A stretch of DNA of 64,000 bases, taken from positions 4,612,001 through 4,676,000 of the forward strand of contig NZ_CP042467.1 of NCBI RefSeq assembly GCF_007993755.1. Reading direction: 5' to 3'. A model generated the notes under the pieces. That model was not told the DNA's origin. It saw only the letters and a list, made by a program, of their open reading frames with translations, and made no database searches. Shown piece by piece: positions 1 to 64,000 of this stretch. Made by a program: the position numbers and the translations under genes. How positions within the stretch are numbered: position 1 is the first letter of the stretch; every line of letters starts with the position of its first letter. Source of the DNA: Microvenator marinus. Lineage in GTDB: Bacteria > Myxococcota_A > Bradymonadia > Bradymonadales > Bradymonadaceae.

Positions 1-429
1 GGGTGGGGAGGGTCCATGGGGGCTTCTGTTCTGTGGCTGGTCTCCGCCGTGGAAGACCTTGACCACATGGCCTTGATGATTCCCGTGGTGGATTGGCGAA
101 CGCTGAGTGTAGAGCCCGCTGAGATGAAGACCCTCGTCCAGAAAATAGAGGCACGAGGCGTGCCGAAGCAAGTGCTTTCGCGGGCCTTCGAAACGATTAG
201 CCCGGTCTCGTGGAAGTCGCGGGTCAGCCCGAATCGCATCTTCATTCAACATGGAGTCTACGACCAACTCACGCCAGACGAGGTGTTACGAGACTTTACA
301 CAAAGCCAGGGGATTCGTAGAGTTCAAGGCTACGCGCGAAGTCATGCCACAATTCTACTCACACCCACACTATACGTGGACTATCGGGCATTTCTGGAAG
401 AAATGAAAAAGCCTCCGAGGACGAAATGA
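1..429 (+). CDS. Alpha/beta hydrolase, C-terminal part (gene starts before the window)
   Basis: The reading frame is open from base 1 and encodes the nucleophile elbow G-G-S-M-G just before the first internal ATG at 16, so the true start lies upstream of the window. The remaining catalytic elements are in order: an acidic residue in FIQHGVYDQLTP and a histidine in YARSHATILL near the C-terminus. This is the usual Ser-Asp-His layout of alpha/beta hydrolases. The substrate cannot be told. The stop overlaps the next start by four bases (ATGA), so the two genes are probably co-transcribed and translationally coupled. The family call is fairly firm; the specific function is unknown. Confidence 0.7.
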   Translation, partial: GWGGSMGASVLWLVSAVEDLDHMALMIPVVDWRTLSVEPAEMKTLVQKIEARGVPKQVLSRAFETISPVSWKSRVSPNRIFIQHGVYDQLTPDEVLRDFTQSQGIRRVQGYARSHATILLTPTLYVDYRAFLEEMKKPPRTK

Positions 430-1847
430 AATATCTAGCTCTAATTACAATGCTTAGTTTGCTTGCGTGTTCTGACGAGTCGGTCGATGAGGCCAACAAC
501 CCAGATGGAATGTCAAACAACCAGACAGCAAATTCCAACAACGCCTCAAACACCAACAACTCAAACAACGCAGCCTCGAACAACACGAATCAAACCAATC
601 AAACAAATCAGACTAACCAAACTAACCAGACAAACGGCACCAACAACCCGACGAACAACGTGGAGACCCCTTGTGCTCCGCTGGAGATCCCAGCTGCCGC
701 CATTCGTGTGGGCCCCGAAGATGATTGGGTGCAAGCGATTGCAAACGCCGAGAGCGGCGAAACGGTTGTCCTGGAACCCGGCACCTATCCCGTAGATAGC
801 TCAGGCGTCTGGGTTAGGAATTCGGGTGTTACGGTTGTAGGCGGCGGTGATTCTGCCGAAGAAGTGATTCTGGACGGCGATTACCAGCAATCAAGCGGTG
901 GGCTCGTCAATATCCGTGGCGTTCAAGACGTGGTCCTCTCAAACTTCACAATTCGGCGCTCACGATACCATGCAGTTCACGTCACGGGCTCGGACTCTGG
1001 GCCCGCAGACGGTGCACGCCTACACCGGCTGCGAGTCTTTGACCCGGGCGAGCAAGCCATCAAGGTCAACGCCAACGGGAACGAGGCCGACTACGGTGAG
1101 CTCGCCTGCTCACACGTCGAGCTGACGGCTGAAGGCCGAGAACAGGTCATGAGCTATGCGCCGGCGGGTCTTCGTTGTTACACGGGCGGTATCGATATCC
1201 ATCGCTCGCAAGGCTGGGAGATTCGGGACAACACCATCACGGGTTTCTGGTGTTCCAACGAGTTCCTCTCCGAGCACGCCATTCACGTCTGGCGCGGCGC
1301 ACGCGATACCCTGGTGGAGCGGAACATGCTGGTCAACAACGCGCGCGGCATCGGCTTTGGACTCGGTCAGCCTGGTTCCGGCAGAACCTACGCTGACAAT
1401 CCGTGTGGTGCCGCTGCGGAGCACTATGGAGGCCTGATTCGAAACAACGTGATTATTGGCGATGATGCCGCACTCTTCGCGTCCCCTAGCGGGATGGACC
1501 TTGGCATCGGCCTCGAGTCGGCATGCGAGGTAGACGTGGCTCATAACACGGTGGCGAGCTCTCAGGCTCCGTTCTCATCGATCGAGTGGCGATTCGCGAT
1601 GACCTCCGCGCGCGTGGTCAATAACCTCGTGACGCATAACCTCAGGCCGCGGAATGACGCAACCGCCGAGCTCTTGGGCAACGTGGAGAATGCGGAACTT
1701 AGCAGTTTCCAAGACTTTGCTGGACATGACCTCCACTTGAACGATTCAAGTCTGACCGGGGTTGGTCACGAGTTGGGAGCTGAACTGGCACCCACGGATT
1801 TTGACGGAAACCCGCGCTCTGATTCACCGAACATTGGCGCCTACTAG
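426..1847 (+). CDS. Lipoprotein with Asn/Thr-rich linker and parallel beta-helix domain
   Basis: The protein has a short signal peptide ending in the lipobox LLAC, so it should be a lipid-anchored exported protein. Residues ~20-80 are a low-complexity Asn/Thr/Gln linker with repeated N-Q-T. The rest resembles right-handed parallel beta-helix proteins: it opens with the GPEDDWVQAIANAESGETVV type of entry, continues with recurring short strands, and ends with a DFDGNPR motif near the C-terminus. Such folds occur in polysaccharide lyases and surface adhesins, but I see no catalytic signature. It overlaps the upstream hydrolase by four bases. The beta-helix call is by family resemblance; the substrate is unknown. 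Confidence 0.65.
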   Translation: MKYLALITMLSLLACSDESVDEANNPDGMSNNQTANSNNASNTNNSNNAASNNTNQTNQTNQTNQTNQTNGTNNPTNNVETPCAPLEIPAAAIRVGPEDDWVQAIANAESGETVVLEPGTYPVDSSGVWVRNSGVTVVGGGDSAEEVILDGDYQQSSGGLVNIRGVQDVVLSNFTIRRSRYHAVHVTGSDSGPADGARLHRLRVFDPGEQAIKVNANGNEADYGELACSHVELTAEGREQVMSYAPAGLRCYTGGIDIHRSQGWEIRDNTITGFWCSNEFLSEHAIHVWRGARDTLVERNMLVNNARGIGFGLGQPGSGRTYADNPCGAAAEHYGGLIRNNVIIGDDAALFASPSGMDLGIGLESACEVDVAHNTVASSQAPFSSIEWRFAMTSARVVNNLVTHNLRPRNDATAELLGNVENAELSSFQDFAGHDLHLNDSSLTGVGHELGAELAPTDFDGNPRSDSPNIGAY

Positions 1848-1854
1848 GTAAGGC

Positions 1855-2814
1855 TTAGGGGCAGTTGCCAGACGTCACAGTCACGTTGCCGGGCTTGCCA
1901 ATATCCACAAACGAAAAGTCCACGGTCTGGCAGAATTGATTGGTCGTTGCACCGTCGCACACACCGATATGCAGGTGGGGCCCCGTAGACCAGCCGGTAT
2001 TGCCCGACTTCCCGATCTCCTGCCCCACTGACACCTGAGCTCCTTCCGCCACGCTCGCCGAATTCAAATGCTTATAGATGGTCGTCTGACCGTTCGGATG
2101 CGCCAACATGATGTAATTTGAAGCGTTGCTACACGCCGAGGTTCCACCGTTATAACAAGGGTCTCCCGGTTGTGTGGCCATCGAAAGCCGACTCACTGTG
2201 CCGCCCATCATGGCCCGAATCGAAGTCCCGCTGCCGCACGCAAAATCGTAGGCAAACGCCGCGTTCCCACTATGACTCGTGCCGCCGCCTGGCCCCTGCG
2301 TCACGCGATGCTGCGCATTGCAGGCAAAAGGCATGTAGTAGCCAATCGGCATCGTAGTGAGCTCATCCTCGGTACACTCCACAAAATCGTAGTGCACATA
2401 CCCGTCACCACGAGGCGACTCGATCTGATACCACCGCGTCTCGCCGCCCACATCTTCGCCCTCCACCAGATCTACGGCGGCCACCACAAACCCTCGAGTC
2501 AACGAGCCCACGGGCGCCTGCGCAGTAGACGGAGTAGGGCGAATATTGAGAGTCAGGCTTGCCTCCACGGTCACCTTCAGGCGAGCACAGATTTCCGGCG
2601 GCATGTCCGGTACCATATCTGGCAGACTTGCGTCCGGCACTCCCACATCCTCAAGAACCTGCATGTCCGGTGTGCTGTTCTGGTCTGAACCGGCATCCAT
2701 CTCAATGGAGGTATCCGGGCCAATGTCTTGCTCGTCCTCAAGAGACGTTAAGCGGCCTTCGCCGCAGCCGATAAGTGTGAGGGAGATAAGTATCGAGGTC
2801 ACTTGTGTTTTCAT
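1855..2814 (-). CDS. M23 (LytM-like) peptidase lipoprotein with SH3-like domain
   Basis: The start is set at the ATG at 2814, because translation from there gives a signal peptide with lipobox LIGC; an upstream extension would lack one. After an Asp/Met/Pro-rich linker comes an SH3-type-3-like segment (LTLNIRPTPS ... GYVHYDF). A C-terminal M23 domain follows, with the expected zinc ligands in SHSGNAAFAYDF and GPHLHIGV. These enzymes cut peptidoglycan cross-bridges or act as inactive activators of amidases. Here H, D and HxH are all present, so activity is plausible. The gene is convergent with the beta-helix lipoprotein gene, only 7 bp apart. A wall-remodelling role is inferred. Confidence 0.8.
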   Translation of the reverse strand: MKTQVTSILISLTLIGCGEGRLTSLEDEQDIGPDTSIEMDAGSDQNSTPDMQVLEDVGVPDASLPDMVPDMPPEICARLKVTVEASLTLNIRPTPSTAQAPVGSLTRGFVVAAVDLVEGEDVGGETRWYQIESPRGDGYVHYDFVECTEDELTTMPIGYYMPFACNAQHRVTQGPGGGTSHSGNAAFAYDFACGSGTSIRAMMGGTVSRLSMATQPGDPCYNGGTSACSNASNYIMLAHPNGQTTIYKHLNSASVAEGAQVSVGQEIGKSGNTGWSTGPHLHIGVCDGATTNQFCQTVDFSFVDIGKPGNVTVTSGNCP

Positions 2815-2878
2815 GGCGCGAGTATATTGAGGTTTTCGGAATATGTACAATGCCCGTCCACTGAGGTAGTCTTTGGGC

Positions 2879-3220
2879 ATGAGGCTTCTGATTCTCCTCA
2901 AATTTGCACTCGCAGCGCTTCTCCTCCTCTGGGGAACCACAGCATTTTCAGTGCCAGAAGTGGCCGAGGAAAGCTGTCCGTGTCACGCCGAAGTGTCTCA
3001 CGCGGACACCACGCCCACGGACTCCCCATGCGACGAGGGCTGCTCCCCCGAGTGTCAGAATTGCAGGTGTTGCGGAGCCCATGTGGCTAGTGCCGTTTCG
3101 CGGCCAGCCCAAATTTCAGAAGTCCACCTTGGCCGCGCCTTCCAAAAAACTTGGGAGCCACTCAGAGCGCCGCCCGAAGGGTTTCTGAGCCGTATTTTTG
3201 TTCCGCCACGGCACGTCTAA
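2879..3220 (+). CDS. Small exported Cys-rich protein preceding the metal efflux genes
   Basis: The ATG at 2879 gives a hydrophobic N-terminal signal (MRLLILLKFALAALLLLW). A short mature protein follows with clustered cysteines and histidines: CPCH, CDEGCSPEC, CRCC. I do not recognise the family. The Cys/His content and its place about 90 bp upstream of a metal-binding lipoprotein and an RND heavy-metal pump suggest periplasmic metal binding or sensing. It is divergent from the M23 lipoprotein gene, sharing a 64-bp intergenic region. Confidence 0.5.
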   Translation: MRLLILLKFALAALLLLWGTTAFSVPEVAEESCPCHAEVSHADTTPTDSPCDEGCSPECQNCRCCGAHVASAVSRPAQISEVHLGRAFQKTWEPLRAPPEGFLSRIFVPPRHV

Positions 3221-3313
3221 TTCGTTCGAATTATTGAACTTACAGGGGCAAATGAGCACTGCTTTACGCATCGTATTGCCCTGCAATTAGACAGAATCCT
3301 AAAGGAACAAAAT

Positions 3314-3664
3314 ATGAAGAAGTTTATCATTTTGGCGGCACTCGTCGCTTTTAATACCGCGTGTGATAAGGCCGAGACTCAAGCTCCGGTAGCGGAAGAA
3401 CCCAACGCCAACGCACCTGCCGAAGCACCCAAAGAGGCACCCTCAGAGGGCCACGCCCCCGCAGGTTACGAGCCTGGTTCACACGAGGACTGGTGCGGCT
3501 CACACGCCGTCCCAGAATCCCAATGCACTCGATGTAACTCCAGTCTGATTCCGGCCTTCAAGGCCAGCGGAGATTGGTGCGCGGAACACGGACTCCCAGA
3601 GTCTCAGTGCCTCATCTGTAACCCAGACCTCAAGATTGAGCGTCCTCCTAAGGAAGAGACATGA
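3314..3664 (+). CDS. Lipoprotein with tandem Cys/His metal-binding motifs
   Basis: The signal peptide has lipobox NTAC and is followed by a Pro/Ala/Glu-rich linker. The C-terminal half has two copies of one motif, DWC-x2-H-x-(V/L)-PES-x-C-x2-C-N (DWCGSHAVPESQCTRCN and DWCAEHGLPESQCLICN). The regular C-H-C-C spacing looks like a metal or redox site. The same motif is at the N-terminus of the next gene product, an RND adaptor, which it overlaps by four bases. It is therefore probably a periplasmic metal chaperone or scavenger feeding the pump. The metal is unknown. A good ribosome site (AAGGAA) precedes the ATG. Confidence 0.7.
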   Translation: MKKFIILAALVAFNTACDKAETQAPVAEEPNANAPAEAPKEAPSEGHAPAGYEPGSHEDWCGSHAVPESQCTRCNSSLIPAFKASGDWCAEHGLPESQCLICNPDLKIERPPKEET

Positions 3665-5019
3665 GGGCGCTGAAAATCTGGGGTCTCCTCCTTTGTCTGG
3701 CCGGCACCGGCTGCCAGACCCAAGGGGAGGGTGCACCCAAAAGACCGGAGGACGCCCCTCAGAAGGCTCAAAAGGCCGCGGAATCTGACCCGAACGCTCA
3801 GTGCGAGCACAAGGTTCCCAAAGGCGCGTGCCCCAAATGTAATCCGGCCCTTGCGGCAGTTTATAAAGCGCAAAACAACTGGTGCGCCGAGCACGGCATG
3901 CCCGAATCCTTTTGCCCTGTCTGCTACCCAGACCGTGCCGCGCCTTCTCTGGATTCCGAAGGTGAGGAGGTCGCGATCGAGGCCAGAATCGTGCGTTTGA
4001 GACGCCCAGAAATGGAGAAGACCGCCGGCATCAAAACCGTCAACGCACGCGAAGCCACGTCCGAATCGGGCGTTCAATGCAACGTGCACCTCGGCTTCAA
4101 CCAGGACAAAACCGCTGACGTGCGCGCCGTGGTTCCGGGCCTCGTCCGAAATGTCCGTGTCCGGGTCGGTGAGCTGGTGGAGAAGGGCGCGCCCCTCTTT
4201 GACCTGGAAAGTGTGCAGGTCAACGATCTGCGCGCCGAGCGAAGTGCTGTGGTTGAGCGCGTGCGCGTGGCAAAGGCCCAGGTCGAACGCATGCGCGAGC
4301 TTCGCAAAACAGACGTCGTCTCAACTCGCGCGCTCGAGACCTCCGAAGAGGAGCTCGCCAAGGCTCAGTCAGCCCTTGCGTCCATCGACGGCACGCTTCG
4401 TACCACCGGGGCCAATGCCTCGGGCCGCATGATTCTTCGTGCGCCAATCGCCGGCGAGATTGTGGAGCGAAACGCTATACAGGGCATGCTCGCAAACCAA
4501 GAAGATTCCCTCGCCAAGATTGTGGACACAAGCACCCTTTGGGCGTTTTGCGACGTCTCGGAGTCCGACGCACGTGGGCTCGCCGTGGGCCAGCCTGTCC
4601 AGATTCGGCTTGACCAACAAGAGCCGATCGAAGGCAAACTCGACTGGATTTCCCCGCAGATCGACCCTCGCTCAAGGACCGTGCCTACACGCGCCATCGT
4701 CCCGAACGACGGGAACCTGCGCGCAAATCAGTTCGGGCGCGCGACCATCTACGCCGACCAATCAGAGGGCGGCGTGGAAGTACCTCGCGAGGCCTTGCAA
4801 CGCGTGGAAGAAGAGTTCGTGGTCTTTGTCCGCGACTCACCCGGAATCTTCTCACCACGCATCGTTGAGCGGTTAGCCGAAGGGGATTGGGTACGCGTCA
4901 AAGGGCGCGTCAAACCTGGCGACGAGGTCGTCACCACCGGTGCCGTCTTCCTTCGTACCGAAGTGATGCCAGGCAGTATTGGTGCGGGTTGCTGCGAAAT
5001 CGTGCCCGGAGGTGAATGA
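3661..5019 (+). CDS. RND efflux periplasmic adaptor with N-terminal Cys/His metal-binding motif
   Basis: This is a membrane-fusion (HlyD/CusB/CzcB-type) adaptor. It has a lipobox (AGTGC), then a Cys/His segment (CEHKVPKGACPKCN ... NWCAEHGMPESFCPVCYPD, residues ~40-95) matching the preceding lipoprotein. After that come the barrel-sandwich halves split by a coiled-coil hairpin (residues ~185-235: AERSAVVERVRVAKAQVERM), beta-barrel segments, and a C-terminal GDEVVTTGAVFLRTE. It should join the inner-membrane pump to an outer-membrane channel, but no channel gene is visible in the window. The metal motif suggests loading from the lipoprotein. It overlaps the pump gene by four bases. Confidence 0.88.
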   Translation: MRALKIWGLLLCLAGTGCQTQGEGAPKRPEDAPQKAQKAAESDPNAQCEHKVPKGACPKCNPALAAVYKAQNNWCAEHGMPESFCPVCYPDRAAPSLDSEGEEVAIEARIVRLRRPEMEKTAGIKTVNAREATSESGVQCNVHLGFNQDKTADVRAVVPGLVRNVRVRVGELVEKGAPLFDLESVQVNDLRAERSAVVERVRVAKAQVERMRELRKTDVVSTRALETSEEELAKAQSALASIDGTLRTTGANASGRMILRAPIAGEIVERNAIQGMLANQEDSLAKIVDTSTLWAFCDVSESDARGLAVGQPVQIRLDQQEPIEGKLDWISPQIDPRSRTVPTRAIVPNDGNLRANQFGRATIYADQSEGGVEVPREALQRVEEEFVVFVRDSPGIFSPRIVERLAEGDWVRVKGRVKPGDEVVTTGAVFLRTEVMPGSIGAGCCEIVPGGE

Positions 5020-8000
5020 TGTTGACCAAACTCATCGACCTCTGCCTCGAGAACCGCTGGGCCGTGATTTTGCTCACGGTGGTCATGGCGTGGGTGGGCG
5101 TCCACAGCTTTACCGAGCTCGAGATGGACGCCTTCCCGGACACCACGCCGATTCAGGTCCAGGTCAATACGGTGGCTCCGGCGCTTGGTCCGCTCGAGGT
5201 CGAACGACAGGTTACCTTTCCCATCGAACAAACGCTCTCGGGGCTTCCTGGGCTCGTAGAAATGCGCTCGGTCTCAAGGTTCGGGTTCTCCCAAATCGTG
5301 GTGATTTTCGAGCGTGATATGGACATCTTCACCGCGCGCCAGGTGACCTCAGAAAAGCTCGCTGACGTCATGCTTCCCGGCGGAAGCTACCAGCCTACTC
5401 TGGGTCCGCTAGCCACAGGCCTCGGTGAGGTCTTTCAGTACATTGTAAAGAGCGACACGCTTACCCCGATGGAGCTCAGGACGCTTCATCACTGGGTGAT
5501 CCGCCCGCAGATGCTCCAAGTCCCCGGCGTGGCTGAAATCAACACCTGGGGCGGGTTTGAGAAAGAGTACCACGTCGTGATCGACCCGAACCGCCTCTAC
5601 AAATACCAACTCTCGTTGGACGATGTGGCGCGCGTAGTGGAGCGCGCGAGTCGAAACGTGGGCGGCGCCAGCATCGACAATGCCGGCGAGTCCGTTCTTG
5701 TAGCCGGGCTGGGGCTCGCCACAACTATCGAGGATTTGGAGAGTACCGTGGTGGCTATGGAGCACGGCACGCCCGTGCTCCTCAGAGATGTGGCCGAGGT
5801 CAAGATTGGCCACCAGATCCGCCGTGGTGCCGCCACTGCAGACGGCGAAGGTGAGGCGATCCTCGGCCTCGGATTTATGCTCATGGGAGAGAATAGCCGA
5901 GAGGTGGCTCAGGCGCTTGAAACAAGGCTCCGAGAGGTCCAAAAGACCATCCCCGACACCGTCGAGCTCAAGCCCGTCTACAACCGCACCGACCTCGTAG
6001 ACACCGTGCTCGAGACCGTGAGGAACAACCTGCTCGCGGGTGCGCTCCTCGTGGTCGCCATTCTCTTCATGTTCCTCGGCAATATACGCGCGGGGCTCAT
6101 CGTGGCGCTCGCCATCCCGCTGAGCCTGCTCTTTGCGGCCCACGCGATGCTCAAATTCGGCATCGCCGGAAGCCTGATGAGCCTTGGTGCAATCGACTTT
6201 GGGCTCGTGGTGGATAGTTCGGTCATCATGGTTGAGAACTCCGAGCGGCGCCTCGCTGAAGGCGACTCAAGAAGCGTTACCCAAATTGTACGCGACGCCT
6301 CGATTGAGGTCCGAAAACCTACGCTCTTCGGAGAACTCATCATCACGGTGGTCTACCTTCCGATCCTCTTTCTCGAGGGCGTCGAAGGCGAGCTCTTTAG
6401 GCCTATGGCGCTGACGGTCATATTTGCGCTGGTGGGGTCCATGATTCTTTCGGTCACGCTCGTTCCTGTGCTCGCAAGCCTGCTTCTCAAGAAGCGTCAG
6501 CACCTCAAGGAACCGTGGCTGATTCGTGGTCTTAAACGGCTCTACAGACCGGCCCTGGCGTTTGCCATCGATTACAGAAATCGCGTGATTCTACTGGCCT
6601 TTGCCTGTGTGTTTAGCGCCGGTGCGATCGGCCTAAATCTCGGCACGGAGTTCGTGCCCCAGCTTCGCGAACAGGCGCTCGTCATCAATACGGTGCGCAT
6701 CGCGGGGGTTTCGCTGGAAGAGTCGGTCAACTACGGCACCGAGATAGAAAAGCTACTGCTGCGGGAGTTTCCCGACGAGATCGCCCATATCTGGACCCGG
6801 ACCGGCACCGCAGAAGTGGCAACGGACCCGATGGGGCTTGAGGTTTCGGACGTGTTCATCACCCTTCATCCGCGCGAAAATTGGACCAAAGCCAAGACCC
6901 AGGACGAGCTCACGGCCGCGATGAACGGCGTGATGGAAGGCCTTCCAGGTATGCGTTCCATCTTCTCGCAACCCATCGAGCTTCGCGTGGCGGAGATGAT
7001 GGCCGGCATCCGAACCGACGTCGGCGTGAAGGTCTTCGGTGATGACCTCGAGCAGCTCGCCACGAGCGCCGAAGACGTCGTCGCGATCCTGGAGTCCATA
7101 CCCGGTGCGGCGGATGTCTCCATGGAGCAGCTTACCGGGCAATCCGTGCTGGCCATCAAGGTGGACCGAGTGGCGGCAGGCAGACTAGGCGTACAGACGA
7201 GCGAGGTGCTGGACTTTATCCAGACCCTGGGCGGCATCAAAGCCGCCGAGCTGGTAGAAGGCGAGCAGGTTTTTGACGTGGTGATTCGCCTTGATACCGA
7301 ACTCGTTCCTTCCGCCGATCAGGTGGCAAAACTACTTGTGCCCACGGCTTCGGGGGCGCGCGTTCCGCTGAGCGCTCTCGCTGAAATCACCATGGAAGAG
7401 GGGCCATCGGCCATCAATCGCGAATGGGCCGAGCGACGAGTCATCGTACAAGCCAACGTGCGCGGAAGAGATCTCGGGGGCTTTGTAAACGAACTGGACT
7501 CGAGGCTCCAAGAACTTGAGCTTCCGCCCGGGTATTACACGCGGATCGATGGCGAATATCGCAATCTAGAGCGCGCCCAGAAGCGTCTCTTCTTTGTGAT
7601 TCCAGTAGCATTCCTACTGGTGTTCATGCTCCTCTTTATCACCTACGGCCGGCTCGCTGACACGCTCCGCGTCTTTACGGGCGTGCCTTTCGCGGCCGTT
7701 GGAGGCGTGCTCGCGCTCTGGCTGCGCGATCTGCCGTTTTCCATCTCGGCCGCGGTCGGATTCATCGCGCTCTCGGGAGTTGCGGTTTTGGGCGATATGG
7801 TGCTCGTCTCCAGAATTCGCGACGAGCTCGCGCACGGAAAAGAGCTCCTAGATGCCGTCAAATCGGCCGCGGAAACACGGCTGAGGCCGGTTCTGATGAC
7901 CGCTCTGGTAGCCGCACTTGGCTTCCTACCTATGGCGCTCAATACAGGCATCGGCGCGGAGGTGCAGAGGCCACTAGCCACCGTTCTTGTGGGCGGCATG

Positions 8001-8075
8001 TTGACGTCTACGGTGGCCACATTGTTGGTGCTTCCCTTACTCTACATCGGGATGTACCGAGGGCCTCAGAGTTAG
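5016..8075 (+). CDS. CzcA/CusA-type heavy-metal efflux RND pump
   Basis: At 1019 residues it has the normal length and layout of the heavy-metal branch of RND pumps: an N-terminal TM, a large periplasmic loop, a central TM bundle, a second loop and a C-terminal TM bundle. TM4 contains DFGLVVDSSVIMVEN (~395-409), whose D-x5-D-x6-E spacing matches the proton-relay triad of CzcA. It exports metal cations by proton antiport together with the adaptor upstream. Cu/Ag versus Zn/Co/Cd cannot be decided by eye. The start overlaps the adaptor stop (ATGATG). Its stop overlaps the stop of the convergent gene by four bases. Confidence 0.93.
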   Translation: MMLTKLIDLCLENRWAVILLTVVMAWVGVHSFTELEMDAFPDTTPIQVQVNTVAPALGPLEVERQVTFPIEQTLSGLPGLVEMRSVSRFGFSQIVVIFERDMDIFTARQVTSEKLADVMLPGGSYQPTLGPLATGLGEVFQYIVKSDTLTPMELRTLHHWVIRPQMLQVPGVAEINTWGGFEKEYHVVIDPNRLYKYQLSLDDVARVVERASRNVGGASIDNAGESVLVAGLGLATTIEDLESTVVAMEHGTPVLLRDVAEVKIGHQIRRGAATADGEGEAILGLGFMLMGENSREVAQALETRLREVQKTIPDTVELKPVYNRTDLVDTVLETVRNNLLAGALLVVAILFMFLGNIRAGLIVALAIPLSLLFAAHAMLKFGIAGSLMSLGAIDFGLVVDSSVIMVENSERRLAEGDSRSVTQIVRDASIEVRKPTLFGELIITVVYLPILFLEGVEGELFRPMALTVIFALVGSMILSVTLVPVLASLLLKKRQHLKEPWLIRGLKRLYRPALAFAIDYRNRVILLAFACVFSAGAIGLNLGTEFVPQLREQALVINTVRIAGVSLEESVNYGTEIEKLLLREFPDEIAHIWTRTGTAEVATDPMGLEVSDVFITLHPRENWTKAKTQDELTAAMNGVMEGLPGMRSIFSQPIELRVAEMMAGIRTDVGVKVFGDDLEQLATSAEDVVAILESIPGAADVSMEQLTGQSVLAIKVDRVAAGRLGVQTSEVLDFIQTLGGIKAAELVEGEQVFDVVIRLDTELVPSADQVAKLLVPTASGARVPLSALAEITMEEGPSAINREWAERRVIVQANVRGRDLGGFVNELDSRLQELELPPGYYTRIDGEYRNLERAQKRLFFVIPVAFLLVFMLLFITYGRLADTLRVFTGVPFAAVGGVLALWLRDLPFSISAAVGFIALSGVAVLGDMVLVSRIRDELAHGKELLDAVKSAAETRLRPVLMTALVAALGFLPMALNTGIGAEVQRPLATVLVGGMLTSTVATLLVLPLLYIGMYRGPQS

Positions 8076-8905
8076 CCACATCTGTTGGGAACTCCACCGC
8101 CGCCACAGGTCAGTGGAGCGCCGCACGAGCCACAATCTTCTGGGTAGTTGCAGCCGTTGTCGATCGGCCCACACTCGAGTCCAAAACACGTTTTGGTCTG
8201 TACACAGACACCGCACTGCCAGGGCACTTCAGATCCGCAGGACGAGAATGCCGGGCACCCACCACAGTTCAGTGTTCCGCCACATCCATCGTCCGGCTCT
8301 CCGCAGGTTGCGTTCAGATCTTCGCAGGTCAGCGGCACGCAGACGCACTGATTCGCCTCGCAATCTCCAAACTCACATTCTCCGCACTCAAGTGTACCGC
8401 CACACCCATCGGAGATCGAGCCGCAGGCGGCCCCGGCCTCTTCGCACGTGGTCGGAACACAATCGCATTGGTTGGCTTCCACGGCGCCGCAGGTCTCGGG
8501 GGACGCGCAATCTCCACAGAGAAGGAGCGTGCCACAGCCGTCATCGAGAGCCCCACACTCTGCTCCAAGTTCGTCGCACGATTGCGGCACGCAAGGTGCC
8601 GGGCACTCGTCGCCCTCACACGGCTCGCCACAGTCCTCGCCCACGCAAGGCACGATGCACTCATCACCCACGCATGGTTGCTCTTCGCCACACGCGTCTC
8701 CAGCTTCGTTGCACCCATGTTCACAGACCTGAGCGTCTTCTACCTTGCCGCAGGAGTCGAATGTGCGCAGCACCAGGCCCTCACAACGTACCTCAGCTGC
8801 TGATGTACATGCAGTCTGTGGAGCGGCTGAGTCCTCCCCACAGCTCAACAAAAGTCCAAAGGAGATCAGGGCGATCCCGTAAGAAAAACGCAATTTCGAT
8901 TTCAT
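8072..8905 (-). CDS. Cys-rich repeat lipoprotein
   Basis: The protein has a signal peptide with lipobox LLSC and then about 250 residues dominated by cysteines. Several imperfect units follow a C-x-P-x-(T/S)-C-(E/D) ... C-G ... DGCGGTL-x-CG-x-C plan, and a middle segment has CVGEDC-type repeats. The repeats resemble the secreted Cys-rich modules common in Bradymonadales and Myxococcota. The biochemical role is not known; disulfide-stabilised surface stalks are a guess. A GAGGGA ribosome site precedes the ATG at 8905. Confidence 0.75.
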   Translation of the reverse strand: MKSKLRFSYGIALISFGLLLSCGEDSAAPQTACTSAAEVRCEGLVLRTFDSCGKVEDAQVCEHGCNEAGDACGEEQPCVGDECIVPCVGEDCGEPCEGDECPAPCVPQSCDELGAECGALDDGCGTLLLCGDCASPETCGAVEANQCDCVPTTCEEAGAACGSISDGCGGTLECGECEFGDCEANQCVCVPLTCEDLNATCGEPDDGCGGTLNCGGCPAFSSCGSEVPWQCGVCVQTKTCFGLECGPIDNGCNYPEDCGSCGAPLTCGGGGVPNRCG

Positions 8906-9107
8906 TGTTCCCTCTAAGTTGTGGGTTGAGTCCCCTATGAACTATTTCCCACGTTGGTGTTGAAGTGCCCTGAACTTAGCCTCTGATGCGGCTCAAACGC
9001 AAGAATCTTCCGTCTTCTAATCGGCCGTGTGGTTATGTATTAGACAAAAAATGAAGAATTTTGAAAAAAATGTGTTGACGAGAGCGATGCTTGGTTGCAG
9101 ACTTGAA

Positions 9108-9226
9108 TCTCCACCGAGGGACGGCCAATCATGCGTTCCCCCCAGGTCGTTAGGCAGGTGCATATTCTATGCCTACATAGCCCTTCGGTGGAACTTAAAA
9201 AAGCAGCTCATCCGAGCTGCTTTTTT
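9108..9226 (+). ncRNA. Candidate structured small RNA ending in an intrinsic terminator
   Basis: The 413-bp gap between two minus-strand genes (8906-9318) holds no convincing ORF but does hold a structured block. TCCACCGAGGG (9109-9119) can pair with CCCTTCGGTGGA (9181-9192). An inner stem, TAGGCA with TGCCTA, lies between ~9150 and 9175. A strong terminator follows at 9197-9226. A possible promoter is TTGACG at 9075-9080 with a weak -10 (CAGACT) near 9098. The conserved apical loop of small SRP RNA is absent. It is also shorter than usual 6S RNA. No family is assigned. Confidence 0.42.
9197..9226 (+). terminator. Intrinsic terminator, possibly bidirectional
   Basis: GCAGCTC and GAGCTGC pair around an ATCC loop, flanked by A6 on the left and T6 on the right. 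The hairpin can therefore end transcription from either side. On the plus strand it would close the candidate small RNA. Confidence 0.8.
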
Positions 9227-9251
9227 ATTTTCTTGTCCCATCTCAATAGAC

Positions 9252-9288
9252 AAAAAAAAGTCCGCACCAAGCATGACTCAGTGCGGAC
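9252..9288 (-). terminator. Terminator of the large repeat-protein gene
   Basis: GTCCGCAC (9260-9267) pairs with GTGCGGAC (9281-9288). Read on the minus strand, the stem is followed by a run of eight T. It lies about 30 bp beyond the stop of the 9319-13767 gene, as expected for its terminator. Confidence 0.85.
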
Positions 9289-9318
9289 CTGATTAATCCT
9301 GAGGGCTAATCCTAGAGC

Positions 9319-12300
9319 TTATCTCGCGCGAACGCGTCGACGTCGACCCAAGAGGAAGAGGCCGAACGCAAGCAACCAGAAGCTGCCCTCGGTGCTATTG
9401 CTGGCTGCAGCACATCCCTCGCAGCCGCCCTCAAGGATTCGGGCATCAACGGTCTCTACAACCTCCTCAGGGACGCTGAGCTCCACCGTAGTGGTGTTTC
9501 CAGCTTCGTCCGTCGCGGTGACTCGGAGATCGCCCCCGGCTGCTGCGTCGAAGTCCTCAGGAAGCTCCAGAGCCCAATCGCCATTCTCGTCCGCAGTGGT
9601 CTCACCTACGAGGGTATCGTCCACGAAGACTTCAACGGTGGCGCCTGGTTCAGCCTGACCCGTGATGACACCGTCCTCAGGGAACGACTCGCCAGCTAGA
9701 GGTGAAGTCACCTCAAGCGACGGTGCAGTCGTATCCACAGTGATCGTTCGGCTCGCCGTCTCCGGCTCACCGATCTCGTTTTCGGACGTGAATTCAGCAC
9801 TGAACTCACCGTCTTCCAGCTCAGGTGATTCCCACTCCCATGCGCCGTTCTCATCCGCGGTGACTTGACCCACCTCGGCACCGTCCACCGTTACCGTGAC
9901 CGTAGAGTCGGCGAGGGCCGTTCCGCGGAAGGTGACTGTGTTCTGGTTCACGAGTGCGCCTTCAGCCGGCTCGTCGATCACGAGTCCCGTTCGGGTCGTA
10001 TCCACCGTGAAGCTCACGCTATCGGTCGAGTCACCGGCACCTTCTGCACGAAGTTCAAACTCACCATCGGCCAGATCGGAGTCCGGTGTGTAGGTCCAGT
10101 TTCCGTCATCGTCAGCTGTGACCGTCGCCACAGGCGTGTCGTTGAGGAAGAGCTGCACATCGGTATTCGGCGTGCTCACACCCGAGAAGCTCGGGCGAGC
10201 GATGCGGATGAGTTGGCCGTCCTCAGGAGTCGCAATTCGGACGCCATCCACGATCGAGAAGTCGGACTCGGTCTCACCGATATTATCCGCTTCGTCCCGC
10301 GAAGTGACGCGAATCCTGTAATCCCCGATATCGAGAGGGTCGATCTCGAGCTCCCATACGCCGTTTTCATCCGCGGTTGCCGTGCCGGCGAACTCGCTGT
10401 TGATGTAGACGTTGATCTCGTTTCCTGGCTCCGACTCCCCGGTGATGCGATCTGGCGTGACGCTGAGAAGTTCACCGTTAGCAGGGCTGGTCACCGTGAC
10501 CTGAGGCGCTGTGGTATCCACCACGACGTTGACCTCGGAAGTGGTCTGGTTGCCGATTCCGTCTGTGAAGACCGCTTCGATAACCCGCGCACCGTCGTCC
10601 AGATCGTCTTCTGGCGTATAGGTCCAGTCACCGTTGCTATCGGCGACAGGTGAGGCCACAAGCACTCCGTCCACGAAGATCTCAATCGTGGTGCCGGCTT
10701 CAGACGTTCCGGAAATGGTCGGAGTCGCTGTACTCAGGAGCTCGTCTTCTGCAGGCGAGGTGATTTCGCCAAGTGAGTCGATGGTGACCACACAAACGCC
10801 AGCTGAGCAGAGGTTTGTGGAGCAGTCACCTGCGACCGAACACGCCGAACCATCGCCGCACGCACCACAGGTTCCACCGCCGCAATCCACGTCGGTTTCA
10901 CCTGCGTTCTGGACACCGTCGGTACAGGTTGGGATGGCGCATTGTCCGCTATCGCAAACGCCGCTTGAGCAGTCGCCAGCCGACGCACAGCTTCCGCCGT
11001 CAGCACATGGTCCACAGCTTCCGCCACAATCCACGTCCGACTCGGTGCCGTTCTGAACGCCATCGTTACACTGCGCGGTTTCACAGGTGCCGTTATCACA
11101 TACACCACTGGTGCAATCGCCAGGCACCGAGCAGCTTCCGCCGTCCGCGCAAGGTCCACAGCTTCCGCCACAGTCAACATCGGTTTCGTCGCCGTTTTGC
11201 GTGTTGTCGGTGCAGGTTGGCACGGCACATTGTCCGCTATCACACACACCGCTCGTGCAGTCGCTCGGCGCGCCACAGCTTCCGCCGTCCGCACAAGGAC
11301 CACAACTTCCACCGCAGTCTACGTCGGTCTCATCGCCGTTTTCTACGCCGTCTGAGCATGTAGGTGCCTGGCAGAGATTGCCGGTACATACGCCACTCGC
11401 GCATTCCGAAGGCTGATTACAAGCACCACCGTCTGCGCATGGCCCGCATGTCGCGCCACCGCAGTCTACGTCGGTTTCGTCTTGGTTGAGGGTGTTGTCG
11501 GAACACGTCGGTACCTGGCAAACTCCGGCGTCACAGACACCCGAAGTACAATCAGAGTTACCTGAACAACCACCGCCGTCTGCACATGGTCCGCATGTTG
11601 CGCCACCACAATCTACGCCGGTTTCGTCTTGGTTTTGGGTGTTGTCGGTGCAGGTAGGTACCTGGCAAACTCCAGCGTCACAGACGCCAGACGTACAGTC
11701 ACCATCTGCCAAACAACCACCGTTGTCTGCACAAGGACCACAGCTTCCGCCGCAATCCATATCGGTCTCGTCGCCATTCATCACGCCGTCAGTGCAGGTA
11801 GGTACCTGACAAACATTGGCAGTACACACGCCGCTTGAGCATTCAGTAGGTTGGTTACAAGCGCCGCCATCTGCGCACGGGCCACATGTGGCGCCGCCGC
11901 AGTCTACGTCGGTTTCGTCTTGGTTGAGGGTGCCGTCGGTACAGGTAGGTACCTGACAAACGTTGCCGTCACATACGCCTGAGGTACAGTCGCCGCCGTC
12001 CGAACAACCACCGCCGTCTGCGCAAGGACCACATGTTGCACCGCCGCAGTCTGCGCCAGTTTCGTCTTGATTCTGGGTCCCGTCAGTGCAGGTAGGTACC
12101 TGACAAACGTTGCCGTTACATACGCCTGAAGAGCAGTCTGTGTCGTCCGAGCAACCACCGCCGTCGGCACACGGTCCACATGTTGCGCCGCCACAGTCTA
12201 CCCCGGTCTCATCTTGGTTCTGGGTGTTGTCGGAGCACGAAGGTGCCTGACAGACATTGCCAGTACACACGCCTGAGCTACAGTCGTTATTGCCAAGACA

Positions 12301-13767
12301 TCCTTCGCCACTGCCGCAAGGTCCGCATGTTGCGCCGCCGCAGTCCACGCCGGTCTCGTCTTGGTTCTGAGTGTTGTCCGAACACGTTGCTGCCTGACAC
12401 ACGCCGCCCGAGCACACGCCCGTGGTACAATCCGTGCCGTCATTGCAGCCACCGTTGACGCCACACGCACCACAGCTTCCGCCGCAGTCTGTTCCCGTCT
12501 CGTCGCCATTCAAGATATTGTCTGAACACGTAGGGGCCTGACATACGCCGCTTTGACAATTCAGGCTCTCACAATCGTTAGGGCCATTGCAGCTTACGCC
12601 GGTGCCACAGCCTGCGCAGCTTCCGCCGCAGTCCGTTCCCGTCTCGGTGCCGTTCTGAACGCTGTCAGTACACGTAGGTGCCTGACACACGCCGCCATCA
12701 CACACGCCTGACGTACAATCGGAGTCGTCCGCGCAATTGTCCAGATCCCCGCAGGGTCCGCAGACATCACCACAATCAACGTCCGTCTCGACGCCATTGA
12801 ACGTGCCGTCAAAACACGTCAGCACGTCAAGCTCGCGCGTCGCCACAATATCGAGCGACGGGTCCGAAGGCATGCCTCCGTATTCCACCACGTAGCCCGC
12901 GATCGCGTTATTATCGAAGCGATAATCGTTCCACTGCCCATTGATCAAGAAGTGTGCGTGGTCTTCACCACCTGCATCGTTGGGCTCTCCGGATGCCCAG
13001 TTATGGTACTCGCCGTTGACGGCACTTCCTCCGTTTCCGACTTGCGTGAAGAAATGGCGTCCTTGTCCACTGCTTTCGAGCCCCTCAGGGCCTGTGACCC
13101 ATCGCCAGATCGATTCAGAAGCTTGGTCGCTCGCGCCCATCCAGCCTTGGCCTGAGAGTTTTCCGGAGACAAAGCTGTTTTCCGCAGCACTCGTCACGGT
13201 AACCAGATAACCTTGGAGGCCAAAGTAACTCCTTGCCGCCGCCGCATTTCGCGCGTCAGCCCAGTCGATACCTGGAGCGCTCACAAACTCATAGAAGTGC
13301 CCATTCGGCTCGAAGAAGATCGAGGCACCCAACGAATACTGGATTGTTCGTGCCCCCGGAGGAGGGTTGCCAGTGGTCACGCTCTCGTATCGAACCGTCC
13401 TCAAGACATCCTGATACTGCGTCGGTGTGGCCGTGCCACTCAGGGTCAAAATACCGGTGGTATTGTCGTACGCACCGGTGATCCCGTGCTGTGACGTGAA
13501 CGAGAGGCGGTCACCCAACGCATCAAATCCGGTGGTGATGGCCACCCGGGCCCCATCCAGATTCAACGTGCCTGTGATCACGAGCCCATCGTCCACAAAT
13601 ACGGGTGCTTCAGTCTGATCGTAGACTGCTGCTCCCGCACTGGTGTCGATATCAAAAGTCTGTGCCTGTGCGCTTGAGCTGGCCGCCGCCAATCCCAAGA
13701 ACGCCAAAAGGCTCAACGTTTTGCGCCATGCAGAAAAACCGGCGCCTTCACTCCCTGTGCATCCCAT
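9319..13767 (-). CDS. Large surface protein: lectin-like domain, 14 Cys-rich repeats, 5 Ig-like domains, MYXO-CTERM-like tail
   Basis: The ATG at 13767 is preferred to one at 13830 because AGGAGGT lies five bases before it and a signal peptide ending at AQAQ follows. In order: a cadherin/Calx-like segment, a C-type-lectin-like domain (WADARNAAAARSYFGLQGYL ... HNWASGEPNDAGGEDHA ... NDYRF), and 14 consecutive ~48-residue Cys repeats built on C-x-D-x-QN-x-DET-x-VDCGG-x-CGPC. Then come five bacterial Ig-like domains, each with a GDW/GNW-type strand and many ending VDTTAP. The C-terminus (GCEGCAAAS, a hydrophobic helix, RRRR) resembles a MYXO-CTERM sorting signal. It probably acts as an adhesin or stalk on the cell surface. 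Confidence 0.85.
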   Translation of the reverse strand: MGCTGSEGAGFSAWRKTLSLLAFLGLAAASSSAQAQTFDIDTSAGAAVYDQTEAPVFVDDGLVITGTLNLDGARVAITTGFDALGDRLSFTSQHGITGAYDNTTGILTLSGTATPTQYQDVLRTVRYESVTTGNPPPGARTIQYSLGASIFFEPNGHFYEFVSAPGIDWADARNAAAARSYFGLQGYLVTVTSAAENSFVSGKLSGQGWMGASDQASESIWRWVTGPEGLESSGQGRHFFTQVGNGGSAVNGEYHNWASGEPNDAGGEDHAHFLINGQWNDYRFDNNAIAGYVVEYGGMPSDPSLDIVATRELDVLTCFDGTFNGVETDVDCGDVCGPCGDLDNCADDSDCTSGVCDGGVCQAPTCTDSVQNGTETGTDCGGSCAGCGTGVSCNGPNDCESLNCQSGVCQAPTCSDNILNGDETGTDCGGSCGACGVNGGCNDGTDCTTGVCSGGVCQAATCSDNTQNQDETGVDCGGATCGPCGSGEGCLGNNDCSSGVCTGNVCQAPSCSDNTQNQDETGVDCGGATCGPCADGGGCSDDTDCSSGVCNGNVCQVPTCTDGTQNQDETGADCGGATCGPCADGGGCSDGGDCTSGVCDGNVCQVPTCTDGTLNQDETDVDCGGATCGPCADGGACNQPTECSSGVCTANVCQVPTCTDGVMNGDETDMDCGGSCGPCADNGGCLADGDCTSGVCDAGVCQVPTCTDNTQNQDETGVDCGGATCGPCADGGGCSGNSDCTSGVCDAGVCQVPTCSDNTLNQDETDVDCGGATCGPCADGGACNQPSECASGVCTGNLCQAPTCSDGVENGDETDVDCGGSCGPCADGGSCGAPSDCTSGVCDSGQCAVPTCTDNTQNGDETDVDCGGSCGPCADGGSCSVPGDCTSGVCDNGTCETAQCNDGVQNGTESDVDCGGSCGPCADGGSCASAGDCSSGVCDSGQCAIPTCTDGVQNAGETDVDCGGGTCGACGDGSACSVAGDCSTNLCSAGVCVVTIDSLGEITSPAEDELLSTATPTISGTSEAGTTIEIFVDGVLVASPVADSNGDWTYTPEDDLDDGARVIEAVFTDGIGNQTTSEVNVVVDTTAPQVTVTSPANGELLSVTPDRITGESEPGNEINVYINSEFAGTATADENGVWELEIDPLDIGDYRIRVTSRDEADNIGETESDFSIVDGVRIATPEDGQLIRIARPSFSGVSTPNTDVQLFLNDTPVATVTADDDGNWTYTPDSDLADGEFELRAEGAGDSTDSVSFTVDTTRTGLVIDEPAEGALVNQNTVTFRGTALADSTVTVTVDGAEVGQVTADENGAWEWESPELEDGEFSAEFTSENEIGEPETASRTITVDTTAPSLEVTSPLAGESFPEDGVITGQAEPGATVEVFVDDTLVGETTADENGDWALELPEDFDAAAGGDLRVTATDEAGNTTTVELSVPEEVVETVDARILEGGCEGCAAASNSTEGSFWLLAFGLFLLGRRRRVRAR

Positions 13768-13805
13768 CTCGCACCTCCTATTGTGTTGCTTTGTAGGCTG
13801 TTCAC

Positions 13806-13834
13806 AGTATGAAGGTACTTGTCGGTTCATGCAA
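13806..13834 (-). promoter_or_regulatory. Sigma70-like promoter of the large repeat-protein gene
   Basis: On the minus strand TTGCAT (13834-13829), a 17-bp spacer and CATACT (13811-13806) lie about 40 bp upstream of the chosen ATG at 13767. The elements are imperfect but correctly spaced. Confidence 0.5.
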
Positions 13835-13926
13835 GAAAAGACTTAGTACAAGCGGTATCCGTCCGATTGCGGCCCATGATGCGAGTTGCGGATTGTCGAC
13901 ATTTTTTTGACGCCCTGCGTCACCTT

Positions 13927-15216
13927 TCAAGGACAGCTCGTGATCGGCTGGTTCGCATCAAAGTCGAATCCGGAACTCTCTATATCAGCCACTTGCCCGG
14001 AGCTATCAAAACTACGGTAGGTGTTGAGAATGGCGCTCACATTATGCACCTGACGAGTCTTCCATCTGCCTTCTTCATTCACGAGGATTTCAAAGCTCCC
14101 CACGGTCGACATACACGCACTCAGAGAATAGGCCGCCAAGATGCCCGACGGAGAGGAAATCAGGGATGCTCGATAGATCACGAGCTCGTTCTCGTAGAAG
14201 TTTCCGAAGAGTTGGTCAAAGGTGCAGGTCGCGTCGGCCTCAAACGGCTTGGTAATCACCAGACCGGTGTTCTGCAACCCGAGGGACTGGTCGCGTGTGG
14301 TCAAGAGTTCGTACGAATCGACCAAGTACTGATTGGTGTTCAAAGTAGGGGTCCCGAACAAATTAGCTTGGATGTAGCTGGGTGGTGTCGGATCGCTGCA
14401 ACCGCATGCGCTGTAGGTGCAGGTGCGGGCATTGCTAACTCGGTCGTACCGAACCCCACCCTGGGTCCAACCCACCTCCAGTACCTGCGGGTTGATCTCG
14501 AGCTCGAGCACGTTCACCTGACTAGCATTCTTCGCCGAGTTCACCTTCATCTCCGTAATAGTCGCGCCCTCGCCCTTGAAAACCGTGACCGGACCCGAGC
14601 TATGATTCATATCGATCTCGAAGCTAAACGGTGAGTTCGAGAAATGAAGGTTGTGTAGCTCAGACAAATTGCTGGAATGCCGAACGCTTACTTTGATGGG
14701 CTGAAACTCGTATCCAGATCCTCCTTGAGAGCCCGAACTCATATTGACATTCACCTTCATCGAAAAGTCTATGATGTCCAATTCCATGGGTGTGCCGCTC
14801 GTGATCCGAAGTTCGGCGCGCGATGGTGGGCTGGGGAGGCTTTCCGGATCACTCACTCCGGGATCGCCCTTGGGACCTTGAGGCCCAGTCGCGCCAACCG
14901 GGCCTTCGGGTCCCATGGGACCTATCGGGCCGGGAATACCCTGCGGACCCGGCATACCCATTGGCCCTTCCGGGCCCATCGGACCAATCGCGCCGCCAGC
15001 ACCTTGGGGACCCGTGTCTCCTGCCGGACCGGTTTCCCCTGCAGGACCTTGGGGGCCAACCGGCCCAGGTTCACCTTGCGGCCCGGCCGGTCCAGTTTCT
15101 CCTGCAGGTCCAGTAGCTCCCGGTGGACCTTCTTCGCCTCTCGGTCCATCCGCTCCCGGTTCCCCTCCGCTACAGGCCATTGCCAAAGAAACGATCACCA
15201 AAAATAAACCGCGCAT
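13927..15216 (-). CDS. Lipoprotein with collagen-like Gly-X-Y stalk
   Basis: The ATG at 15216 is chosen because GAGGGA precedes it and a lipobox (AMAC) follows. About 105 residues of almost unbroken Gly-X-Y triplets come next, rich in GPAGETG, GPQG and GPMGPEG units. The remaining ~300 residues are a globular C-terminal region I do not recognise. Bacterial collagen-like segments form trimeric rods, so this may be a lipid-anchored surface rod carrying a C-terminal head. It is convergent with nothing and lies 159 bp upstream of the large repeat protein gene on the same strand. Confidence 0.8.
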
Positions 15217-15460
15217 AATATCCCTCACAAACTTGCTCGTCGCCCTCAAGTTTGGGGGCTACGCCTCGCCCAAGTCAAGGGACTCCGGGCCAGGTAGACT
15301 TTTAACAACGGACACATTAACATTTTCGGCGGGTCATATCATGTTGGAGTCATAGATGTTTCACCCCCCCTGGTAATTTCGAACCGGTCTTCCTCCGCCT
15401 GAAACTTTGGCAATCGTAGAAGTTTTTCTGTTTTGACGAATTTTCAGATCGGAGTTCAAA

Positions 15461-15791
15461 ATGAAGACATTCACACGGTCCTTCGGACTCGTGGCCATAT
15501 TTTTGTGTGTTGAATTCGTTGATGAGTTGGTCGACGGCACATCGCCGAAGATGAGCCCACCCCCACGCTCGCCGAAGCCCTTCGCGCGATTCGACAAGCC
15601 TTGAGGTCCTGGCGAGTGATGCGTTGGCTCGTACTCCTCAGCGGAATTGACCTTGTCTTGGAAACCCTCATCGCATTTGTGGCGCTCTATCTAGTTGCTC
15701 AGGGTGCGTCGCCATCCTTTGCAGCCATCGCAATATCCGTTTGGACATTATGCGCGTTGTCCGGCGAGTTCGGCGTAGGGCTTCTACTAAA
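15461..15791 (+). pseudogene. Remnant of an MFS-type transporter gene with internal deletion
   Basis: An ATG at 15461 with a nearby GGAG encodes MKTFTRSFGLVAIFLCVEFV followed by DELVDGT, like the first TM of a major-facilitator protein. Around 15536-15541 the frame changes. In frame 1 it continues as EDEPTPTLAEALRAIRQALR, then TM-like LLSGIDLVLETLIAFVALYL, resembling the central loop and following helices of such transporters. The middle ~150 residues are missing and the two parts are out of frame, so this is a deletion-scarred pseudogene. Its right end fuses at ~15792 to another gene fragment. The MFS identity is by resemblance only. Confidence 0.5.
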
Positions 15792-15929
15792 GCACCAAAC
15801 CCTAGAGAATTCCGAGCGCAACCATGCCCTTTGAGGCCCGCATCGTGGAGCGCACGGCACAAAGCGTGCCGCCACAATATCAGCGGCATAGCTTGACTGG
15901 TTGGGTAGAGTCCGAACACCTGGTGTGGA
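15792..15929 (+). pseudogene. Duplicated fragment of the neighbouring large lipoprotein gene
   Basis: This ~138-bp stretch matches 16751-16894, the start of the large lipoprotein gene downstream, at roughly 90% identity with a short gap. Shared stretches include GAGAATTCCGAGCG, CACAAAGCGTGCCGCCACAA and TATCAGCGGCATAGCTTGA. The match stops abruptly at both ends. It is a broken partial copy joined to the transporter remnant on the left and the toxin-antitoxin pair on the right. Confidence 0.8.
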
Positions 15930-16012
15930 CTTACGGCTTGACGAGCAGATTCCAATTTGTTCAAATTCAACATGCATCGCATTTGCAATGCAAGCTAGTC
16001 GGAGGAACAAAG

Positions 16013-16279
16013 ATGAAGAGCGCAAGCCTACCTGCCTTGAGAGTGACGCCGGAATTTAGGGCCGAAGCCGAAAGCGTCCTCGAGGAAGGTGAGACTCTTT
16101 CGAGTCTGCTCGAAGAAGCAGTTCTCGCCGAAATTCAACTACGACGCTCAAGAAGGGAATTCATAGAGCGGGGACTTTCCTCTCGGGATCGTGCGCGAGA
16201 GACGGGCGTCTACTATTCGGCTGAAGATGTCCTTGAACGCTTGGACGAGCGACTGAAGTTGCACGAAGATCGCGCATGA
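16013..16279 (+). CDS. ParD/YlcI-type antitoxin
   Basis: The ATG at 16013 is used because GGAGGA lies seven bases upstream; a longer in-frame ORF runs through the duplicated fragment and is not credible. The 88-residue product begins SLPALRVTPEFRAEAESVL and continues ETLSSLLEEAV, a ribbon-helix-helix-like N-terminus, then a charged C-terminal tail that would wrap the toxin. The stop overlaps the toxin start by four bases. It should neutralise the downstream toxin and repress its own promoter. Confidence 0.8.
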   Translation: MKSASLPALRVTPEFRAEAESVLEEGETLSSLLEEAVLAEIQLRRSRREFIERGLSSRDRARETGVYYSAEDVLERLDERLKLHEDRA

Positions 16280-16572
16280 ACTTTCAGATTCGCTTCACAC
16301 CAGAGGCGTTGGAGGACCTCTTGCGACTTTTCGATTTTCACGCCGAGCATGACATCGAGCTCGCGAGACGCTCCAGTGTTGCTCTTCGGCAAGCAATCAC
16401 CGTGCTGGAAGAGTTTCCGTTTAGCGGCCGAAAAATTGACTCGCAGCGGCCATTCCTGCGCGAACTACTCGTCCCTTTTGGTCGGTCGGGCTACGTGGCG
16501 CTCTTCGAGATCGAGGAGAACAGTGTGACGGTTTTGGCTCTACGCCATCAGCGAGAATCCGACTACTTCTGA
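16276..16572 (+). CDS. RelE/ParE-family toxin
   Basis: The 98-residue protein has the RelE/ParE-superfamily plan: MNFQIRFTPEALEDLLRLFD at the N-terminus, a middle helix, then FPFSGRKI ... RELLVPFGRSGYVALFEIEE and the final strand VTVLALRHQRESDY. ParE members poison gyrase and RelE members cut mRNA at the ribosome; the type cannot be decided here. It is coupled to the antitoxin by an ATGA overlap. The pair sits between a broken and an intact copy of the same lipoprotein gene segment. Confidence 0.85.
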   Translation: MNFQIRFTPEALEDLLRLFDFHAEHDIELARRSSVALRQAITVLEEFPFSGRKIDSQRPFLRELLVPFGRSGYVALFEIEENSVTVLALRHQRESDYF

Positions 16573-16675
16573 ACAGGACCCTCTCCACGTTAGTGGTTGC
16601 GTCGCTCTCAGTCTTAGTTCTGGTTCCACTTCGCCAAAAAGGGTAAACTCACTTCGAATTTGCTGAGGTGGGAAC

Positions 16676-19600
16676 ATGAAGAATCTGGGGAACGCGTTAA
16701 TGCTTCTGGTGGCCTTGCTCCTACTAAGTTGTGCAGAAGAGGCGCCGCCGGCACCAAATCCGCTGCTCGAGAGAATTCCGAGCGCGACCTTGCCCTTCGA
16801 GGCCCGCATCGTGGATCGTACGGCACAAAGCGTGCCGCCACAATATCAGCGGCATAGCTTGACCGGCTGGGTGGAGTCCGAACATCTGGTGTGGGTGCTC
16901 TTTGGCCCCATGGACGAAGAAGGACTCGCGCTGGCAAGCGCCGGCATCGACAACCCGTGGGCGCGAATCGATCTGGTTCAAGACGTCGAAAAGTTTGGCG
17001 CCTACGCCATGAACTCAGACGGGCAGGGCGGTGTCTGGGTAGCACTCCGCGAGCTTGAAGGAACTCGGCCCGCCATCCACATCTACCACGTCACACGAGA
17101 CGGCGTTCAGACACAGATAGACGTCCCGCGTGAGGACGAGCGCCCTCAAAACCTGGACATCTTTAGACCTCCCGGGACCTTCCAAGATTTGGCGATTGCA
17201 CACGTTCCCGGACAAGGTGAAGGGCTTGCTCCGGTAGATATCGTGTGGCGGAACGACTGGTCCGTAGATGAAACGGACCTCGGTACTGAGGTCCGGCGCG
17301 CCCGCTATTTCCCTGAAGACGGCCGGTGGGAGACGGATGTGGTTCTTAGGCACGACGGCCAAACTACAGGAAACGCGGTTCTCTCTGACGGACGTTTCGA
17401 AGTAGGTCATCACACCCAGATCCTACACAATCCAGACGGCCATCTCGCCGTTTTTACAACCCAAACCTATTCAAATGCTGAAAACGACTACGTGGAGTGG
17501 GGCGGATCGTGGGCTTATAGTCCCGCGGTGGGTGAATCAGAGGTCCTGTACTTCGGGTTTCCAATCGAATGGCCTAGAGCACCGTTGGTCGAGCCATTTT
17601 CATGGCTTCTCTTTGACTCCAACGCACGCGGCGAAGTCTGGTTCGTGCCTACAAAACTTGCTCGCCAAGCCGATCCCGACGATCCGAGCTGGGACGCTTA
17701 CGTTGGCCTGAAGCCGTCTCGAATCAAGCATCTGCACAAAGGCTGGCTTTCTTTAGATGGCCCGGTTTCTGACCTGGGCTGCGGCCAAGTTCCGCTCAGG
17801 GCATTCCAAGGCGAAGACCTACTTGAGCAGGTGCAGGATGCGTACTCAGCTTGCCCGGCACGGCGGCCCCTACCGCTCCAAAGGACCGATGTCGACCCAC
17901 TCGCACCCGTGTTTTCGCATCATTCTGGCCGGACCATCGACTTCTACAACCGAGTCTACGACACCCAAGATACCTCGGCACAAGACGTGCCGGTGATGGT
18001 GGATTCCACACCAGTGGCAGGCGATCTAGAAGTCTCGCAGGATCTGAACACGATTGAGGTCGAGCTGGCTCCGAGCTCCTTCGTTTCAGGTCAAGGGAGC
18101 AATCCGCGCACAAATTTCAGCCCGATCACCATGTGTGTGCATAGCCTGGATGGGCCAGACGGATATTGCGAAAAACCAGAATGGGACGGGACGCGAGCCA
18201 GTTTGAAGCTTCGTGGGTGGCAGCTCCGCTGGGGTGAGAGATATCGCGTCTCCATACAACTTCAAAAACCAGACGGTCAGGCGCTGAGCGATTCTGAGCT
18301 GTGGCGCTGGCTCGACCACACCTATCCGAGTTTCGAGTTTCGAGTGAAGGGCGGGCGCGACCGCCAGCGAGCACTGACCTGTCGGGCAACACTTGTTGGA
18401 CCGGGTGCAGAGAGAGCCGACTTTTGGGTGGAGACGCCGGATTGGCCCGAGCTTGAACTCAAGCGCACTGATACCCGTTCAGATGGTACGTTCATGATTG
18501 AGATAGACGGCCTTGTTTCTTCTGATGAGCTCGTCCTGCGGCTTGATCATAGGGCTGGCCTAATCAAGGAAGTTAAAGACCTTAGCGAAGAGTCCCAAGA
18601 TTGTGATCTTGGAGAATACTTCGTGTTGGACCAATACCACTTTGATACCTTCCTCGTCGGACGAGCAGAGGAAAACCTTATCTCGAATAAAATCCACCTG
18701 GGAAAATTCCAACCTACCTCTCAGGGCTTCAATCTAATTCTGCCAGAACTGGCGTCGACTCAGGTCGTTGTATTCCACATCGCAAGGGCGCCTGAAGTTT
18801 CCAAACTAGAAGTAGAAAATCTCGAGTTTTTGAGCCTTCCTCCCCATGTCGTGGCGTTTTCTACTGACGACGATAGCGAAAATGCGATTTTTGAGATTGA
18901 GCGGTCCAGGGTTACCGAGCATTCGCCTGCTTTTCGAGGCCGCCCGCAACTTACGAATTCTCGGCGTCTGCTCGGCGAGTCTGAGCGCGGGGCGCTGGCC
19001 TTGAGCAATATTTTTGGCACCGTTCGGGTTGAGGAGTTCCTTGAGGAAATACCCATAGCGAACCCCACTGAAAATGGCTTCCTCACTATGAATGCAGATT
19101 CTCAAGTCATCTTGCGTTCGGCTGATGGATTTTTTCAAGAACTTCAGTTTCCCGGAACTCCCTTTGACGCCGAGAAAGAGACTCTATTGAGAAAAAACTC
19201 GCCGATCATTGGACCTCTAGATGACAATCCCTGCGACGAGCCTTGTCGAATTGTCCTTTTTTGGGATGCTGACGAAGAAGGTACGGAAATCCCGGTGCGT
19301 GGGGTGGCTTCAACGCGTACGGACATACTCATACTCACAGACGAAGGGTTTCGGACGATAAGTGAGTTTGTTCGACGAGCCCTAGCGCCCGCAGAAGTAA
19401 GTGAAGAAGCCCTCGCTAGGATTGACGAGCCATGGAAAAACGGCGGCGACCATTTCTACCAAATCAAGCCCGATGAACTCGTGATTATGACGGTGAACGG
19501 CAGCATAACAACCCTTCCTGGCGCGTTCGAAAGGACCGAAAATGGCCATAAGGATTGCACGAGTTCCCCCTGTCGATTTGTAGAAATCAGGCAAGATCCG

Positions 19601-19882
19601 CCTAATGCCGGTCATGTATTGCAGCACTATGGAACTAGATTTGGCAGCCGTAAGGCGAATTTTCTCAAACACTACGACCCGACTTTGGGCCTTGTGGTGA
19701 TTGCTGATGAGGAAACCGGCGAAGAGGTTGAGAGGGTCGTGGCACCGGGATTGAAGGTTGTCATTCCAACTCCAAAGTTTGATGAAATAATCCATCGATG
19801 TCTGATCGCGACTTACGATATCAACACCACCCACAAGGGGTTAATGTGTCTTGGCTCCAGGGACTACAGCGTCGAGAATTGA
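16676..19882 (+). CDS. Large lipoprotein of unknown function
   Basis: The ATG at 16676 follows GAGGTGGGAAC and gives a signal peptide with lipobox LLSC. The mature protein is about 1050 residues, acidic, rich in Trp and Asp, and without obvious repeats. A middle segment (TRSDGTFMIEIDG) resembles a carboxypeptidase-regulatory-like beta-sandwich. I recognise no catalytic motif. A ~140-bp piece of its 5' end is duplicated ~960 bp upstream. It is probably periplasmic or outer-membrane attached; the function is unknown. Confidence 0.7.
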   Translation: MKNLGNALMLLVALLLLSCAEEAPPAPNPLLERIPSATLPFEARIVDRTAQSVPPQYQRHSLTGWVESEHLVWVLFGPMDEEGLALASAGIDNPWARIDLVQDVEKFGAYAMNSDGQGGVWVALRELEGTRPAIHIYHVTRDGVQTQIDVPREDERPQNLDIFRPPGTFQDLAIAHVPGQGEGLAPVDIVWRNDWSVDETDLGTEVRRARYFPEDGRWETDVVLRHDGQTTGNAVLSDGRFEVGHHTQILHNPDGHLAVFTTQTYSNAENDYVEWGGSWAYSPAVGESEVLYFGFPIEWPRAPLVEPFSWLLFDSNARGEVWFVPTKLARQADPDDPSWDAYVGLKPSRIKHLHKGWLSLDGPVSDLGCGQVPLRAFQGEDLLEQVQDAYSACPARRPLPLQRTDVDPLAPVFSHHSGRTIDFYNRVYDTQDTSAQDVPVMVDSTPVAGDLEVSQDLNTIEVELAPSSFVSGQGSNPRTNFSPITMCVHSLDGPDGYCEKPEWDGTRASLKLRGWQLRWGERYRVSIQLQKPDGQALSDSELWRWLDHTYPSFEFRVKGGRDRQRALTCRATLVGPGAERADFWVETPDWPELELKRTDTRSDGTFMIEIDGLVSSDELVLRLDHRAGLIKEVKDLSEESQDCDLGEYFVLDQYHFDTFLVGRAEENLISNKIHLGKFQPTSQGFNLILPELASTQVVVFHIARAPEVSKLEVENLEFLSLPPHVVAFSTDDDSENAIFEIERSRVTEHSPAFRGRPQLTNSRRLLGESERGALALSNIFGTVRVEEFLEEIPIANPTENGFLTMNADSQVILRSADGFFQELQFPGTPFDAEKETLLRKNSPIIGPLDDNPCDEPCRIVLFWDADEEGTEIPVRGVASTRTDILILTDEGFRTISEFVRRALAPAEVSEEALARIDEPWKNGGDHFYQIKPDELVIMTVNGSITTLPGAFERTENGHKDCTSSPCRFVEIRQDPPNAGHVLQHYGTRFGSRKANFLKHYDPTLGLVVIADEETGEEVERVVAPGLKVVIPTPKFDEIIHRCLIATYDINTTHKGLMCLGSRDYSVEN

Positions 19883-20006
19883 CGCGCGGCAAACGTGGTT
19901 TATAAATGTTTGCGCCAATCGTTTGACGGCTTAAATACAGGACTTGCGCGGAATCGACTCCAAAAAACTCGTTGTCGGAAACATATAATTCGTCCATACT
20001 TTAGGG

Positions 20007-22241
20007 GTGAACAAAGACTTCAAAATTCCACCACCGTCTCTCCCGAGACCGGTCGGCCCGGCAGCGCCTCGCCTGCCGCAGGCCGGCGACGAAATCGACG
20101 GTCGATACCGCCTGGTCAAGAAGATCGGAGTGGGTACCTCGGGTGCGGTGTACGAAGGCGTTCAGCTCTCGGTGGACCGCCGAGTGGCGATCAAGATTCT
20201 GAAACCTGGCCACTATCACGACGAGAACTATCGAGAGCGTTTCTCGCGCGAAGCCAAGGCGATTGCCCGTCTTTCGCACACAAACTGCATCGCGCTCCAC
20301 GATTTCGGATTCTCGGACGATATCCACTCGCTCTACATGGTGATGGAGTACGTGGACGGAGTGGAACTCTTCGAGCTCATGCAGAGTGGAGAGCTCGGGT
20401 TTGTGCGCTCGTTACGCATCGCGATTCAGATCGCCGAGGCCCTCTCACACGCTCACCGCCTCGGGATTTTGCACCGCGACCTCAAGCCCGAGAACGTGGT
20501 GGTCGGCAAAGAAGACGTCATCAAGGTGCTCGACTTTGGCCTCGCGCGTATGCTCGATCTCTTTGGCGACGATTCCGGCCGGCGCCTGACAGCCGACGGC
20601 ACGATTTACGGCACGCCCGCCTACATGAGCCCCGAACAATGCGGTGGAGAGGTAGACGTCACGGTGCATTCAGACATCTATTCGCTCGGGATTATCCTCT
20701 ACCAGCTCTTCGAAGGGCGGCTGCCCTTTGACTCCCGTGAGATCGTGGCCATCCTGATTAAGCATAAGACTGAGCCGCCGCCGCCCATGCAGACGCCGGT
20801 GCCGGAGAGGCTCAAGGCGTTGATTTTCCGTATGCTGGAAAAGGACAAAAACAAGCGTCCGAAAACCGCGTACGAAGTAGCCGATATCCTTCGAGCGATA
20901 TTGCTCAATCACGCGATGCGCGACGACAAGATGTCGCCAGACGTCTCGCAGGAGATTCAGCTCTCGTTCCTGAAGTCCGAGATCGACGAGTCGCGCGAGT
21001 TCTTTCCAGACACCTATGAAAGCCAGCGCAGCAATGAATACGGTCTGCAGGTTCGCAATTCCGGTAAGCACCGCGCCATCCGTGCGATTATGACCGGGCG
21101 AGGCAAGACCGAGCACTTGCCTGGGCAGCTATTGAACAATCGTTACAAGATTATCGCCGAGCTCGGCTCAGGCATCATGAGCACCGTCTTTGTGGCAGAG
21201 GATGTGGAAGCTAAGAAGACCGTGGCCGTCAAGGTTCTAAGCGCCGATCTGCCTCCGGAATTCAGGGCGTCGGAGCGTTTTGGGCGAGAAATCGAGATGC
21301 TCGATGCCCTGGAACATCCGAATATCATTCGGCTCCTCGGACACGGGTTTGACCTATCGCTAGACCGCCATTTCCTCGTCATGGAGCTGGCCTCGGGCGA
21401 TACTTTGGACACGCTCTGTGAAGAGCACCGAACATCGCTGGACTTGGCCATGCATGTGGCTTACGCGGTGACAGACGCTCTGGCCTACGCTCACAGAAGC
21501 GGCGTAGTGCATCGCGATATCAAGCCCTCGAACGTGATGCTTGTGCCGTGTGATGACGGCACGGTTTCCATCCGGGTCTTGGATTTTGGGCTCGCGCTCA
21601 TGCACGCCGAACAAAGTCGACTCACCGAGCACGGGACTGTTCCGGGAACCGTTGCCTACTTTGCGCCTGAGCGGCTCAAGGGGCAGGACGCCACCACCGC
21701 CGCGGATGTGTATTCTCTCGGAGTGGTCCTCTACACCTGCCTCTGCGGCCATCCTCCCTACGAGGACAAAGATAGCGTCCGGCTCGCCGCGCGGATTCTC
21801 AAGGGTGGTGCGGCGCCGCTCAAGAGCTTTGTGCACGAGGTGCCTTCTGAGCTCTCAGACCTCATCATGCAGATGATGGACCCCGTTCCTACGAATCGTC
21901 CGCAGGCCAATCAAGTCAAAGAGCGCCTCGAATCCATCTGGCATCATCACCATATTGCGGCTGTGCGCGTGCAGCACAAAGGGCCCGCGGCAGACCCGGT
22001 GAGCGCGTGGAAACTCAGGCGCAGAGTCGAGCCTCCGAATGAACGCGCGCCTCAGCCTACAAACCCTGAGGTGCCGGTGGTGAGCCGCGCAGACGCTAGC
22101 GACTCACAGCAGTTTCGGCGCCACGAGACGATTATCGCCCAGCCGCCGCCCGAGCCCTGGCGGCCTACGCCCGCCATGATTCTGATCGCGGTGCTCGTCG
22201 TTGTGGTCCTGATCCTCGCCTTCAGCACCCTCTCCACGTGA
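20007..22241 (+). CDS. Tandem Ser/Thr protein kinase with C-terminal membrane anchor
   Basis: The only start fitting the first kinase domain is the GTG at 20007; an in-frame stop lies just upstream. Domain 1 has IGVGTSGAVYEG, VAIKILK, HRDLKPENVV, DFGLAR and YMSPEQ. Domain 2 begins near residue 375 with LGSGIMSTVFVAED, VAVKVL, HRDIKPSNVM, DFGLAL and YFAPERL. Both keep the catalytic Lys, HRD Asp and DFG Asp, so both may be active, although the second Gly-loop lacks its third glycine. A final hydrophobic helix (AMILIAVLVVVVLILAF) makes it a tail-anchored protein with the kinases probably in the cytoplasm. TATAAT at 19984 lacks a clear -35. Confidence 0.9.
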   Translation: MNKDFKIPPPSLPRPVGPAAPRLPQAGDEIDGRYRLVKKIGVGTSGAVYEGVQLSVDRRVAIKILKPGHYHDENYRERFSREAKAIARLSHTNCIALHDFGFSDDIHSLYMVMEYVDGVELFELMQSGELGFVRSLRIAIQIAEALSHAHRLGILHRDLKPENVVVGKEDVIKVLDFGLARMLDLFGDDSGRRLTADGTIYGTPAYMSPEQCGGEVDVTVHSDIYSLGIILYQLFEGRLPFDSREIVAILIKHKTEPPPPMQTPVPERLKALIFRMLEKDKNKRPKTAYEVADILRAILLNHAMRDDKMSPDVSQEIQLSFLKSEIDESREFFPDTYESQRSNEYGLQVRNSGKHRAIRAIMTGRGKTEHLPGQLLNNRYKIIAELGSGIMSTVFVAEDVEAKKTVAVKVLSADLPPEFRASERFGREIEMLDALEHPNIIRLLGHGFDLSLDRHFLVMELASGDTLDTLCEEHRTSLDLAMHVAYAVTDALAYAHRSGVVHRDIKPSNVMLVPCDDGTVSIRVLDFGLALMHAEQSRLTEHGTVPGTVAYFAPERLKGQDATTAADVYSLGVVLYTCLCGHPPYEDKDSVRLAARILKGGAAPLKSFVHEVPSELSDLIMQMMDPVPTNRPQANQVKERLESIWHHHHIAAVRVQHKGPAADPVSAWKLRRRVEPPNERAPQPTNPEVPVVSRADASDSQQFRRHETIIAQPPPEPWRPTPAMILIAVLVVVVLILAFSTLST

Positions 22242-22262
22242 GAAGAGCCCAAGGACTGCCTT

Positions 22263-22946
22263 CTACTTCAGGGCTTTCATAGCCGCCGCGAGCTCGCGAT
22301 GCCCAAAATGCTCGGCGATTTCGATGGCCGTTGAACCCTTCGGGATTTCACCATTATCTTTGCGGGTCTTCGCCTTCGGGCCAGTGCCATAGAGGTCCAC
22401 AGCCTTGGCCATGGATGGAGGGCCACCCGCCTTGGCCAAGTAGTGAATGGCAGCCCACCCGTTCTTATCCACTTTGTCGGTCACGCCCTTTGGACATCGC
22501 TTAACAACTTCATCCACCATATCGGGCCTGCAACTCATGGCCGCATAATGGGTGGCGTACGCCCCGCCAGGACACTTTGACGCCCACCCAGACGCGCGTT
22601 TGCCCAAAATACCTACTAGGCGCGCCTCGCCGGCCTCGGCGAGCACATGGGCCAAATGGCGGCCGTCTTCGTGGATGAGGGCGTCGGTGTCCAGCTCTTT
22701 ACCCAGGGCCAGGACTCCGTTGCATGCCTCCAGATACTCCGTCAAACCCGGTGGCGCCCAATCCAGCTTCGCAATTTGCTTCAATTCGCCGGGTTTCAAG
22801 TAGTAATCGCGGCTCGAGTCCTTGTAATGAATGCGGCCGAACACCGCACGATATGTCGCGGTATCGCCCTCCATATCACCCACAGCTTCCCAGCCGTTGA
22901 CCTTAAACTTCAAGGTTTTGACGCGTTCGAGTGCTTCCCAAATCAT
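22263..22946 (-). CDS. Ankyrin-repeat-like protein
   Basis: The ATG at 22946 is preferred over an upstream GTG because it places GGAGGT at proper spacing. The C-terminal half has ankyrin-like helices: DGRHLAHVLAEAGEARLV, GAYATHYAAMSCRPDMVDEV, NGWAAIHYLAKAGG, GSTAIEIAEHFGHRELAAAM. The first ~90 residues are unassigned. There is no signal peptide, so it is probably cytoplasmic and involved in protein binding. It is convergent with the double kinase gene (21 bp apart); any functional link is speculative. Confidence 0.65.
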   Translation of the reverse strand: MIWEALERVKTLKFKVNGWEAVGDMEGDTATYRAVFGRIHYKDSSRDYYLKPGELKQIAKLDWAPPGLTEYLEACNGVLALGKELDTDALIHEDGRHLAHVLAEAGEARLVGILGKRASGWASKCPGGAYATHYAAMSCRPDMVDEVVKRCPKGVTDKVDKNGWAAIHYLAKAGGPPSMAKAVDLYGTGPKAKTRKDNGEIPKGSTAIEIAEHFGHRELAAAMKALK

Positions 22947-23096
22947 CTTCACCTCCGTCTCAAGTCGAGTTCAAGAGGGTAATCCTCTTGCGGAAAAGCG
23001 CAACCGACGGGCATCAGTTGACACCAAACTCTTCGAAGAGGGTCTGCAGATTATAACCTGCCAAGTCGGTTAGGAACCAAGAAGTTAGCAATCGGA

Positions 23097-25214
23097 CTAT
23101 TCGCAACCTTGGGTTTCTGCCGCGAATCCAGGGTCGCCGTCTTGACCGGCGGAAACGCCGCCCTCGCCGCGTGCGCCGGTGGAGAGGATTGATTCAGCGC
23201 CCGGCGTGATTTGGGAGTTTTCGCAGTAGATGGCAACGGTGATGCCGCCAGCGCCACCTCCGCCGTGACCTCCAGATGAACCTGCGGTGCTGTTGCCACC
23301 GCTTCCACCGTTTCCTGAGCCGTTTGTACCCGGTCCTAGTGCACCTCCTGTGGCGCTCGCTCCTCCACTTCCACCAGTACCGCCACGCCCACCGTTTCCG
23401 CCACGTCCAGACTCAATAACGGTGTTGTTGATTTGAATGCCCGATGAGTTGATGGCAAAGATTCCGAAGCTTCCTCCACCCGCAAGCCCGCGAGTACCTG
23501 CCGAGCCGGCGCAGCCGCCAGAAGCACCTCCTCCTCCTCCTCCGCCGTTTCTGATCCCAGTAACACTGAAACCACTTCCTCCACCTCCGCCCCCGCCGCC
23601 TCCACGGCCGTTCAAGCCGTTGTCTCCGTTGGCTCCATCCCCATCATTGTACCAGAAGCCGTTGGTCACAGAGTAGGTGGCGACGCCTCCAGCACCGTTC
23701 GAACCAGGTAAGTTAAAGATCAGCTGGGATTGCCCATTCTGGCCGTTCTGGCCAGGACTACCGCCATTTCCTCCAGATGCACCAGCCGCCGCATTCGACC
23801 CTCTTGTGCCCGGAACGCCTATCCCGAAACCTCCTCGGCCTCCGAGTCCACCATTCGCCGTGGGACAATCTGGGTTCACACCGGGGGCACCACCATTGAA
23901 GACGTCATTATTTGTGCCTATAAATCCTGGCGCGCCAGGGCTGCCATTTCTCCCGTTCGCACCATTGGTCCCACCCGTACCCACGGCGCCATTGCCCGCC
24001 CGCACCTGACTCTGCTCAAGCACAAGGCCGGCTGCGTTCATCGCGTGGATGCCGTAGGACGAAGCTCCGCTCTCAGTGGCGTTCGCGGACTGCACTCGGA
24101 CTCGGAATAAGACGGTACGGTCCGTGATATCGTGGGCCTGCACGGCTACGATATTACCCTGGCCAACCGGTGCGCTGACGTTCACGTTCAACACGCCTGC
24201 AGGGGTCAGCTTCCAGTCCGGTGCGCCCGTAAATCCGCCGTAGAGGGAGATTCCGTTCTTCACCACGAGTCGGTCGGTGATGGTGAGGCCATCGCGGATG
24301 ATGATGCCCTTGGCACCGCGGTTTTCCGCAGCCGTCATAGCGGCCGCCAGCGTGGCGAATGGCTGTGCACGTGAACCCGCGCCCTGAGCATCCGCGCCAC
24401 TGACGTGGTCCACGTAGATGAACGTCGACTGAGCCGAGTTATCATTGCAGTTGATCTGCGCCGCATCATCCAATGGGGAAGGGATGTCGAAGCAGGTCGG
24501 TGTAAGCTCGTCGAGCTGGCAGTCCCAGTAGCCGAGGTTGCAGATACCGCAATCGGCCTCTTCACACGTGCTGCCCGAGCATGCGCCTTGTACGCAGAGG
24601 TTCGTGAAGTCACAGATGGCGCCGTCGGGCTCCACGCATACGTTCGCATAGACCGTGTTGCCGTCGTTGTCGGTAGACGGCGAGGGGTCGCAATGGAAGG
24701 CGGGGCAGGTGAGTGCGCCCGCGTCGCGGCAGTCTCTCAAGCTCGTGTCGTCACAGTTATCATCAGGGCAATCACAGGCTTGACCACCGCACTCTGTGGG
24801 CGCGTACACACATTCCGCGTTCTCGTCGCAACCCGTAGCTACCGCGCACGGCATCGAAGGACAGAAGGTCTCGAAGTTCGTGTCCGTACACGTACAAGCC
24901 CCACAATCCACCATGCCACCACAGCCGTCGTCCACCATGCCGCATTCGTCGGTGCCGCAAGTGTCGGGCGTCTTTGGGGTACAGCAGGCATCCTCAAAAC
25001 ACACCTCGTCGTCGGTGCACGTCTCGCACGGGTCTGGCGCCACATCGGGCTCCATATCGGCCTCGTTATTGGGCGTGGACATATCCACGGTGCCCGTGTC
25101 CTCGGCCATATCCTCCTCATTATTCTCATTATTGGGTGGTGCCTGAACCACCGGGTTGTCTTCGACATTGCAGCCGACCGCAAAAAGCATGGCCAAGAGA
25201 AGGTAACGCATCAT
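23097..25214 (-). CDS. Lipoprotein with Cys-rich head and very Gly-rich beta-helix-like body
   Basis: The protein has a lipobox (AVGC), an Asn/Glu/Asp/Met linker and a Cys-rich region (residues ~60-250: CETCTDDEVCF, CGMVDDGCGG). A segment like DUF1565-type beta-helix entries follows (IYVDHVSGADAQGAGSRAQP, SLYGGFTG). The body then has long Gly-rich stretches (GGAPGVN, NGQNGQ, GGGGGGGGGSG, GGRGGTGGSGG). The Gly tracts recall PE-PGRS or silk-like surface proteins. GGAG precedes the start. It is a surface structural role by inference. Confidence 0.75.
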   Translation of the reverse strand: MMRYLLLAMLFAVGCNVEDNPVVQAPPNNENNEEDMAEDTGTVDMSTPNNEADMEPDVAPDPCETCTDDEVCFEDACCTPKTPDTCGTDECGMVDDGCGGMVDCGACTCTDTNFETFCPSMPCAVATGCDENAECVYAPTECGGQACDCPDDNCDDTSLRDCRDAGALTCPAFHCDPSPSTDNDGNTVYANVCVEPDGAICDFTNLCVQGACSGSTCEEADCGICNLGYWDCQLDELTPTCFDIPSPLDDAAQINCNDNSAQSTFIYVDHVSGADAQGAGSRAQPFATLAAAMTAAENRGAKGIIIRDGLTITDRLVVKNGISLYGGFTGAPDWKLTPAGVLNVNVSAPVGQGNIVAVQAHDITDRTVLFRVRVQSANATESGASSYGIHAMNAAGLVLEQSQVRAGNGAVGTGGTNGANGRNGSPGAPGFIGTNNDVFNGGAPGVNPDCPTANGGLGGRGGFGIGVPGTRGSNAAAGASGGNGGSPGQNGQNGQSQLIFNLPGSNGAGGVATYSVTNGFWYNDGDGANGDNGLNGRGGGGGGGGGSGFSVTGIRNGGGGGGGASGGCAGSAGTRGLAGGGSFGIFAINSSGIQINNTVIESGRGGNGGRGGTGGSGGASATGGALGPGTNGSGNGGSGGNSTAGSSGGHGGGGAGGITVAIYCENSQITPGAESILSTGARGEGGVSAGQDGDPGFAAETQGCE

Positions 25215-25328
25215 CCGAACTCCGAATCAGAACAAGGGGGACAAGGTCCGCTTAGTATGAACAACTGTGAATCTACAGGGTTCGCGAATTGTATCAACAT
25301 TTCTGGTGCAAGTACACGCGGACCACTT

Positions 25329-25865
25329 CTACTTGTTGATCCGCAAATGCGCGATAAGGTCCGTGGTGCCAAAGTCTTGGCCCATTTGGGCGAGCAGGGT
25401 GGCAAGCTGGCCGCGATGGTGGGTTTGGTGATTGAAGAGATGTGTCACGGCCCACCAGAGGGGATGCGAAAACGTCTTCCCACTCATGTTGGCGTACCCC
25501 ACGTCTCGCCCAGCGGCACCGGGCTCCAACCCCTTCACCCACTCGGAAATCTGCTCGTCCAACGTCACTCGACGCGCCCACATCTTGCTAAAATCCTCGT
25601 AGAGAACGGTGTCTAAGCCGGGGTTACTCACCAACTCGCCGGCATCGTTCTCAAATCGGTAGACGTCGTGGTCCCCCGTGAGCCGGCGCATCCAAATTAG
25701 GTCCGTCAAAAGCAGGTGGGCCAGAGTATTGTGTACCGAGCCGAAAAACGCGCCTTGGTCAGCCTTGCGGTCTTCGTCACTCAACGCCGAGCACAGCTCA
25801 TAAAGTCTAGAATTCATCCACGCATTGTACGCCGCCTGCTTCTCCCAAATTTCGTTCATCTCCAT
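25329..25865 (-). CDS. DinB/YfiT-family protein
   Basis: The 178-residue protein has the DinB four-helix-bundle pattern and its metal-binding histidines: HNTLAHLLLTDLIWMRRL near residue 45 and HLFNHQTHHRGQLATLL near the C-terminus. DinB relatives are metal-dependent thiol transferases or hydrolases, and some are damage-induced. The substrate is unknown. Its start lies only 11 bp past the stop of the shortened GNAT toxin on the same strand, so it is probably in that operon. Confidence 0.85.
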   Translation of the reverse strand: MEMNEIWEKQAAYNAWMNSRLYELCSALSDEDRKADQGAFFGSVHNTLAHLLLTDLIWMRRLTGDHDVYRFENDAGELVSNPGLDTVLYEDFSKMWARRVTLDEQISEWVKGLEPGAAGRDVGYANMSGKTFSHPLWWAVTHLFNHQTHHRGQLATLLAQMGQDFGTTDLIAHLRINK

Positions 25866-25876
25866 TCTTCCGTCCT

Positions 25877-26290
25877 CTATTCATCTTTCAACGCTTCGCG
25901 CAAGGTTTCTGAAGCTTGGAACACCCGCTGTAGCGCATCACCAAGCAACCTTCCTCCAAGTCGTCTTCCTTGCGCCCTGTGGTCAACTGCAAGTCTCCCG
26001 ATCAGGGCCGCGGGCATGGGATATCTAGGCAATTGCTTGCCAAGCACGGATGCTGCATCCTTCGACAACACAGAAGCCATACTCAAAGTATAAAATCCAA
26101 GGACGGGAGGCAGTCCAGACTCAATCTCGGAAGTCGAAGCCTCCATCACATAGGCTCTGCCGACGTCAGCTTCGTGATTGGTATGGGCGTGTTTCAAGAA
26201 GTAGTCGTCTAGTGCCTTCACTCCACAGTGAAATCCGGAGTCTTTGTCATCCGGCTTGATGGCTCGAATTCGTGAGGCTTGGCTACTCAT
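25877..26290 (-). CDS. GNAT-family toxin (TacT-like), C-terminally shortened
   Basis: The protein matches the start and middle of TacT-like acetyltransferase toxins: FHCGVKALDDYFLKHA, GFYTLSMASV, then the acetyl-CoA loop GRLAVDHRAQGRRLGGRLLG. Family members usually run about 160-175 residues and end with DAKD..A..FYE.FGF-type strands; this one stops at 137 residues right after the helix following the CoA loop. TacT toxins acetylate aminoacyl-tRNA. Loss of the last strands probably disables or alters this. It overlaps the antitoxin gene by eight bases. Confidence 0.75.
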   Translation of the reverse strand: MSSQASRIRAIKPDDKDSGFHCGVKALDDYFLKHAHTNHEADVGRAYVMEASTSEIESGLPPVLGFYTLSMASVLSKDAASVLGKQLPRYPMPAALIGRLAVDHRAQGRRLGGRLLGDALQRVFQASETLREALKDE

Positions 26291-26627
26291 CGTCCTTCTT
26301 TAGTGCCTTTCGAAGTCGGTCTCCTGGAAGAGGTGGACTTTCCCGAAGTTCAGAAATCTTCTTCATGGCTTCGTCTGAGAGTTCAATTTGCGAACTTCTC
26401 AAGGCCCATTCAAGTGTGGTGAGAGTAGGTGTTGTAAGTTCGCAGAGCGGCCCAAGACTCGACGGGTCTTGAGTCACAAGTTTTCTGCCTTGCCGGATCT
26501 CAATCACGGCCTTCAAAAAGAGTGAAAGTGCTTCATCGATGATTTGGCTACGACTGAGCCCAAGTTGGTCTGCCAACTCTTGAATGGCTGTTCCACGACT
26601 TTCCGGTATGGTTGCTTCAACTCTCAT
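26283..26627 (-). CDS. Ribbon-helix-helix antitoxin
   Basis: The ATG at 26627 is taken, with GGAAGGAG upstream; the earlier in-frame start lies across the ribosome site. The N-terminus (MRVEATIPESRGTAIQELAD, then QLGLSRSQIIDEALSLFLKA) is a typical ribbon-helix-helix DNA-binding module. The C-terminal tail would bind the toxin. It overlaps the GNAT gene start by eight bases and lies directly behind a perfect palindrome that is likely its own operator. Confidence 0.8.
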   Translation of the reverse strand: MRVEATIPESRGTAIQELADQLGLSRSQIIDEALSLFLKAVIEIRQGRKLVTQDPSSLGPLCELTTPTLTTLEWALRSSQIELSDEAMKKISELRESPPLPGDRLRKALKKDDE

Positions 26628-26638
26628 AAATTCTCCTT

Positions 26639-26691
26639 CCCTCAATTTTGAGGGTATAGTGAGGTATAGCGGGTTTTGATTTCTAGTTCAA
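26639..26691 (-). promoter_or_regulatory. Promoter and palindromic operator of the GNAT toxin-antitoxin operon
   Basis: On the minus strand TTGAAC (26691-26686), a 17-bp spacer and TATACC (26668-26663) form a good promoter. Just downstream the perfect 16-bp palindrome CCCTCAATTTTGAGGG (26639-26654) lies between promoter and antitoxin start. This placement suits repression by the antitoxin. Confidence 0.7.
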
Positions 26692-26716
26692 ATTTCCTTC
26701 ACCTAAAGGAGTCCTT

Positions 26717-27124
26717 ATGCCTACCCCGTATCTGACTTTCGATGGCCACGCCCAAGCGGCGTTTGAGTTCTACGCCAAGGTTTTTGGCGGCACCATTCAC
26801 TACTCACAGACCTTCGGTGAGTCACCGATGGCTGCTGAGATCCCATCGGAATATCACAACCGAGTCATGCACATCACCATGGACCTACCAGACGGCCCAC
26901 TCATGGCATCCGATTGCGGGCCGTGGGCGCCATTCGAGGGGCCCATGCGCAGCTGCAGCCTCTCCGTGCAGGCGAAAACCGTAGAAGAAGGAAAGGTTGT
27001 TTTTGACGCTCTGGCAGAAGGTGGCGTCGTCAAGATGCCCTTTGAGGCCACCTTCTGGTCCCCTGGCTACGGCATTCTAACCGACAAGTTTGGCGTGGAA
27101 TGGATGGTCAACGTTGAGCATTGA
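26717..27124 (+). CDS. VOC-family (PhnB-like) protein
   Basis: The 135-residue protein starts MPTPYLTFDGHAQAAFEFYA and continues VFGGTIHYSQTF, the hallmark opening of PhnB-like glyoxalase/bleomycin-resistance-fold proteins. It ends with GYGILTDKFGVEWMVNV. Members of this subgroup are common and mostly uncharacterised. AAAGGAG precedes the start. It diverges from the toxin-antitoxin operon over an 89-bp gap. Confidence 0.88.
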   Translation: MPTPYLTFDGHAQAAFEFYAKVFGGTIHYSQTFGESPMAAEIPSEYHNRVMHITMDLPDGPLMASDCGPWAPFEGPMRSCSLSVQAKTVEEGKVVFDALAEGGVVKMPFEATFWSPGYGILTDKFGVEWMVNVEH

Positions 27125-27130
27125 CGGCTC

Positions 27131-27592
27131 CTAGAATTCCGGCATTGCACAACCGATATCATCCGCTGCTTCTTGAAATTTCTTGTCGATATAGGGCTGG
27201 AGATGGACCCCGATGTAGGCGAGGGACGCGAAGGATATTGAGAGCAGGAAGACAAGACTCATGGCCACCATCTTCACGCGGGGTTTTTCAGGGGAGATAG
27301 TCCCTAAGAGGGCTATTGCAACGGGTAGTAGACCAAAAGCTCCGAGCTTCAGATCGTGGTTTCCGGTGACCCATACGCCGAGTCCGAATCCTGCCAACAA
27401 ACATCCGAAATAGATGGCGGACTGAAGCAAAGGCCCAATCTCAGCTTCCCAACGGCTCGGAAATCGGAAAACCATCGCAGCAGCAACACCAAACGTCACA
27501 AAATCAAAGGGCGCCACCCGTTGTGCGGGGAAGAAGGCAAAGGATGCGGCGCTAATCAGGACAGCGACTATGATGGCGATACGTGTGTACAT
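27131..27592 (-). CDS. Small membrane protein of a local paralogous family (copy 1)
   Basis: The ATG at 27592 follows GGAG by five bases. The 153-residue protein has an N-terminal hydrophobic segment, then APFDFVTFGVAAAMVFRF, LLQSAIYFGCLLAGFGLGV and two more TM-like segments. The core plan, (P/A)-x-DF-x-x-FGV ... SA-x-Y ... (A/S)-x-FG-x-GV, recurs in three other genes of this window (30041, 32128, 32602). I do not recognise the family. Copy 1 is the most divergent; it lacks the Cys-rich start of the mature region seen in the others. An upstream heptamer box is shared with the other copies. Confidence 0.75.
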   Translation of the reverse strand: MYTRIAIIVAVLISAASFAFFPAQRVAPFDFVTFGVAAAMVFRFPSRWEAEIGPLLQSAIYFGCLLAGFGLGVWVTGNHDLKLGAFGLLPVAIALLGTISPEKPRVKMVAMSLVFLLSISFASLAYIGVHLQPYIDKKFQEAADDIGCAMPEF

Positions 27593-27612
27593 GGAAACTC
27601 CGAGAGAACCCA

Positions 27613-27667
27613 AGACTAAGCGAGGGCTATGAAAAGAGTGTACACCGGATGTGAAATCTATGTGAAT
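27613..27667 (-). promoter_or_regulatory. Triple-heptamer box plus -10 for membrane-protein copy 1
   Basis: Read on the minus strand, ATTCACA, TTTCACA and GTGTACA are separated by exactly 4 bp each (plus-strand positions 27661-27667, 27650-27656, 27639-27645). After exactly 20 bp comes TAGTCT (27618-27613). The ATG is 46 bp past the box. The same layout stands before the other two transcription units of this family. Confidence 0.7.
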
Positions 27668-27732
27668 GAATTGCTCCCATTACCAGCCCGATTCTGATAG
27701 GGTCCGTAGCCCTTTAGCTCGATCGGAAGTTT

Positions 27733-28764
27733 ATGAAGTACCTGTTTATCCTCCTCTTGTGTTTCAGTGTGTCGTGCGCGGACGACACAAAAAAGAAGTC
27801 TTTCACCGAAGCTCCCGACCAGGGAATGGACGTTGAAGACTTCGAGATGCCCGACCAGTCAACAAGTCAGCCAGATCAGTCAACCAGTCTGCCAGATCTC
27901 GAGGAGCTCCCCGACCAGAGCCCAGAACCTGACCAACCCGTTGAGTCGGGCCCCATCAAAATAACGTCTTGGAATGTTCTGTGTTTACGCGAGGATCCGA
28001 CCGAGGAAACATTCTGCAACACTGAACTCGGCGAGTCGTATGTGCGCTCGCCGGAGCAGTTGGAGGCGATTCGCCAACACATACTGGCGCAGGAGACCGA
28101 CCTCCTCTTCCTGCAAGAGGTGGAGAATATCGCTGCCGTGGAGAATCTCCTCCCCGGTTGGGAAGTCGACGTCATCGGCGAGGGTAGCCTAAAGCTCGCG
28201 CTCGCTCGTCCGCAGGGCTCCACCGCCGAAGTCCTCAACGTAAGTGCACTCACCGAATTGGACCTCGGAACAACTGCCTTAAGGCAGGGTTTGGTGGCTC
28301 AAGTCGAGCACGCGGGAACGACCGTCCACATCATGTCTGTGCATCTCAAATCCGGCTGCCAGATTGCCCCGTTTGACTCGCCCTCCAACAGCTGTGTGGA
28401 GCTTCGGCAACAGCTCGAGGTCCTCAAGACCTGGGTTCAGGAGCGGGAATCGCTGAGTCAGCCCTACATGTTGGTCGGCGACTTCAACCGAACCATGGAG
28501 AATTTCGACCCTTTCATCGTTGAGCTTGAGGGAGCTGCAGGAAGACCACTCTTGCGCCTCACCACAGGCCAGCGACCAAGCTGCTGGGACCACCTGCCGG
28601 AAGCACCGAGCTATCCATCGTTCATTGACCACCAGATCGTGTCACCGTCACTCGTAGACGCATGGGGAACACCCACGCTGGATATCTACCAATTTAACGA
28701 GACCTATCCATATGCCTGGCTCTACATCAGTGACCATTGTCCAATCTCGTCGAGCTTCGAATGA
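27733..28764 (+). CDS. Endonuclease/exonuclease/phosphatase-fold lipoprotein
   Basis: The protein has lipobox SVSC and then a linker of repeated PDQS units (residues ~30-75). An EEP (DNase I-like) domain follows with its motifs in order: ITSWNVLCL, LFLQEVEN, IMSVHLKSGC, MLVGDFNR, DHQIV and ISDHCPI. The catalytic Glu, the GDFN Asp/Asn and the final SDH are all present, so it is probably an active metal-dependent phosphodiesterase outside the cytoplasm, for instance a secreted DNase. It overlaps the next start by four bases. Confidence 0.85.
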   Translation: MKYLFILLLCFSVSCADDTKKKSFTEAPDQGMDVEDFEMPDQSTSQPDQSTSLPDLEELPDQSPEPDQPVESGPIKITSWNVLCLREDPTEETFCNTELGESYVRSPEQLEAIRQHILAQETDLLFLQEVENIAAVENLLPGWEVDVIGEGSLKLALARPQGSTAEVLNVSALTELDLGTTALRQGLVAQVEHAGTTVHIMSVHLKSGCQIAPFDSPSNSCVELRQQLEVLKTWVQERESLSQPYMLVGDFNRTMENFDPFIVELEGAAGRPLLRLTTGQRPSCWDHLPEAPSYPSFIDHQIVSPSLVDAWGTPTLDIYQFNETYPYAWLYISDHCPISSSFE

Positions 28765-30044
28765 ACGTCCGCCTCCTGATTGCACTCGTCTTTTTCTCGT
28801 CCGTGGCGGCTGCCCAGCCTGCAGACGATCAAATTGGAAACGCCGAATACCTCACGCTCTTCCCGGAGCTGAGGCAAGCCGCTGCGCCTGAGATGGTGAC
28901 TCCCGGCCTGCGCATCTCCTACGGCGCGATTTCGGGCGGGCAGGGCACCGGCGGAGGCGGCGTCATCCAGTACGACGTGGTGGCCAGGGACGGGCAGACC
29001 GTGGTGTTGAATCAGGTGAACTATGGCGACCTCGGAGCCGGCGTAGTGCCTCTGGGGCAGACCTTAGCACTTGGCATTCCAGGGCTTGGGCCGGCATGGA
29101 TTGCCCCGGCCGCACTGGTCAATGCCGAGGCGGTGGCCGGTCAAAACCTGAGCGTCACGCGGGTCAACAAAGAGGTGGCCGGCGCACCCCGCGAGGTGGT
29201 CCGGTTTGAAACCACCACGTCCAACGGCAGCCGAATCGTAGACGAGTTTAGCGCCCAGAGTGGCCTCACGGTGTTCAGCAGCGAGGGCACGAACGAAGCC
29301 GGCTCTCAACTGAATCTCCTTTCGGCCACGCAAACTACCTTCCCGTGGGAGCCAGATACGGCCCCCAATTGGGCGCGGCAGGGCGTGAATCTGGTGTACA
29401 CCGGCACCAAGACCACCACCATCCCCGGCGCAAATCCGGTGGCACAAGAGGTGGCTGTGAACGTGGAGATTGCACTTGCGACCTTGCGATGGTCTACCTT
29501 CGTGCAAACCACCACCATCGGGGGCATCGCCGCCGGGACAGGTACAAGCGTCACGGGCGTTGCGCAGCTCTCAGGAGCCTTCTGGTTGCCGAAATCCGCG
29601 CTTTCCGCCGAGATCCCAGCCGAGGCTACAATCATCCATCAGGACGCCGATACGGGCGCCACCACGCTTCTGGTAGGCGACGCCGAAACCATCTCACTGG
29701 AACAACGCCTCAGCGGTGCAACCATCACCACCACGTACAGCCGAGACCTGGGCGTTCTGGTTGCGCAACGCATTCAGCAGGCCGGCGTATCGGCTGTGGA
29801 AGACACCTTCATCCAGTTGACGGGAGGTAGCGATTTGGTGGCTCTGAATCAGGAACCCGCCCTGCCCGAGAACAACGCACCGGGCCCAGGTACCAACCCT
29901 GACCCGAACCCGGCGGGTGGCGGTGGCTCCAAAGGTAGCTCGGGTGGATGCAACACGCCTTCTGGCGCGCTCAGTTTCTGGGCCATTCTCGCCTTGTTCT
30001 TTGTGTCCTTGAGTCGAAGGATGACCCTTTCCCAAAAGGCCTAG
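28761..30044 (+). CDS. Exported protein with C-terminal membrane/sorting tail
   Basis: The start at 28761 gives an ATGA overlap with the EEP gene and a clean signal peptide ending AAAQP. The ~400-residue body is rich in Thr, Gly and Val strands and has no motif I recognise. The end has a GGGGSKGSSGGC linker, a hydrophobic helix (LSFWAILALFFVSL) and SRR, like MYXO-CTERM-type tails with one Cys. It is probably surface-anchored and expressed with the nuclease lipoprotein. The function is unknown. Confidence 0.65.
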   Translation: MNVRLLIALVFFSSVAAAQPADDQIGNAEYLTLFPELRQAAAPEMVTPGLRISYGAISGGQGTGGGGVIQYDVVARDGQTVVLNQVNYGDLGAGVVPLGQTLALGIPGLGPAWIAPAALVNAEAVAGQNLSVTRVNKEVAGAPREVVRFETTTSNGSRIVDEFSAQSGLTVFSSEGTNEAGSQLNLLSATQTTFPWEPDTAPNWARQGVNLVYTGTKTTTIPGANPVAQEVAVNVEIALATLRWSTFVQTTTIGGIAAGTGTSVTGVAQLSGAFWLPKSALSAEIPAEATIIHQDADTGATTLLVGDAETISLEQRLSGATITTTYSRDLGVLVAQRIQQAGVSAVEDTFIQLTGGSDLVALNQEPALPENNAPGPGTNPDPNPAGGGGSKGSSGGCNTPSGALSFWAILALFFVSLSRRMTLSQKA

Positions 30045-30856
30045 AAATCGAGGCCACATCCCCGAAACTCGACGAATCGTTCTGGACTGTGGTCGGCACT
30101 TAGAATGAAAAGTGAGAGTAGCCCCGACACGATGATGAGAGGCCCGAGTACCGAGGCTCGGAAAACGAGCCGTTTGGGATAGAGCGCACCCACGACGGCC
30201 AAGACGGCAGGAATCAGCTTGAAGTAGCCTGTGTCGAAATTGAATCGCCCAATGATGAGAGCGCCAAGCACAAACGACGCCACCATAAACCCGATATAGA
30301 TGGCGGATTCTACAGCACGCGTGCGCCGGCTCTCGGGGCCAAAAAGTCGAAAAGCCGCAGCGGCAGCAATACCGAGGACTACGAAGTCGAAGGGCGTTGC
30401 AACCGGGAGCTCCCAGCGTGATGCTAGGTGCGTCCAAGTGGGCTCATGGGTGCAGCGCGACACATCCTCGCCCAAAACCATAAAGACCACGAGAATGGTG
30501 GCCGAAACGAGCACGGGTAAGAGAACGAATTGGCGCAACGCCACGAGCTTCGGCGAGAGCGAGCCGAGGGTGGCCAAAACAATTCCGAGAATTCCGAAAT
30601 AGCCGTTTTGCAGAGTCGACTCTTGAGCAACCATCGCGCCCACGCCAAAACTTGCGACCAGCAAGCTCAAGTAGACGGCGGAATGAAAATCCTCACTGGC
30701 CTCGAAGCGTTGCTGCAGAAAGAGGCGATAGAAGAGACCCGCCGAAACACCGAAAACAAGGTAGTCGACCGGATTTGCTACAGGCGTTGAAGTACAGGCC
30801 CACGCCATTGCGGGGGCGGACAAGACCAAGAGTGTGATTGTGATTCGTGTCAACAT
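30041..30856 (-). CDS. Duplicated-unit membrane protein of the local family (copy 2)
   Basis: This 271-residue protein contains the ~125-residue family unit twice. The first has PVDYLVFGVSAGLFYRLF and SAVYLSLLVASFGVGA; the second, from about residue 150, has PFDFVVLGIAAAAAFRLF and SAIYIGFMVASFVLGA. Each unit predicts about four TM helices. A Cys follows the signal-like N-terminus (AWACTS). GGAG precedes the ATG. It is unassigned functionally. Its stop overlaps that of the convergent exported protein. Confidence 0.78.
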   Translation of the reverse strand: MLTRITITLLVLSAPAMAWACTSTPVANPVDYLVFGVSAGLFYRLFLQQRFEASEDFHSAVYLSLLVASFGVGAMVAQESTLQNGYFGILGIVLATLGSLSPKLVALRQFVLLPVLVSATILVVFMVLGEDVSRCTHEPTWTHLASRWELPVATPFDFVVLGIAAAAAFRLFGPESRRTRAVESAIYIGFMVASFVLGALIIGRFNFDTGYFKLIPAVLAVVGALYPKRLVFRASVLGPLIIVSGLLSLFILSADHSPERFVEFRGCGLDF

Positions 30857-30886
30857 TTCGAACTCCGCGATTCATTGCGTCGAATC

Positions 30887-30941
30887 AACCTAGAAGACCT
30901 CCTTGAAGTGGGTTTGCACACGGTATGAAAATCGTGTGAAA
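30887..30941 (-). promoter_or_regulatory. Triple-heptamer box plus -10 for membrane-protein copy 2
   Basis: Minus-strand TTTCACA, TTTCATA and GTGCAAA are separated by 4 bp each (plus positions 30935-30941, 30924-30930, 30913-30919). Exactly 20 bp later comes TAGGTT (30892-30887). The box ends where the divergent AlbA-like gene begins, so that gene may also be affected. Confidence 0.7.
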
Positions 30942-30949
30942 TGTGCTGC

Positions 30950-32104
30950 ATGAATGCTTCAGAAGTCCTCCAACTCATCAAGTATGGCGAGAATTCACGC
31001 GTGTCGCTTAAGCGGGACAACCTCCGCCCTGACATGCTTGCCCGCGATATTGTGGGCATGTCGAACTCATTCGGCGGTCATATCATCATGGGCGTTCAGG
31101 ACGATGGAAGCATCAGTGGGGTGGAGCTCCCCGGCCTCAAAGAATGGCTAGTGAACACGGTCTTTGCCAACTATGTGTATCCTCCAGTTCCTTTGATGCT
31201 CGAGGAGGTTGAAGTTCTGGCCGGCAAATATGTGGCTATCATCACGGTCTCCGAAGGCCTCGCAAAGCCTTACGTGGTTCGAAACACCGGCCTTGAAGAC
31301 ATCTATGTGCGAACCGGTAGCGTCTCTAAGTTGGCAACCCGGGAGGAGAGTGCCCTGCTTTTTGCCGGTGGAGGCCTCGTACGCTCAGAACTACTTCCGG
31401 CATTGGGAACCAATCTGGATGATTTGGATCTGGTACGTCTCGAGGATTATCTCCACAACCTCGTGGGTGACACGGTGTTACCGGAAGGTTCCGAGGCCTG
31501 GGTGGAACGGTTATGTGGACTCGGTTTCATGGTCGAACAAGGAGAGGTGTGTTGCACCATCGCGGGACTTCTGCTCTTTGGGCACGCGCCTCGCCAAAGT
31601 CTTCCTCAGGCCGGTATTCGATGGAAGGGTTTTGACGAAGACGCGCTATTGCACGGTCCGCTGCTGCCTTTGGGAGCCGCGAGCCCAGGTGGTGCGCGGC
31701 GCATCAAGGAGCTGGGCTTGCTCGATGACGTGTTTGCTAGAATTCGGTCCTTCTGCGCCGACTACCCGCACGAGGCCATCCTGGAAGCCGTGCTGAACGC
31801 CGTATTGCATCGCGACTGGACCCGTGGCTCCGAGGTGGAGATTCTAAAGGATGCCGACAGAATCGAAATCACGAGCCCTGGTGCCCTCCCGAACTTCATG
31901 ACTCTCGAAAAGGTCCTCGCCGGTCAGCGTTTTCAACGAAACTCCATCATCTCGGACGTGCTCCGAGACTATGGTTATGCGGAAAGGCCAGGCATGGGCG
32001 TTCGGCGGAAGATTGTTCGGCTTACCCGCGAGCTTACTGGTAAAGACGCCGTCTTCGAGTCTACTGACGACTATTTCAAGGTCATCATTCCGGCAAAGAC
32101 CTAA
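30950..32104 (+). CDS. AlbA_2 / ATP-binding (COG2865-type) putative regulator
   Basis: The N-terminal ~110 residues match the Schlafen AlbA_2 fold: YGENSRVSLKRD, DIVGMSNSFGGHIIMGVQDD, then DIYVRTGS. The C-terminal part has a histidine-kinase-like ATPase motif (EAVLNAVLHRDW ... ITSPGALP ... YAERPGMGV). Proteins with this pairing are annotated as transcriptional regulators or RecG-like factors, and several AlbA_2 proteins act in phage defence. The start is uncertain between ATG codons at 30941 and 30950, with no clear ribosome site. It is divergent from membrane-protein copy 2. Confidence 0.75.
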   Translation: MNASEVLQLIKYGENSRVSLKRDNLRPDMLARDIVGMSNSFGGHIIMGVQDDGSISGVELPGLKEWLVNTVFANYVYPPVPLMLEEVEVLAGKYVAIITVSEGLAKPYVVRNTGLEDIYVRTGSVSKLATREESALLFAGGGLVRSELLPALGTNLDDLDLVRLEDYLHNLVGDTVLPEGSEAWVERLCGLGFMVEQGEVCCTIAGLLLFGHAPRQSLPQAGIRWKGFDEDALLHGPLLPLGAASPGGARRIKELGLLDDVFARIRSFCADYPHEAILEAVLNAVLHRDWTRGSEVEILKDADRIEITSPGALPNFMTLEKVLAGQRFQRNSIISDVLRDYGYAERPGMGVRRKIVRLTRELTGKDAVFESTDDYFKVIIPAKT

Positions 32105-32127
32105 GGATTGTAACGCCAGCAGGTTGT

Positions 32128-32574
32128 TTAGAACTCATGGGATTCGGATAGTTCTGAGTGGAGACTGGCATCTTGGGAGCCTTCGTAGGCCAGCAAGACC
32201 ACCAATGAGCCGATTGCAGAAAGCACGACAACAGGGAGGAGCAATACGATGCGAAAGAAGAGGCGTTTGGGGTAAATTGCGCCCACGAAAGCAAGGAAAA
32301 CCGCAGGCAATGTGAAGATCCCAGGCCAGATTCTAAACTCGTCCGTCACGAAGACCCCAACTCCGAAACTCGCGAGCAAGAGGCTCATATAGACCGCCGA
32401 GTTCGTGTCTTCGCTCCAGTCTAGGGCCCATTGCACGAAGAGCCGGTAGCTGACGGCCACTGTCACGCCAAAGAAGAGGAAGTCCAACGGCTGCACCGCG
32501 AGAAGACCAGGGCACGCCCATGCGAGCGAAGGGGTGATGAATGCGGCGATCGCCAGGAAGAGTCGGGAATTCAT
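32128..32574 (-). CDS. Small membrane protein of the local family (copy 3)
   Basis: This 148-residue member has PLDFLFFGVTVAVSYRLF and SAVYMSLLLASFGVGVFV, with a Cys right after the N-terminal hydrophobic segment (AWACPG). GGAGG lies six bases before the ATG. Only 27 bp separate it from copy 4 upstream on the same strand, so both are presumably transcribed from the box at 33085-33139. Four TM segments are likely. Confidence 0.75.
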   Translation of the reverse strand: MNSRLFLAIAAFITPSLAWACPGLLAVQPLDFLFFGVTVAVSYRLFVQWALDWSEDTNSAVYMSLLLASFGVGVFVTDEFRIWPGIFTLPAVFLAFVGAIYPKRLFFRIVLLLPVVVLSAIGSLVVLLAYEGSQDASLHSELSESHEF

Positions 32575-32601
32575 TGGGAGCCTCCATGAAGCTAGTGCTA
32601 C

Positions 32602-33057
32602 TCAAAATACGATCTCAGTGGTGACCGGATTTGCGTCGAAGTTACATTTGTGAAGGTCCTGCGCCGCGAAGGAGAACAAGGCGAGCAACGCGGAGATGCA
32701 GAAGACTGGCACCAAAACAATCGCGTTCATCATCAGACTCTTTGTGCGCAGGGACCCAAATGCGGCGAGCGCACCCAGGACCGCATGAAACATATTCGGC
32801 TCCAAACTCAACTCGCCGGATACAATCACGCCCGCCCCGAAACTCGCGATCAAAAAGCTCAGGTAGATGGCCGAATGAAACTCATCACTTCCGTCCACCA
32901 AACGCTCCAAAAAGAGGCGGTAGAACGCGCCGGCCGCGACCCCGAACGCGAGGAAATCGAGAGGATTGTAGCTTACCGGCGCTGGGCCCGAGCACGCGAG
33001 CGCAAGGGCAGGGGCCAGAAAGAGCGAGGTGAGTGTGATGGCAAATGGCTTGTACAT
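32602..33057 (-). CDS. Small membrane protein of the local family (copy 4)
   Basis: This 151-residue member has ALACSG at the end of the signal-like segment, then PLDFLAFGVAAGAFYRLF and SAIYLSFLIASFGAGVIV, and two more hydrophobic stretches. GGAGG precedes the ATG by seven bases. It is the first gene of a two-gene unit with copy 3. A lipid-anchored or N-terminally cleaved membrane protein is possible; the function is unknown. Confidence 0.75.
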   Translation of the reverse strand: MYKPFAITLTSLFLAPALALACSGPAPVSYNPLDFLAFGVAAGAFYRLFLERLVDGSDEFHSAIYLSFLIASFGAGVIVSGELSLEPNMFHAVLGALAAFGSLRTKSLMMNAIVLVPVFCISALLALFSFAAQDLHKCNFDANPVTTEIVF

Positions 33058-33084
33058 GGCGAACCTCCGAGTCGAGTTTCCCGA

Positions 33085-33139
33085 ACTCTAGAGCCCACCC
33101 GTGGAATGCCTGTGCACGCGATGTGAAACGTGTGTGAAT
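33085..33139 (-). promoter_or_regulatory. Triple-heptamer box plus -10 for membrane-protein copies 4 and 3
   Basis: Minus-strand ATTCACA, TTTCACA and GTGCACA are separated by exactly 4 bp (plus positions 33133-33139, 33122-33128, 33111-33117). TAGAGT (33090-33085) follows exactly 20 bp later. The gap to the ATG is 53 bp. No -35 hexamer is visible, as expected for an activator-dependent promoter. Confidence 0.7.
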
Positions 33140-33256
33140 CGGCCAGCTACTTCTTTGCGTCGATTATTGAAATGAAGGAACCGTTTGCCTCAACACATCC
33201 AACAAGCCATTGATTCGATTATTTCGGAGCGGTGTTACTAATGTTGTGTCGCGTGC

Positions 33257-33290
33257 GATTCACAATTCGGCTTCACAGTATGATTCACAA
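33257..33290 (+). repeat. TTCACA-type direct repeats upstream of the CRISPR-side promoter
   Basis: GATTCACAA occurs at 33257-33265 and 33282-33290, with a related CTTCACA at 33271-33277 between them. They lie just upstream of the -35 at 33299 and may bind a regulator of the DUF6119/cas side. The hexamer resembles the heptamers of the divergent membrane-protein promoters, but the period is 12-13 bp rather than 11. Confidence 0.4.
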
Positions 33291-33298
33291 AATGATTA

Positions 33299-33326
33299 TT
33301 GACATTCTCCGTCCGATGTCTATACT
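33299..33326 (+). promoter_or_regulatory. Near-consensus sigma70 promoter upstream of the DUF6119 gene and cas operon
   Basis: TTGACA (33299-33304), a 16-bp spacer and TATACT (33321-33326) form the best promoter in the window. The expected start is near 33333, about 160 bp before the DUF6119 start codon. The whole 435-bp gap 33058-33492 holds only this promoter, the direct repeats, the divergent box and the hairpin; I see no gene in it. Confidence 0.75.
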
Positions 33327-33335
33327 CAAGAAACT

Positions 33336-33367
33336 AAAGAACCCATCGTTGGAGCGATGGGTTCTTT
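33336..33367 (+). terminator. Perfect hairpin at the very start of the transcript (attenuator-like)
   Basis: AAAGAACCCATCG (33336-33348) pairs perfectly with CGATGGGTTCTTT (33355-33367) around a six-base loop. It begins a few bases after the predicted transcription start. Only a short T run follows, so it may be a weak terminator, a 5' stabilising stem or an attenuator instead of a full stop. Confidence 0.5.
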
Positions 33368-33492
33368 GAAACAATCTAGACACCCTCAAACGAAGGCCTC
33401 CAAACTGCCGTGCAGACCCAGCAGTTTACCGCGATTCCGCGGATTGGCAAGCGTGAAGGTGTCGCCGTGCCCTATGAGGCAGGAGGTATCTG

Positions 33493-35106
33493 ATGTTGTT
33501 GCCGAAAGTGTTGGAGAAGTCGAGCGGTGTAGATGGTCAAACTCAAGGGGGCTCCATTGAAGAACAGTTTGATCGACAAATAGTGTCTGAGTCGACATCG
33601 CTTCCGCGCCCTTCGGGGCGCGGCCCCAATCATGATGTATCACTCTATCTAGCCAAAGAAGGGGTTGACTTAGAAGCCGTTTTTGAAGGGAAAGGGGCGG
33701 AAGAATTGGAGTTTGACCAAGAGGGGGTTGTCGGCAGGTTTAAGTGCAGTCGGAGAAAGCAACCTGGCTGGGTCGGTTTCTTTCGGAAACATCTGGTGAG
33801 TGAGATCGACCTTAGCGTTGAAAGCGTTTCAGTTGCCATTGCATTCAGGGTTTCCGAACGCGTCTTTGTTGTCACTTTTGGTGGCGGAAGACATTTGTTG
33901 GACGCCGCAAAGCTTGAGCCGCAGTTTGGTCTTGTAGTCGCGTCTCATCTCATACCTATCGATGAAATGCATCAATTGACCAGCTCCACTCTTTCCAAAT
34001 TTCCGCAAGAGTCTCGCTGTACTAGTCTCAACAAAAAGCCAGCGGAGTTTTTTGGAATAGATTTGGAACTAGAAGATGTACGCAAGGTGGTCGGCGCAAG
34101 TAGTGACATTGTAAACCGAGTCGCAGGCTCGAACCACTTGAAGATGCACTCGTTTCATGGAGAGTTGTCTGAACTTATGGAGGTTTGCCCACGATTCTTG
34201 GAGTGTTTTGCAAAGGGGATAGAGCCTAGTTACGAATTCCTCAAAAACCTTACGAGGGTTGAAAAGAAGGATCCGAGATATCAGCAACTTGAAGCGATTT
34301 TGGAGGCTGAAGTGGCTAAAACTCCGACTTCTTTCGATCTCAACGTTGAAGGCGAATCCTGGGAAAGAACCAAGAACGTGCGTGTGTACTATGGGAAATC
34401 TTCCGAGGATTGCGACTTCGATACGTTTATTGAGGCGGCATTGCGGATCGCAAAGAAGGCGGGAGTTCCCCTTGGGAAAGTCAAACTTGAGTTAAGTGAT
34501 GAACAGGACGAGGCCCTTTATGGAGGCGCTGTGTTAGCATCACTCAGCGGAGAAGTTGAGCATAGCGAACGCCTCTATCTTATCATGGCTGGGCGGTGGT
34601 TCGAAATTGGAGAGAGTTATGTAGAAAGTCTGGATGATAGGATCGCCGCGCTGGAGCAGGACTGGAAACTTCCAGCATGGAAAGGCTCTGAGGACGACTA
34701 CAACAAGTCCGTCGCAGAAAAGTTTGGTTGGATCAATCTTGATAAGAATCTCATCCAAATGGGCAGGTCAAAGGGCGCATTTGAAGCTGCCGACCTTGCT
34801 GGGGAAGATGTCTTGTTTCACGTCAAATCTGGGACGTCATCTGCTGCGCTAAATCACCTGTACGGACAGATTCATACTGCTGCTGTTCTCTTAGGCAAAA
34901 GCCGCGCGGCTCGAGAGAAATTGACCGAGAAGTCAAGAACTGGTCGTCCGATCGGATTTGTAGCAGGTATCGGAAGAGAGAAATCTGACGGTCCACTACT
35001 TGGAAGGATGATTGTTGCGAAAGTCGGACTCCTGCAGTGTGCTGCCAATGTTCGGAAATTGGGTTTCGAGTTCAGCGTCGCTCGCATCAAAATCGCGAAA
35101 AGTTAG
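33493..35106 (+). CDS. TIGR04141/DUF6119-family protein next to CRISPR-Cas
   Basis: The ATG at 33493 has AGGAGG seven bases upstream. The family-like start (VSLYLAKEGVDLEAVFEG) begins near residue 48, so the first ~45 residues are an extension; their coding region contains an 8-bp UUCG hairpin at 33604-33623, so a later start is not excluded. The C-terminal region has GWINLDKNLIQMG, then FEAADLAGEDVLFHVKSGTS and SAALNHLYGQI. The spaced E/D and H-x-K resemble PD-(D/E)xK nuclease signatures typical of this sporadically distributed, defence-linked family. A nuclease activity is inference. It lies 135 bp before cas3 on the same strand. Confidence 0.7.
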   Translation: MLLPKVLEKSSGVDGQTQGGSIEEQFDRQIVSESTSLPRPSGRGPNHDVSLYLAKEGVDLEAVFEGKGAEELEFDQEGVVGRFKCSRRKQPGWVGFFRKHLVSEIDLSVESVSVAIAFRVSERVFVVTFGGGRHLLDAAKLEPQFGLVVASHLIPIDEMHQLTSSTLSKFPQESRCTSLNKKPAEFFGIDLELEDVRKVVGASSDIVNRVAGSNHLKMHSFHGELSELMEVCPRFLECFAKGIEPSYEFLKNLTRVEKKDPRYQQLEAILEAEVAKTPTSFDLNVEGESWERTKNVRVYYGKSSEDCDFDTFIEAALRIAKKAGVPLGKVKLELSDEQDEALYGGAVLASLSGEVEHSERLYLIMAGRWFEIGESYVESLDDRIAALEQDWKLPAWKGSEDDYNKSVAEKFGWINLDKNLIQMGRSKGAFEAADLAGEDVLFHVKSGTSSAALNHLYGQIHTAAVLLGKSRAAREKLTEKSRTGRPIGFVAGIGREKSDGPLLGRMIVAKVGLLQCAANVRKLGFEFSVARIKIAKS

Positions 35107-35241
35107 TGGAGGCACGGTGCGTGCCGATAACTCATTTACTATCCTGAATTGACCAAGTTCGTGTTGACCCCCTTTGGGTTCTATGTTGCCATCGTGCGCA
35201 AGAAACAACATGACCGGGTGAACTTTTTTTGAGGAGTTCGT

Positions 35242-37584
35242 GTGAACTATTCTGCTTTTTTTGAAGCAGCTACTCGCTTTCCGCCATATCCTTATCAGGA
35301 GAAACTGGCGGAGGGCCCGTGGCCGGATCGATTAAAAATTCCTACTGGGCTTGGTAAGACTGGAGCGGTCGCATTGGCATGGGCCTACCGGCATCTGGAA
35401 GGCTCTCCCGATGCACATACGCGCCTAGTTTGGTGCTTACCAATGAAAGTCTTAGTCGAGCAAACCGCGGATGTAATCGAGGGTTGGCTGGCTAGTTTGG
35501 AGCCAACGTTTTCATCTGCAGGCAAGACCTTGCCTCGAGTTCAGAGATTGCTTGGGGGGCATGTTGACGCCGATTGGACCAACACCCCAGAGGTTCCTAC
35601 TGTGATCGTCGGCACTCAAGACATGTTGCTCTCGCGTGCGTTGATGCGCGGATACGGTATGAAGCGTTACGCTTGGCCTATGCATTACGCCTGGCTTCAT
35701 AACGATGCGCTCTGGGTGTTCGATGAGACACAGCTTATGGGAGTCGGTGTTGAGACCAGTGCCCAGCTAGCTGGACTCCGCAAGAAGCTTGGGAGTTTTC
35801 GGCCGACCCATTCATTGTGGATGAGTGCTACTTTGGGGGATCAGCAACTCGACACGGTCGATCACCCGTTGGAGAAGTTAGGGCCTCCGCTATCCTTGGG
35901 GGAGAAGGACTTTCAGCATGACGCAGTGGTAAAGAGAACCCGGTCCAAGAAGTCAGCTACCAAAGCAGAAGCCACCGTAGCCAAAGACGTGGATATCAGC
36001 GAACTCGTCTCGAACGTCCTCAAGGAGCATCAAGAGGGAAGTCTTTCTCTCGTGATTCTAAATCGGGTTTCTCGTGCGCAAGAGGTTTTTGAGGGGCTTC
36101 TGAACGCTGGAAGAACGCTAGAAAATACCGCTCTCTTGCATTCGCGGTTTAGACGAGGTGATCGCGCCAAACACATGGAAATGTTGAAGGCGGAAGGGGA
36201 TCGAATCATTGTGTCGACCCAAGTGATCGAAGCTGGAGTAGATATCAGCTCAAAGACCATGTTTACGGAGTTGGCGCCCTGGTCCTCGCTAGTTCAGCGA
36301 TTCGGCCGTTGCAGCCGTGGCGGCGAGTTCCACGATGCGCGGGTCTTTTGGGTAAACATTGAACCCAAGGATGAAAAGGATGACTTATGTCTGCCCTATA
36401 CCCTGAAGGAGCTTGATGAGTCGCGAGCGATCCTGAGTTCACTTGGCGATGTGGGGCCTGAATCACTTTCAAGCGTAAACTGGCAGCCGACCCCTGTTGT
36501 GCGTCCAGTGCTCAGGCGTAGAGACCTTCTAGAACTTTTTGACACCTCGGCGGATCTCTCCGGAGACGATCTGGACGTCTCTCGTTATGTCCGTGACAGC
36601 AGCTCGCCGGACGTATTTGTATACTGGCGTAGTTGGGAAGGTGAGAAGCCGTCTGAAAAAGACAAGGAGCTTCAGTCTCCACATGAGGAGGAGTTGTGCC
36701 GCATTTCTATTTCGCAGGCGGTCAAGTTTCTCAAGGACACAGCTTATAGCTTTAACCATCTTACCGAACGTTGGGAGCTTTGCGGAAAGTCGGTGGTTCC
36801 CGGCAAAACCTATCTTGTTCCAGCAAGTGCTGGCGGTTACACACCGGAACTTGGCTTTACTGGAAAGAAGCTTAAGAAAGGCGAGGAAGTCGAGGTCTTC
36901 AAAACGAGTGAAGTAGAGCCTGAATCAATGGATTCGGATCCACGCTCGTTCAAGAAGTCTTGGATTTCACTCGCGGACCACACTGAGCATGTTGTCACTG
37001 AATGCAAAGCGCTCCTAGTCAGCCTGGGGATCGATGGCCAGACCAGTGAGTTGATGTTGCGCGCCGCTCGCTGGCATGACGCAGGCAAGGCTCACGAAGT
37101 TTTCCAGCATGTTCTGGCCGCTGATAAAGCGCCAAATCCTGGTACATGGGCAAAATCTGCTCTCGAGGGGAATAAGCCAACCAGGAAGTTCTTCAGGCAC
37201 GAGCTAGCCTCGATGCTTATCTACAAACAATACTTCCCCGAAGACGACTTGGGGGCCTTCATCATTCTGGCTCACCACGGGAAGGTAAGGTTGAGCCTGC
37301 GTGCCCTACCCGATGAAAATCGACCAGGCGCGGCTGACACAGTATTCGCGCGAGGCGTATGGCATGGTGACGTGGTCAGAGCTGCGGAACTTGGTGGAGG
37401 AACACGCTTTGATGACACCGATTTGGACCTTTCGTTTGTCCGCCTAGGACCGAACTCGTGGGCAGAACGCATGCTTCGATTGCGAGACTCGCCTGATATG
37501 GGGCCATTTCGAATGGGCTACTTGGAGGCGATCTTACGAAGTGCCGACCAACGTGCGAGCGCCAAGGAGGCCGGAAATGTTTGA
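35242..37584 (+). CDS. cas3: Cas3 helicase-nuclease, type I-G (C-terminal HD)
   Basis: The GTG at 35242 follows GAGGAG. The helicase part has the Walker A IPTGLGKTGAVALAW (~33-47), WCLPMKVLVEQT, the DExH-like box VFDETQLMG (~158-166), SATLG, STQVIEAGVDIS and QRFGRCSRGG. The HD nuclease is at the C-terminus, as is characteristic of this subtype: RWHDAGKAHEVFQHV (~610-625) and ILAHHGKVR. Cas3 unwinds and degrades DNA found by the Cascade complex. The end overlaps csx17 by eight bases. All expected motifs are present. Confidence 0.95.
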   Translation: MNYSAFFEAATRFPPYPYQEKLAEGPWPDRLKIPTGLGKTGAVALAWAYRHLEGSPDAHTRLVWCLPMKVLVEQTADVIEGWLASLEPTFSSAGKTLPRVQRLLGGHVDADWTNTPEVPTVIVGTQDMLLSRALMRGYGMKRYAWPMHYAWLHNDALWVFDETQLMGVGVETSAQLAGLRKKLGSFRPTHSLWMSATLGDQQLDTVDHPLEKLGPPLSLGEKDFQHDAVVKRTRSKKSATKAEATVAKDVDISELVSNVLKEHQEGSLSLVILNRVSRAQEVFEGLLNAGRTLENTALLHSRFRRGDRAKHMEMLKAEGDRIIVSTQVIEAGVDISSKTMFTELAPWSSLVQRFGRCSRGGEFHDARVFWVNIEPKDEKDDLCLPYTLKELDESRAILSSLGDVGPESLSSVNWQPTPVVRPVLRRRDLLELFDTSADLSGDDLDVSRYVRDSSSPDVFVYWRSWEGEKPSEKDKELQSPHEEELCRISISQAVKFLKDTAYSFNHLTERWELCGKSVVPGKTYLVPASAGGYTPELGFTGKKLKKGEEVEVFKTSEVEPESMDSDPRSFKKSWISLADHTEHVVTECKALLVSLGIDGQTSELMLRAARWHDAGKAHEVFQHVLAADKAPNPGTWAKSALEGNKPTRKFFRHELASMLIYKQYFPEDDLGAFIILAHHGKVRLSLRALPDENRPGAADTVFARGVWHGDVVRAAELGGGTRFDDTDLDLSFVRLGPNSWAERMLRLRDSPDMGPFRMGYLEAILRSADQRASAKEAGNV

Positions 37585-39685
37585 ACTTGAACTCAAAGGC
37601 TGTCGTACTCGGCCGCTGGCCCACTACCTGAAATCCATAGCTGTCTTACGACTGGTTTCTCAACAGGTGGACCCGGAAGCCCGCGGCTTCTGGCGATCCG
37701 ACCACTTCGTGCTTCAATCCAGCCTCGACCGCGAAGAGTTGTTGAGCTTCTTTGCCCACGGTTATGAGCCGTCGCCGATCATTGCGCCCTGGAACGGTGG
37801 GAGCGGGTTTTATCCCAAGGATAACTCCACCGCGCTCGAGACCATTCTTGGAAGCACTGCGCCGAGATTTTCTCGGTATCAGGAGTCGATTCGCGCTGCA
37901 CAAAGAGTCGTTGAAGAGTTTGGTTTGGATGGAAAGCCCGACTCGGATACCAAGGGTGAACTCATCAACCAAATGCGCAACCGTCTTCCGGATGATGCGG
38001 TGGAATGGATTGATGCTGCTCTTGTGATGACCACGGAGTTGTCGTCCGGCGACTTCAAGGACGTTCCCAAGTTTCCGCCCGTCCTGGGGACCGGCGGCAA
38101 CGATGGACGTTTGGAATTCACAAATAACTTCATGCAGCGACTTCTGGATGCTTTGAGCCCAAACGGGGAACCTCTCGAAGGTTCTTTGGGATGGCTTGCT
38201 TCAGCGCTATTCGAGGACCTAACTCAAATCGCTGGTTCGGGGGCAATTGGCCAGTTTTACCCGTCGGCCGCAGGCGGGGCCAACTCCACAACCGGATTCG
38301 AAGGAAACTCTGCGTTCAACGTCTGGGATTTCATCCTCATGATGGAAGGCGCAATCGCGTTCTCTTCTGCAGCAGTGAAGCGCCTTGAAGCAGACCCAAA
38401 TGGAGCATTAAGTGCACCATTTGTGGTGCGACAAACGACATCGGGATACGCGTCCTCGTCTGACCAAGACAAGTCACGGGCGGAAATGTGGCTTCCACTT
38501 TGGGAAGAGCCAGCCTCTTTTCCAAGCATTCAGGCTTTGCTTGGTGAAGGACGTGCCAGAGTAGGTCGGCGCAACGCAAGCAACGGGCTTGATTTTGCAC
38601 GTGCGGTGGCATTGCTTGGAATCGATCGCGGTATCACAGCTTTTGAAAGGTATGGCTTTCAGGAGCGCAATGGGCTCTCAACGTTCGCCATTCCCCTTTC
38701 ACGCTTCGAGGTGCGGCCGAATCCTGATGTTGAGCTTTTGAGGAGTATTGATGCTTGGTTGAGCATCTTCCTTTCCCGTGCTGGGGGTGAACACGCTCCA
38801 GGCTCAGTCAGACGCGTGGGTCGACAGCTCGAAGACGCGGTTATGAAAATGACCCAGCGGCCGGGACACTCATCTACGCAAGATGTGTTGGTAGCTCTGG
38901 GTCGGGCACAAGCAGCCCTATCGAACAGCCACAAATGGGCGCAGGAAAATGTACGCCCGATGCCAGAACTGAAAGAAAACTGGCTTGAAAGAGCGAGCGA
39001 CAACTCTTCGGAGTGGCGACTCGCCTCCGCATTGGCTTCAATACAAGTCAATGGTCACGGCAAGCTGCGTACGGCGATCGAACCGGTCACGGACAAGGGC
39101 GACTGGGTGAAAGAATACACGCCAGATCACGTCCGTGAGGGTAACGTCGAGGATCTCTTGCACGGACTCTTACATCGTTGGCTACTTGAACTCGAGAACA
39201 AGCCTAGTCGCGAGCCACAGTCGGCCAATCCAAACCCGAATTGGTTTGTCGAGGCGAGCCGCTTTGCCAGACTTGAAGACATCAATCACTTCCTAAACCA
39301 TCAGGTTGATGAGGCGAGGCTCTATGATCTCATTCGCGCACTGATGTTGGTGAAGCCCGTTGAGGACACCAAACAGGCTGAGAGTGACGTTATCGTTCCA
39401 TTGGATTACGGGATCGTTCGACTTGCTCATTCCCCCTGGTTGGTCCGCGAGGTGGGACCAAGCCGTGACCCAGCAATCTTGAGGCAGCTGGTTGCGGGGA
39501 AAAATGGGGTAATCTCGGCCGGGCGTAGGCTTAAGGTAAGCGGTCTGGCCCCGGCAGTGAACACAAAAGACATTGATGTCTCGCAGACCCGCGCAAAACG
39601 GATCGCTGCGGTGATTGCATTTCCGATTTCACTACAATCAATCAATAAGATTGCAGACTACATACTCAAACCAAAACAAGACTGA
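37577..39685 (+). CDS. csx17: Csx17 (Cas8g), type I-G large subunit
   Basis: The start is set to the ATG at 37577, six bases after AAGGAGG and overlapping the cas3 stop; the earlier ATG would be inside cas3. The N-terminus MFELELKGCRTRPLAHYLKS, then IAVLRLVSQQ, is typical of Csx17. At 702 residues it fits the family. It replaces Cas8 in type I-G complexes and should recognise the PAM and bridge to Cas3. The gene order cas3-csx17-csb1-csb2 supports this strongly. Confidence 0.92.
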   Translation: MFELELKGCRTRPLAHYLKSIAVLRLVSQQVDPEARGFWRSDHFVLQSSLDREELLSFFAHGYEPSPIIAPWNGGSGFYPKDNSTALETILGSTAPRFSRYQESIRAAQRVVEEFGLDGKPDSDTKGELINQMRNRLPDDAVEWIDAALVMTTELSSGDFKDVPKFPPVLGTGGNDGRLEFTNNFMQRLLDALSPNGEPLEGSLGWLASALFEDLTQIAGSGAIGQFYPSAAGGANSTTGFEGNSAFNVWDFILMMEGAIAFSSAAVKRLEADPNGALSAPFVVRQTTSGYASSSDQDKSRAEMWLPLWEEPASFPSIQALLGEGRARVGRRNASNGLDFARAVALLGIDRGITAFERYGFQERNGLSTFAIPLSRFEVRPNPDVELLRSIDAWLSIFLSRAGGEHAPGSVRRVGRQLEDAVMKMTQRPGHSSTQDVLVALGRAQAALSNSHKWAQENVRPMPELKENWLERASDNSSEWRLASALASIQVNGHGKLRTAIEPVTDKGDWVKEYTPDHVREGNVEDLLHGLLHRWLLELENKPSREPQSANPNPNWFVEASRFARLEDINHFLNHQVDEARLYDLIRALMLVKPVEDTKQAESDVIVPLDYGIVRLAHSPWLVREVGPSRDPAILRQLVAGKNGVISAGRRLKVSGLAPAVNTKDIDVSQTRAKRIAAVIAFPISLQSINKIADYILKPKQD

Positions 39686-40639
<954 letters not shown>

Positions 40640-40642
40640 TCC

Positions 40643-42211
40643 ATGATTCAAATGGACATCAAATTCTTGGCTGGAAAGGTACACGCGACGCCATGGGATC
40701 ACCATGTGAACGAGGGCGTCGTAGAATGGCCGCTCTCGCCCTGGCGTATTCTGCGCGCATTGATTGCTACGTGGCACATAAAAGCTCAGGAGATACCGCG
40801 TGAGGCGGTGCAAGAGTTGATTGAGGCGATGTGTGGTGTGGACCCTCAGTTTGCGATGCCAAAGCAGATTGGCTCTGGCCATACGCGTCACTATATGCCG
40901 ACTCGAACGTCCACTACCAAGGTGTTCGACACGTTCTTGATCGTTTCGGCCGAGGATCGTTTAGGGGTGCGTTGGCCAGTGGACCTGAGTCCCGAGCTTC
41001 ACGATGTGCTGGAAACACTAGTTGCCCGCATTGGCTATCTAGGGCGTGCTGAGGCTTGGGCGAGTGTCGAGCTTAGTAAGCGCGAATGGGACGAGTCCGA
41101 AGCCATCTGTTCAACCAAACGAACCGAAGAAGGGGAGCTGGTGCGTCTGCTCAACGCCTATCCACCAAGTCAATACGAGGCTTGGAGGGAAGGCATGATG
41201 CAGGGTTGGTCACACCACGCGTTGGTGGCCGCTGCCGAGAAGAAGGGAAAACCTCTCGACGAAGTTAAACTCTCGGCCAAAGAGAAAGCCAAGATTGAAG
41301 AGCGGCTGCCCGAATCCCTCTTTGATGCTCTGCAACTTGATACTGCTGACATCCAAAAGGATGGTTGGAGTTTGCCACCAGGAGCCCGGTGGGTGGAGTA
41401 CTACCGACCACATGCGGAACCACCGGATCTGACGAGAATCTCCTATGATACCGGAGGTCAACTTCCTCAGGTTGCCACCTTCGCCCTCTATTCCAATGTG
41501 TTGCCGCTCTTTACGGACGCGTTTCACGTCGCTTCTATTATGCATCGCGCACTTGTATCCAGGGATCCTTCAAACCCGTTATTCTCGGGTCGCGGTGCGG
41601 ACGGTGAGCCATTGAAAGGGCATGAGCACGTATTTATCTTTCCAGAACACGAAAGTGGAAAGAAGCACATCTCCAAGATCTCGCTCTATCTCGAGAGTGG
41701 ATTTGACAACGATGCTGTGAAAGCTCTGCTCACCTTGACCAAGCTCTATAGCCAGGAAGGCGAATTCCAAGAACAGAAACTCGTTCTCCTTGAGTTAAGT
41801 GAAGCAAAGAGCGCCCAATGCAAAGCGGTGGGCAGTAGCAAAGTTTGGGAATCGTACACCCCGTTTGTAGCTACTAGGCACCCCAAGATTCGGCGAAATG
41901 GTACTGCAAAGTACGAGAACGGCCTCGTCGTTGGAAGTTCGGAGCATGACTTACGTCGCCTGCTTGCAGAAGGCGGCTATCCTGGTCCGATTAACGTCAC
42001 AGTGGTTGACTCGACGACGCTGGCTAAGGAAGAGCGGTGGTTGAAGTTTCGGACACACCGGAAAAGCAGACGGGGTGCGCGTGGGCCACATTTACCCACA
42101 GGCTACCGAATCGAGTTTGCTGAAGTCCAAGCTGGGCCGATCGCCCTTGGATACGGTGCCCACTTCGGATTGGGGATGTTCGTGCCAGTAGAAATCTCTG
42201 GAATAAGTTAA
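40643..42211 (+). CDS. csb2: Csb2 (Cas5-Cas6 fusion, GSU0054 family)
   Basis: The N-terminal half begins IQMDIKFLAGKVHATPWDHH and WPLSPWRILRALIATW, as in Cas5-like GSU0054 proteins. The C-terminus carries a RAMP glycine-rich loop (GPIALGYGAHFGLGMFVPV) of the Cas6 part. In type I-G this protein both caps the crRNA 5' end and cuts the repeat hairpin, so no separate cas6 is needed and none is seen. Length 522 fits the family. The hicA promoter overlaps or follows its end. Confidence 0.93.
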   Translation: MIQMDIKFLAGKVHATPWDHHVNEGVVEWPLSPWRILRALIATWHIKAQEIPREAVQELIEAMCGVDPQFAMPKQIGSGHTRHYMPTRTSTTKVFDTFLIVSAEDRLGVRWPVDLSPELHDVLETLVARIGYLGRAEAWASVELSKREWDESEAICSTKRTEEGELVRLLNAYPPSQYEAWREGMMQGWSHHALVAAAEKKGKPLDEVKLSAKEKAKIEERLPESLFDALQLDTADIQKDGWSLPPGARWVEYYRPHAEPPDLTRISYDTGGQLPQVATFALYSNVLPLFTDAFHVASIMHRALVSRDPSNPLFSGRGADGEPLKGHEHVFIFPEHESGKKHISKISLYLESGFDNDAVKALLTLTKLYSQEGEFQEQKLVLLELSEAKSAQCKAVGSSKVWESYTPFVATRHPKIRRNGTAKYENGLVVGSSEHDLRRLLAEGGYPGPINVTVVDSTTLAKEERWLKFRTHRKSRRGARGPHLPTGYRIEFAEVQAGPIALGYGAHFGLGMFVPVEISGIS

Positions 42212-42216
42212 GAGTG

Positions 42217-42232
42217 GTACTATAATTAGTAC
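42217..42232 (+). promoter_or_regulatory. Palindromic operator with embedded -10 before hicAB
   Basis: GTACTA-TAAT-TAGTAC is a perfect inverted repeat that contains TATAAT at 42221-42226. It sits 5 bp after the csb2 stop and 11 bp before the hicA ATG. Binding of a repressor such as HicB here would block the -10. A -35 is not clear. Confidence 0.65.
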
Positions 42233-42243
42233 TAGGTGGGGTT

Positions 42244-42489
42244 ATGGAAGAAGACATCTTGTATCTCCAACAAAGCAAGACTGTTCGTTTTGCTAGGCTG
42301 GTTCGGATTTGCACCAAGTGGTTTGGAGAACCGAGAGTCACGGGTAGCCATCATGTGTTCAAGACTCCATGGAAGGGCGATCCGAGAGTTAATCTTCAAA
42401 GGGCCGGCAAGGATGCAAAGCCTTATCAGGTTAAACAAGTTATCGCGGCGCTCGAAAGGCTGTCTGGAGGAAATGAAGATGAACTTTGA
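42244..42489 (+). CDS. hicA: HicA-type mRNA interferase toxin
   Basis: The 81-residue protein has the HicA core GSHHVFKTPWKGDPRVNLQ, with the catalytic histidine region GSHH, and the C-terminal YQVKQVIAALERL helix. Its N-terminus is slightly longer and more polar than in many HicA proteins. AGGTGGGG precedes the ATG. HicA cleaves mRNA through its double-stranded-RNA-binding-like fold. It overlaps hicB by 11 bases and lies between csb2 and the CRISPR array. Confidence 0.88.
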   Translation: MEEDILYLQQSKTVRFARLVRICTKWFGEPRVTGSHHVFKTPWKGDPRVNLQRAGKDAKPYQVKQVIAALERLSGGNEDEL

Positions 42490-42832
42490 AGAATTGGCGA
42501 GCAGGTATAGCTACAACGTGTCGTGGTCGCCGGAAGACGAGGTTTATATCGGGCGAGTTGTGGAATGGCAGAGTCTGGCTGCGCACGCCGATTCCCCAGA
42601 ACAGGCGCTAGCGGAAATCCTCAACGTTGTGGCAATTGCCATAGAGGATTGCGAAGAAGACGGAGACGAATACCCGATGCCGATAAACCAACGGGGATTT
42701 AGTGGCCGTTTCAATGTCAGGTTGCCCCAACACCTGCACAGGGACTTGGTCCTATTCGCAGAACGCAACAACGTTTCGTTGAATCAGGCAGTAACCGAAC
42801 TACTCTCCGGTGCAGTAGCGAAGCACCTCTAA
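42479..42832 (+). CDS. hicB: HicB-type antitoxin with ribbon-helix-helix end
   Basis: The ATG at 42479 is favoured over 42473 because GGAGG then sits eight bases upstream. The N-terminal part (YNVSWSPEDEVYIGRVVEW ... SLAAHADSPEQALAEI) is the partly degraded RNase H-like HicB fold. The C-terminal part (GRFNVRLPQHLHRDLVLFAE, then NNVSLNQAVTELL) is the DNA-binding module. It should block HicA and repress the operator at 42217-42232. The stop is only 15 bp from the terminal CRISPR repeat. Confidence 0.9.
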   Translation: MNFEELASRYSYNVSWSPEDEVYIGRVVEWQSLAAHADSPEQALAEILNVVAIAIEDCEEDGDEYPMPINQRGFSGRFNVRLPQHLHRDLVLFAERNNVSLNQAVTELLSGAVAKHL

Positions 42833-43398
42833 CGAATGGCGGGGCACGTTCTAATGGGGTCGCATCCATACGGATGCGGAGGGCTGGCCTTTATGGGCGG
42901 TTGGAATCGGAGGTGTTCCTGCTTCAATGGGGCCGCATCCATGCGGATGCGGAGGGCGCGGTGGAGAGGAAGGGTCTCGCCGGTGCGGTCGGCGTTGCTT
43001 CAATGGGGCCGCATCCATGCGGATGCGGAGGGTTGTACGTCTTTGAACCGGTTTGGGGTGGCTTGCCTGGGCTTCAATGGGGCCGCATCCATGCGGATGC
43101 GGAGGGCTACGGCGAGCACATCGAGGAAGCGGCGCAACTCTTGCTTCAATGGGGCCGCATCCATGCGGATGCGGAGGGTTTGATGTTTCTGTCTGGCTCA
43201 TTGATTCCTCTGTATTTGCTTCAATGGGGCCGCATCCATGCGGATGCGGAGGGTTCGATCAAGCAAGGGGCAAACACGCCCCGCCCGGGCTTCAATGGGG
43301 CCGCATCCATGCGGATGCGGAGGGGGCCCCGATAGCGCCCACGATGACGAGCGCGGCCGAGTGCTTCAATGGGGCCGCATCCATGCGGATGCGGAGGG

Positions 43399-43438
43399 TA
43401 CCAGCAGGCTGCGGTTGATGCCGTGCTTCAATGGGTGC
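43399..43438 (-). repeat. Spacer containing 11 bp of repeat sequence
   Basis: This 40-bp spacer includes GCTTCAATGGG at 43425-43435, identical to the first 11 bp of the repeat. The true repeat starts 14 bp further on at 43439. It looks like a slipped duplication at a spacer-repeat junction. Confidence 0.85.
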
Positions 43439-44104
43439 GCTTCAATGGGGCCGCATCCATGCGGATGCGGAGGGGGCAAGGGCGCGCTTGGTGTCAGCGT
43501 CCGAAATGACCTCGCTTCAATGGGGCCGCATCCATGCGGATGCGGAGGGGAGGTCTTGGTCAGAAGACCAAGCTCTGAGTCCGAGACGCTTCAATGGGGC
43601 CGCATCCATGCGGATGCGGAGGGGACGTGTGGTCGACCAAGGTCGGCGTGGACACACCACGGCTTCAATGGGGCCGCATCCATGCGGATGCGGAGGGGCG
43701 CTACACAGACTGGGGTGTGCCGTGTGAGTGCAAGCTTCAATGGGGCCGCATCCATGCGGATGCGGAGGGGTGGCGGTTTTCAAGGATGCGCTGCACCGGT
43801 CCACTGTGCTTCAATGGGGCCGCATCCATGCGGATGCGGAGGGCACTCGCCCCTACCAGAGCCAAATCGATATCGGTGCTCAGCTTCAATGGGGCCGCAT
43901 CCATGCGGATGCGGAGGGGCCGAAATGGTGAAGCTACTGGACCCGAGCACCAGCATTGCTTCAATGGGGCCGCATCCATGCGGATGCGGAGGGGGTGAGT
44001 GCGGGATGAGCTTCATGCCGCGTGTGGTGAGGCTTCAATGGGGCCGCATCCATGCGGATGCGGAGGGAGTGGCCCAAGCCTCCGCTGACGATTGTGGAGG
44101 ATGA

Positions 44105-44396
44105 GCTTCAATGGGGCCGCATCCATGCGGATGCGGAGGGGCGTGTGGCGAAGGCAATCAGCCGTAAGGAGGACAAGTGCTTCAATGGGGCCGCATCCAT
44201 GCGGATGCGGAGGGTGATGGCGTTCATACCGGTGAACCCTAACGAGCGTCGCTTCAATGGGGCCGCATCCATGCGGATGCGGAGGGGCGTGTGGCGAAGG
44301 CAATCAGCCGTAAGGAGGACAAGTGCTTCAATGGGGCCGCATCCATGCGGATGCGGAGGGTGATGGCGTTCATACCGGTGAACCCTAACGAGCGTC
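44105..44396 (-). repeat. Exact tandem duplication of a two-spacer block in the array
   Basis: 44105-44250 (two repeats, two spacers) is repeated exactly at 44251-44396. The spacers begin GCGTGTGGCGAAGG and TGATGGCGTTCATACC. Recombination between repeats or replication slippage explains it. Confidence 0.95.
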
Positions 44397-44839
44397 GCTT
44401 CAATGGGGCCGCATCCATGCGGATGCGGAGGGCTCAGCGCTAGGCGCAGGCGCTGGGTTCGGATATCGGCTTCAATGGGGCCGCATCCATGCGGATGCGG
44501 AGGGGGGAGGCCCTTCATTGTTTCGGCGAAGCTTTGCGAGCGGCTTCAATGGGGCCGCATCCATGCGGATGCGGAGGGAACATATGAAGGGCGCACCGTT
44601 GCATGAAGTTGTGCAGCTTCAATGGGGCCGCATCCATGCGGATGCGGAGGGGCGCGGGACGGCCCTTTAGACCGCGAGCCTTGGTGGGCTGGCTTCAATG
44701 GGGCCGCATCCATGCGGATGCGGAGGGACTGCAATATGGAGCGATTCTCAGACGAGGAATACGAGCTTCAATGGGGCCGCATCCATGCGGATGCGGAGGG
44801 CGTAGATCCCTCAAGCCCGCATTGCGGAGTATGAGGCCG

Positions 44840-45427
44840 GCTTCAATGGGGCCGCATCCATGCGGATGCGGAGGGGGCGCTCTTCCCAGCGGTAGGAGTC
44901 TGGATTTCTGGAGCTTCAATGGGGCCGCATCCATGCGGATGCGGAGGGGTTCTTGAAAACACTTTCCATCCTGTAATTTTAGCGACGCTTCAATGGGGCC
45001 GCATCCATGCGGATGCGGAGGGATCTTTATCTCGACTCAGGAAAGTTTAGCTAGCTTAAGCTTCAATGGGGCCGCATCCATGCGGATGCGGAGGGCGGCC
45101 CGTTTGAAATCAAGGCAGGTGTGTGATGGGATGGCTTCAATGGGGCCGCATCCATGCGGATGCGGAGGGGGCGCTCTTCCCAGCGGTAGGAGTCTGGATT
45201 TCTGGAGCTTCAATGGGGCCGCATCCATGCGGATGCGGAGGGGTTCTTGAAAACACTTTCCATCCTGTAATTTTAGCGACGCTTCAATGGGGCCGCATCC
45301 ATGCGGATGCGGAGGGATCTTTATCTCGACTCAGGAAAGTTTAGCTAGCTTAAGCTTCAATGGGGCCGCATCCATGCGGATGCGGAGGGCGGCCCGTTTG
45401 AAATCAAGGCAGGTGTGTGATGGGATG
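44840..45427 (-). repeat. Exact tandem duplication of a four-spacer block in the array
   Basis: 44840-45133 (four repeats, four spacers, 294 bp) is repeated exactly at 45134-45427. The four spacers begin GGCGCTCTTCCC, GTTCTTGAAAAC, ATCTTTATCTCG and CGGCCCGTTTG in plus-strand order. Confidence 0.95.
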
Positions 45428-48400
45428 GCTTCAATGGGGCCGCATCCATGCGGATGCGGAGGGTATGTCTGGCCGGCCGCGAATCTGCGCAACAGGAACC
45501 TGCTTCAATGGGGCCGCATCCATGCGGATGCGGAGGGGTGCCAGACGCCGTGCTCAATAACTGGCTGCATAAGATGCTTCAATGGGGCCGCATCCATGCG
45601 GATGCGGAGGGAGGGCATGATTATGAGCGCACCGATGCCGAATAAGGTGCTTCAATGGGGCCGCATCCATGCGGATGCGGAGGGTGAGCTCGGTGACCTG
45701 GTAGGACACGATTTTGAGTCGCTTCAATGGGGCCGCATCCATGCGGATGCGGAGGGGTAGCCCGCGCCACCCTCAAGGTAGAGCAGGAACGCCCGCTTCA
45801 ATGGGGCCGCATCCATGCGGATGCGGAGGGCGGCGTAATATGACCCAAGGTCTTTTTTGGAGAATGAGGCTTCAATGGGGCCGCATCCATGCGGATGCGG
45901 AGGGGATTGATGTTCCGCAGCGGGTGGCAGCGCCGTCGTGCTTCAATGGGGCCGCATCCATGCGGATGCGGAGGGAACCAGTACGCCATCAGATGACTGG
46001 AAGACGATATCTGCTTCAATGGGGCCGCATCCATGCGGATGCGGAGGGCCGCGTAAATGCGTCGCTGGTACTTCAGGTACACGGCCTGCTTCAATGGGGC
46101 CGCATCCATGCGGATGCGGAGGGCAGTGTAGTTGTTTGGAACTGCGCGCCGACGAGCTCAGCTTCAATGGGGCCGCATCCATGCGGATGCGGAGGGCATG
46201 GGATCTGACTCTGGGGTCTGATTGCGAGCTCGTGCTTCAATGGGGCCGCATCCATGCGGATGCGGAGGGCCAGGCTCTTTGCAGAACTTGACGAAGGCTT
46301 TGCAGAACTCGCTTCAATGGGGCCGCATCCATGCGGATGCGGAGGGTCCGACAGCAACGGCAAGGACGAGCCTACGGAGGCCTGCTTCAATGGGGCCGCA
46401 TCCATGCGGATGCGGAGGGGGAAAAGAACACGAAGCCAAATGGTCTGAGCTTTCCTCAGCTTCAATGGGGCCGCATCCATGCGGATGCGGAGGGTTCCCA
46501 CGTGCTCGATTGGTCCCTGATATAGCCCTCGTTGCTTCAATGGGGCCGCATCCATGCGGATGCGGAGGGGGTACAGCCGTTTCCTTTGCGTTCGCTTCTG
46601 CCTTCGCTCGCTTCAATGGGGCCGCATCCATGCGGATGCGGAGGGGTCTGGGTATATTCAACGCAAGGGGGCGCGTGGGTTAGCTTCAATGGGGCCGCAT
46701 CCATGCGGATGCGGAGGGCCTTGGACATCTCCATCGATACCTGGCCAGCAGCAAAGAGCTTCAATGGGGCCGCATCCATGCGGATGCGGAGGGTTTCGAC
46801 GGCTGAGGATCGCTCCGCCGCCTGGCTCGCTTCAATGGGGCCGCATCCATGCGGATGCGGAGGGAAAAGACGCGGTTTCGTCACCAATGCGCCGCATACA
46901 GCTTCAATGGGGCCGCATCCATGCGGATGCGGAGGGCATTGTCACTAATACGGTGTCAATTGTCACTTACACAAGCTTCAATGGGGCCGCATCCATGCGG
47001 ATGCGGAGGGCGCAACCGTCTGGCCCGATCAGTGGACAAAGTGGGTGGCTTCAATGGGGCCGCATCCATGCGGATGCGGAGGGGGGGGCGGTCTTCGTCA
47101 AAAACTTGGCCCTCTTTCATCTGGCTTCAATGGGGCCGCATCCATGCGGATGCGGAGGGACGCGAGGGTAGCCTTCGACGGTTGCCGGCGTCTTGCTTCA
47201 ATGGGGCCGCATCCATGCGGATGCGGAGGGTGCCGAGGCGGTCGCTCTTTCGAGCGGCGTGGAAAAGGCTTCAATGGGGCCGCATCCATGCGGATGCGGA
47301 GGGACGCTCTGATGCGTCACAAGTGGATTGAGGCGCTCGTAGCTTCAATGGGGCCGCATCCATGCGGATGCGGAGGGACCCCGGTAAACAGGGGTAACCT
47401 GCGGTAGATTGCGAGCTTCAATGGGGCCGCATCCATGCGGATGCGGAGGGGGCCTTAATTCAAAAACCCAGACTGATATCGAAGATGAGCTTCAATGGGG
47501 CCGCATCCATGCGGATGCGGAGGGGTCTTTGTCATAGTCCTCAAGCCACTTTGAGCCCTTGGGCTTCAATGGGGCCGCATCCATGCGGATGCGGAGGGGA
47601 CTTCCAGTTTGCCGTCTCAGCGCAAGCTCCGATGCTTCAATGGGGCCGCATCCATGCGGATGCGGAGGGGCGCCCACTCAATATCCACCGGCACTAAAGT
47701 CGCACCGCTTCAATGGGGCCGCATCCATGCGGATGCGGAGGGGGGCCATCGTAAAATTCGGGTGGCCCGCCTCGATCTGGCTTCAATGGGGCCGCATCCA
47801 TGCGGATGCGGAGGGGTGAGGGCGTGATCCGGCGTGTCCGCAACGTTAAAGACATGCTTCAATGGGGCCGCATCCATGCGGATGCGGAGGGACGATAGGA
47901 ACTCGACGCCGTGGTGTGCGCATGCCCGCTTCAATGGGGCCGCATCCATGCGGATGCGGAGGGCCTAGTTGAGTGCTACCAGCAGCGCGCCATAGGTACG
48001 GTTGGCTTCAATGGGGCCGCATCCATGCGGATGCGGAGGGTAGGGCCCCGATTTATGACGGGCGACAATACACACGCGCTTCAATGGGGCCGCATCCATG
48101 CGGATGCGGAGGGAAGCTAAACGATGTCCTGAAGAAACAGGACGAAGCTAAGCTTCAATGGGGCCGCATCCATGCGGATGCGGAGGGGCTTGGCGCGTAC
48201 CTTCGCAAGCTTGGTGAAGACGTTGCTTCAATGGGGCCGCATCCATGCGGATGCGGAGGGCTATTGAGAAAGGTAGAAGAAAAGAAAAAACAAATTGCTT
48301 CAATGGGGCCGCATCCATGCGGATGCGGAGGGGCTAGAAATCCGTCAGATGAACGAGGGGTTTGAGGCTGCTTCAATGGGGCCGCATCCATGCGGATGCG

Positions 48401-50978
48401 GAGGGGCTGTTCACCTGCGTGAACGTGGTCGACGTCGTGGTGCTTCAATGGGGCCGCATCCATGCGGATGCGGAGGGACTGGGATATCGGGGCGGAGTGC
48501 TGGGATCTCCCGGTCGCTTCAATGGGGCCGCATCCATGCGGATGCGGAGGGCAAAGTGACGCAATACGCGCCAGAATCGAAGAGCTTTTGCTTCAATGGG
48601 GCCGCATCCATGCGGATGCGGAGGGTACACCACCCAACATCATCGAATCGGATTGTTCTGTCAGCTTCAATGGGGCCGCATCCATGCGGATGCGGAGGGG
48701 TTGTAGACCGGGCCCTTAAAGCGTTCCTCCTGCGTGATGCTTCAATGGGGCCGCATCCATGCGGATGCGGAGGGCTGCGGCCAGGTCGGTAATCGGCCGG
48801 CCGACGTTGTGCTTCAATGGGGCCGCATCCATGCGGATGCGGAGGGGGGGGCCTGTCGGGACTCATCACAGGTAAAAACATGAAGCTTCAATGGGGCCGC
48901 ATCCATGCGGATGCGGAGGGGTGCTCACGGAGTCCCCCATTTTGATTGGCTGTACGACTGCTTCAATGGGGCCGCATCCATGCGGATGCGGAGGGCACTG
49001 TGGACGGCGTTAAGTGCGCAACCTTCGTCCGGCTTCAATGGGGCCGCATCCATGCGGATGCGGAGGGATTTCTGGAGAAGCTGCCCTTGATCGGTACCGA
49101 CTCGAGCTTCAATGGGGCCGCATCCATGCGGATGCGGAGGGCATCATGATGTCAGGGGTACGCCCTGCCTAAAAACGGCTTCAATGGGGCCGCATCCATG
49201 CGGATGCGGAGGGTCCGCGAATCTCAGCTTCCAGCTCGGCAGGAGTTGCCCGCTTCAATGGGGCCGCATCCATGCGGATGCGGAGGGGTGTTGAACCATT
49301 CCAATCATCGGGAACTGTAACAAAGAGCTTCAATGGGGCCGCATCCATGCGGATGCGGAGGGTTGCAACAAAGAAACCCCATATGAGGACGTAACAACAG
49401 CTTCAATGGGGCCGCATCCATGCGGATGCGGAGGGTGCGAATCGAGGGCTCATCGAATCAAGGAGCTTGAGGGCGCTTCAATGGGGCCGCATCCATGCGG
49501 ATGCGGAGGGTTCGGCGGCTGTACAAGCTAATCAGGGCGAATCTTGCTTCAATGGGGCCGCATCCATGCGGATGCGGAGGGGCTCGCTACCTTGGCTACT
49601 ACGGCAACGGGGTCGTGCATGCTTCAATGGGGCCGCATCCATGCGGATGCGGAGGGCGAACGCCATACTTGCCGCAACGCCGCGTGATTGTGATGCTTCA
49701 ATGGGGCCGCATCCATGCGGATGCGGAGGGGATTTCATTGAGTGGCATGAGTGCTGTGGCAGACCAAAAGCTTCAATGGGGCCGCATCCATGCGGATGCG
49801 GAGGGCTTAATGAACCCGTCAGTGTGTCCTTTCATCAAGCCATTGCTTCAATGGGGCCGCATCCATGCGGATGCGGAGGGGGGTCTTATTTCTTCTGCGG
49901 GTACTTCAACTGTAACTGCTTCAATGGGGCCGCATCCATGCGGATGCGGAGGGGCTGCCGCATCGGGCGACCTCGTGTGTGGTTACGCGCTTGCTTCAAT
50001 GGGGCCGCATCCATGCGGATGCGGAGGGATCACGTCACCACCTAAAGAGATCTCAGTGTTCTATAATGCTTCAATGGGGCCGCATCCATGCGGATGCGGA
50101 GGGACTGGGACATCGGCGCGGAGTGCTGGGGCCTGCCAGTCGCTTCAATGGGGCCGCATCCATGCGGATGCGGAGGGAAAAGGAGACACCATGCAAGACC
50201 TCATCAAGAAAATTGCTTCAATGGGGCCGCATCCATGCGGATGCGGAGGGGCGGATAATTCGTACGCCTGTTGGTTCAGCGGTCTGCTTCAATGGGGCCG
50301 CATCCATGCGGATGCGGAGGGACTATAAATGTAAGTGAAGAAGGTCGAATAAAAACAGCTTCAATGGGGCCGCATCCATGCGGATGCGGAGGGTTGTAAC
50401 TCCACTCGGGAGAAACCCGAAACAACGGAGACGCTTCAATGGGGCCGCATCCATGCGGATGCGGAGGGTCGGGGAGGGGTATGCTGCAACCGCCGAAGAG
50501 ATTGCTTCAATGGGGCCGCATCCATGCGGATGCGGAGGGACAGAATCAGCCAGATTGAGAACGGTCGAAAGTATTTGCTTCAATGGGGCCGCATCCATGC
50601 GGATGCGGAGGGTATCCAAAAATGTCGGGCGCGATGGTGGACGAAACCACGAGCTTCAATGGGGCCGCATCCATGCGGATGCGGAGGGCAACCAGCGGCC
50701 AATCAGGCGCCCCCGGCGTTGAATGCTTCAATGGGGCCGCATCCATGCGGATGCGGAGGGCGCGCGCACGCGAAACAACCCAGCAATCTAGTAATAGGCT
50801 TCAATGGGGCCGCATCCATGCGGATGCGGAGGGGTCGACAACCGACCTGTGTTCCGAGTTGATTCACAGCTTCAATGGGGCCGCATCCATGCGGATGCGG
50901 AGGGGGCGGGTCGACCTTCATCAGTCGGTAGGCGATCTTTTGGCTTCAATGGGGCCGCATCCATGCGGATGCGGAGGG

Positions 50979-51168
50979 GGCGATGCTCGCAACACCGCAC
51001 TCTAACAATGGATGCGGGGTGTGTCCACGAGGACCTAGGGAATTCTGAGCAGAGTTTGGAATTCGAAACGACAAAATGGCTCCATGTTTGGAAGGAAAAC
51101 GAGCAATAACCTAAAAATCACGAATTGCGAGTGCGACCGGGTGTTTGAGCGCCACTTCGACGCTCGCA
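50979..51168 (-). promoter_or_regulatory. Probable CRISPR leader
   Basis: This is the 190-bp non-coding, relatively AT-rich stretch between the last intact repeat and the cas2 stop. Its minus strand has TTTTTAGGTTATTG near 51117-51104. It also has CCCCGCATCC directly followed by ATTG (51019-51006), which looks like the repeat with its hairpin right arm removed, 27 bp before the first repeat. The position beside cas2 and opposite the degenerate repeat supports the leader role. No clear promoter hexamers were found. Confidence 0.65.
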
Positions 51169-51471
51169 TCATAGCACAAAAGCACGTCGTGTTCCTGCTT
51201 TGAAAGGCTTACCAATAGCCGTAACAGCGTTTGAGCCGCGCCCCTGAACTGGGCCCAAGTCAAAGAAGAGGACCTGGTCTTCGTCATGTTGAATCAACTC
51301 GGCCAGCTTGGCTTGGAGTCTAGTCATGGAGATTTCATTCAACTCCACGCAAAACACGGAATACTGAATGTGCTCGCCGAAGCCTTTAAGGCACTCAAAG
51401 ATATCCGTTCGCCTAGAGTCGTCGCAGATATCATACGTGATGATGATTCGGTTGATTCCAATTCTCATCAT
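51169..51471 (-). CDS. cas2: Cas2 adaptation protein
   Basis: The protein is about 100 residues. Its ferredoxin-like start (INRIIITYDICDDSRRTDIF) includes the conserved Asp after strand 1, followed by QYSVFCVEL and a middle acidic strand. With Cas1 it forms the spacer integrase. The start overlaps the end of the cas4-cas1 gene by four bases, so the two are coupled. Transcription runs toward the array. Confidence 0.93.
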   Translation of the reverse strand: MMRIGINRIIITYDICDDSRRTDIFECLKGFGEHIQYSVFCVELNEISMTRLQAKLAELIQHDEDQVLFFDLGPVQGRGSNAVTAIGKPFKAGTRRAFVL

Positions 51472-53099
51472 CTGGTCCTGAATGCAGGGAGTGTCGGAAT
51501 CTCCCCCGTTAGGAATCGTGAGAGAAGTCTGGCCTGAACTGCCAAGACCCGCCGGTAGTCGATTCGATATTCGAAAACCGGATGCGTTATGGCGTCTGCC
51601 ATTCTTCGCTCGTAGGCACCGATGAATGTCTTCCGCGCCCGGTCTTTGAGCATCACCCCTTGTCCAGTGCGAACCACATCGTCCGCCTGAATCTCCCGTC
51701 TCTTGATGACCTGCAGCACCGTAGAATCCACAATCAGTGGTCGGAATGGCTCCATCAGGTCTAGTGAGAGGCTGGGCCTTCCGTGATGCGTCGTGTGGTA
51801 CATTCCCAAGTAGGGGTCTAGACCCACGTTGAGGAGTGCCCGTGTACAGTCCTTTGTCAGCAACGCATAACCAAGCGAAAGCAACGCATTGGTCGCGTCT
51901 TTAGGTGGACGGCGGTTCCGGCCTTTCATCTCAAACGCGTCATCAACCTCGGCAACCATGTCCGAGAAGTCACTCCAATATCGCCGCGCGGCATCACCTT
52001 CGTACCCCAAAAGACTCCCCTTAGAATCTGCCTTTTCGGCCTCCCGTCTCAGCATCTTCAAACGTTTCAGAGTGTCAGACTCGTTGGTCGCGTTTCGGCG
52101 CAGCAGCACTCGACAATTATGAACTTTGTCGGAAATCAGCTGTTGCGCAACTCTTAGGGAAAGCTCTTTGTCGTGATGCTCGTATTGAGAAATTCTAACC
52201 CCAACGTTTCTGCTCATGGTTGAGAACGTAGACCCGTAGTACCAACCACCAGTGGTGAAGAATGAGACCGGAATGTCTCTGCCGAGGCAGTACTGGAGTG
52301 TCTGTGTTGTAAACTGTACTCCGCCAAGCAGGTTCAACTCGCTGACCATATCCAGGCCAACCTTTCGAATGTCCTCTTCAGCGTCGCGTGGTGTGATGAT
52401 CAACGTATTCTTCGAGACTCCCACTCGCGTCCCGCCGCCTACAACGTAGAGAGGAAGAGAGTCCGTCTGGGGCGCCAAAACGCGCTTGATTTTCGTGTCC
52501 TCCCCCAAAGTTAGGGCGTTGACCTCGTCCGGCAAACAAATCTGATTTAGTGAGCAACCACGGCATTGCGGCGAGTCTTCGAGAGGAGGTGGAGGCTCCA
52601 TCTCGAAGACTTTTCGTGCGTCCGCCAATGCGTCCAAGGCTTCCGAAATCATCTCAGTGGTAAGTTCCACAACGACTCGCCTACGGACTGCATTGTAGTA
52701 GGCCGCGACCTTTTCAACACGCATCCCTTGGGCGCGCATGAGCAGTGCTTGAAGTACGAGCTGGACTCGATCGGCAGGCCAAAGTTCAGACTTGTCCTTC
52801 GGGCTTCCCTTCTTGGTGTCCACTGGAAAACACGACCCGTCTTCCTCTGCGTCCACCAGATCAATCTTGCCCGTGATTCCGAGGTCGTCGTCGGAGAGCC
52901 AGAGTGAGCGCGTGTGCCACGGCTCGTCCTCTTCATTGGGTGCATTGAGCTTACCACCTGGTTTATCCACCCTCCGGTGCACAAAATGGCCCTCCAGCGT
53001 ATGTTCATTGTCCACGAAGTCCCCACCAACGTGCTCCAACCAAAGAAGTCTTGGGCAGAAAACGAAGGTGTTCACATTGCGCACCGGAATGAGCTCCAT
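51468..53099 (-). CDS. cas4-cas1: Cas4-Cas1 fusion protein
   Basis: Residues ~1-195 are Cas4: FVFCPRLLWLEHV with the first Cys, GKIDLVDAEEDGSCFPVDTK as nuclease core, and the Cys trio CRGCSLNQIC for the Fe-S cluster. Residues ~215-543 are Cas1: LLGYEGDAARRYW with the metal-binding Glu, and TTHHGRPSLSLDLMEPFRP with the His and Asp/Glu ligands. The fusion is typical of type I-G and couples PAM-aware trimming to integration. AAGGAGG precedes the ATG at 53099. Both halves look intact. Confidence 0.95.
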   Translation of the reverse strand: MELIPVRNVNTFVFCPRLLWLEHVGGDFVDNEHTLEGHFVHRRVDKPGGKLNAPNEEDEPWHTRSLWLSDDDLGITGKIDLVDAEEDGSCFPVDTKKGSPKDKSELWPADRVQLVLQALLMRAQGMRVEKVAAYYNAVRRRVVVELTTEMISEALDALADARKVFEMEPPPPLEDSPQCRGCSLNQICLPDEVNALTLGEDTKIKRVLAPQTDSLPLYVVGGGTRVGVSKNTLIITPRDAEEDIRKVGLDMVSELNLLGGVQFTTQTLQYCLGRDIPVSFFTTGGWYYGSTFSTMSRNVGVRISQYEHHDKELSLRVAQQLISDKVHNCRVLLRRNATNESDTLKRLKMLRREAEKADSKGSLLGYEGDAARRYWSDFSDMVAEVDDAFEMKGRNRRPPKDATNALLSLGYALLTKDCTRALLNVGLDPYLGMYHTTHHGRPSLSLDLMEPFRPLIVDSTVLQVIKRREIQADDVVRTGQGVMLKDRARKTFIGAYERRMADAITHPVFEYRIDYRRVLAVQARLLSRFLTGEIPTLPAFRTR

Positions 53100-53114
53100 T
53101 GAAGCCTCCTTATC

Positions 53115-53429
53115 CTATTCACTTGTCAAAGAAATGCGCCGTTGCCGACGCTTGAGAGTGTACAAGACCATTGGCGTGATGACTATGTCATCAAGTACTT
53201 CGACGTGGGTTTTATGCACACGAATTCTGAATTCACGAGCTGTTAGCCCAGGAATGTGTTGGACTACCAACACCTCGGAGGTCCTCTTGACCTGCAAGAG
53301 CTTTGGTTCCCGAAACTTTAATCTTAAGACGGCATGCGCCCTTATCGTAATGACCGTAGGACTGCTAGGGCGCCAGGCCGGCAGGCAATGTCGCAAGGGT
53401 ATGTAAAGGGAGTACCACACGTCCTTCAT
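53115..53429 (-). CDS. Possible small hypothetical protein upstream of cas4-cas1
   Basis: The 401-bp gap 53100-53500 holds one candidate gene, ending 15 bp before cas4-cas1. The product is basic, with LRLKFREPKLLQVKRTSEVL, LTAREFRIRVHKTHVEVLDD and a RRQRR end. No ribosome site stands before the ATG at 53429 and I recognise no family, so it may be spurious or start further in. If real it would be co-transcribed with the adaptation genes. Confidence 0.3.
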   Translation of the reverse strand: MKDVWYSLYIPLRHCLPAWRPSSPTVITIRAHAVLRLKFREPKLLQVKRTSEVLVVQHIPGLTAREFRIRVHKTHVEVLDDIVITPMVLYTLKRRQRRISLTSE

Positions 53430-53500
53430 TGAAACAGAAGGATTGGCATCTAGCGTGCCGCACGTGCATTTTCTTGTAAATCAGGTGCGATTCTTGACGT

Positions 53501-56161
53501 CTACTGCAGCGGTAAACACTGGCCCGGCTCAGTCTGGGAGTCCGTAGAACACGCCGTGACCTCGCCGTTCGGGTCGATCGAGACGCGCACGTCGTAAGAT
53601 GAAGCTATGAGTGAGGCTGGGGTGGACCACGTGACGGTGAAGGACTCGGTGCCGCCTGGTTGTAGGGCCGCGCTTGTGCGTACCGTCTCGATGGGGATGA
53701 CCGTGGCGCCACGCAGCGCCTCCACCACGATAGGCAGGTCTTGAGGGACCGGCATCGCGCCGTCGTTCTGGATGGCGAAAGTGATGGTCACTGTGCCAAT
53801 TGAGCAGGTGACGTCGTCCACGTCGAGGTTCGTGATTTTGAGGTCGTCGAAGGTCAGGCCGCCTGCGCTGGTGGCGCCTGAGCCGCTGTTATTCGCGTCG
53901 TCGCACTCGTTGATGGTGCCGTCGGGGTCTACTACGCCGTCGATGGTGAAGTCGGCGGCATCCCAGCCTGCGGGTACGGTCCACGTGATGAGGATGGTCT
54001 CGGATTGCGACGGAAGTAGGGCCGCTGAGGTGGTCACGTCGGCTACGTCTACGGACTCGCCCTGGCCGTTAGTGGCCGTGACGGAGACGGGGGTTCCGGC
54101 GCCCACGCCCAACGAGCCTGCGTTTGTCACTGTCACCGCAATCTCCACCGTGACCGACTCGCCGCACGTCGGGTTTCGGATTTCTACGCCCGAGATGGTC
54201 AGGTCTGGTGCGTTGAACACGCCGTCAGGTTGGACGTTCAGGCGGAAGGAGTTCGTGACAGGGTTTTGGTAGTGGAGGATGGGTGCGGCAGGCACCGTGC
54301 CGTTGTCCTGGATATTTGTGATGTGGAATGGGTGCTGGTTCCAGACGCGGCGAGTGGAGACCCAGTTGTCATTGGCGTCACCGAAGACGAAGACGCCGGC
54401 GGTTCCGCCCACGGGATAGTTCGGGAAGTTGGTCTCGCAGTTATCGCGCGCGATCTGGTCATTATTGCCCACCACCACGATCTCGGCATTGAAGTCCGCG
54501 TCTACGTCCACCACGATGGGCATCTCGGCGCCTGTGCGCGTGCTGTTCGCCGTCTCAAAGAGGACGGCGCCTGTGATGCCGTCAAACACGCGCAGGAAGC
54601 ATTCGTCGTTGTAGACCACCTCGGCCCTGCCATCGCCGTCAAAGTCGAACACAGACGAGCCTGTGCGGGAGCTCGAGATGTCCTGAACCGTCACTGTCCA
54701 CAGGATGCCTTCGCCTTGCCCACCGCCTGGGCACAAGGTTGGGTCCGGGGTGTCGCCCGTACACGCGGGGTCAAACACGGTATACTGGCCGCGGCCGGCC
54801 GCTGAGATCTCGCGCTGCCCGTCGCCATCAAAATCCGCGATGGTCGGTGGTCCGCCTTGTCCTCCGCCCGGCAGGTCGATCGGACCGAACACTAGCGTGC
54901 CGTCATGGCTGAACACGCGCAACGAGCCCTGGCCCACCGCCGCAATCTCCGGGAGGCCGTCGCCATCAAGGTCTGCCACGGCTGGGTAGCCGTCTCCAAA
55001 ATTCGCGGATTGGTCCCAGAGCATGGTGCCGTCGAGCTTCATCACTCGGTTTCCGGCCACGATCTCAGGGTGGAAATTACCCTGGTCGTCGGCCACGCGG
55101 TCAATGTCTACGGCCACAGTCATGCCGCTTCCAGAGTTCTGCGCGCCGGCTGGGCCACCGTTCAACCCGTTCCAAATCGCGCCGTTTGCGTCTAGCACGG
55201 AGAAGCCCGCGATGATTTCAGGCACGCCGTCGCCGTCCAGGTCCGCAAGGGTAGGGGCGCCCTCGTAGTCGAAGTTTCCGAGCGCACCTTCGTTATTATG
55301 CCAGATTCGCGTGATGGTCTGATCGGCAGGATTGACGCGGTAGAGCGCGATTCCGCCTTCCACGGCCGTCCCCACAATCTCAAGCTCGGGTGTGCTCGTG
55401 TCTACGTTACCCACGGCGAGCCCTGAGGTATTGGGGATGAGCTCCTCCACGGCTCCCGCGGCCACTAGCGAGAAGTCCTCACCGTTCAAGACCACCAACA
55501 TAGCGCCCGAGAGACTTCCGCGATACAGTTGAACCACAACCTCCGGCATGCCGTCGCCATCCACATCGGCCACAGTCGGAGCGGTCAATGAGCCGCTATA
55601 GAAGTTGCCATTTCGCTCGATGCCGGGGAAATGTTGCTCGGGCGAAGGTGTGAACACGCCGACCGGTGGCCGGTATTCGCAGACCACATTGATGGCGTCT
55701 TTTGGGATGCAGGCCGCCAGAGTCGGCTCGCAATACTCGCCATCTGGGCACTCGAATGAGGACTGGCACTCTTGTCCGGGCGCAAGGCACGCGTCAAAAA
55801 TACAGACGTCGGCACCCTCGCAGCAGAGCTCGTCGGAGGCGCCGCAACGGGTGCCTTCGCAGATGGGCAAACAGGCGTCTTGCACGCACTCTTCGGTGGC
55901 TTCACAGCAATCACTGCCGCACGCGGATTCACAGGTCTCGGCGTCTGGTTCTGCGTCCGCTCCCATATCTGTCTGGTCTGAGTCAGGTTGGTCTTGGTCC
56001 GTACCAGAGTCGGGAACCGGAAGGTCCGTGGGCATATCTTGCCCAGCATCCATTCCGAAGTCCGAACCATCCGGCGTGGTGCCGGTCTGGTCTTCACAAC
56101 CGCTGCAGGCCTGAGAAAAAATGGCGAGACAGAGAAGAAATCTGAAGCCGTGACGAGTCAT
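53501..56161 (-). CDS. Lipoprotein with FG-GAP/VCBS repeats and two CARDB domains
   Basis: The ATG at 56161 is chosen because the lipobox signal (MTRHGFRFLLCLAIFSQAC) begins there; a GTG 12 bp upstream is possible. An Asp/Gln/Pro linker and a Cys-rich segment lead into FG-GAP-like repeats with DVDGDGMPEVVV, DLDGDGVPEIIA and DLDGDGLPEIAA calcium loops, probably forming a beta-propeller. Two CARDB-like beta-sandwiches follow (VTSAALLPSQSETILITWTV, VRTSAALQPGGTESFTVTW). It is probably a surface adhesion or scaffolding protein. Confidence 0.82.
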   Translation of the reverse strand: MTRHGFRFLLCLAIFSQACSGCEDQTGTTPDGSDFGMDAGQDMPTDLPVPDSGTDQDQPDSDQTDMGADAEPDAETCESACGSDCCEATEECVQDACLPICEGTRCGASDELCCEGADVCIFDACLAPGQECQSSFECPDGEYCEPTLAACIPKDAINVVCEYRPPVGVFTPSPEQHFPGIERNGNFYSGSLTAPTVADVDGDGMPEVVVQLYRGSLSGAMLVVLNGEDFSLVAAGAVEELIPNTSGLAVGNVDTSTPELEIVGTAVEGGIALYRVNPADQTITRIWHNNEGALGNFDYEGAPTLADLDGDGVPEIIAGFSVLDANGAIWNGLNGGPAGAQNSGSGMTVAVDIDRVADDQGNFHPEIVAGNRVMKLDGTMLWDQSANFGDGYPAVADLDGDGLPEIAAVGQGSLRVFSHDGTLVFGPIDLPGGGQGGPPTIADFDGDGQREISAAGRGQYTVFDPACTGDTPDPTLCPGGGQGEGILWTVTVQDISSSRTGSSVFDFDGDGRAEVVYNDECFLRVFDGITGAVLFETANSTRTGAEMPIVVDVDADFNAEIVVVGNNDQIARDNCETNFPNYPVGGTAGVFVFGDANDNWVSTRRVWNQHPFHITNIQDNGTVPAAPILHYQNPVTNSFRLNVQPDGVFNAPDLTISGVEIRNPTCGESVTVEIAVTVTNAGSLGVGAGTPVSVTATNGQGESVDVADVTTSAALLPSQSETILITWTVPAGWDAADFTIDGVVDPDGTINECDDANNSGSGATSAGGLTFDDLKITNLDVDDVTCSIGTVTITFAIQNDGAMPVPQDLPIVVEALRGATVIPIETVRTSAALQPGGTESFTVTWSTPASLIASSYDVRVSIDPNGEVTACSTDSQTEPGQCLPLQ

Positions 56162-56217
56162 CTGGTTTTCCACGTAAAGGTAGGATTCGCGCTACGTGGA
56201 AGTATAGCCAGAATCGC

Positions 56218-57600
56218 CTAGTAGAACAACAAAGAGCCCCAGACTTCGCGATTCACCCTCAGAAGCCAATCGGCGCGCTCGAGGTCCGTCGAAGACAAGA
56301 GAATCCACATATCGTCTCCGTGTTTGACGTAGAAGGCGACGGCGGAGCGCACATCACCGTCCGGCGTCGGCATTCTCCAGCGTTGGTAGAGGGCGCTTCG
56401 GCCGTCGGCAAGCTCCAAGGCTTGCTGCTGGATCATGGTGCCTCCCTGGGCCCCCATCGAATCGTTCATCACGTTCACATTGGCCACGAACTTGTCCGCA
56501 CCGTAGCGCATCACGTGCATGTTGATTTTGGAGTCCGAGTTCGCGTCGTAGAATTCGGCGGTGGTGGTCAGCGACTCCTCCCAATAATCAGCGGGCACCG
56601 AGCTGTGCAAGTACCAGCCGGGCGGCAGAACCAGCGAGACGCCCTTTCCCGAGTCGTGGCGCGCGTCGTCTTGCTCGGTCACAAGTGGGTTTCCGCGCAT
56701 GAGCTCTGAGATTCCTGGATCGGCTTCGCGTGCGCCCCGCGTGAGAACGAGCTGTGGTTTTCCCGCGAGCGTGGGCGTTTGAGTGCGGCCCGGTACGTGC
56801 CGGAGCTGGTCACGGGTCCAGGCGATGGCTTCGTTTGCGCTCAGCGCGCCGTCACCGTCATCCGCCCAGCCGCGCATGGCCCCGAGCAGAAGATAGCTAA
56901 ACGCAGGGCGCTCAGCGTTGGGCAGGGCGCCCGCAAATTCAGTCGCTTGTGCGGCGGAGAGTACCGTCACGTTCGCAGCAACGCTGGCTGCTACCACCGG
57001 CACCACGGGTTGTGTGCCTTTGGCGAGCTGTGCGCCGCTTGAGTCGCGACCACTAAAACACGCGTCGAGCACCATCACAACCTCTGCGTTGGAGGCGGCG
57101 AGCGCGGCGGTAATCTCGTTTTGTGGGGCACTTCGTGTGTTTAAGGAGTCCGGCGTTTGTTGGGCGTCCATGCCCACCAAGAGGCCCTCGCCGGCTGCCG
57201 AAGGTGCGCCGTGTCCTACGAACACGAACCATACGCGCGAGCCCGGCCCTGCTTGTTGAGCGGCCCTTTGCGCGAACTTGAGGACTTCCTCGCGTGAGGC
57301 GTCCTGATTGTAGAGCGTGTAGATTTGGTTGATGCCGAGGTTCGACTTGAGAAAGGTCTTCCAGTCTTCGGCGTTCTGCACAGCGCCCGGGACATCTGGC
57401 AAGAAGGTGTAGTCCTCGATGGCCACCAGCACCGCGACATCCCGCGAGCTCTCCTCAAGACTCGCTCCGGCCGCAACATCCGGCCATTGTAGCGTGCCAG
57501 TGCGCGTCTCCAAGGTCGTGCCACGCTGTGGATTTGTGCCGCAGGCCGCCAGGAGCAGAAGTGTGCCTAAGATTGGGGTTTTGAATTGAGTTGGGTTCAT
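56218..57600 (-). CDS. Caspase-like (C14 family) lipoprotein
   Basis: The ATG at 57600 gives lipobox LAAC; an earlier in-frame start lacks a signal. The caspase-like domain has DVAVLVAIEDYTFLPDVPGA, the catalytic His in FVFVGHGAP, and the catalytic Cys in MVLDACFSGRD. The His-Cys dyad is complete. After about residue 270 comes a ~190-residue region of unknown fold with Trp-rich strands. Bacterial caspase homologues are Arg/Lys- or Asp-directed proteases, but a lipid-anchored exported one is unusual. It shares a 132-bp divergent upstream region with the small Cys-repeat lipoprotein. Confidence 0.8.
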   Translation of the reverse strand: MNPTQFKTPILGTLLLLAACGTNPQRGTTLETRTGTLQWPDVAAGASLEESSRDVAVLVAIEDYTFLPDVPGAVQNAEDWKTFLKSNLGINQIYTLYNQDASREEVLKFAQRAAQQAGPGSRVWFVFVGHGAPSAAGEGLLVGMDAQQTPDSLNTRSAPQNEITAALAASNAEVVMVLDACFSGRDSSGAQLAKGTQPVVPVVAASVAANVTVLSAAQATEFAGALPNAERPAFSYLLLGAMRGWADDGDGALSANEAIAWTRDQLRHVPGRTQTPTLAGKPQLVLTRGAREADPGISELMRGNPLVTEQDDARHDSGKGVSLVLPPGWYLHSSVPADYWEESLTTTAEFYDANSDSKINMHVMRYGADKFVANVNVMNDSMGAQGGTMIQQQALELADGRSALYQRWRMPTPDGDVRSAVAFYVKHGDDMWILLSSTDLERADWLLRVNREVWGSLLFY

Positions 57601-57732
57601 GGAATTCGCCTCGGTATATTCAGTCACACACGCGTACTTCAAAATGGCAGAGAATATTCAGATTTTTTTCGTTTTTTTCAGAGGAAATTGTTTTTGAGTT
57701 GCTGTAGGAAGGCGCCACAAATGGAGGAAAAG

Positions 57733-58209
57733 ATGAAAATTATTGGATTGTTGGCGCTCTCGCTTTTGATTGTTGGATGTGGACCTAAGAACGACACTAC
57801 GCCGGACCCTGAGCCGGAGCCGTCGGACGCAGAGACCTTGTGTTGGGACACGTCGGGTGCGTGGGTAGATGGCGCGTGTGATTGTGTTCAAGACGGTCAG
57901 TCGTGGAACCACGTCTTTGACCCCGAGACCGGATGTGGTGCCCCAACCTCGGCCGAAGAATTGTGCTGGAACACGGGCGGGGCGTGGGAATCTGGCGTGT
58001 GTGAATGCGCTCAAGATGGCGCAACGCTCTACCACGTCTTTGATCCCGTGGATGGTTGCGTTCAGGGCGACATGACGGCCATCGAGAATCTCTGCTGGAA
58101 TACCGGTGGTGCGTGGGTCAACGGCGCGTGTGAGTGCGCTCAGGATGGCGCCACCTTGAATCATGTCTTCGATTTGAGTGTAGGTTGCAGGGCCCTTGCA
58201 CCGAACTAG
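57733..58209 (+). CDS. Small lipoprotein with three W/C repeats
   Basis: The ATG at 57733 has GGAGG five bases upstream and gives lipobox IVGC. The mature part is three ~40-residue copies of LCW(N/D)T-x-GAW-x2-G-x-C-(E/D)C-x-QDG followed by HVFD-x5-GC. Copies 2 and 3 are most alike. The pattern suggests disulfide-held small modules. No function is recognised. Confidence 0.78.
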   Translation: MKIIGLLALSLLIVGCGPKNDTTPDPEPEPSDAETLCWDTSGAWVDGACDCVQDGQSWNHVFDPETGCGAPTSAEELCWNTGGAWESGVCECAQDGATLYHVFDPVDGCVQGDMTAIENLCWNTGGAWVNGACECAQDGATLNHVFDLSVGCRALAPN

Positions 58210-58230
58210 TCGGGCCGCAAGAAAAAGAAG

Positions 58231-58253
58231 GGGCGTCGCCAGTGGCGACGCCC
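58231..58253 (+). terminator. GC-rich hairpin after the small lipoprotein gene
   Basis: GGGCGTCGCC and GGCGACGCCC form a perfect 10-bp stem with an AGT loop. There is no T run on the plus strand, while the minus strand has a T-rich stretch after it. It is a possible terminator or mRNA-end stabiliser. Confidence 0.5.
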
Positions 58254-58397
58254 GCATTCCACCTCCCCTAAGTCGTGCAAACTTGGCCCTCATGGGGCGG
58301 CATCGAAGTGGGTCAGCGGACTCATAACTCTCCTTGACATAAGCGGTAAACACAAGTCCCCTAGTAGGGTAGTATTTGACTTTGCGGCGTTTTCTCA

Positions 58398-59318
58398 ATG
58401 TCCCTCTCTATTCGCAGCACAGACCCAAGAGACCTGGTTGAAATGGTCAAACTGGTTCCGCCCTTTGTTTTTGCGGAGGTGGACCGCACGTCTGTGGTCG
58501 AGCTTTGGAGGCGCTGGCTAGACGAAGAAATCGCCTCATCGCGCGTGATTACGCGGCGCGACGCGGGCGGGGAGTTTCTCGAGGGCTTCGGGATGACTGT
58601 GTTCTTGAAACACGACTTCGTCGAATCGTATCTGGAGGCGCCGCAGGCCTTCTTGGCGGCTCAGATTTATGAGCGAGAGCTGGCGGGAAATTCCGTGGTG
58701 ATGAGTCGCCAAGAGATTGCAGCCGCCAACTGGGATGCAGGTCTTTATCTCTTTGTGCTCCATTACGCCCAACGCGCGGCAGCCCCGGAATCTTCGGACT
58801 TCGAAGAAGTGCTGACCGTTGCTCATACTGGGTTCCGCGAAAGCACCGAGGGCTACGATCTGCTTGCACTCTGGCAGGAGGCGTTCCTTGACGAAGAGGC
58901 CGCATTCTTGGGCTCTGGAGGCATGCGGGTATGTTTTGATTTTGGGGAGTTTGAGCGAGCCGGCGTGAATTTGCACGGGCGCTTGATGGGGCTAACACGC
59001 GCGCAGGCGCTCTCTGAGCCGCCGGGCTCCACGGTCTCGTTCGCGTTTCGAACACCTCCACCTGAGATTGGATTTACGCCAGGACAGCAGCGAGTGCTGG
59101 AGATAGCGTTACGCGGCGAGTCAGATATCGAAATTGCCTCGGAACTTTCGGTTTCGCGAGACGCGATCAAACAAATGTGGCGCGCAATCTACGAACGCGT
59201 GGAAAAAAGCGGAGCCAAGGGCCTACTCGCCGAGGACTACACAAACCATCGTCGTCGCCGAGCCTTGCTCGAATACTTGAGGAATCATCCAGAGGAGCTT
59301 CGGCCCTTGAAGCGCTAG
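58398..59318 (+). CDS. Regulator with C-terminal LuxR-type helix-turn-helix
   Basis: The first ~220 residues are unassigned (SIRSTDPRDLVEMVKLVPPF ...). The C-terminal ~70 residues match a LuxR/GerE DNA-binding domain: GFTPGQQRVLEIALRGESD, then IEIASELSVSRDAIKQMWRA. The N-terminal part may sense a ligand or partner. There is no signal peptide. Its stop overlaps that of the convergent antiporter gene by four bases. The target genes are unknown. Confidence 0.7.
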   Translation: MSLSIRSTDPRDLVEMVKLVPPFVFAEVDRTSVVELWRRWLDEEIASSRVITRRDAGGEFLEGFGMTVFLKHDFVESYLEAPQAFLAAQIYERELAGNSVVMSRQEIAAANWDAGLYLFVLHYAQRAAAPESSDFEEVLTVAHTGFRESTEGYDLLALWQEAFLDEEAAFLGSGGMRVCFDFGEFERAGVNLHGRLMGLTRAQALSEPPGSTVSFAFRTPPPEIGFTPGQQRVLEIALRGESDIEIASELSVSRDAIKQMWRAIYERVEKSGAKGLLAEDYTNHRRRRALLEYLRNHPEELRPLKR

Positions 59319-60988
59319 ATTTTCCCAGCCCATTTTACGAGGACGGAGACATCGTCCACGGCGGACAACTTCCAGTCCCCGATGCGCTCAAATCCAGCAT
59401 CAACGATTTCGCCGAGGCTTTTGCCTTCTTCAGTTGGGATCTCCAATGAGTAGAACGTCTTGAGAGCCTCAACGCGAACATGGCGCCCAAATACAATGGG
59501 CAAATCCGCTGGTAAGATTGCGTCTTCCGCGCTCGCCCCCGCAAAGAGGCGGTCCATATAAGGCCTGACGCCTCGGTCCTGCACCACAAACGCATAGTCG
59601 CCCACCTCCAAGACTGAGCTTCCCTTTGGCGCAATCGCGTGTTTTTCCCGCGCAATCAGGGCCACGAGGCATTCCTGTGGCAGAGCCAACTCGGATAGTT
59701 TTCGGCCCGCAGCCGGCGAATCCTTGCTGATGAAGTACTCTACGATCTCGGCGTTGACGTGTTGTAGCGCGCTGATCTCCAGGGTGGCATGAGGTTCTGG
59801 ACGCATGGATTCGTTCAGCCCCAGAGCCTTGGCCACCGAAGGCAAAGACCAACCCTGAGTCATGGCTGAGACGAGCACCACGAAGAAGACTAGATTGAAG
59901 ATCTCGCGGCCGTGTTCGACCTCGAACATGAGTGGGAAGGTGGCTAGCATAATGGGGACGGCGCCCTTGAGCCCCGTCCAAGAAAGAAGGACCAACTCCC
60001 GGAACTTGAAGCCGAAGAACCCCAGAGTGGCAAAGACCGAAATCGGCCTGGCTACGAGGATCAAGACAGCCGCGATCGCTAAGCCTGGCGCCGTCATCCC
60101 CAACATGGTGGACGGGAAAACCAGCAACCCTAGCAAGGTGAACATCACGATTTGGCCGGTCCACGCCACGCCATCATGGAAGAGATAGATACCTCGCCGG
60201 AAGACCACGTCTTTGTTGCCCACCACGATTCCCGTCAGATAGATGGCGAGGAATCCGCTACCGCCCAGATTTGCGGCGAGTCCGAACGAGAGCAAGCCTA
60301 TCGCGCCGGCGAGCACTGGGTAGAGCCCTGCTGCGTCGAGGTTGACGCGGTTGATGAAACGCGCGCCTGCCTTGCCCATGCCTACCCCTACGAGCGCGCC
60401 TACACCCATCTGAGACACGAAGAGAAGGGCGAGTGAACCCCAGTCTGGCGCGCCCGCTCGGATGATTTCGATGCAGCCAATCGTGAGGAAGATGGCCATC
60501 GGGTCGTTGGAGCCGCTCTCGAGCTCAAGCGTGGACCCAAGTCGCGGTCTGAGCCGCAATCCTTGGCCTTTTAGAATGCCAAAAACAGCGGCAGCATCGG
60601 TGGAGGAAATGATGCTGCCGAGCAGGAGTCCGTAGAGGATGGGCCAGTCCATGAGCCAGGCGGCAAAGGCGCCTGTGATACCGGCGGTGCCTAGCACGCC
60701 AGCGGTCGCGAGCATTCCTGCGGGTTTCCAGGCGAGTTTGACGGAGTCGAGTCCTGTTCTCAGACCGCCGTCAAAGAGGATGACGGCTAGTGCCACCGTG
60801 CCAACGGCGTGGGCCATCTTGAAGTCGTCGAACTTGATGCCGCCGATGCCGTCTGAGCCAGCCAACATGCCGATGAGCAGGAAAAGCACGAGGCCCGGCA
60901 CGCCGACTTTGGTGGAAATCTTCGAGGACCAAATTCCGAAAAAAAGCAGGACCCCAACCAGGAGGAGCACAAAGTCTATGATGAACAA
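59315..60988 (-). CDS. CPA1-type K+/H+ or Na+/H+ antiporter with TrkA-C domain (CvrA/NhaP2-like)
   Basis: The only fitting start is a TTG at 60988. The first ~385 residues form about 12 TM helices with the CPA1 signatures LAVILFDGGLRTGLDSVKLA, IISSTDAAAVFGIL and LELESGSNDPMAIFL, which contain the ion-binding Asp residues. Residues ~395-480 resemble a TrkA-C regulatory domain (LSELALPQECLVALIARE), followed by a CorC-like end. Length 557 fits CvrA/NhaP2-type potassium/proton antiporters of the inner membrane. Cation specificity is not decided. Confidence 0.88.
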   Translation of the reverse strand: MFIIDFVLLLVGVLLFFGIWSSKISTKVGVPGLVLFLLIGMLAGSDGIGGIKFDDFKMAHAVGTVALAVILFDGGLRTGLDSVKLAWKPAGMLATAGVLGTAGITGAFAAWLMDWPILYGLLLGSIISSTDAAAVFGILKGQGLRLRPRLGSTLELESGSNDPMAIFLTIGCIEIIRAGAPDWGSLALLFVSQMGVGALVGVGMGKAGARFINRVNLDAAGLYPVLAGAIGLLSFGLAANLGGSGFLAIYLTGIVVGNKDVVFRRGIYLFHDGVAWTGQIVMFTLLGLLVFPSTMLGMTAPGLAIAAVLILVARPISVFATLGFFGFKFRELVLLSWTGLKGAVPIMLATFPLMFEVEHGREIFNLVFFVVLVSAMTQGWSLPSVAKALGLNESMRPEPHATLEISALQHVNAEIVEYFISKDSPAAGRKLSELALPQECLVALIAREKHAIAPKGSSVLEVGDYAFVVQDRGVRPYMDRLFAGASAEDAILPADLPIVFGRHVRVEALKTFYSLEIPTEEGKSLGEIVDAGFERIGDWKLSAVDDVSVLVKWAGKI

Positions 60989-61028
60989 GGATGACTCTCT
61001 CTAGACGCGAAGGCACTTGTACTACGTG

Positions 61029-62654
61029 CTAGGGCTCAACGCACTGAGGGTCTGCCTTTACACATTGATTGATCGACTCGTTGCAGACTCTCGCGCAGAA
61101 GACGCCCTGGATGTCGCAACTTCTTGGCGATCCCGTGCACGACCCGTTAGTACATGAGTCGTTCACCGTACAGAACTGACCGTCGCTACAAGGCGTGCCG
61201 TTGTCGTCATTGCTCGTTACACATGCACCGGTGCTCGGATTGCACGCCGCCGACCTACACTGGCCGGGATCCGAACATAGGACCGGATTTGCTCCTACAC
61301 ACGAACCACTCTGGCAAGTATCCGACTGTGTACAGGCGTTTCCGTCATTACACGGCGAGCCGTTCGGGTCGTTCTGTACGCCGCACTGCCCCGTAGAGGT
61401 ATTGCAAACTCCGGTCTGACATTGGTCACCCTGAGGGCAAACGCGCGGCGCGCCGGAAACACAGGAGCCGCTGCTGTTGCAGGTGTCATTCAACGTGCAT
61501 GGGTTTCCGTCCGAACAGGAGGTGCCGCTCTGTTCATTGCTGGTCACACAAGCCCCAGTGCTCGGGTTACATGCGGCAGTGCGGCATTCGCCAGGGTCCG
61601 AGCACGTAACCGGGTTTGCGCCAACACACGTGCCCGATTGACATGTGTCCGCCTGAGTACATGCGTTTCCATCGTTACACGAACTTCCGTTGGAGCGATT
61701 GGACTCAACGCACGCGCCCGTAGAGGGATTACACGACGACGTACGGCACTGATTAGAGCTCGTGCACGTCTTCGCGTCACCACCGCACACTCCCGCGCTA
61801 CACGTATCGTTTTCGGTGCAGAGGTTACCGTCATCGCACGAGGTTCCACTTACGCGATTGCTCCAGCTTGTGGTGGATAAGCCAGGTCGGCAGGCCTGAC
61901 ATTCGTTGGCAGGATTGACGGCACCATCGGCATAGCACGTGCCGCCGATATTGCATGGGCATCCGCATACGTTGGCAGTGCTCTGGCCACAAACTTCGCC
62001 ACCTGAGCACGAACCACAATTCGACACGACACGCGCATTGCCACAATTATCTGTGCCGCTGTACGTGCCACAATCTTTGCCGTTACGTGCGCAGAATTCT
62101 GCGTTCGTCTCGGGTGTACAGCCGCACACATTGGCTATGCCCGGATCGCCGCCGCCGCATGTTTCCCCGTTCGCGCACACACCGCAATCAATTGGACGCG
62201 TCTCCCCGCAATTATCAGTGATGTCTAAAGTCCCACAATTCAGTCCACGCATTTCGCAGATGTCCTGAGGCGCATCCGGAACACACGGCATATCCGCTTC
62301 CATATCTGGCGTGGCCATATCGTTGTTCATGTCCTCGCCAGAGTCCGGCACGTCCATATCGTTGAAGTCCGGTGTGCTCATGTCCACCACAGGCATGTCT
62401 GGAGTGCTCATATCCGGCGTACTCATGTCGGGGTCGGGCGTCTCCATATCCCCGGACATATCCGTTGGCCCCATGTCTTCGCCCGAGACCGTGCCGTCAA
62501 TATCGGCGCAGATCTTACCGCCGAAAAGCACTCCGCCGGACTCTACACAAGTCTGGTTTGGTCCACATTCCTTCGCGGTCGCGCATTCGTCTTCCACACA
62601 CGATGACGCCAGCAGAATGGTCCAAAGCGCGGTGATATAAATAATGTTTTTCAT
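61029..62654 (-). CDS. Cys-rich repeat lipoprotein with DMSTP linker
   Basis: The protein has a signal with lipobox ASSC, then a short Cys module (ATAKECGPNQTCVESGGVLF) shared with the next gene upstream. A long D-M-S-T-P-D-M linker follows, then Cys-rich units: first CGG/CGxCS types, then five or so copies of CNDGNACTQ-x-DTC-x-SG-x-CVG. The repeated Cys units resemble metridin or dickkopf-like secreted modules. It is surface-exposed by inference; no enzyme motif is present. Confidence 0.75.
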   Translation of the reverse strand: MKNIIYITALWTILLASSCVEDECATAKECGPNQTCVESGGVLFGGKICADIDGTVSGEDMGPTDMSGDMETPDPDMSTPDMSTPDMPVVDMSTPDFNDMDVPDSGEDMNNDMATPDMEADMPCVPDAPQDICEMRGLNCGTLDITDNCGETRPIDCGVCANGETCGGGDPGIANVCGCTPETNAEFCARNGKDCGTYSGTDNCGNARVVSNCGSCSGGEVCGQSTANVCGCPCNIGGTCYADGAVNPANECQACRPGLSTTSWSNRVSGTSCDDGNLCTENDTCSAGVCGGDAKTCTSSNQCRTSSCNPSTGACVESNRSNGSSCNDGNACTQADTCQSGTCVGANPVTCSDPGECRTAACNPSTGACVTSNEQSGTSCSDGNPCTLNDTCNSSGSCVSGAPRVCPQGDQCQTGVCNTSTGQCGVQNDPNGSPCNDGNACTQSDTCQSGSCVGANPVLCSDPGQCRSAACNPSTGACVTSNDDNGTPCSDGQFCTVNDSCTNGSCTGSPRSCDIQGVFCARVCNESINQCVKADPQCVEP

Positions 62655-62690
62655 AACGAGATTCTCGCAAAATCAGGAAGGAGATTCAAT

Positions 62691-63878
62691 TCATTCCACG
62701 CCGACGATACGCGCTCCACTCAGGTCTAGCAGGAGTCCGAACGAGAAATGAGCTTCCTGTCCATCGACGAGTTGGTCAATATCAGGCTTGAAGACCGTGT
62801 TGAAGAGGGGACATGGTGGAAGATTATTGCAAGAGGAGTCCGTGTCACAGGAGTTGGTTTCGGACCCTTCACATACGTAGATCGAGGATTGTTGGTTCCA
62901 TGTCACCCACGGGCCTTCGAGCCCCAGACATGCGCAATCGGTGGCCACGTACTCAGAAAACGCCTCGGCGACGCTCTCGGCGGAGACCAAGCCGCCGATC
63001 TTCAACTTCGCGTCCACACCCGACTCAAGTTCACCCGGATTGAGCAGTTCGCCGTCAAGCCTGGCGCTCTCGGCGCGCAACTTGAGCTCTACCTCATCCA
63101 GCAAAAGTACTAGGTCGAACGCGCCGTCCTCAGCCGTCAATTGGTTCCCGTTCACGTGCACAATCGGAAAGTAAGAGAGGGGATGAGTCCCTTCGTCCAA
63201 CGCAGCTTGAGCGATCTCAATATTCGGAAGCCGCATGGCTTCATTTCGGGCGAGGCGCGATTGCCAGACATTGAGTCTGTAAGCCGTAGCATCTGTCACC
63301 AACCCATCGTGTTCAAACCCCATCACCCACGTGCCTCGGTCTATCGCGGCGTTGATGGATTCATTGACCCCGAACGCTATCTCTTGGAAGCCATTGTCGA
63401 GATTGGAATCACCGTCAAAGTCGAAACAACACGAGTTATCGTCGATGAGTTCAAAGTGTGTCACGTAGGATGCAGAACCCCACTCAAAAGTCTGGGCATC
63501 CTCAGTACATCGTGCCGGTTGCGGATTGTCTGTACAGGTCAGAAAGTCCGACGGGTCAATGGGTTCCGCCACTGGCATGTCGGCGTCAATCTCCATATCT
63601 TGGAGGTCTGCCATATCAGGGGCCATGTCCACGATTTCGGGCGGCATATCAGGTAGAGATTGGTCAGGCGCTGCATCCGTCTCGGCCGCCATATCGGGTT
63701 CCGGAGTAACCTTGACGCTCAAGTTCACGCACGATTTGCCACCAAAGAGCAGTCCCCCGGAATCCACACAGGCCTCGCCGAATTCGGCGCAGTCTTCCGA
63801 GGTCGTACACTCGTCGCCGGCACACGAACTTGCGCCTCCCAAAACCAGAATCAGTCCCATTAGCATTGCGATTTTCAT
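62691..63878 (-). CDS. Lipoprotein sharing its N-terminal module with the downstream Cys-rich lipoprotein
   Basis: The ATG at 63878 gives a proper signal (MKIAMLMGLILVLGGASSC); the longer ORF start at 63980 is rejected. The first mature residues (DECTTSEDCAEFGEACVDSG, then GLLFGGKSC) closely match the N-terminus of the 61029-62654 product. An Asp/Met/Pro linker follows, then ~300 residues of a beta-rich domain without recognised motif. The two genes lie 36 bp apart on one strand, probably an operon arisen by duplication of the anchor part. Confidence 0.7.
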   Translation of the reverse strand: MKIAMLMGLILVLGGASSCAGDECTTSEDCAEFGEACVDSGGLLFGGKSCVNLSVKVTPEPDMAAETDAAPDQSLPDMPPEIVDMAPDMADLQDMEIDADMPVAEPIDPSDFLTCTDNPQPARCTEDAQTFEWGSASYVTHFELIDDNSCCFDFDGDSNLDNGFQEIAFGVNESINAAIDRGTWVMGFEHDGLVTDATAYRLNVWQSRLARNEAMRLPNIEIAQAALDEGTHPLSYFPIVHVNGNQLTAEDGAFDLVLLLDEVELKLRAESARLDGELLNPGELESGVDAKLKIGGLVSAESVAEAFSEYVATDCACLGLEGPWVTWNQQSSIYVCEGSETNSCDTDSSCNNLPPCPLFNTVFKPDIDQLVDGQEAHFSFGLLLDLSGARIVGVE

Positions 63879-64000
63879 TCGTTGAGTATGTCCGAACAAT
63901 CGCGCGCATTCAAGCAGATCTACGTATCCCGATGGGTACATCAGACCCCGGTCAACTCTACCCGTGGGGTTCTTGGTCACCGGTCCAGTTTCGCGCGAGA

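Follow-up and report, generated by a model that had tools for sequence, protein, structure and literature searches.

Operators for two-component regulators of the PhoB/CreB type are widespread among bacteria as switches that activate genes. Response regulators of the OmpR/PhoB family follow a common binding rule, i.e., they recognize direct repeats of 7 bp that are separated by a spacer of strictly 4 bp, as in the S. coelicolor PhoP site GTTCACC-N4-GTTCACC (PMC4832192). The PHO box is built of 11-nt direct units, in each of which seven bases are conserved and four are less so (PMC4415409), and the operator of CreB/BlrA, the cre/blr tag, is TTCAC-N6-TTCAC (PMC4689548, PMC3660660). The stretch of DNA analyzed in this study (the window; 64,000 nucleotides, positions 4612001-4676000 of the one-contig 5.85-Mb genome of Microvenator marinus, G000) contains three minus-strand arrays of similar repeats in front of genes for an orphan family of membrane proteins. 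These sites are very probably activator-dependent promoters of the PhoB/CreB kind, in which a response-regulator array takes the place of the -35 element.

The arrays were located by pattern matching and by alignment of the promoters. Array 1 (27613-27667) consists of the repeats ATTCACA (27667-27661), TTTCACA (27656-27650), GTGTACA (27645-27639), and TTTCATA (27634-27628), followed by the -10-like hexamer TAGTCT (27618-27613) and, 20 nt further, the ATG at 27592. Array 2 (30887-30941) has the repeats TTTCACA (30941-30935), TTTCATA (30930-30924), GTGCAAA (30919-30913), and CTTCAAG (30908-30902), the -10-like TAGGTT (30892-30887), and the ATG at 30856, 30 nt further. In array 3 (33085-33139), ATTCACA (33139-33133), TTTCACA (33128-33122), GTGCACA (33117-33111), and TTCCACG (33106-33100) precede the -10-like TAGAGT (33090-33085), and the ATG at 33057 follows after 27 nt. 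The initial annotation had described three minus-strand promoter sites of three heptamers each, and all of them are present with 0 mismatches to its pattern, which spans 27613-27666, 30887-30940, and 33085-33138. The chance expectation of this pattern in the window is 0.01, and three sites were found in 0 of 100 shuffles. Throughout the 5.85-Mb genome, arrays 1 to 3 are the sole matches at up to 3 mismatches, and the reversed-pattern control gave 0.

The fourth, degenerate repeat, which the initial annotation had missed, lies 11 bp after the third in each array (TTTCATA, CTTCAAG, and TTCCACG) and is in register, with T, C, and A kept at the same columns in all three. The layout of arrays 1 to 3 is thus 4 × 11 bp, 9 bp, TAGNNT, 20 to 30 nt, and ATG; the 46 to 56 bp previously given between TAGNNT and the ATG had actually been measured from the third heptamer, and the distances are 20, 30, and 27 nt. 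The reported lack of a -35 was borne out, since no -35-like hexamer occurs at the usual distance in any of the three. As expected of OmpR/PhoB-family operators, the direct repeats, each about 7 bp long and separated by 4-bp spacers, recur with an 11-bp period, the last repeat is located at the -35 position, and the -10 follows at a fixed short distance downstream. A gap of 9 bp between repeat 4 and TAGNNT also occurs at the G004, L065, and L038 sites described below (in L038, counted from a sixth repeat). In E. coli PhoB promoters, the -10 is about 10 bp downstream of the last repeat.

When the three promoters were aligned at the arrays, pairwise identity was approximately 0.24 outside the block, which is the chance level, whereas it was 0.70, 0.73, and 0.55 across 11-bp units 1, 2, and 3, respectively, 0.39 across unit 4, and 0.48 in the -10 region. 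The conserved block begins with repeat 1 and stops at TAGNNT. Because the block is conserved while its flanks are at chance identity, it must be held by selection; the family proteins are only 27 to 29% identical to member 1, so that common descent without selection would not have preserved the block and no other sequence.

The membrane proteins are all encoded on the minus strand. Member 1 (27131-27592, 153 aa) has a signal-like N terminus followed by about four hydrophobic helices, and member 2 (30041-30856, 271 aa) is a fusion of two copies of this domain, the second of which gave a separate match in the genome search (G000:4642086-4642409). Member 3 (32602-33057, 151 aa) leads the third transcription unit, and member 4 (32128-32574, 148 aa) follows it after a 27-nt gap and is without an array of its own; as members 3 and 4 lie in one transcription unit, there are three promoters for four genes. 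The four open reading frames therefore hold five copies of one domain, each composed of the signal-like N terminus and about four hydrophobic helices, except that the N terminus is missing from the second copy in the fusion. None of the four proteins matched a Pfam family above the curated cut-off, and no relative was detected in 57 related genomes, 378 genomes of the phylum, the GTDB contigs, or the viral contigs. The family, which had been called unknown from the outset, is a true orphan at the search depths used. The AlphaFold model of member 3 is all helices, with low confidence (pLDDT 53.8, pTM 0.41).

Several other genes surround the family. A gene with AlbA_2 (Schlafen) and HATPase_c_4 domains (30941-32104) lies between the family units, and its listed start codon directly adjoins repeat 1 of array 2, which is thus also in its upstream region. 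Three plus-strand TTCACA words (33259, 33272, and 33284, within 33259-33289) stand upstream of the DUF6119 and cas genes with spacings of 13 and 12 bp; since they are off the 11-bp register, they were not counted as an array. The region 33493-53099 comprises the DUF6119 gene, behind which stands a CRISPR-Cas locus that encodes Cas3 and a protein of the GSU0053 type; a long repeat array in this locus (approximately 42.8-51 kb) is followed by cas2/cas1-like open reading frames, as judged by eye. On the other side, an RHH (CopG-type) gene overlaps the following 137-aa open reading frame (25877-26645), and the two look like a toxin-antitoxin pair.

Further arrays are present elsewhere in the same genome. 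The relaxed pattern TTCAC-N6-TTCAC-N17-TTCA has four exact matches, although only 0.02 would be expected at this base composition, namely array 1 and three new sites at 863681, 2147495, and 2973857, all of which are intergenic. The array at 863681 (L038) runs to a sixth repeat, GTTCATA, which is followed after exactly 9 bp by TAGAGT, and it precedes a 205-aa membrane open reading frame. The site at 2147495 stands before a gene for a VWA protein; neither this site nor the one at 2973857, both of which are looser, has TAGNNT in register. A search with the pattern plus TAGNNT yielded one more strong array (L065, 5146934-5146987), in which TAGTGT follows after exactly 9 bp and which precedes a gene for a 68-aa protein resembling Flp/Fap pilins (28 bits, below the cut-off of 32.2). 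At the new sites, conservation does not extend to repeat 3. Looser patterns also find arrays upstream of other small open reading frames; other three-mismatch matches (L097-L104), mostly within genes, were left out of the count. The pair TTCACA-N5-TTCACA alone gave 19 matches at up to 1 mismatch against 11 for the control and is uninformative without repeat 4. Inspection by eye had suggested homology of the window family to the 205-aa open reading frame of L038 and to the pair at a weaker candidate site, L048, but it received no support from hmmsearch or hhalign.

Among 38 relatives, one genome, G004, which belongs to another genus of the same taxonomic family, has array sites at up to 1 mismatch. 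There are three of them (control, 0), each just upstream of a start codon. Two, 1.4 kb apart, precede genes for small SAF-domain proteins, and the third precedes a gene (L156:6763-8346) in which a pilin-like segment is fused to a YfbK-type VWA protein. Both parts of this protein match products of array-controlled genes in M. marinus, the N terminus the pilin-like protein (E = 6e-11, 48% over 40 aa) and the VWA part the VWA protein (E = 4e-30, 29% over 307 aa); i.e., two modules that belong to separate array-bearing genes in one genome are joined in a single array-bearing gene in the other. This fusion speaks more strongly than any other finding for the array as the mark of a shared regulon, with a putative role in the envelope.

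The exact 20-letter string TTCACA-N5-TTCACA-N16-TTCA-N11-TAGNNT was used to scan the GTDB genomes and occurred in 46 stretches, mostly just upstream of genes, against a chance expectation of approximately 1 or less that assumes uniform bases and is truly higher given the many A+T-rich Clostridia. A plausible start codon is located 24 to 67 bp downstream in about 31 of the 46. Seven encode an OmpR-family regulator of one recognition-helix type, RTVD(T/A)HIKx(L/I)RxK, and in four the neighbors of the array include both a response-regulator gene and a gene that is creD-like or encodes a porin. The order in a Rhodospirillaceae contig (L110) is response regulator and kinase (a creBC-like pair), array, and creD (PF06123, 500 bits), whereas in a Victivallales contig (L144) the array precedes a gene for a CreD-like membrane protein, and the regulator and kinase genes follow. 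In an Omnitrophota contig (L109), a phoBR-like regulator and kinase are followed by the array, a porin, and a PstS-like protein. The string also serves as a probe that retrieves real-looking promoters in many phyla. Recurrent neighbors of the array are seen in L111, L113, L118, L122, L125, L133, L139, L141, L146, and L147; in rumen and other Clostridia, it lies 31 to 32 bp before the start of one conserved protein of about 138 aa that reads like a universal stress protein, and in Lachnospiraceae it precedes one ABC-transporter ATPase.

That the block is common to the three promoters merely through gene duplication and is functionless would fit the position of the family genes, which are paralogues lying together. 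This reading is extremely improbable and is already contradicted by the conservation of the block, the flanks of which have diverged to chance level, and by the arrays elsewhere, which have the same placement at unrelated genes and in another genus. The array may instead bind some other direct-repeat protein, such as the product of the AlbA_2/HATPase gene, which starts at 30941 on the very edge of array 2. We regard this as improbable, because sites of the OmpR/PhoB family have this 7 + 4 spacing (PMC4832192) and the arrays elsewhere adjoin genes for OmpR-family regulators. Binding of a response regulator is suggested by other bacteria, in which such arrays have response-regulator genes as neighbors, and the OmpR/PhoB-type reading of the initial annotation holds up on this point as well as on the fit of its 7-bp repeats and 4-bp gaps (PMC4832192, PMC4415409).

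Six OmpR-family regulators are encoded in the genome, and the genome search placed all of their genes at least about 1 Mb away from the window. The leading candidates for the regulator of the arrays are the PhoB-like R16 (G000:1044471), which has a PhoR/PnpS-like kinase alongside, and the CreB-like R18 (G000:2125664), an orphan. The best NCBIfam matches are PhoB for R16 (264.9 bits; cut-off, 296.2) and CreB for R18 (239.8 bits; cut-off, 273). In a small tree, R16 groups with the array-adjacent PhoBs and R18 with the array-adjacent CreBs. Their recognition helices are RTVDTHVKRLREK (R16) and RTIDSHIRRLRSK (R18), both of which have R where the array-adjacent regulators have T/F/M/C, so that neither is a clean match. 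The promoters of the regulators themselves, considered as carriers of the array, gave only weak two-repeat scores that were no better than those of coding DNA.

As a subcase of the promoter reading preferred here, R16 could be the regulator and the family part of a phosphate-starvation (Pho) regulon, which we hold to be possible but doubtful. The affinity of R16 to PhoB, the PhoB-like character of the array-adjacent regulators in L109 and L145, the porin and PstS-like genes behind the array in L109, and the clustering of R16 with the PhoB of the relative G010 as well as with the array-adjacent PhoBs argue for it. On the other hand, no PstB scored over the NCBIfam cut-off in the genome despite its PhoB/PhoR-like pair, and no pst or phoU gene is beside R16; the former carries mild weight against a classical Pho regulon, and PstB is over the cut-off in only 3 of the 21 genomes of the taxonomic family. 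The array targets in this genome are not phosphate genes. Moreover, R16 and the PhoB of G010 are identical in the recognition helix, but the putative Pho boxes of G010, read by eye, are repeats of the TGTCACA type and not TTTCACA. The pst promoters of relatives gave no strong match when scored with the window heptamers. The other subcase, in which the orphan R18 places the family in a Cre-like regulon related to the envelope or growth, is likewise somewhat unlikely. The letters of the array equal the cre/blr tag (PMC4689548), the arrays of L110 and L144 precede CreD or CreD-like genes that have creBC-like neighbors, and R18 is closest to the array-adjacent CreBs, with which it groups on the tree; however, R18 falls under the CreB cut-off, the residue that follows K/R in its helix is a different one, and it has no adjacent kinase or CreD.

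In the activator-dependent promoter that we favor, a phosphorylated response regulator of the OmpR/PhoB family would bind three to four TTTCACA-like 11-bp direct repeats head-to-tail on one face of the DNA, with the last repeat occupying the position of a -35. The bound regulator would then recruit a sigma-70-type RNA polymerase to the -10 TAGNNT, 9 bp downstream. This would activate all three transcription units of the orphan family at the same time, along with a small envelope set that includes the Flp-pilin-like gene, the VWA-protein gene, and others. A single response regulator might run a small envelope regulon of the orphan four-helix family, the pilin-like and VWA proteins, and the SAF-domain proteins of the sister genus, although we consider this broader proposal rather speculative; if true, the orphan family would help to form a surface or pilus-like structure of an unknown kind. 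In any case, the array, which predicts an ordinary, testable two-component switch, provides a handle on an otherwise unreadable family by tying it to the pilin-like and VWA genes and, in the sister genus, to those for SAF-domain proteins.

The initial annotation had seen in the arrays a code private to the family and a dedicated signal. This part of its reading found no support: arrays of the same geometry precede unrelated genes in M. marinus and in G004, and their letters are those of the cre/blr tag, which has long been known (PMC4689548, PMC3660660). The tag shares its letters and 11-bp period with the window arrays, TTCAC-N6-TTCAC being exact in arrays 1 and 3 and ending in TTCAT in its second half in array 2, and in both L110 and L144 genes of the creBC type adjoin a CreD or CreD-like gene that is preceded by a full array with TAGNNT. 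The tag itself is two repeats, whereas the window arrays have four and are without creBC or creD nearby. The PHO box has the same build of 11-nt direct units, and the L109 array sits between phoBR-like and porin/PstS-like genes; its letters, however, are CTGTCAT in E. coli and apparently TGTCACA in G010, in contrast to the TTTCACA-like repeats of the window, and the array targets seen in this genome are not phosphate genes. The PhoP sites of S. coelicolor and M. tuberculosis share heptamer length and spacer with the window arrays, but the letters of the last heptamer, the bacteria, and the targets differ. The promoter kind is therefore a known one, and the novelty is its set of targets, which includes an orphan family of membrane proteins.

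Follow-up and report, generated by a model that had tools for sequence, protein, structure and literature searches.

A divergent DUF6119 protein with predicted RdgC/RexA-like and nuclease-like parts beside a type I-G CRISPR locus: a candidate independent defence protein

Organization of the locus

The window analysed here is a 64-kb stretch of the Microvenator marinus genome, in which a DUF6119/TIGR04141 gene precedes the genes of a type I-G CRISPR system. The genes and features of the locus are as follows.

33299-33326, plus strand: sigma-70-type promoter, TTGACA-N16-TATACT (promoter scan)
33335-33368, plus strand: perfect hairpin of 13-15 bp at the start of the leader, with a 13-bp inverted repeat at 33336-33367
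33333-33492, plus strand: predicted structured 5' leader of the DUF6119 gene (folding compared with shuffles)
33481-33487, plus strand: Shine-Dalgarno sequence AGGAGGT, 5 bp upstream of the ATG (read from the sequence)
33493-35106, plus strand: DUF6119/TIGR04141 gene, 537 aa (PF19614 and TIGR04141 profile matches)
35242-37584, plus strand: cas3g, helicase and HD nuclease (TIGR02621, E 7e-231)
37541-39685, plus strand: csx17/cas8g (TIGR04113, E 1.1e-190)
39698-40639, plus strand: csb1/cas7g (TIGR02570)
40643-42211, plus strand: csb2/cas5-6g (TIGR02165)
42244-42832: HicA-like and HicB-like pair, between csb2 and the CRISPR array
42848-50978, no strand: CRISPR array, 111 repeats of 36 nt
51169-51471, minus strand: cas2-like open reading frame, 100 aa (named by eye)
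51468-53099, minus strand: cas4-cas1 fusion, 543 aa (Cas1 part PF01867, E 3.9e-88; Cas4 part named by eye)

The HicB-like protein matches PF05534 (E 5.4e-11), and the match of its HicA-like companion is weak and below the Pfam cut-off. In the array, 110 of the 111 repeats agree with the 36-nt consensus, the degenerate repeat being on the csb2 side, and 104 of the 110 spacers are distinct, with spacer blocks repeated near 44.8-45.4 kb. No spacer matched the remainder of the window at up to five mismatches. Past the array, the cas2-like and cas4-cas1 genes (51169-53099) lie on the opposite strand, convergent with the effector operon. Upstream of the DUF6119 gene, positions 30941-32104 encode a protein with Schlafen AlbA_2 and HATPase_c_4 domains, which has weak PADLOC matches to SIR2-pAgo models.

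The earlier note on this DNA had called the promoter at 33299 the best in the window, and the scan agrees: no other site in the window agrees with the consensus at 11 of 12 positions, and about 0.1 such sites are expected per sequence (20 first-order Markov sequences). Because promoter-like sites as a whole are no more numerous than chance (9 in the window vs 8.3 in shuffles), only this top site is notable. The 13-bp hairpin described right after the promoter is also present and perfect, and it starts close to the position where transcription is predicted to begin; folded as RNA, it forms 15 base pairs (-22.6 kcal/mol, z -6.5). Its reality stands, with one correction, since the terminator scan finds its T-run on the minus strand and it is terminator-like there and not on the plus strand; its plus-strand role would therefore be that of a leader hairpin at the 5' end, or an operator, rather than a terminator. 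Positions 33333-33500 fold better than 200 of 200 shuffles (z -4.25), and the leader outside the hairpin has a z of -2.0. The leader (33333-33492) has no match in Rfam, and a similarity search found no other copy across the whole genome, its second row being the match of the hairpin to its own opposite strand. With AGGAGGT 5 bp upstream of it, the choice of start codon is fixed.

The distance from the DUF6119 stop codon to cas3g is 135 bp on the same strand, just as previously noted. In the sequence scan, this gap holds no terminator-like site, and the plus strand from 33326 to 38821 holds no promoter-like site, so that a single transcript carrying DUF6119 and the I-G cas genes, led by the DUF6119 promoter, is plausible. 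Shuffled versions of the gap fold as well as the gap itself (z 0.14). The cas genes are far more tightly packed among themselves (an overlap, 12 bp and 3 bp) than DUF6119 and cas3g are.

Family and distribution

The protein matches the family over its full length and far above both curated cut-offs (PF19614 DUF6119, E 1.7e-72, 245.2 bits vs a cut-off of 27; TIGR04141, 219.1 bits vs 35), which confirms the TIGR04141-like identity proposed earlier. It is a very divergent member, with at most 25% identity to any relative compared and the second-longest branch in the tree (3.68). This branch is joined to another long branch and its position is unstable, and for this reason we name no donor lineage. 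The family was found over many phyla, at 63 genome loci gathered by a pattern-plus-tblastn scan; the sample is biased, as one of two peptide patterns and likeness to a gammaproteobacterial query were required, and it includes near-duplicates (L070, L071 and L074; L079 and L095). A phage collection gave no match to DUF6119, and viral contigs gave one locus with query A2 and none with a single protein or with A3.

The PADLOC 2023 library has no DUF6119 family, and 57 members searched against its families matched nothing except for one weak AbiEii row; thus, no tested defence role is known in PADLOC. In open-access full text (subscription journals fall outside this scope), DUF6119 is named only in an unrelated wheat study and TIGR04141 is absent, and searches for RdgC with a nuclease domain and anti-phage activity together, or with PDDEXK, returned nothing. 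A search of open-access text for RdgC-like or RexA-like proteins with a nuclease and phage defence led to a RexAB paper, the available part of which does not describe the DUF6119 architecture (PMC12894663).

Predicted fold and putative active site

A structural model was predicted from a 57-sequence alignment, in which 8 fragmentary loci of 64 (63 genome, one viral) were omitted. The full model has a pLDDT of 85.6 and a pTM of 0.81, and residues 43-376 folded alone have a pLDDT of 89.5. Three parts are distinguished in the predicted model.

33619-34227, plus strand: residues 43-245, RdgC/RexA/Iml3-like fold
34228-34665, plus strand: residues 246-391, middle region with no convincing fold match
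34666-35103, plus strand: residues 392-537, PD-(D/E)xK-like domain with E400, E431, D434, H443, K445, H455 and Q459

Foldseek found nothing in the PDB at E 0.001, its top rows being low-probability phytochromes, and the matches described below, all with VIA-align Z values under 8, are moderate. For the N-terminal part folded alone, a single fold fills the first six rows: RdgC (Z 6.8 with 160 residues aligned at an rmsd of 3.9, and Z 6.6), Iml3 (5.1 and 4.9) and CENP-L (4.7 and 4.3). Lambda RexA scores Z 3.8 with a poor rmsd of 13.2, in a range where unrelated proteins appear from Z 3.9. The N-terminal 200 residues align to almost the whole RdgC chain, with no detectable sequence similarity (hhalign Prob 2.1 against the RdgC profile). 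To our knowledge, RdgC and RexA lack a C-terminal nuclease-like domain, which is an additional part in DUF6119. As far as the accessible part of one study goes, RexA, RdgC and Iml3 share one DNA-binding fold, and the RexA-RdgC relationship was accepted there at a Dali Z of 4.4 (PMC11077077).

For residues 397-537, the VIA-align rows include CdiA-CT (4zqu, Z 6.9; 4g6u, Z 6.8), EndoMS (6.8), SfsA (6.6), FokI (6.3), EcoT38I (5.0) and XPF (4.5), all of which we take to belong to the PD-(D/E)xK superfamily, which accounts for most of the rows; CD38 (Z 6.1 and 5.9) and other unrelated rows are interspersed with them. Four matches below 0.001 in a viral library included an 'exonuclease' of phage PTXU04 (E 1.1e-4) and a phage RdgC (E 2.4e-4). 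Sequence profiles gave no useful link between DUF6119 and any PDB chain or the Pfam nucleases, and a comparison with one sequence of Kiwa KwaB (PF16162) gave a Prob of 0.2. In the predicted model, then, the N-terminus resembles RdgC, RexA and Iml3, and the C-terminus resembles PD-(D/E)xK nucleases, the latter in line with what had been suggested from the sequence.

Key residues of the C-terminal domain are strongly conserved: E400, E431, D434, K445, H455 and Q459 are identical in all 57 sequences, of which 51 have H at position 443, five have C and one has A. Conservation at S450-A458 arises partly by construction because this segment overlaps a pattern used to find loci; the same six columns are also invariant in alignment A1, which holds 12 mostly plasmid-derived sequences collected without patterns. 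The window copy retains all seven key residues despite its long branch; it has neither C433 nor the serine at 454, and no PFFS motif. An E-x-D followed by H-x-K had been described here; the H-x-K is correct (H443-x-K445), and the acidic part is instead E-x-x-D (E431-A-A-D434). Like the PD-(D/E)xK nucleases EndoMS, FokI, SfsA and CdiA-CT, the domain has, in the predicted model, an alpha-beta-beta-beta-alpha-beta order, together with an invariant D...K...Q, and all 57 sequences carry the second-strand acid and the putative catalytic lysine, as D434 and K445. Unlike in those enzymes, (D/E)-x-K is replaced by H-x-K: the D/E two residues before the lysine is not found, position 443 being H, C or A throughout the 57 sequences, and we therefore call the domain nuclease-like rather than canonical PD-(D/E)xK. 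The acids E400 and E431 may stand in for the missing D/E.

Neighbourhoods of DUF6119 and of type I-G CRISPR

Type I restriction-modification genes are a recurrent neighbour of DUF6119, which often sits between hsdS and hsdR. Ten of 50 DUF6119 loci have HsdR no more than 10 kb away, where the density of HSDR_N in those 50 genomes (61 matches over 226 Mb) predicts 0.30; the ratio is rough because the observed value comes from phmmer and the expected value from a Pfam model. HsdR or HsdM is near 14 of 63 loci, and in six of them (L010, L012, L068, L076, L088, L094) the order on one strand is hsdM-hsdS-DUF6119-(...)-hsdR. Among plasmids, where 10 of 13 matching loci were read, hsd genes adjoin DUF6119 in three (L007, L010, L012) and an HsdM-like gene is near it in a fourth (L013). 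At most DUF6119 loci examined hsdMSR is absent, and in the window the neighbour is type I-G CRISPR instead.

At loci without hsd genes, 84 neighbour proteins were scanned against PADLOC (25 of 374 families listed) and Pfam (25 of 91). Among the matches listed were SAVED/TIR, mad3, reverse transcriptases, DrmMII, RmrA, PglZ, BrxC and pPIWI_RE, each accounting for 1-3 of the 84 proteins amid ordinary genes. BREX and CBASS genes are among the neighbours, and in Enhygromyxa the BREX methylase PglX directly precedes DUF6119. Together with the HsdR enrichment, these neighbours support the view of the family as defence-linked. In three actinobacterial genera (L070, L071, L074) the DUF6119 gene is near-identical and is preceded by a TrwC-type relaxase/helicase (identified in L074; L070 and L071 have homologs), a protein of 247 aa and a gene resembling RmrA; this cluster is perhaps a recently moved unit.

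With type I-G CRISPR, by contrast, no recurrent linkage was found. Among 377 genomes of the organism's phylum, each searched for both genes, DUF6119 is present in 3 and csx17 in 36 (34 over the cut-off), and the two occur together in one of the 36, the window's own genome. In Actinomycetota, csx17 is present in 12 of 396 genomes (11 over the cut-off), none of which has DUF6119. Conversely, 50 other DUF6119 genomes, out of 63, were searched for csx17, and one has it (G398), on a 22-kb contig that is not the DUF6119 contig. A survey of other I-G loci for the same neighbour, as the earlier note had proposed, did not recover it in any of 20 loci from the phylum that were read directly (one of them, L128, having no cas gene by the markers used). 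The flanks of other DUF6119 loci (L002-L013 and L044-L107, several of which end at contig ends) contain no I-G cas homolog. In the slot before cas3, ten proteins near eight I-G loci belong to unrelated families or have no match; families found near I-G loci were beta-lactamase, EGF/CBM, FG-GAP, SMR and Uma2. The accessible part of a type I-G structure paper names no such accessory gene (PMC9638904). Co-occurrence in the two phyla speaks strongly against DUF6119 as an accessory effector of type I-G, and its place beside this system looks like a one-off, not a fixed partnership.

Discussion

The reading that we favour, at a probability of roughly 55%, is that DUF6119 is an independent, horizontally moving defence protein, not a component of type I-G, in which an RdgC/RexA-like N-terminus would hold DNA and a PD-(D/E)xK-like C-terminus would act as a metal-dependent nuclease. 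Of the two possibilities raised by the earlier note, an accessory effector of type I-G and an independent defence gene sharing the locus, the second is the one supported by the defence-island neighbours and the lack of recurrent I-G linkage. That note had also named two observations that would count against an accessory role: the first, absence of a recurrent I-G association, is what we find, and the second, a separate transcript ending at a terminator of the gene's own before cas3, is not borne out by the sequence scan.

A common strand, a gap of 135 bp and a plausible single transcript with no intervening terminator-like or promoter-like site are compatible with an accessory effector or regulator that serves this particular I-G system alone, such as a nuclease brought in once Cascade or Cas3 has acted. 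We nevertheless consider this very improbable, given the co-occurrence counts in both phyla, the 20 I-G loci without the gene, and the flanks of other DUF6119 loci. The main rival is that DUF6119 acts as the toxin of a toxin-antitoxin or abortive-infection pair and is restrained by its partner. In L074, the upstream protein with HTH and M78-peptidase domains matches RmrA, the antitoxin of RosmerTA (RmrT-RmrA), with homologs in L070 and L071, and the fold neighbours of the C-terminus include CdiA toxin nucleases; RmrA is described, in the portion of the RosmerTA study available, as pairing with diverse toxins (PMC10440598). However, the three actinobacterial loci carry almost the same DUF6119 gene, most loci have no RmrA-like partner and the window has none, and models of RmrT, whose toxins are themselves diverse according to that same portion (PMC10440598), match 0 of 57 members; we regard a toxin as unlikely.

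It is also possible, though we think it rather improbable, that the fold matches reflect only common arrangements, and that the protein has another nucleic-acid role (RNA cleavage, or non-catalytic DNA binding that tunes restriction genes) or is a decaying copy in the window. The Z values under 8, the lack of a sequence link, H-x-K in place of (D/E)-x-K and the divergence of the window copy are all compatible with this reading. Yet the key residues are invariant over many phyla and retained even in this divergent copy, and the N-terminal fold matches are mutually consistent.

If DUF6119 is an independent defence nuclease, its N-terminal part would hold double-stranded DNA, clamping it as a dimer, and its C-terminal part would cut invader DNA, or the DNA of the cell in an abortive response. 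The cue that triggers it may be DNA ends, replication intermediates or the action of a partner system, and such a stand-alone enzyme would benefit from a place next to systems whose action breaks or translocates DNA. In the window, it would have docked at the I-G operon as the first gene of the transcription unit, probably sharing its promoter. A more speculative and, as a whole, doubtful extension is that a ring- or horseshoe-shaped clamp of the RdgC/RexA fold with its own nuclease serves as an interchangeable partner of type I restriction, BREX and type I CRISPR, loading on translocated or broken DNA and finishing its destruction.

The prediction of a clamp and a nuclease with named residues makes the sporadic DUF6119 family a testable candidate defence family, and one through which RexA-type phage exclusion and restriction may be connected.
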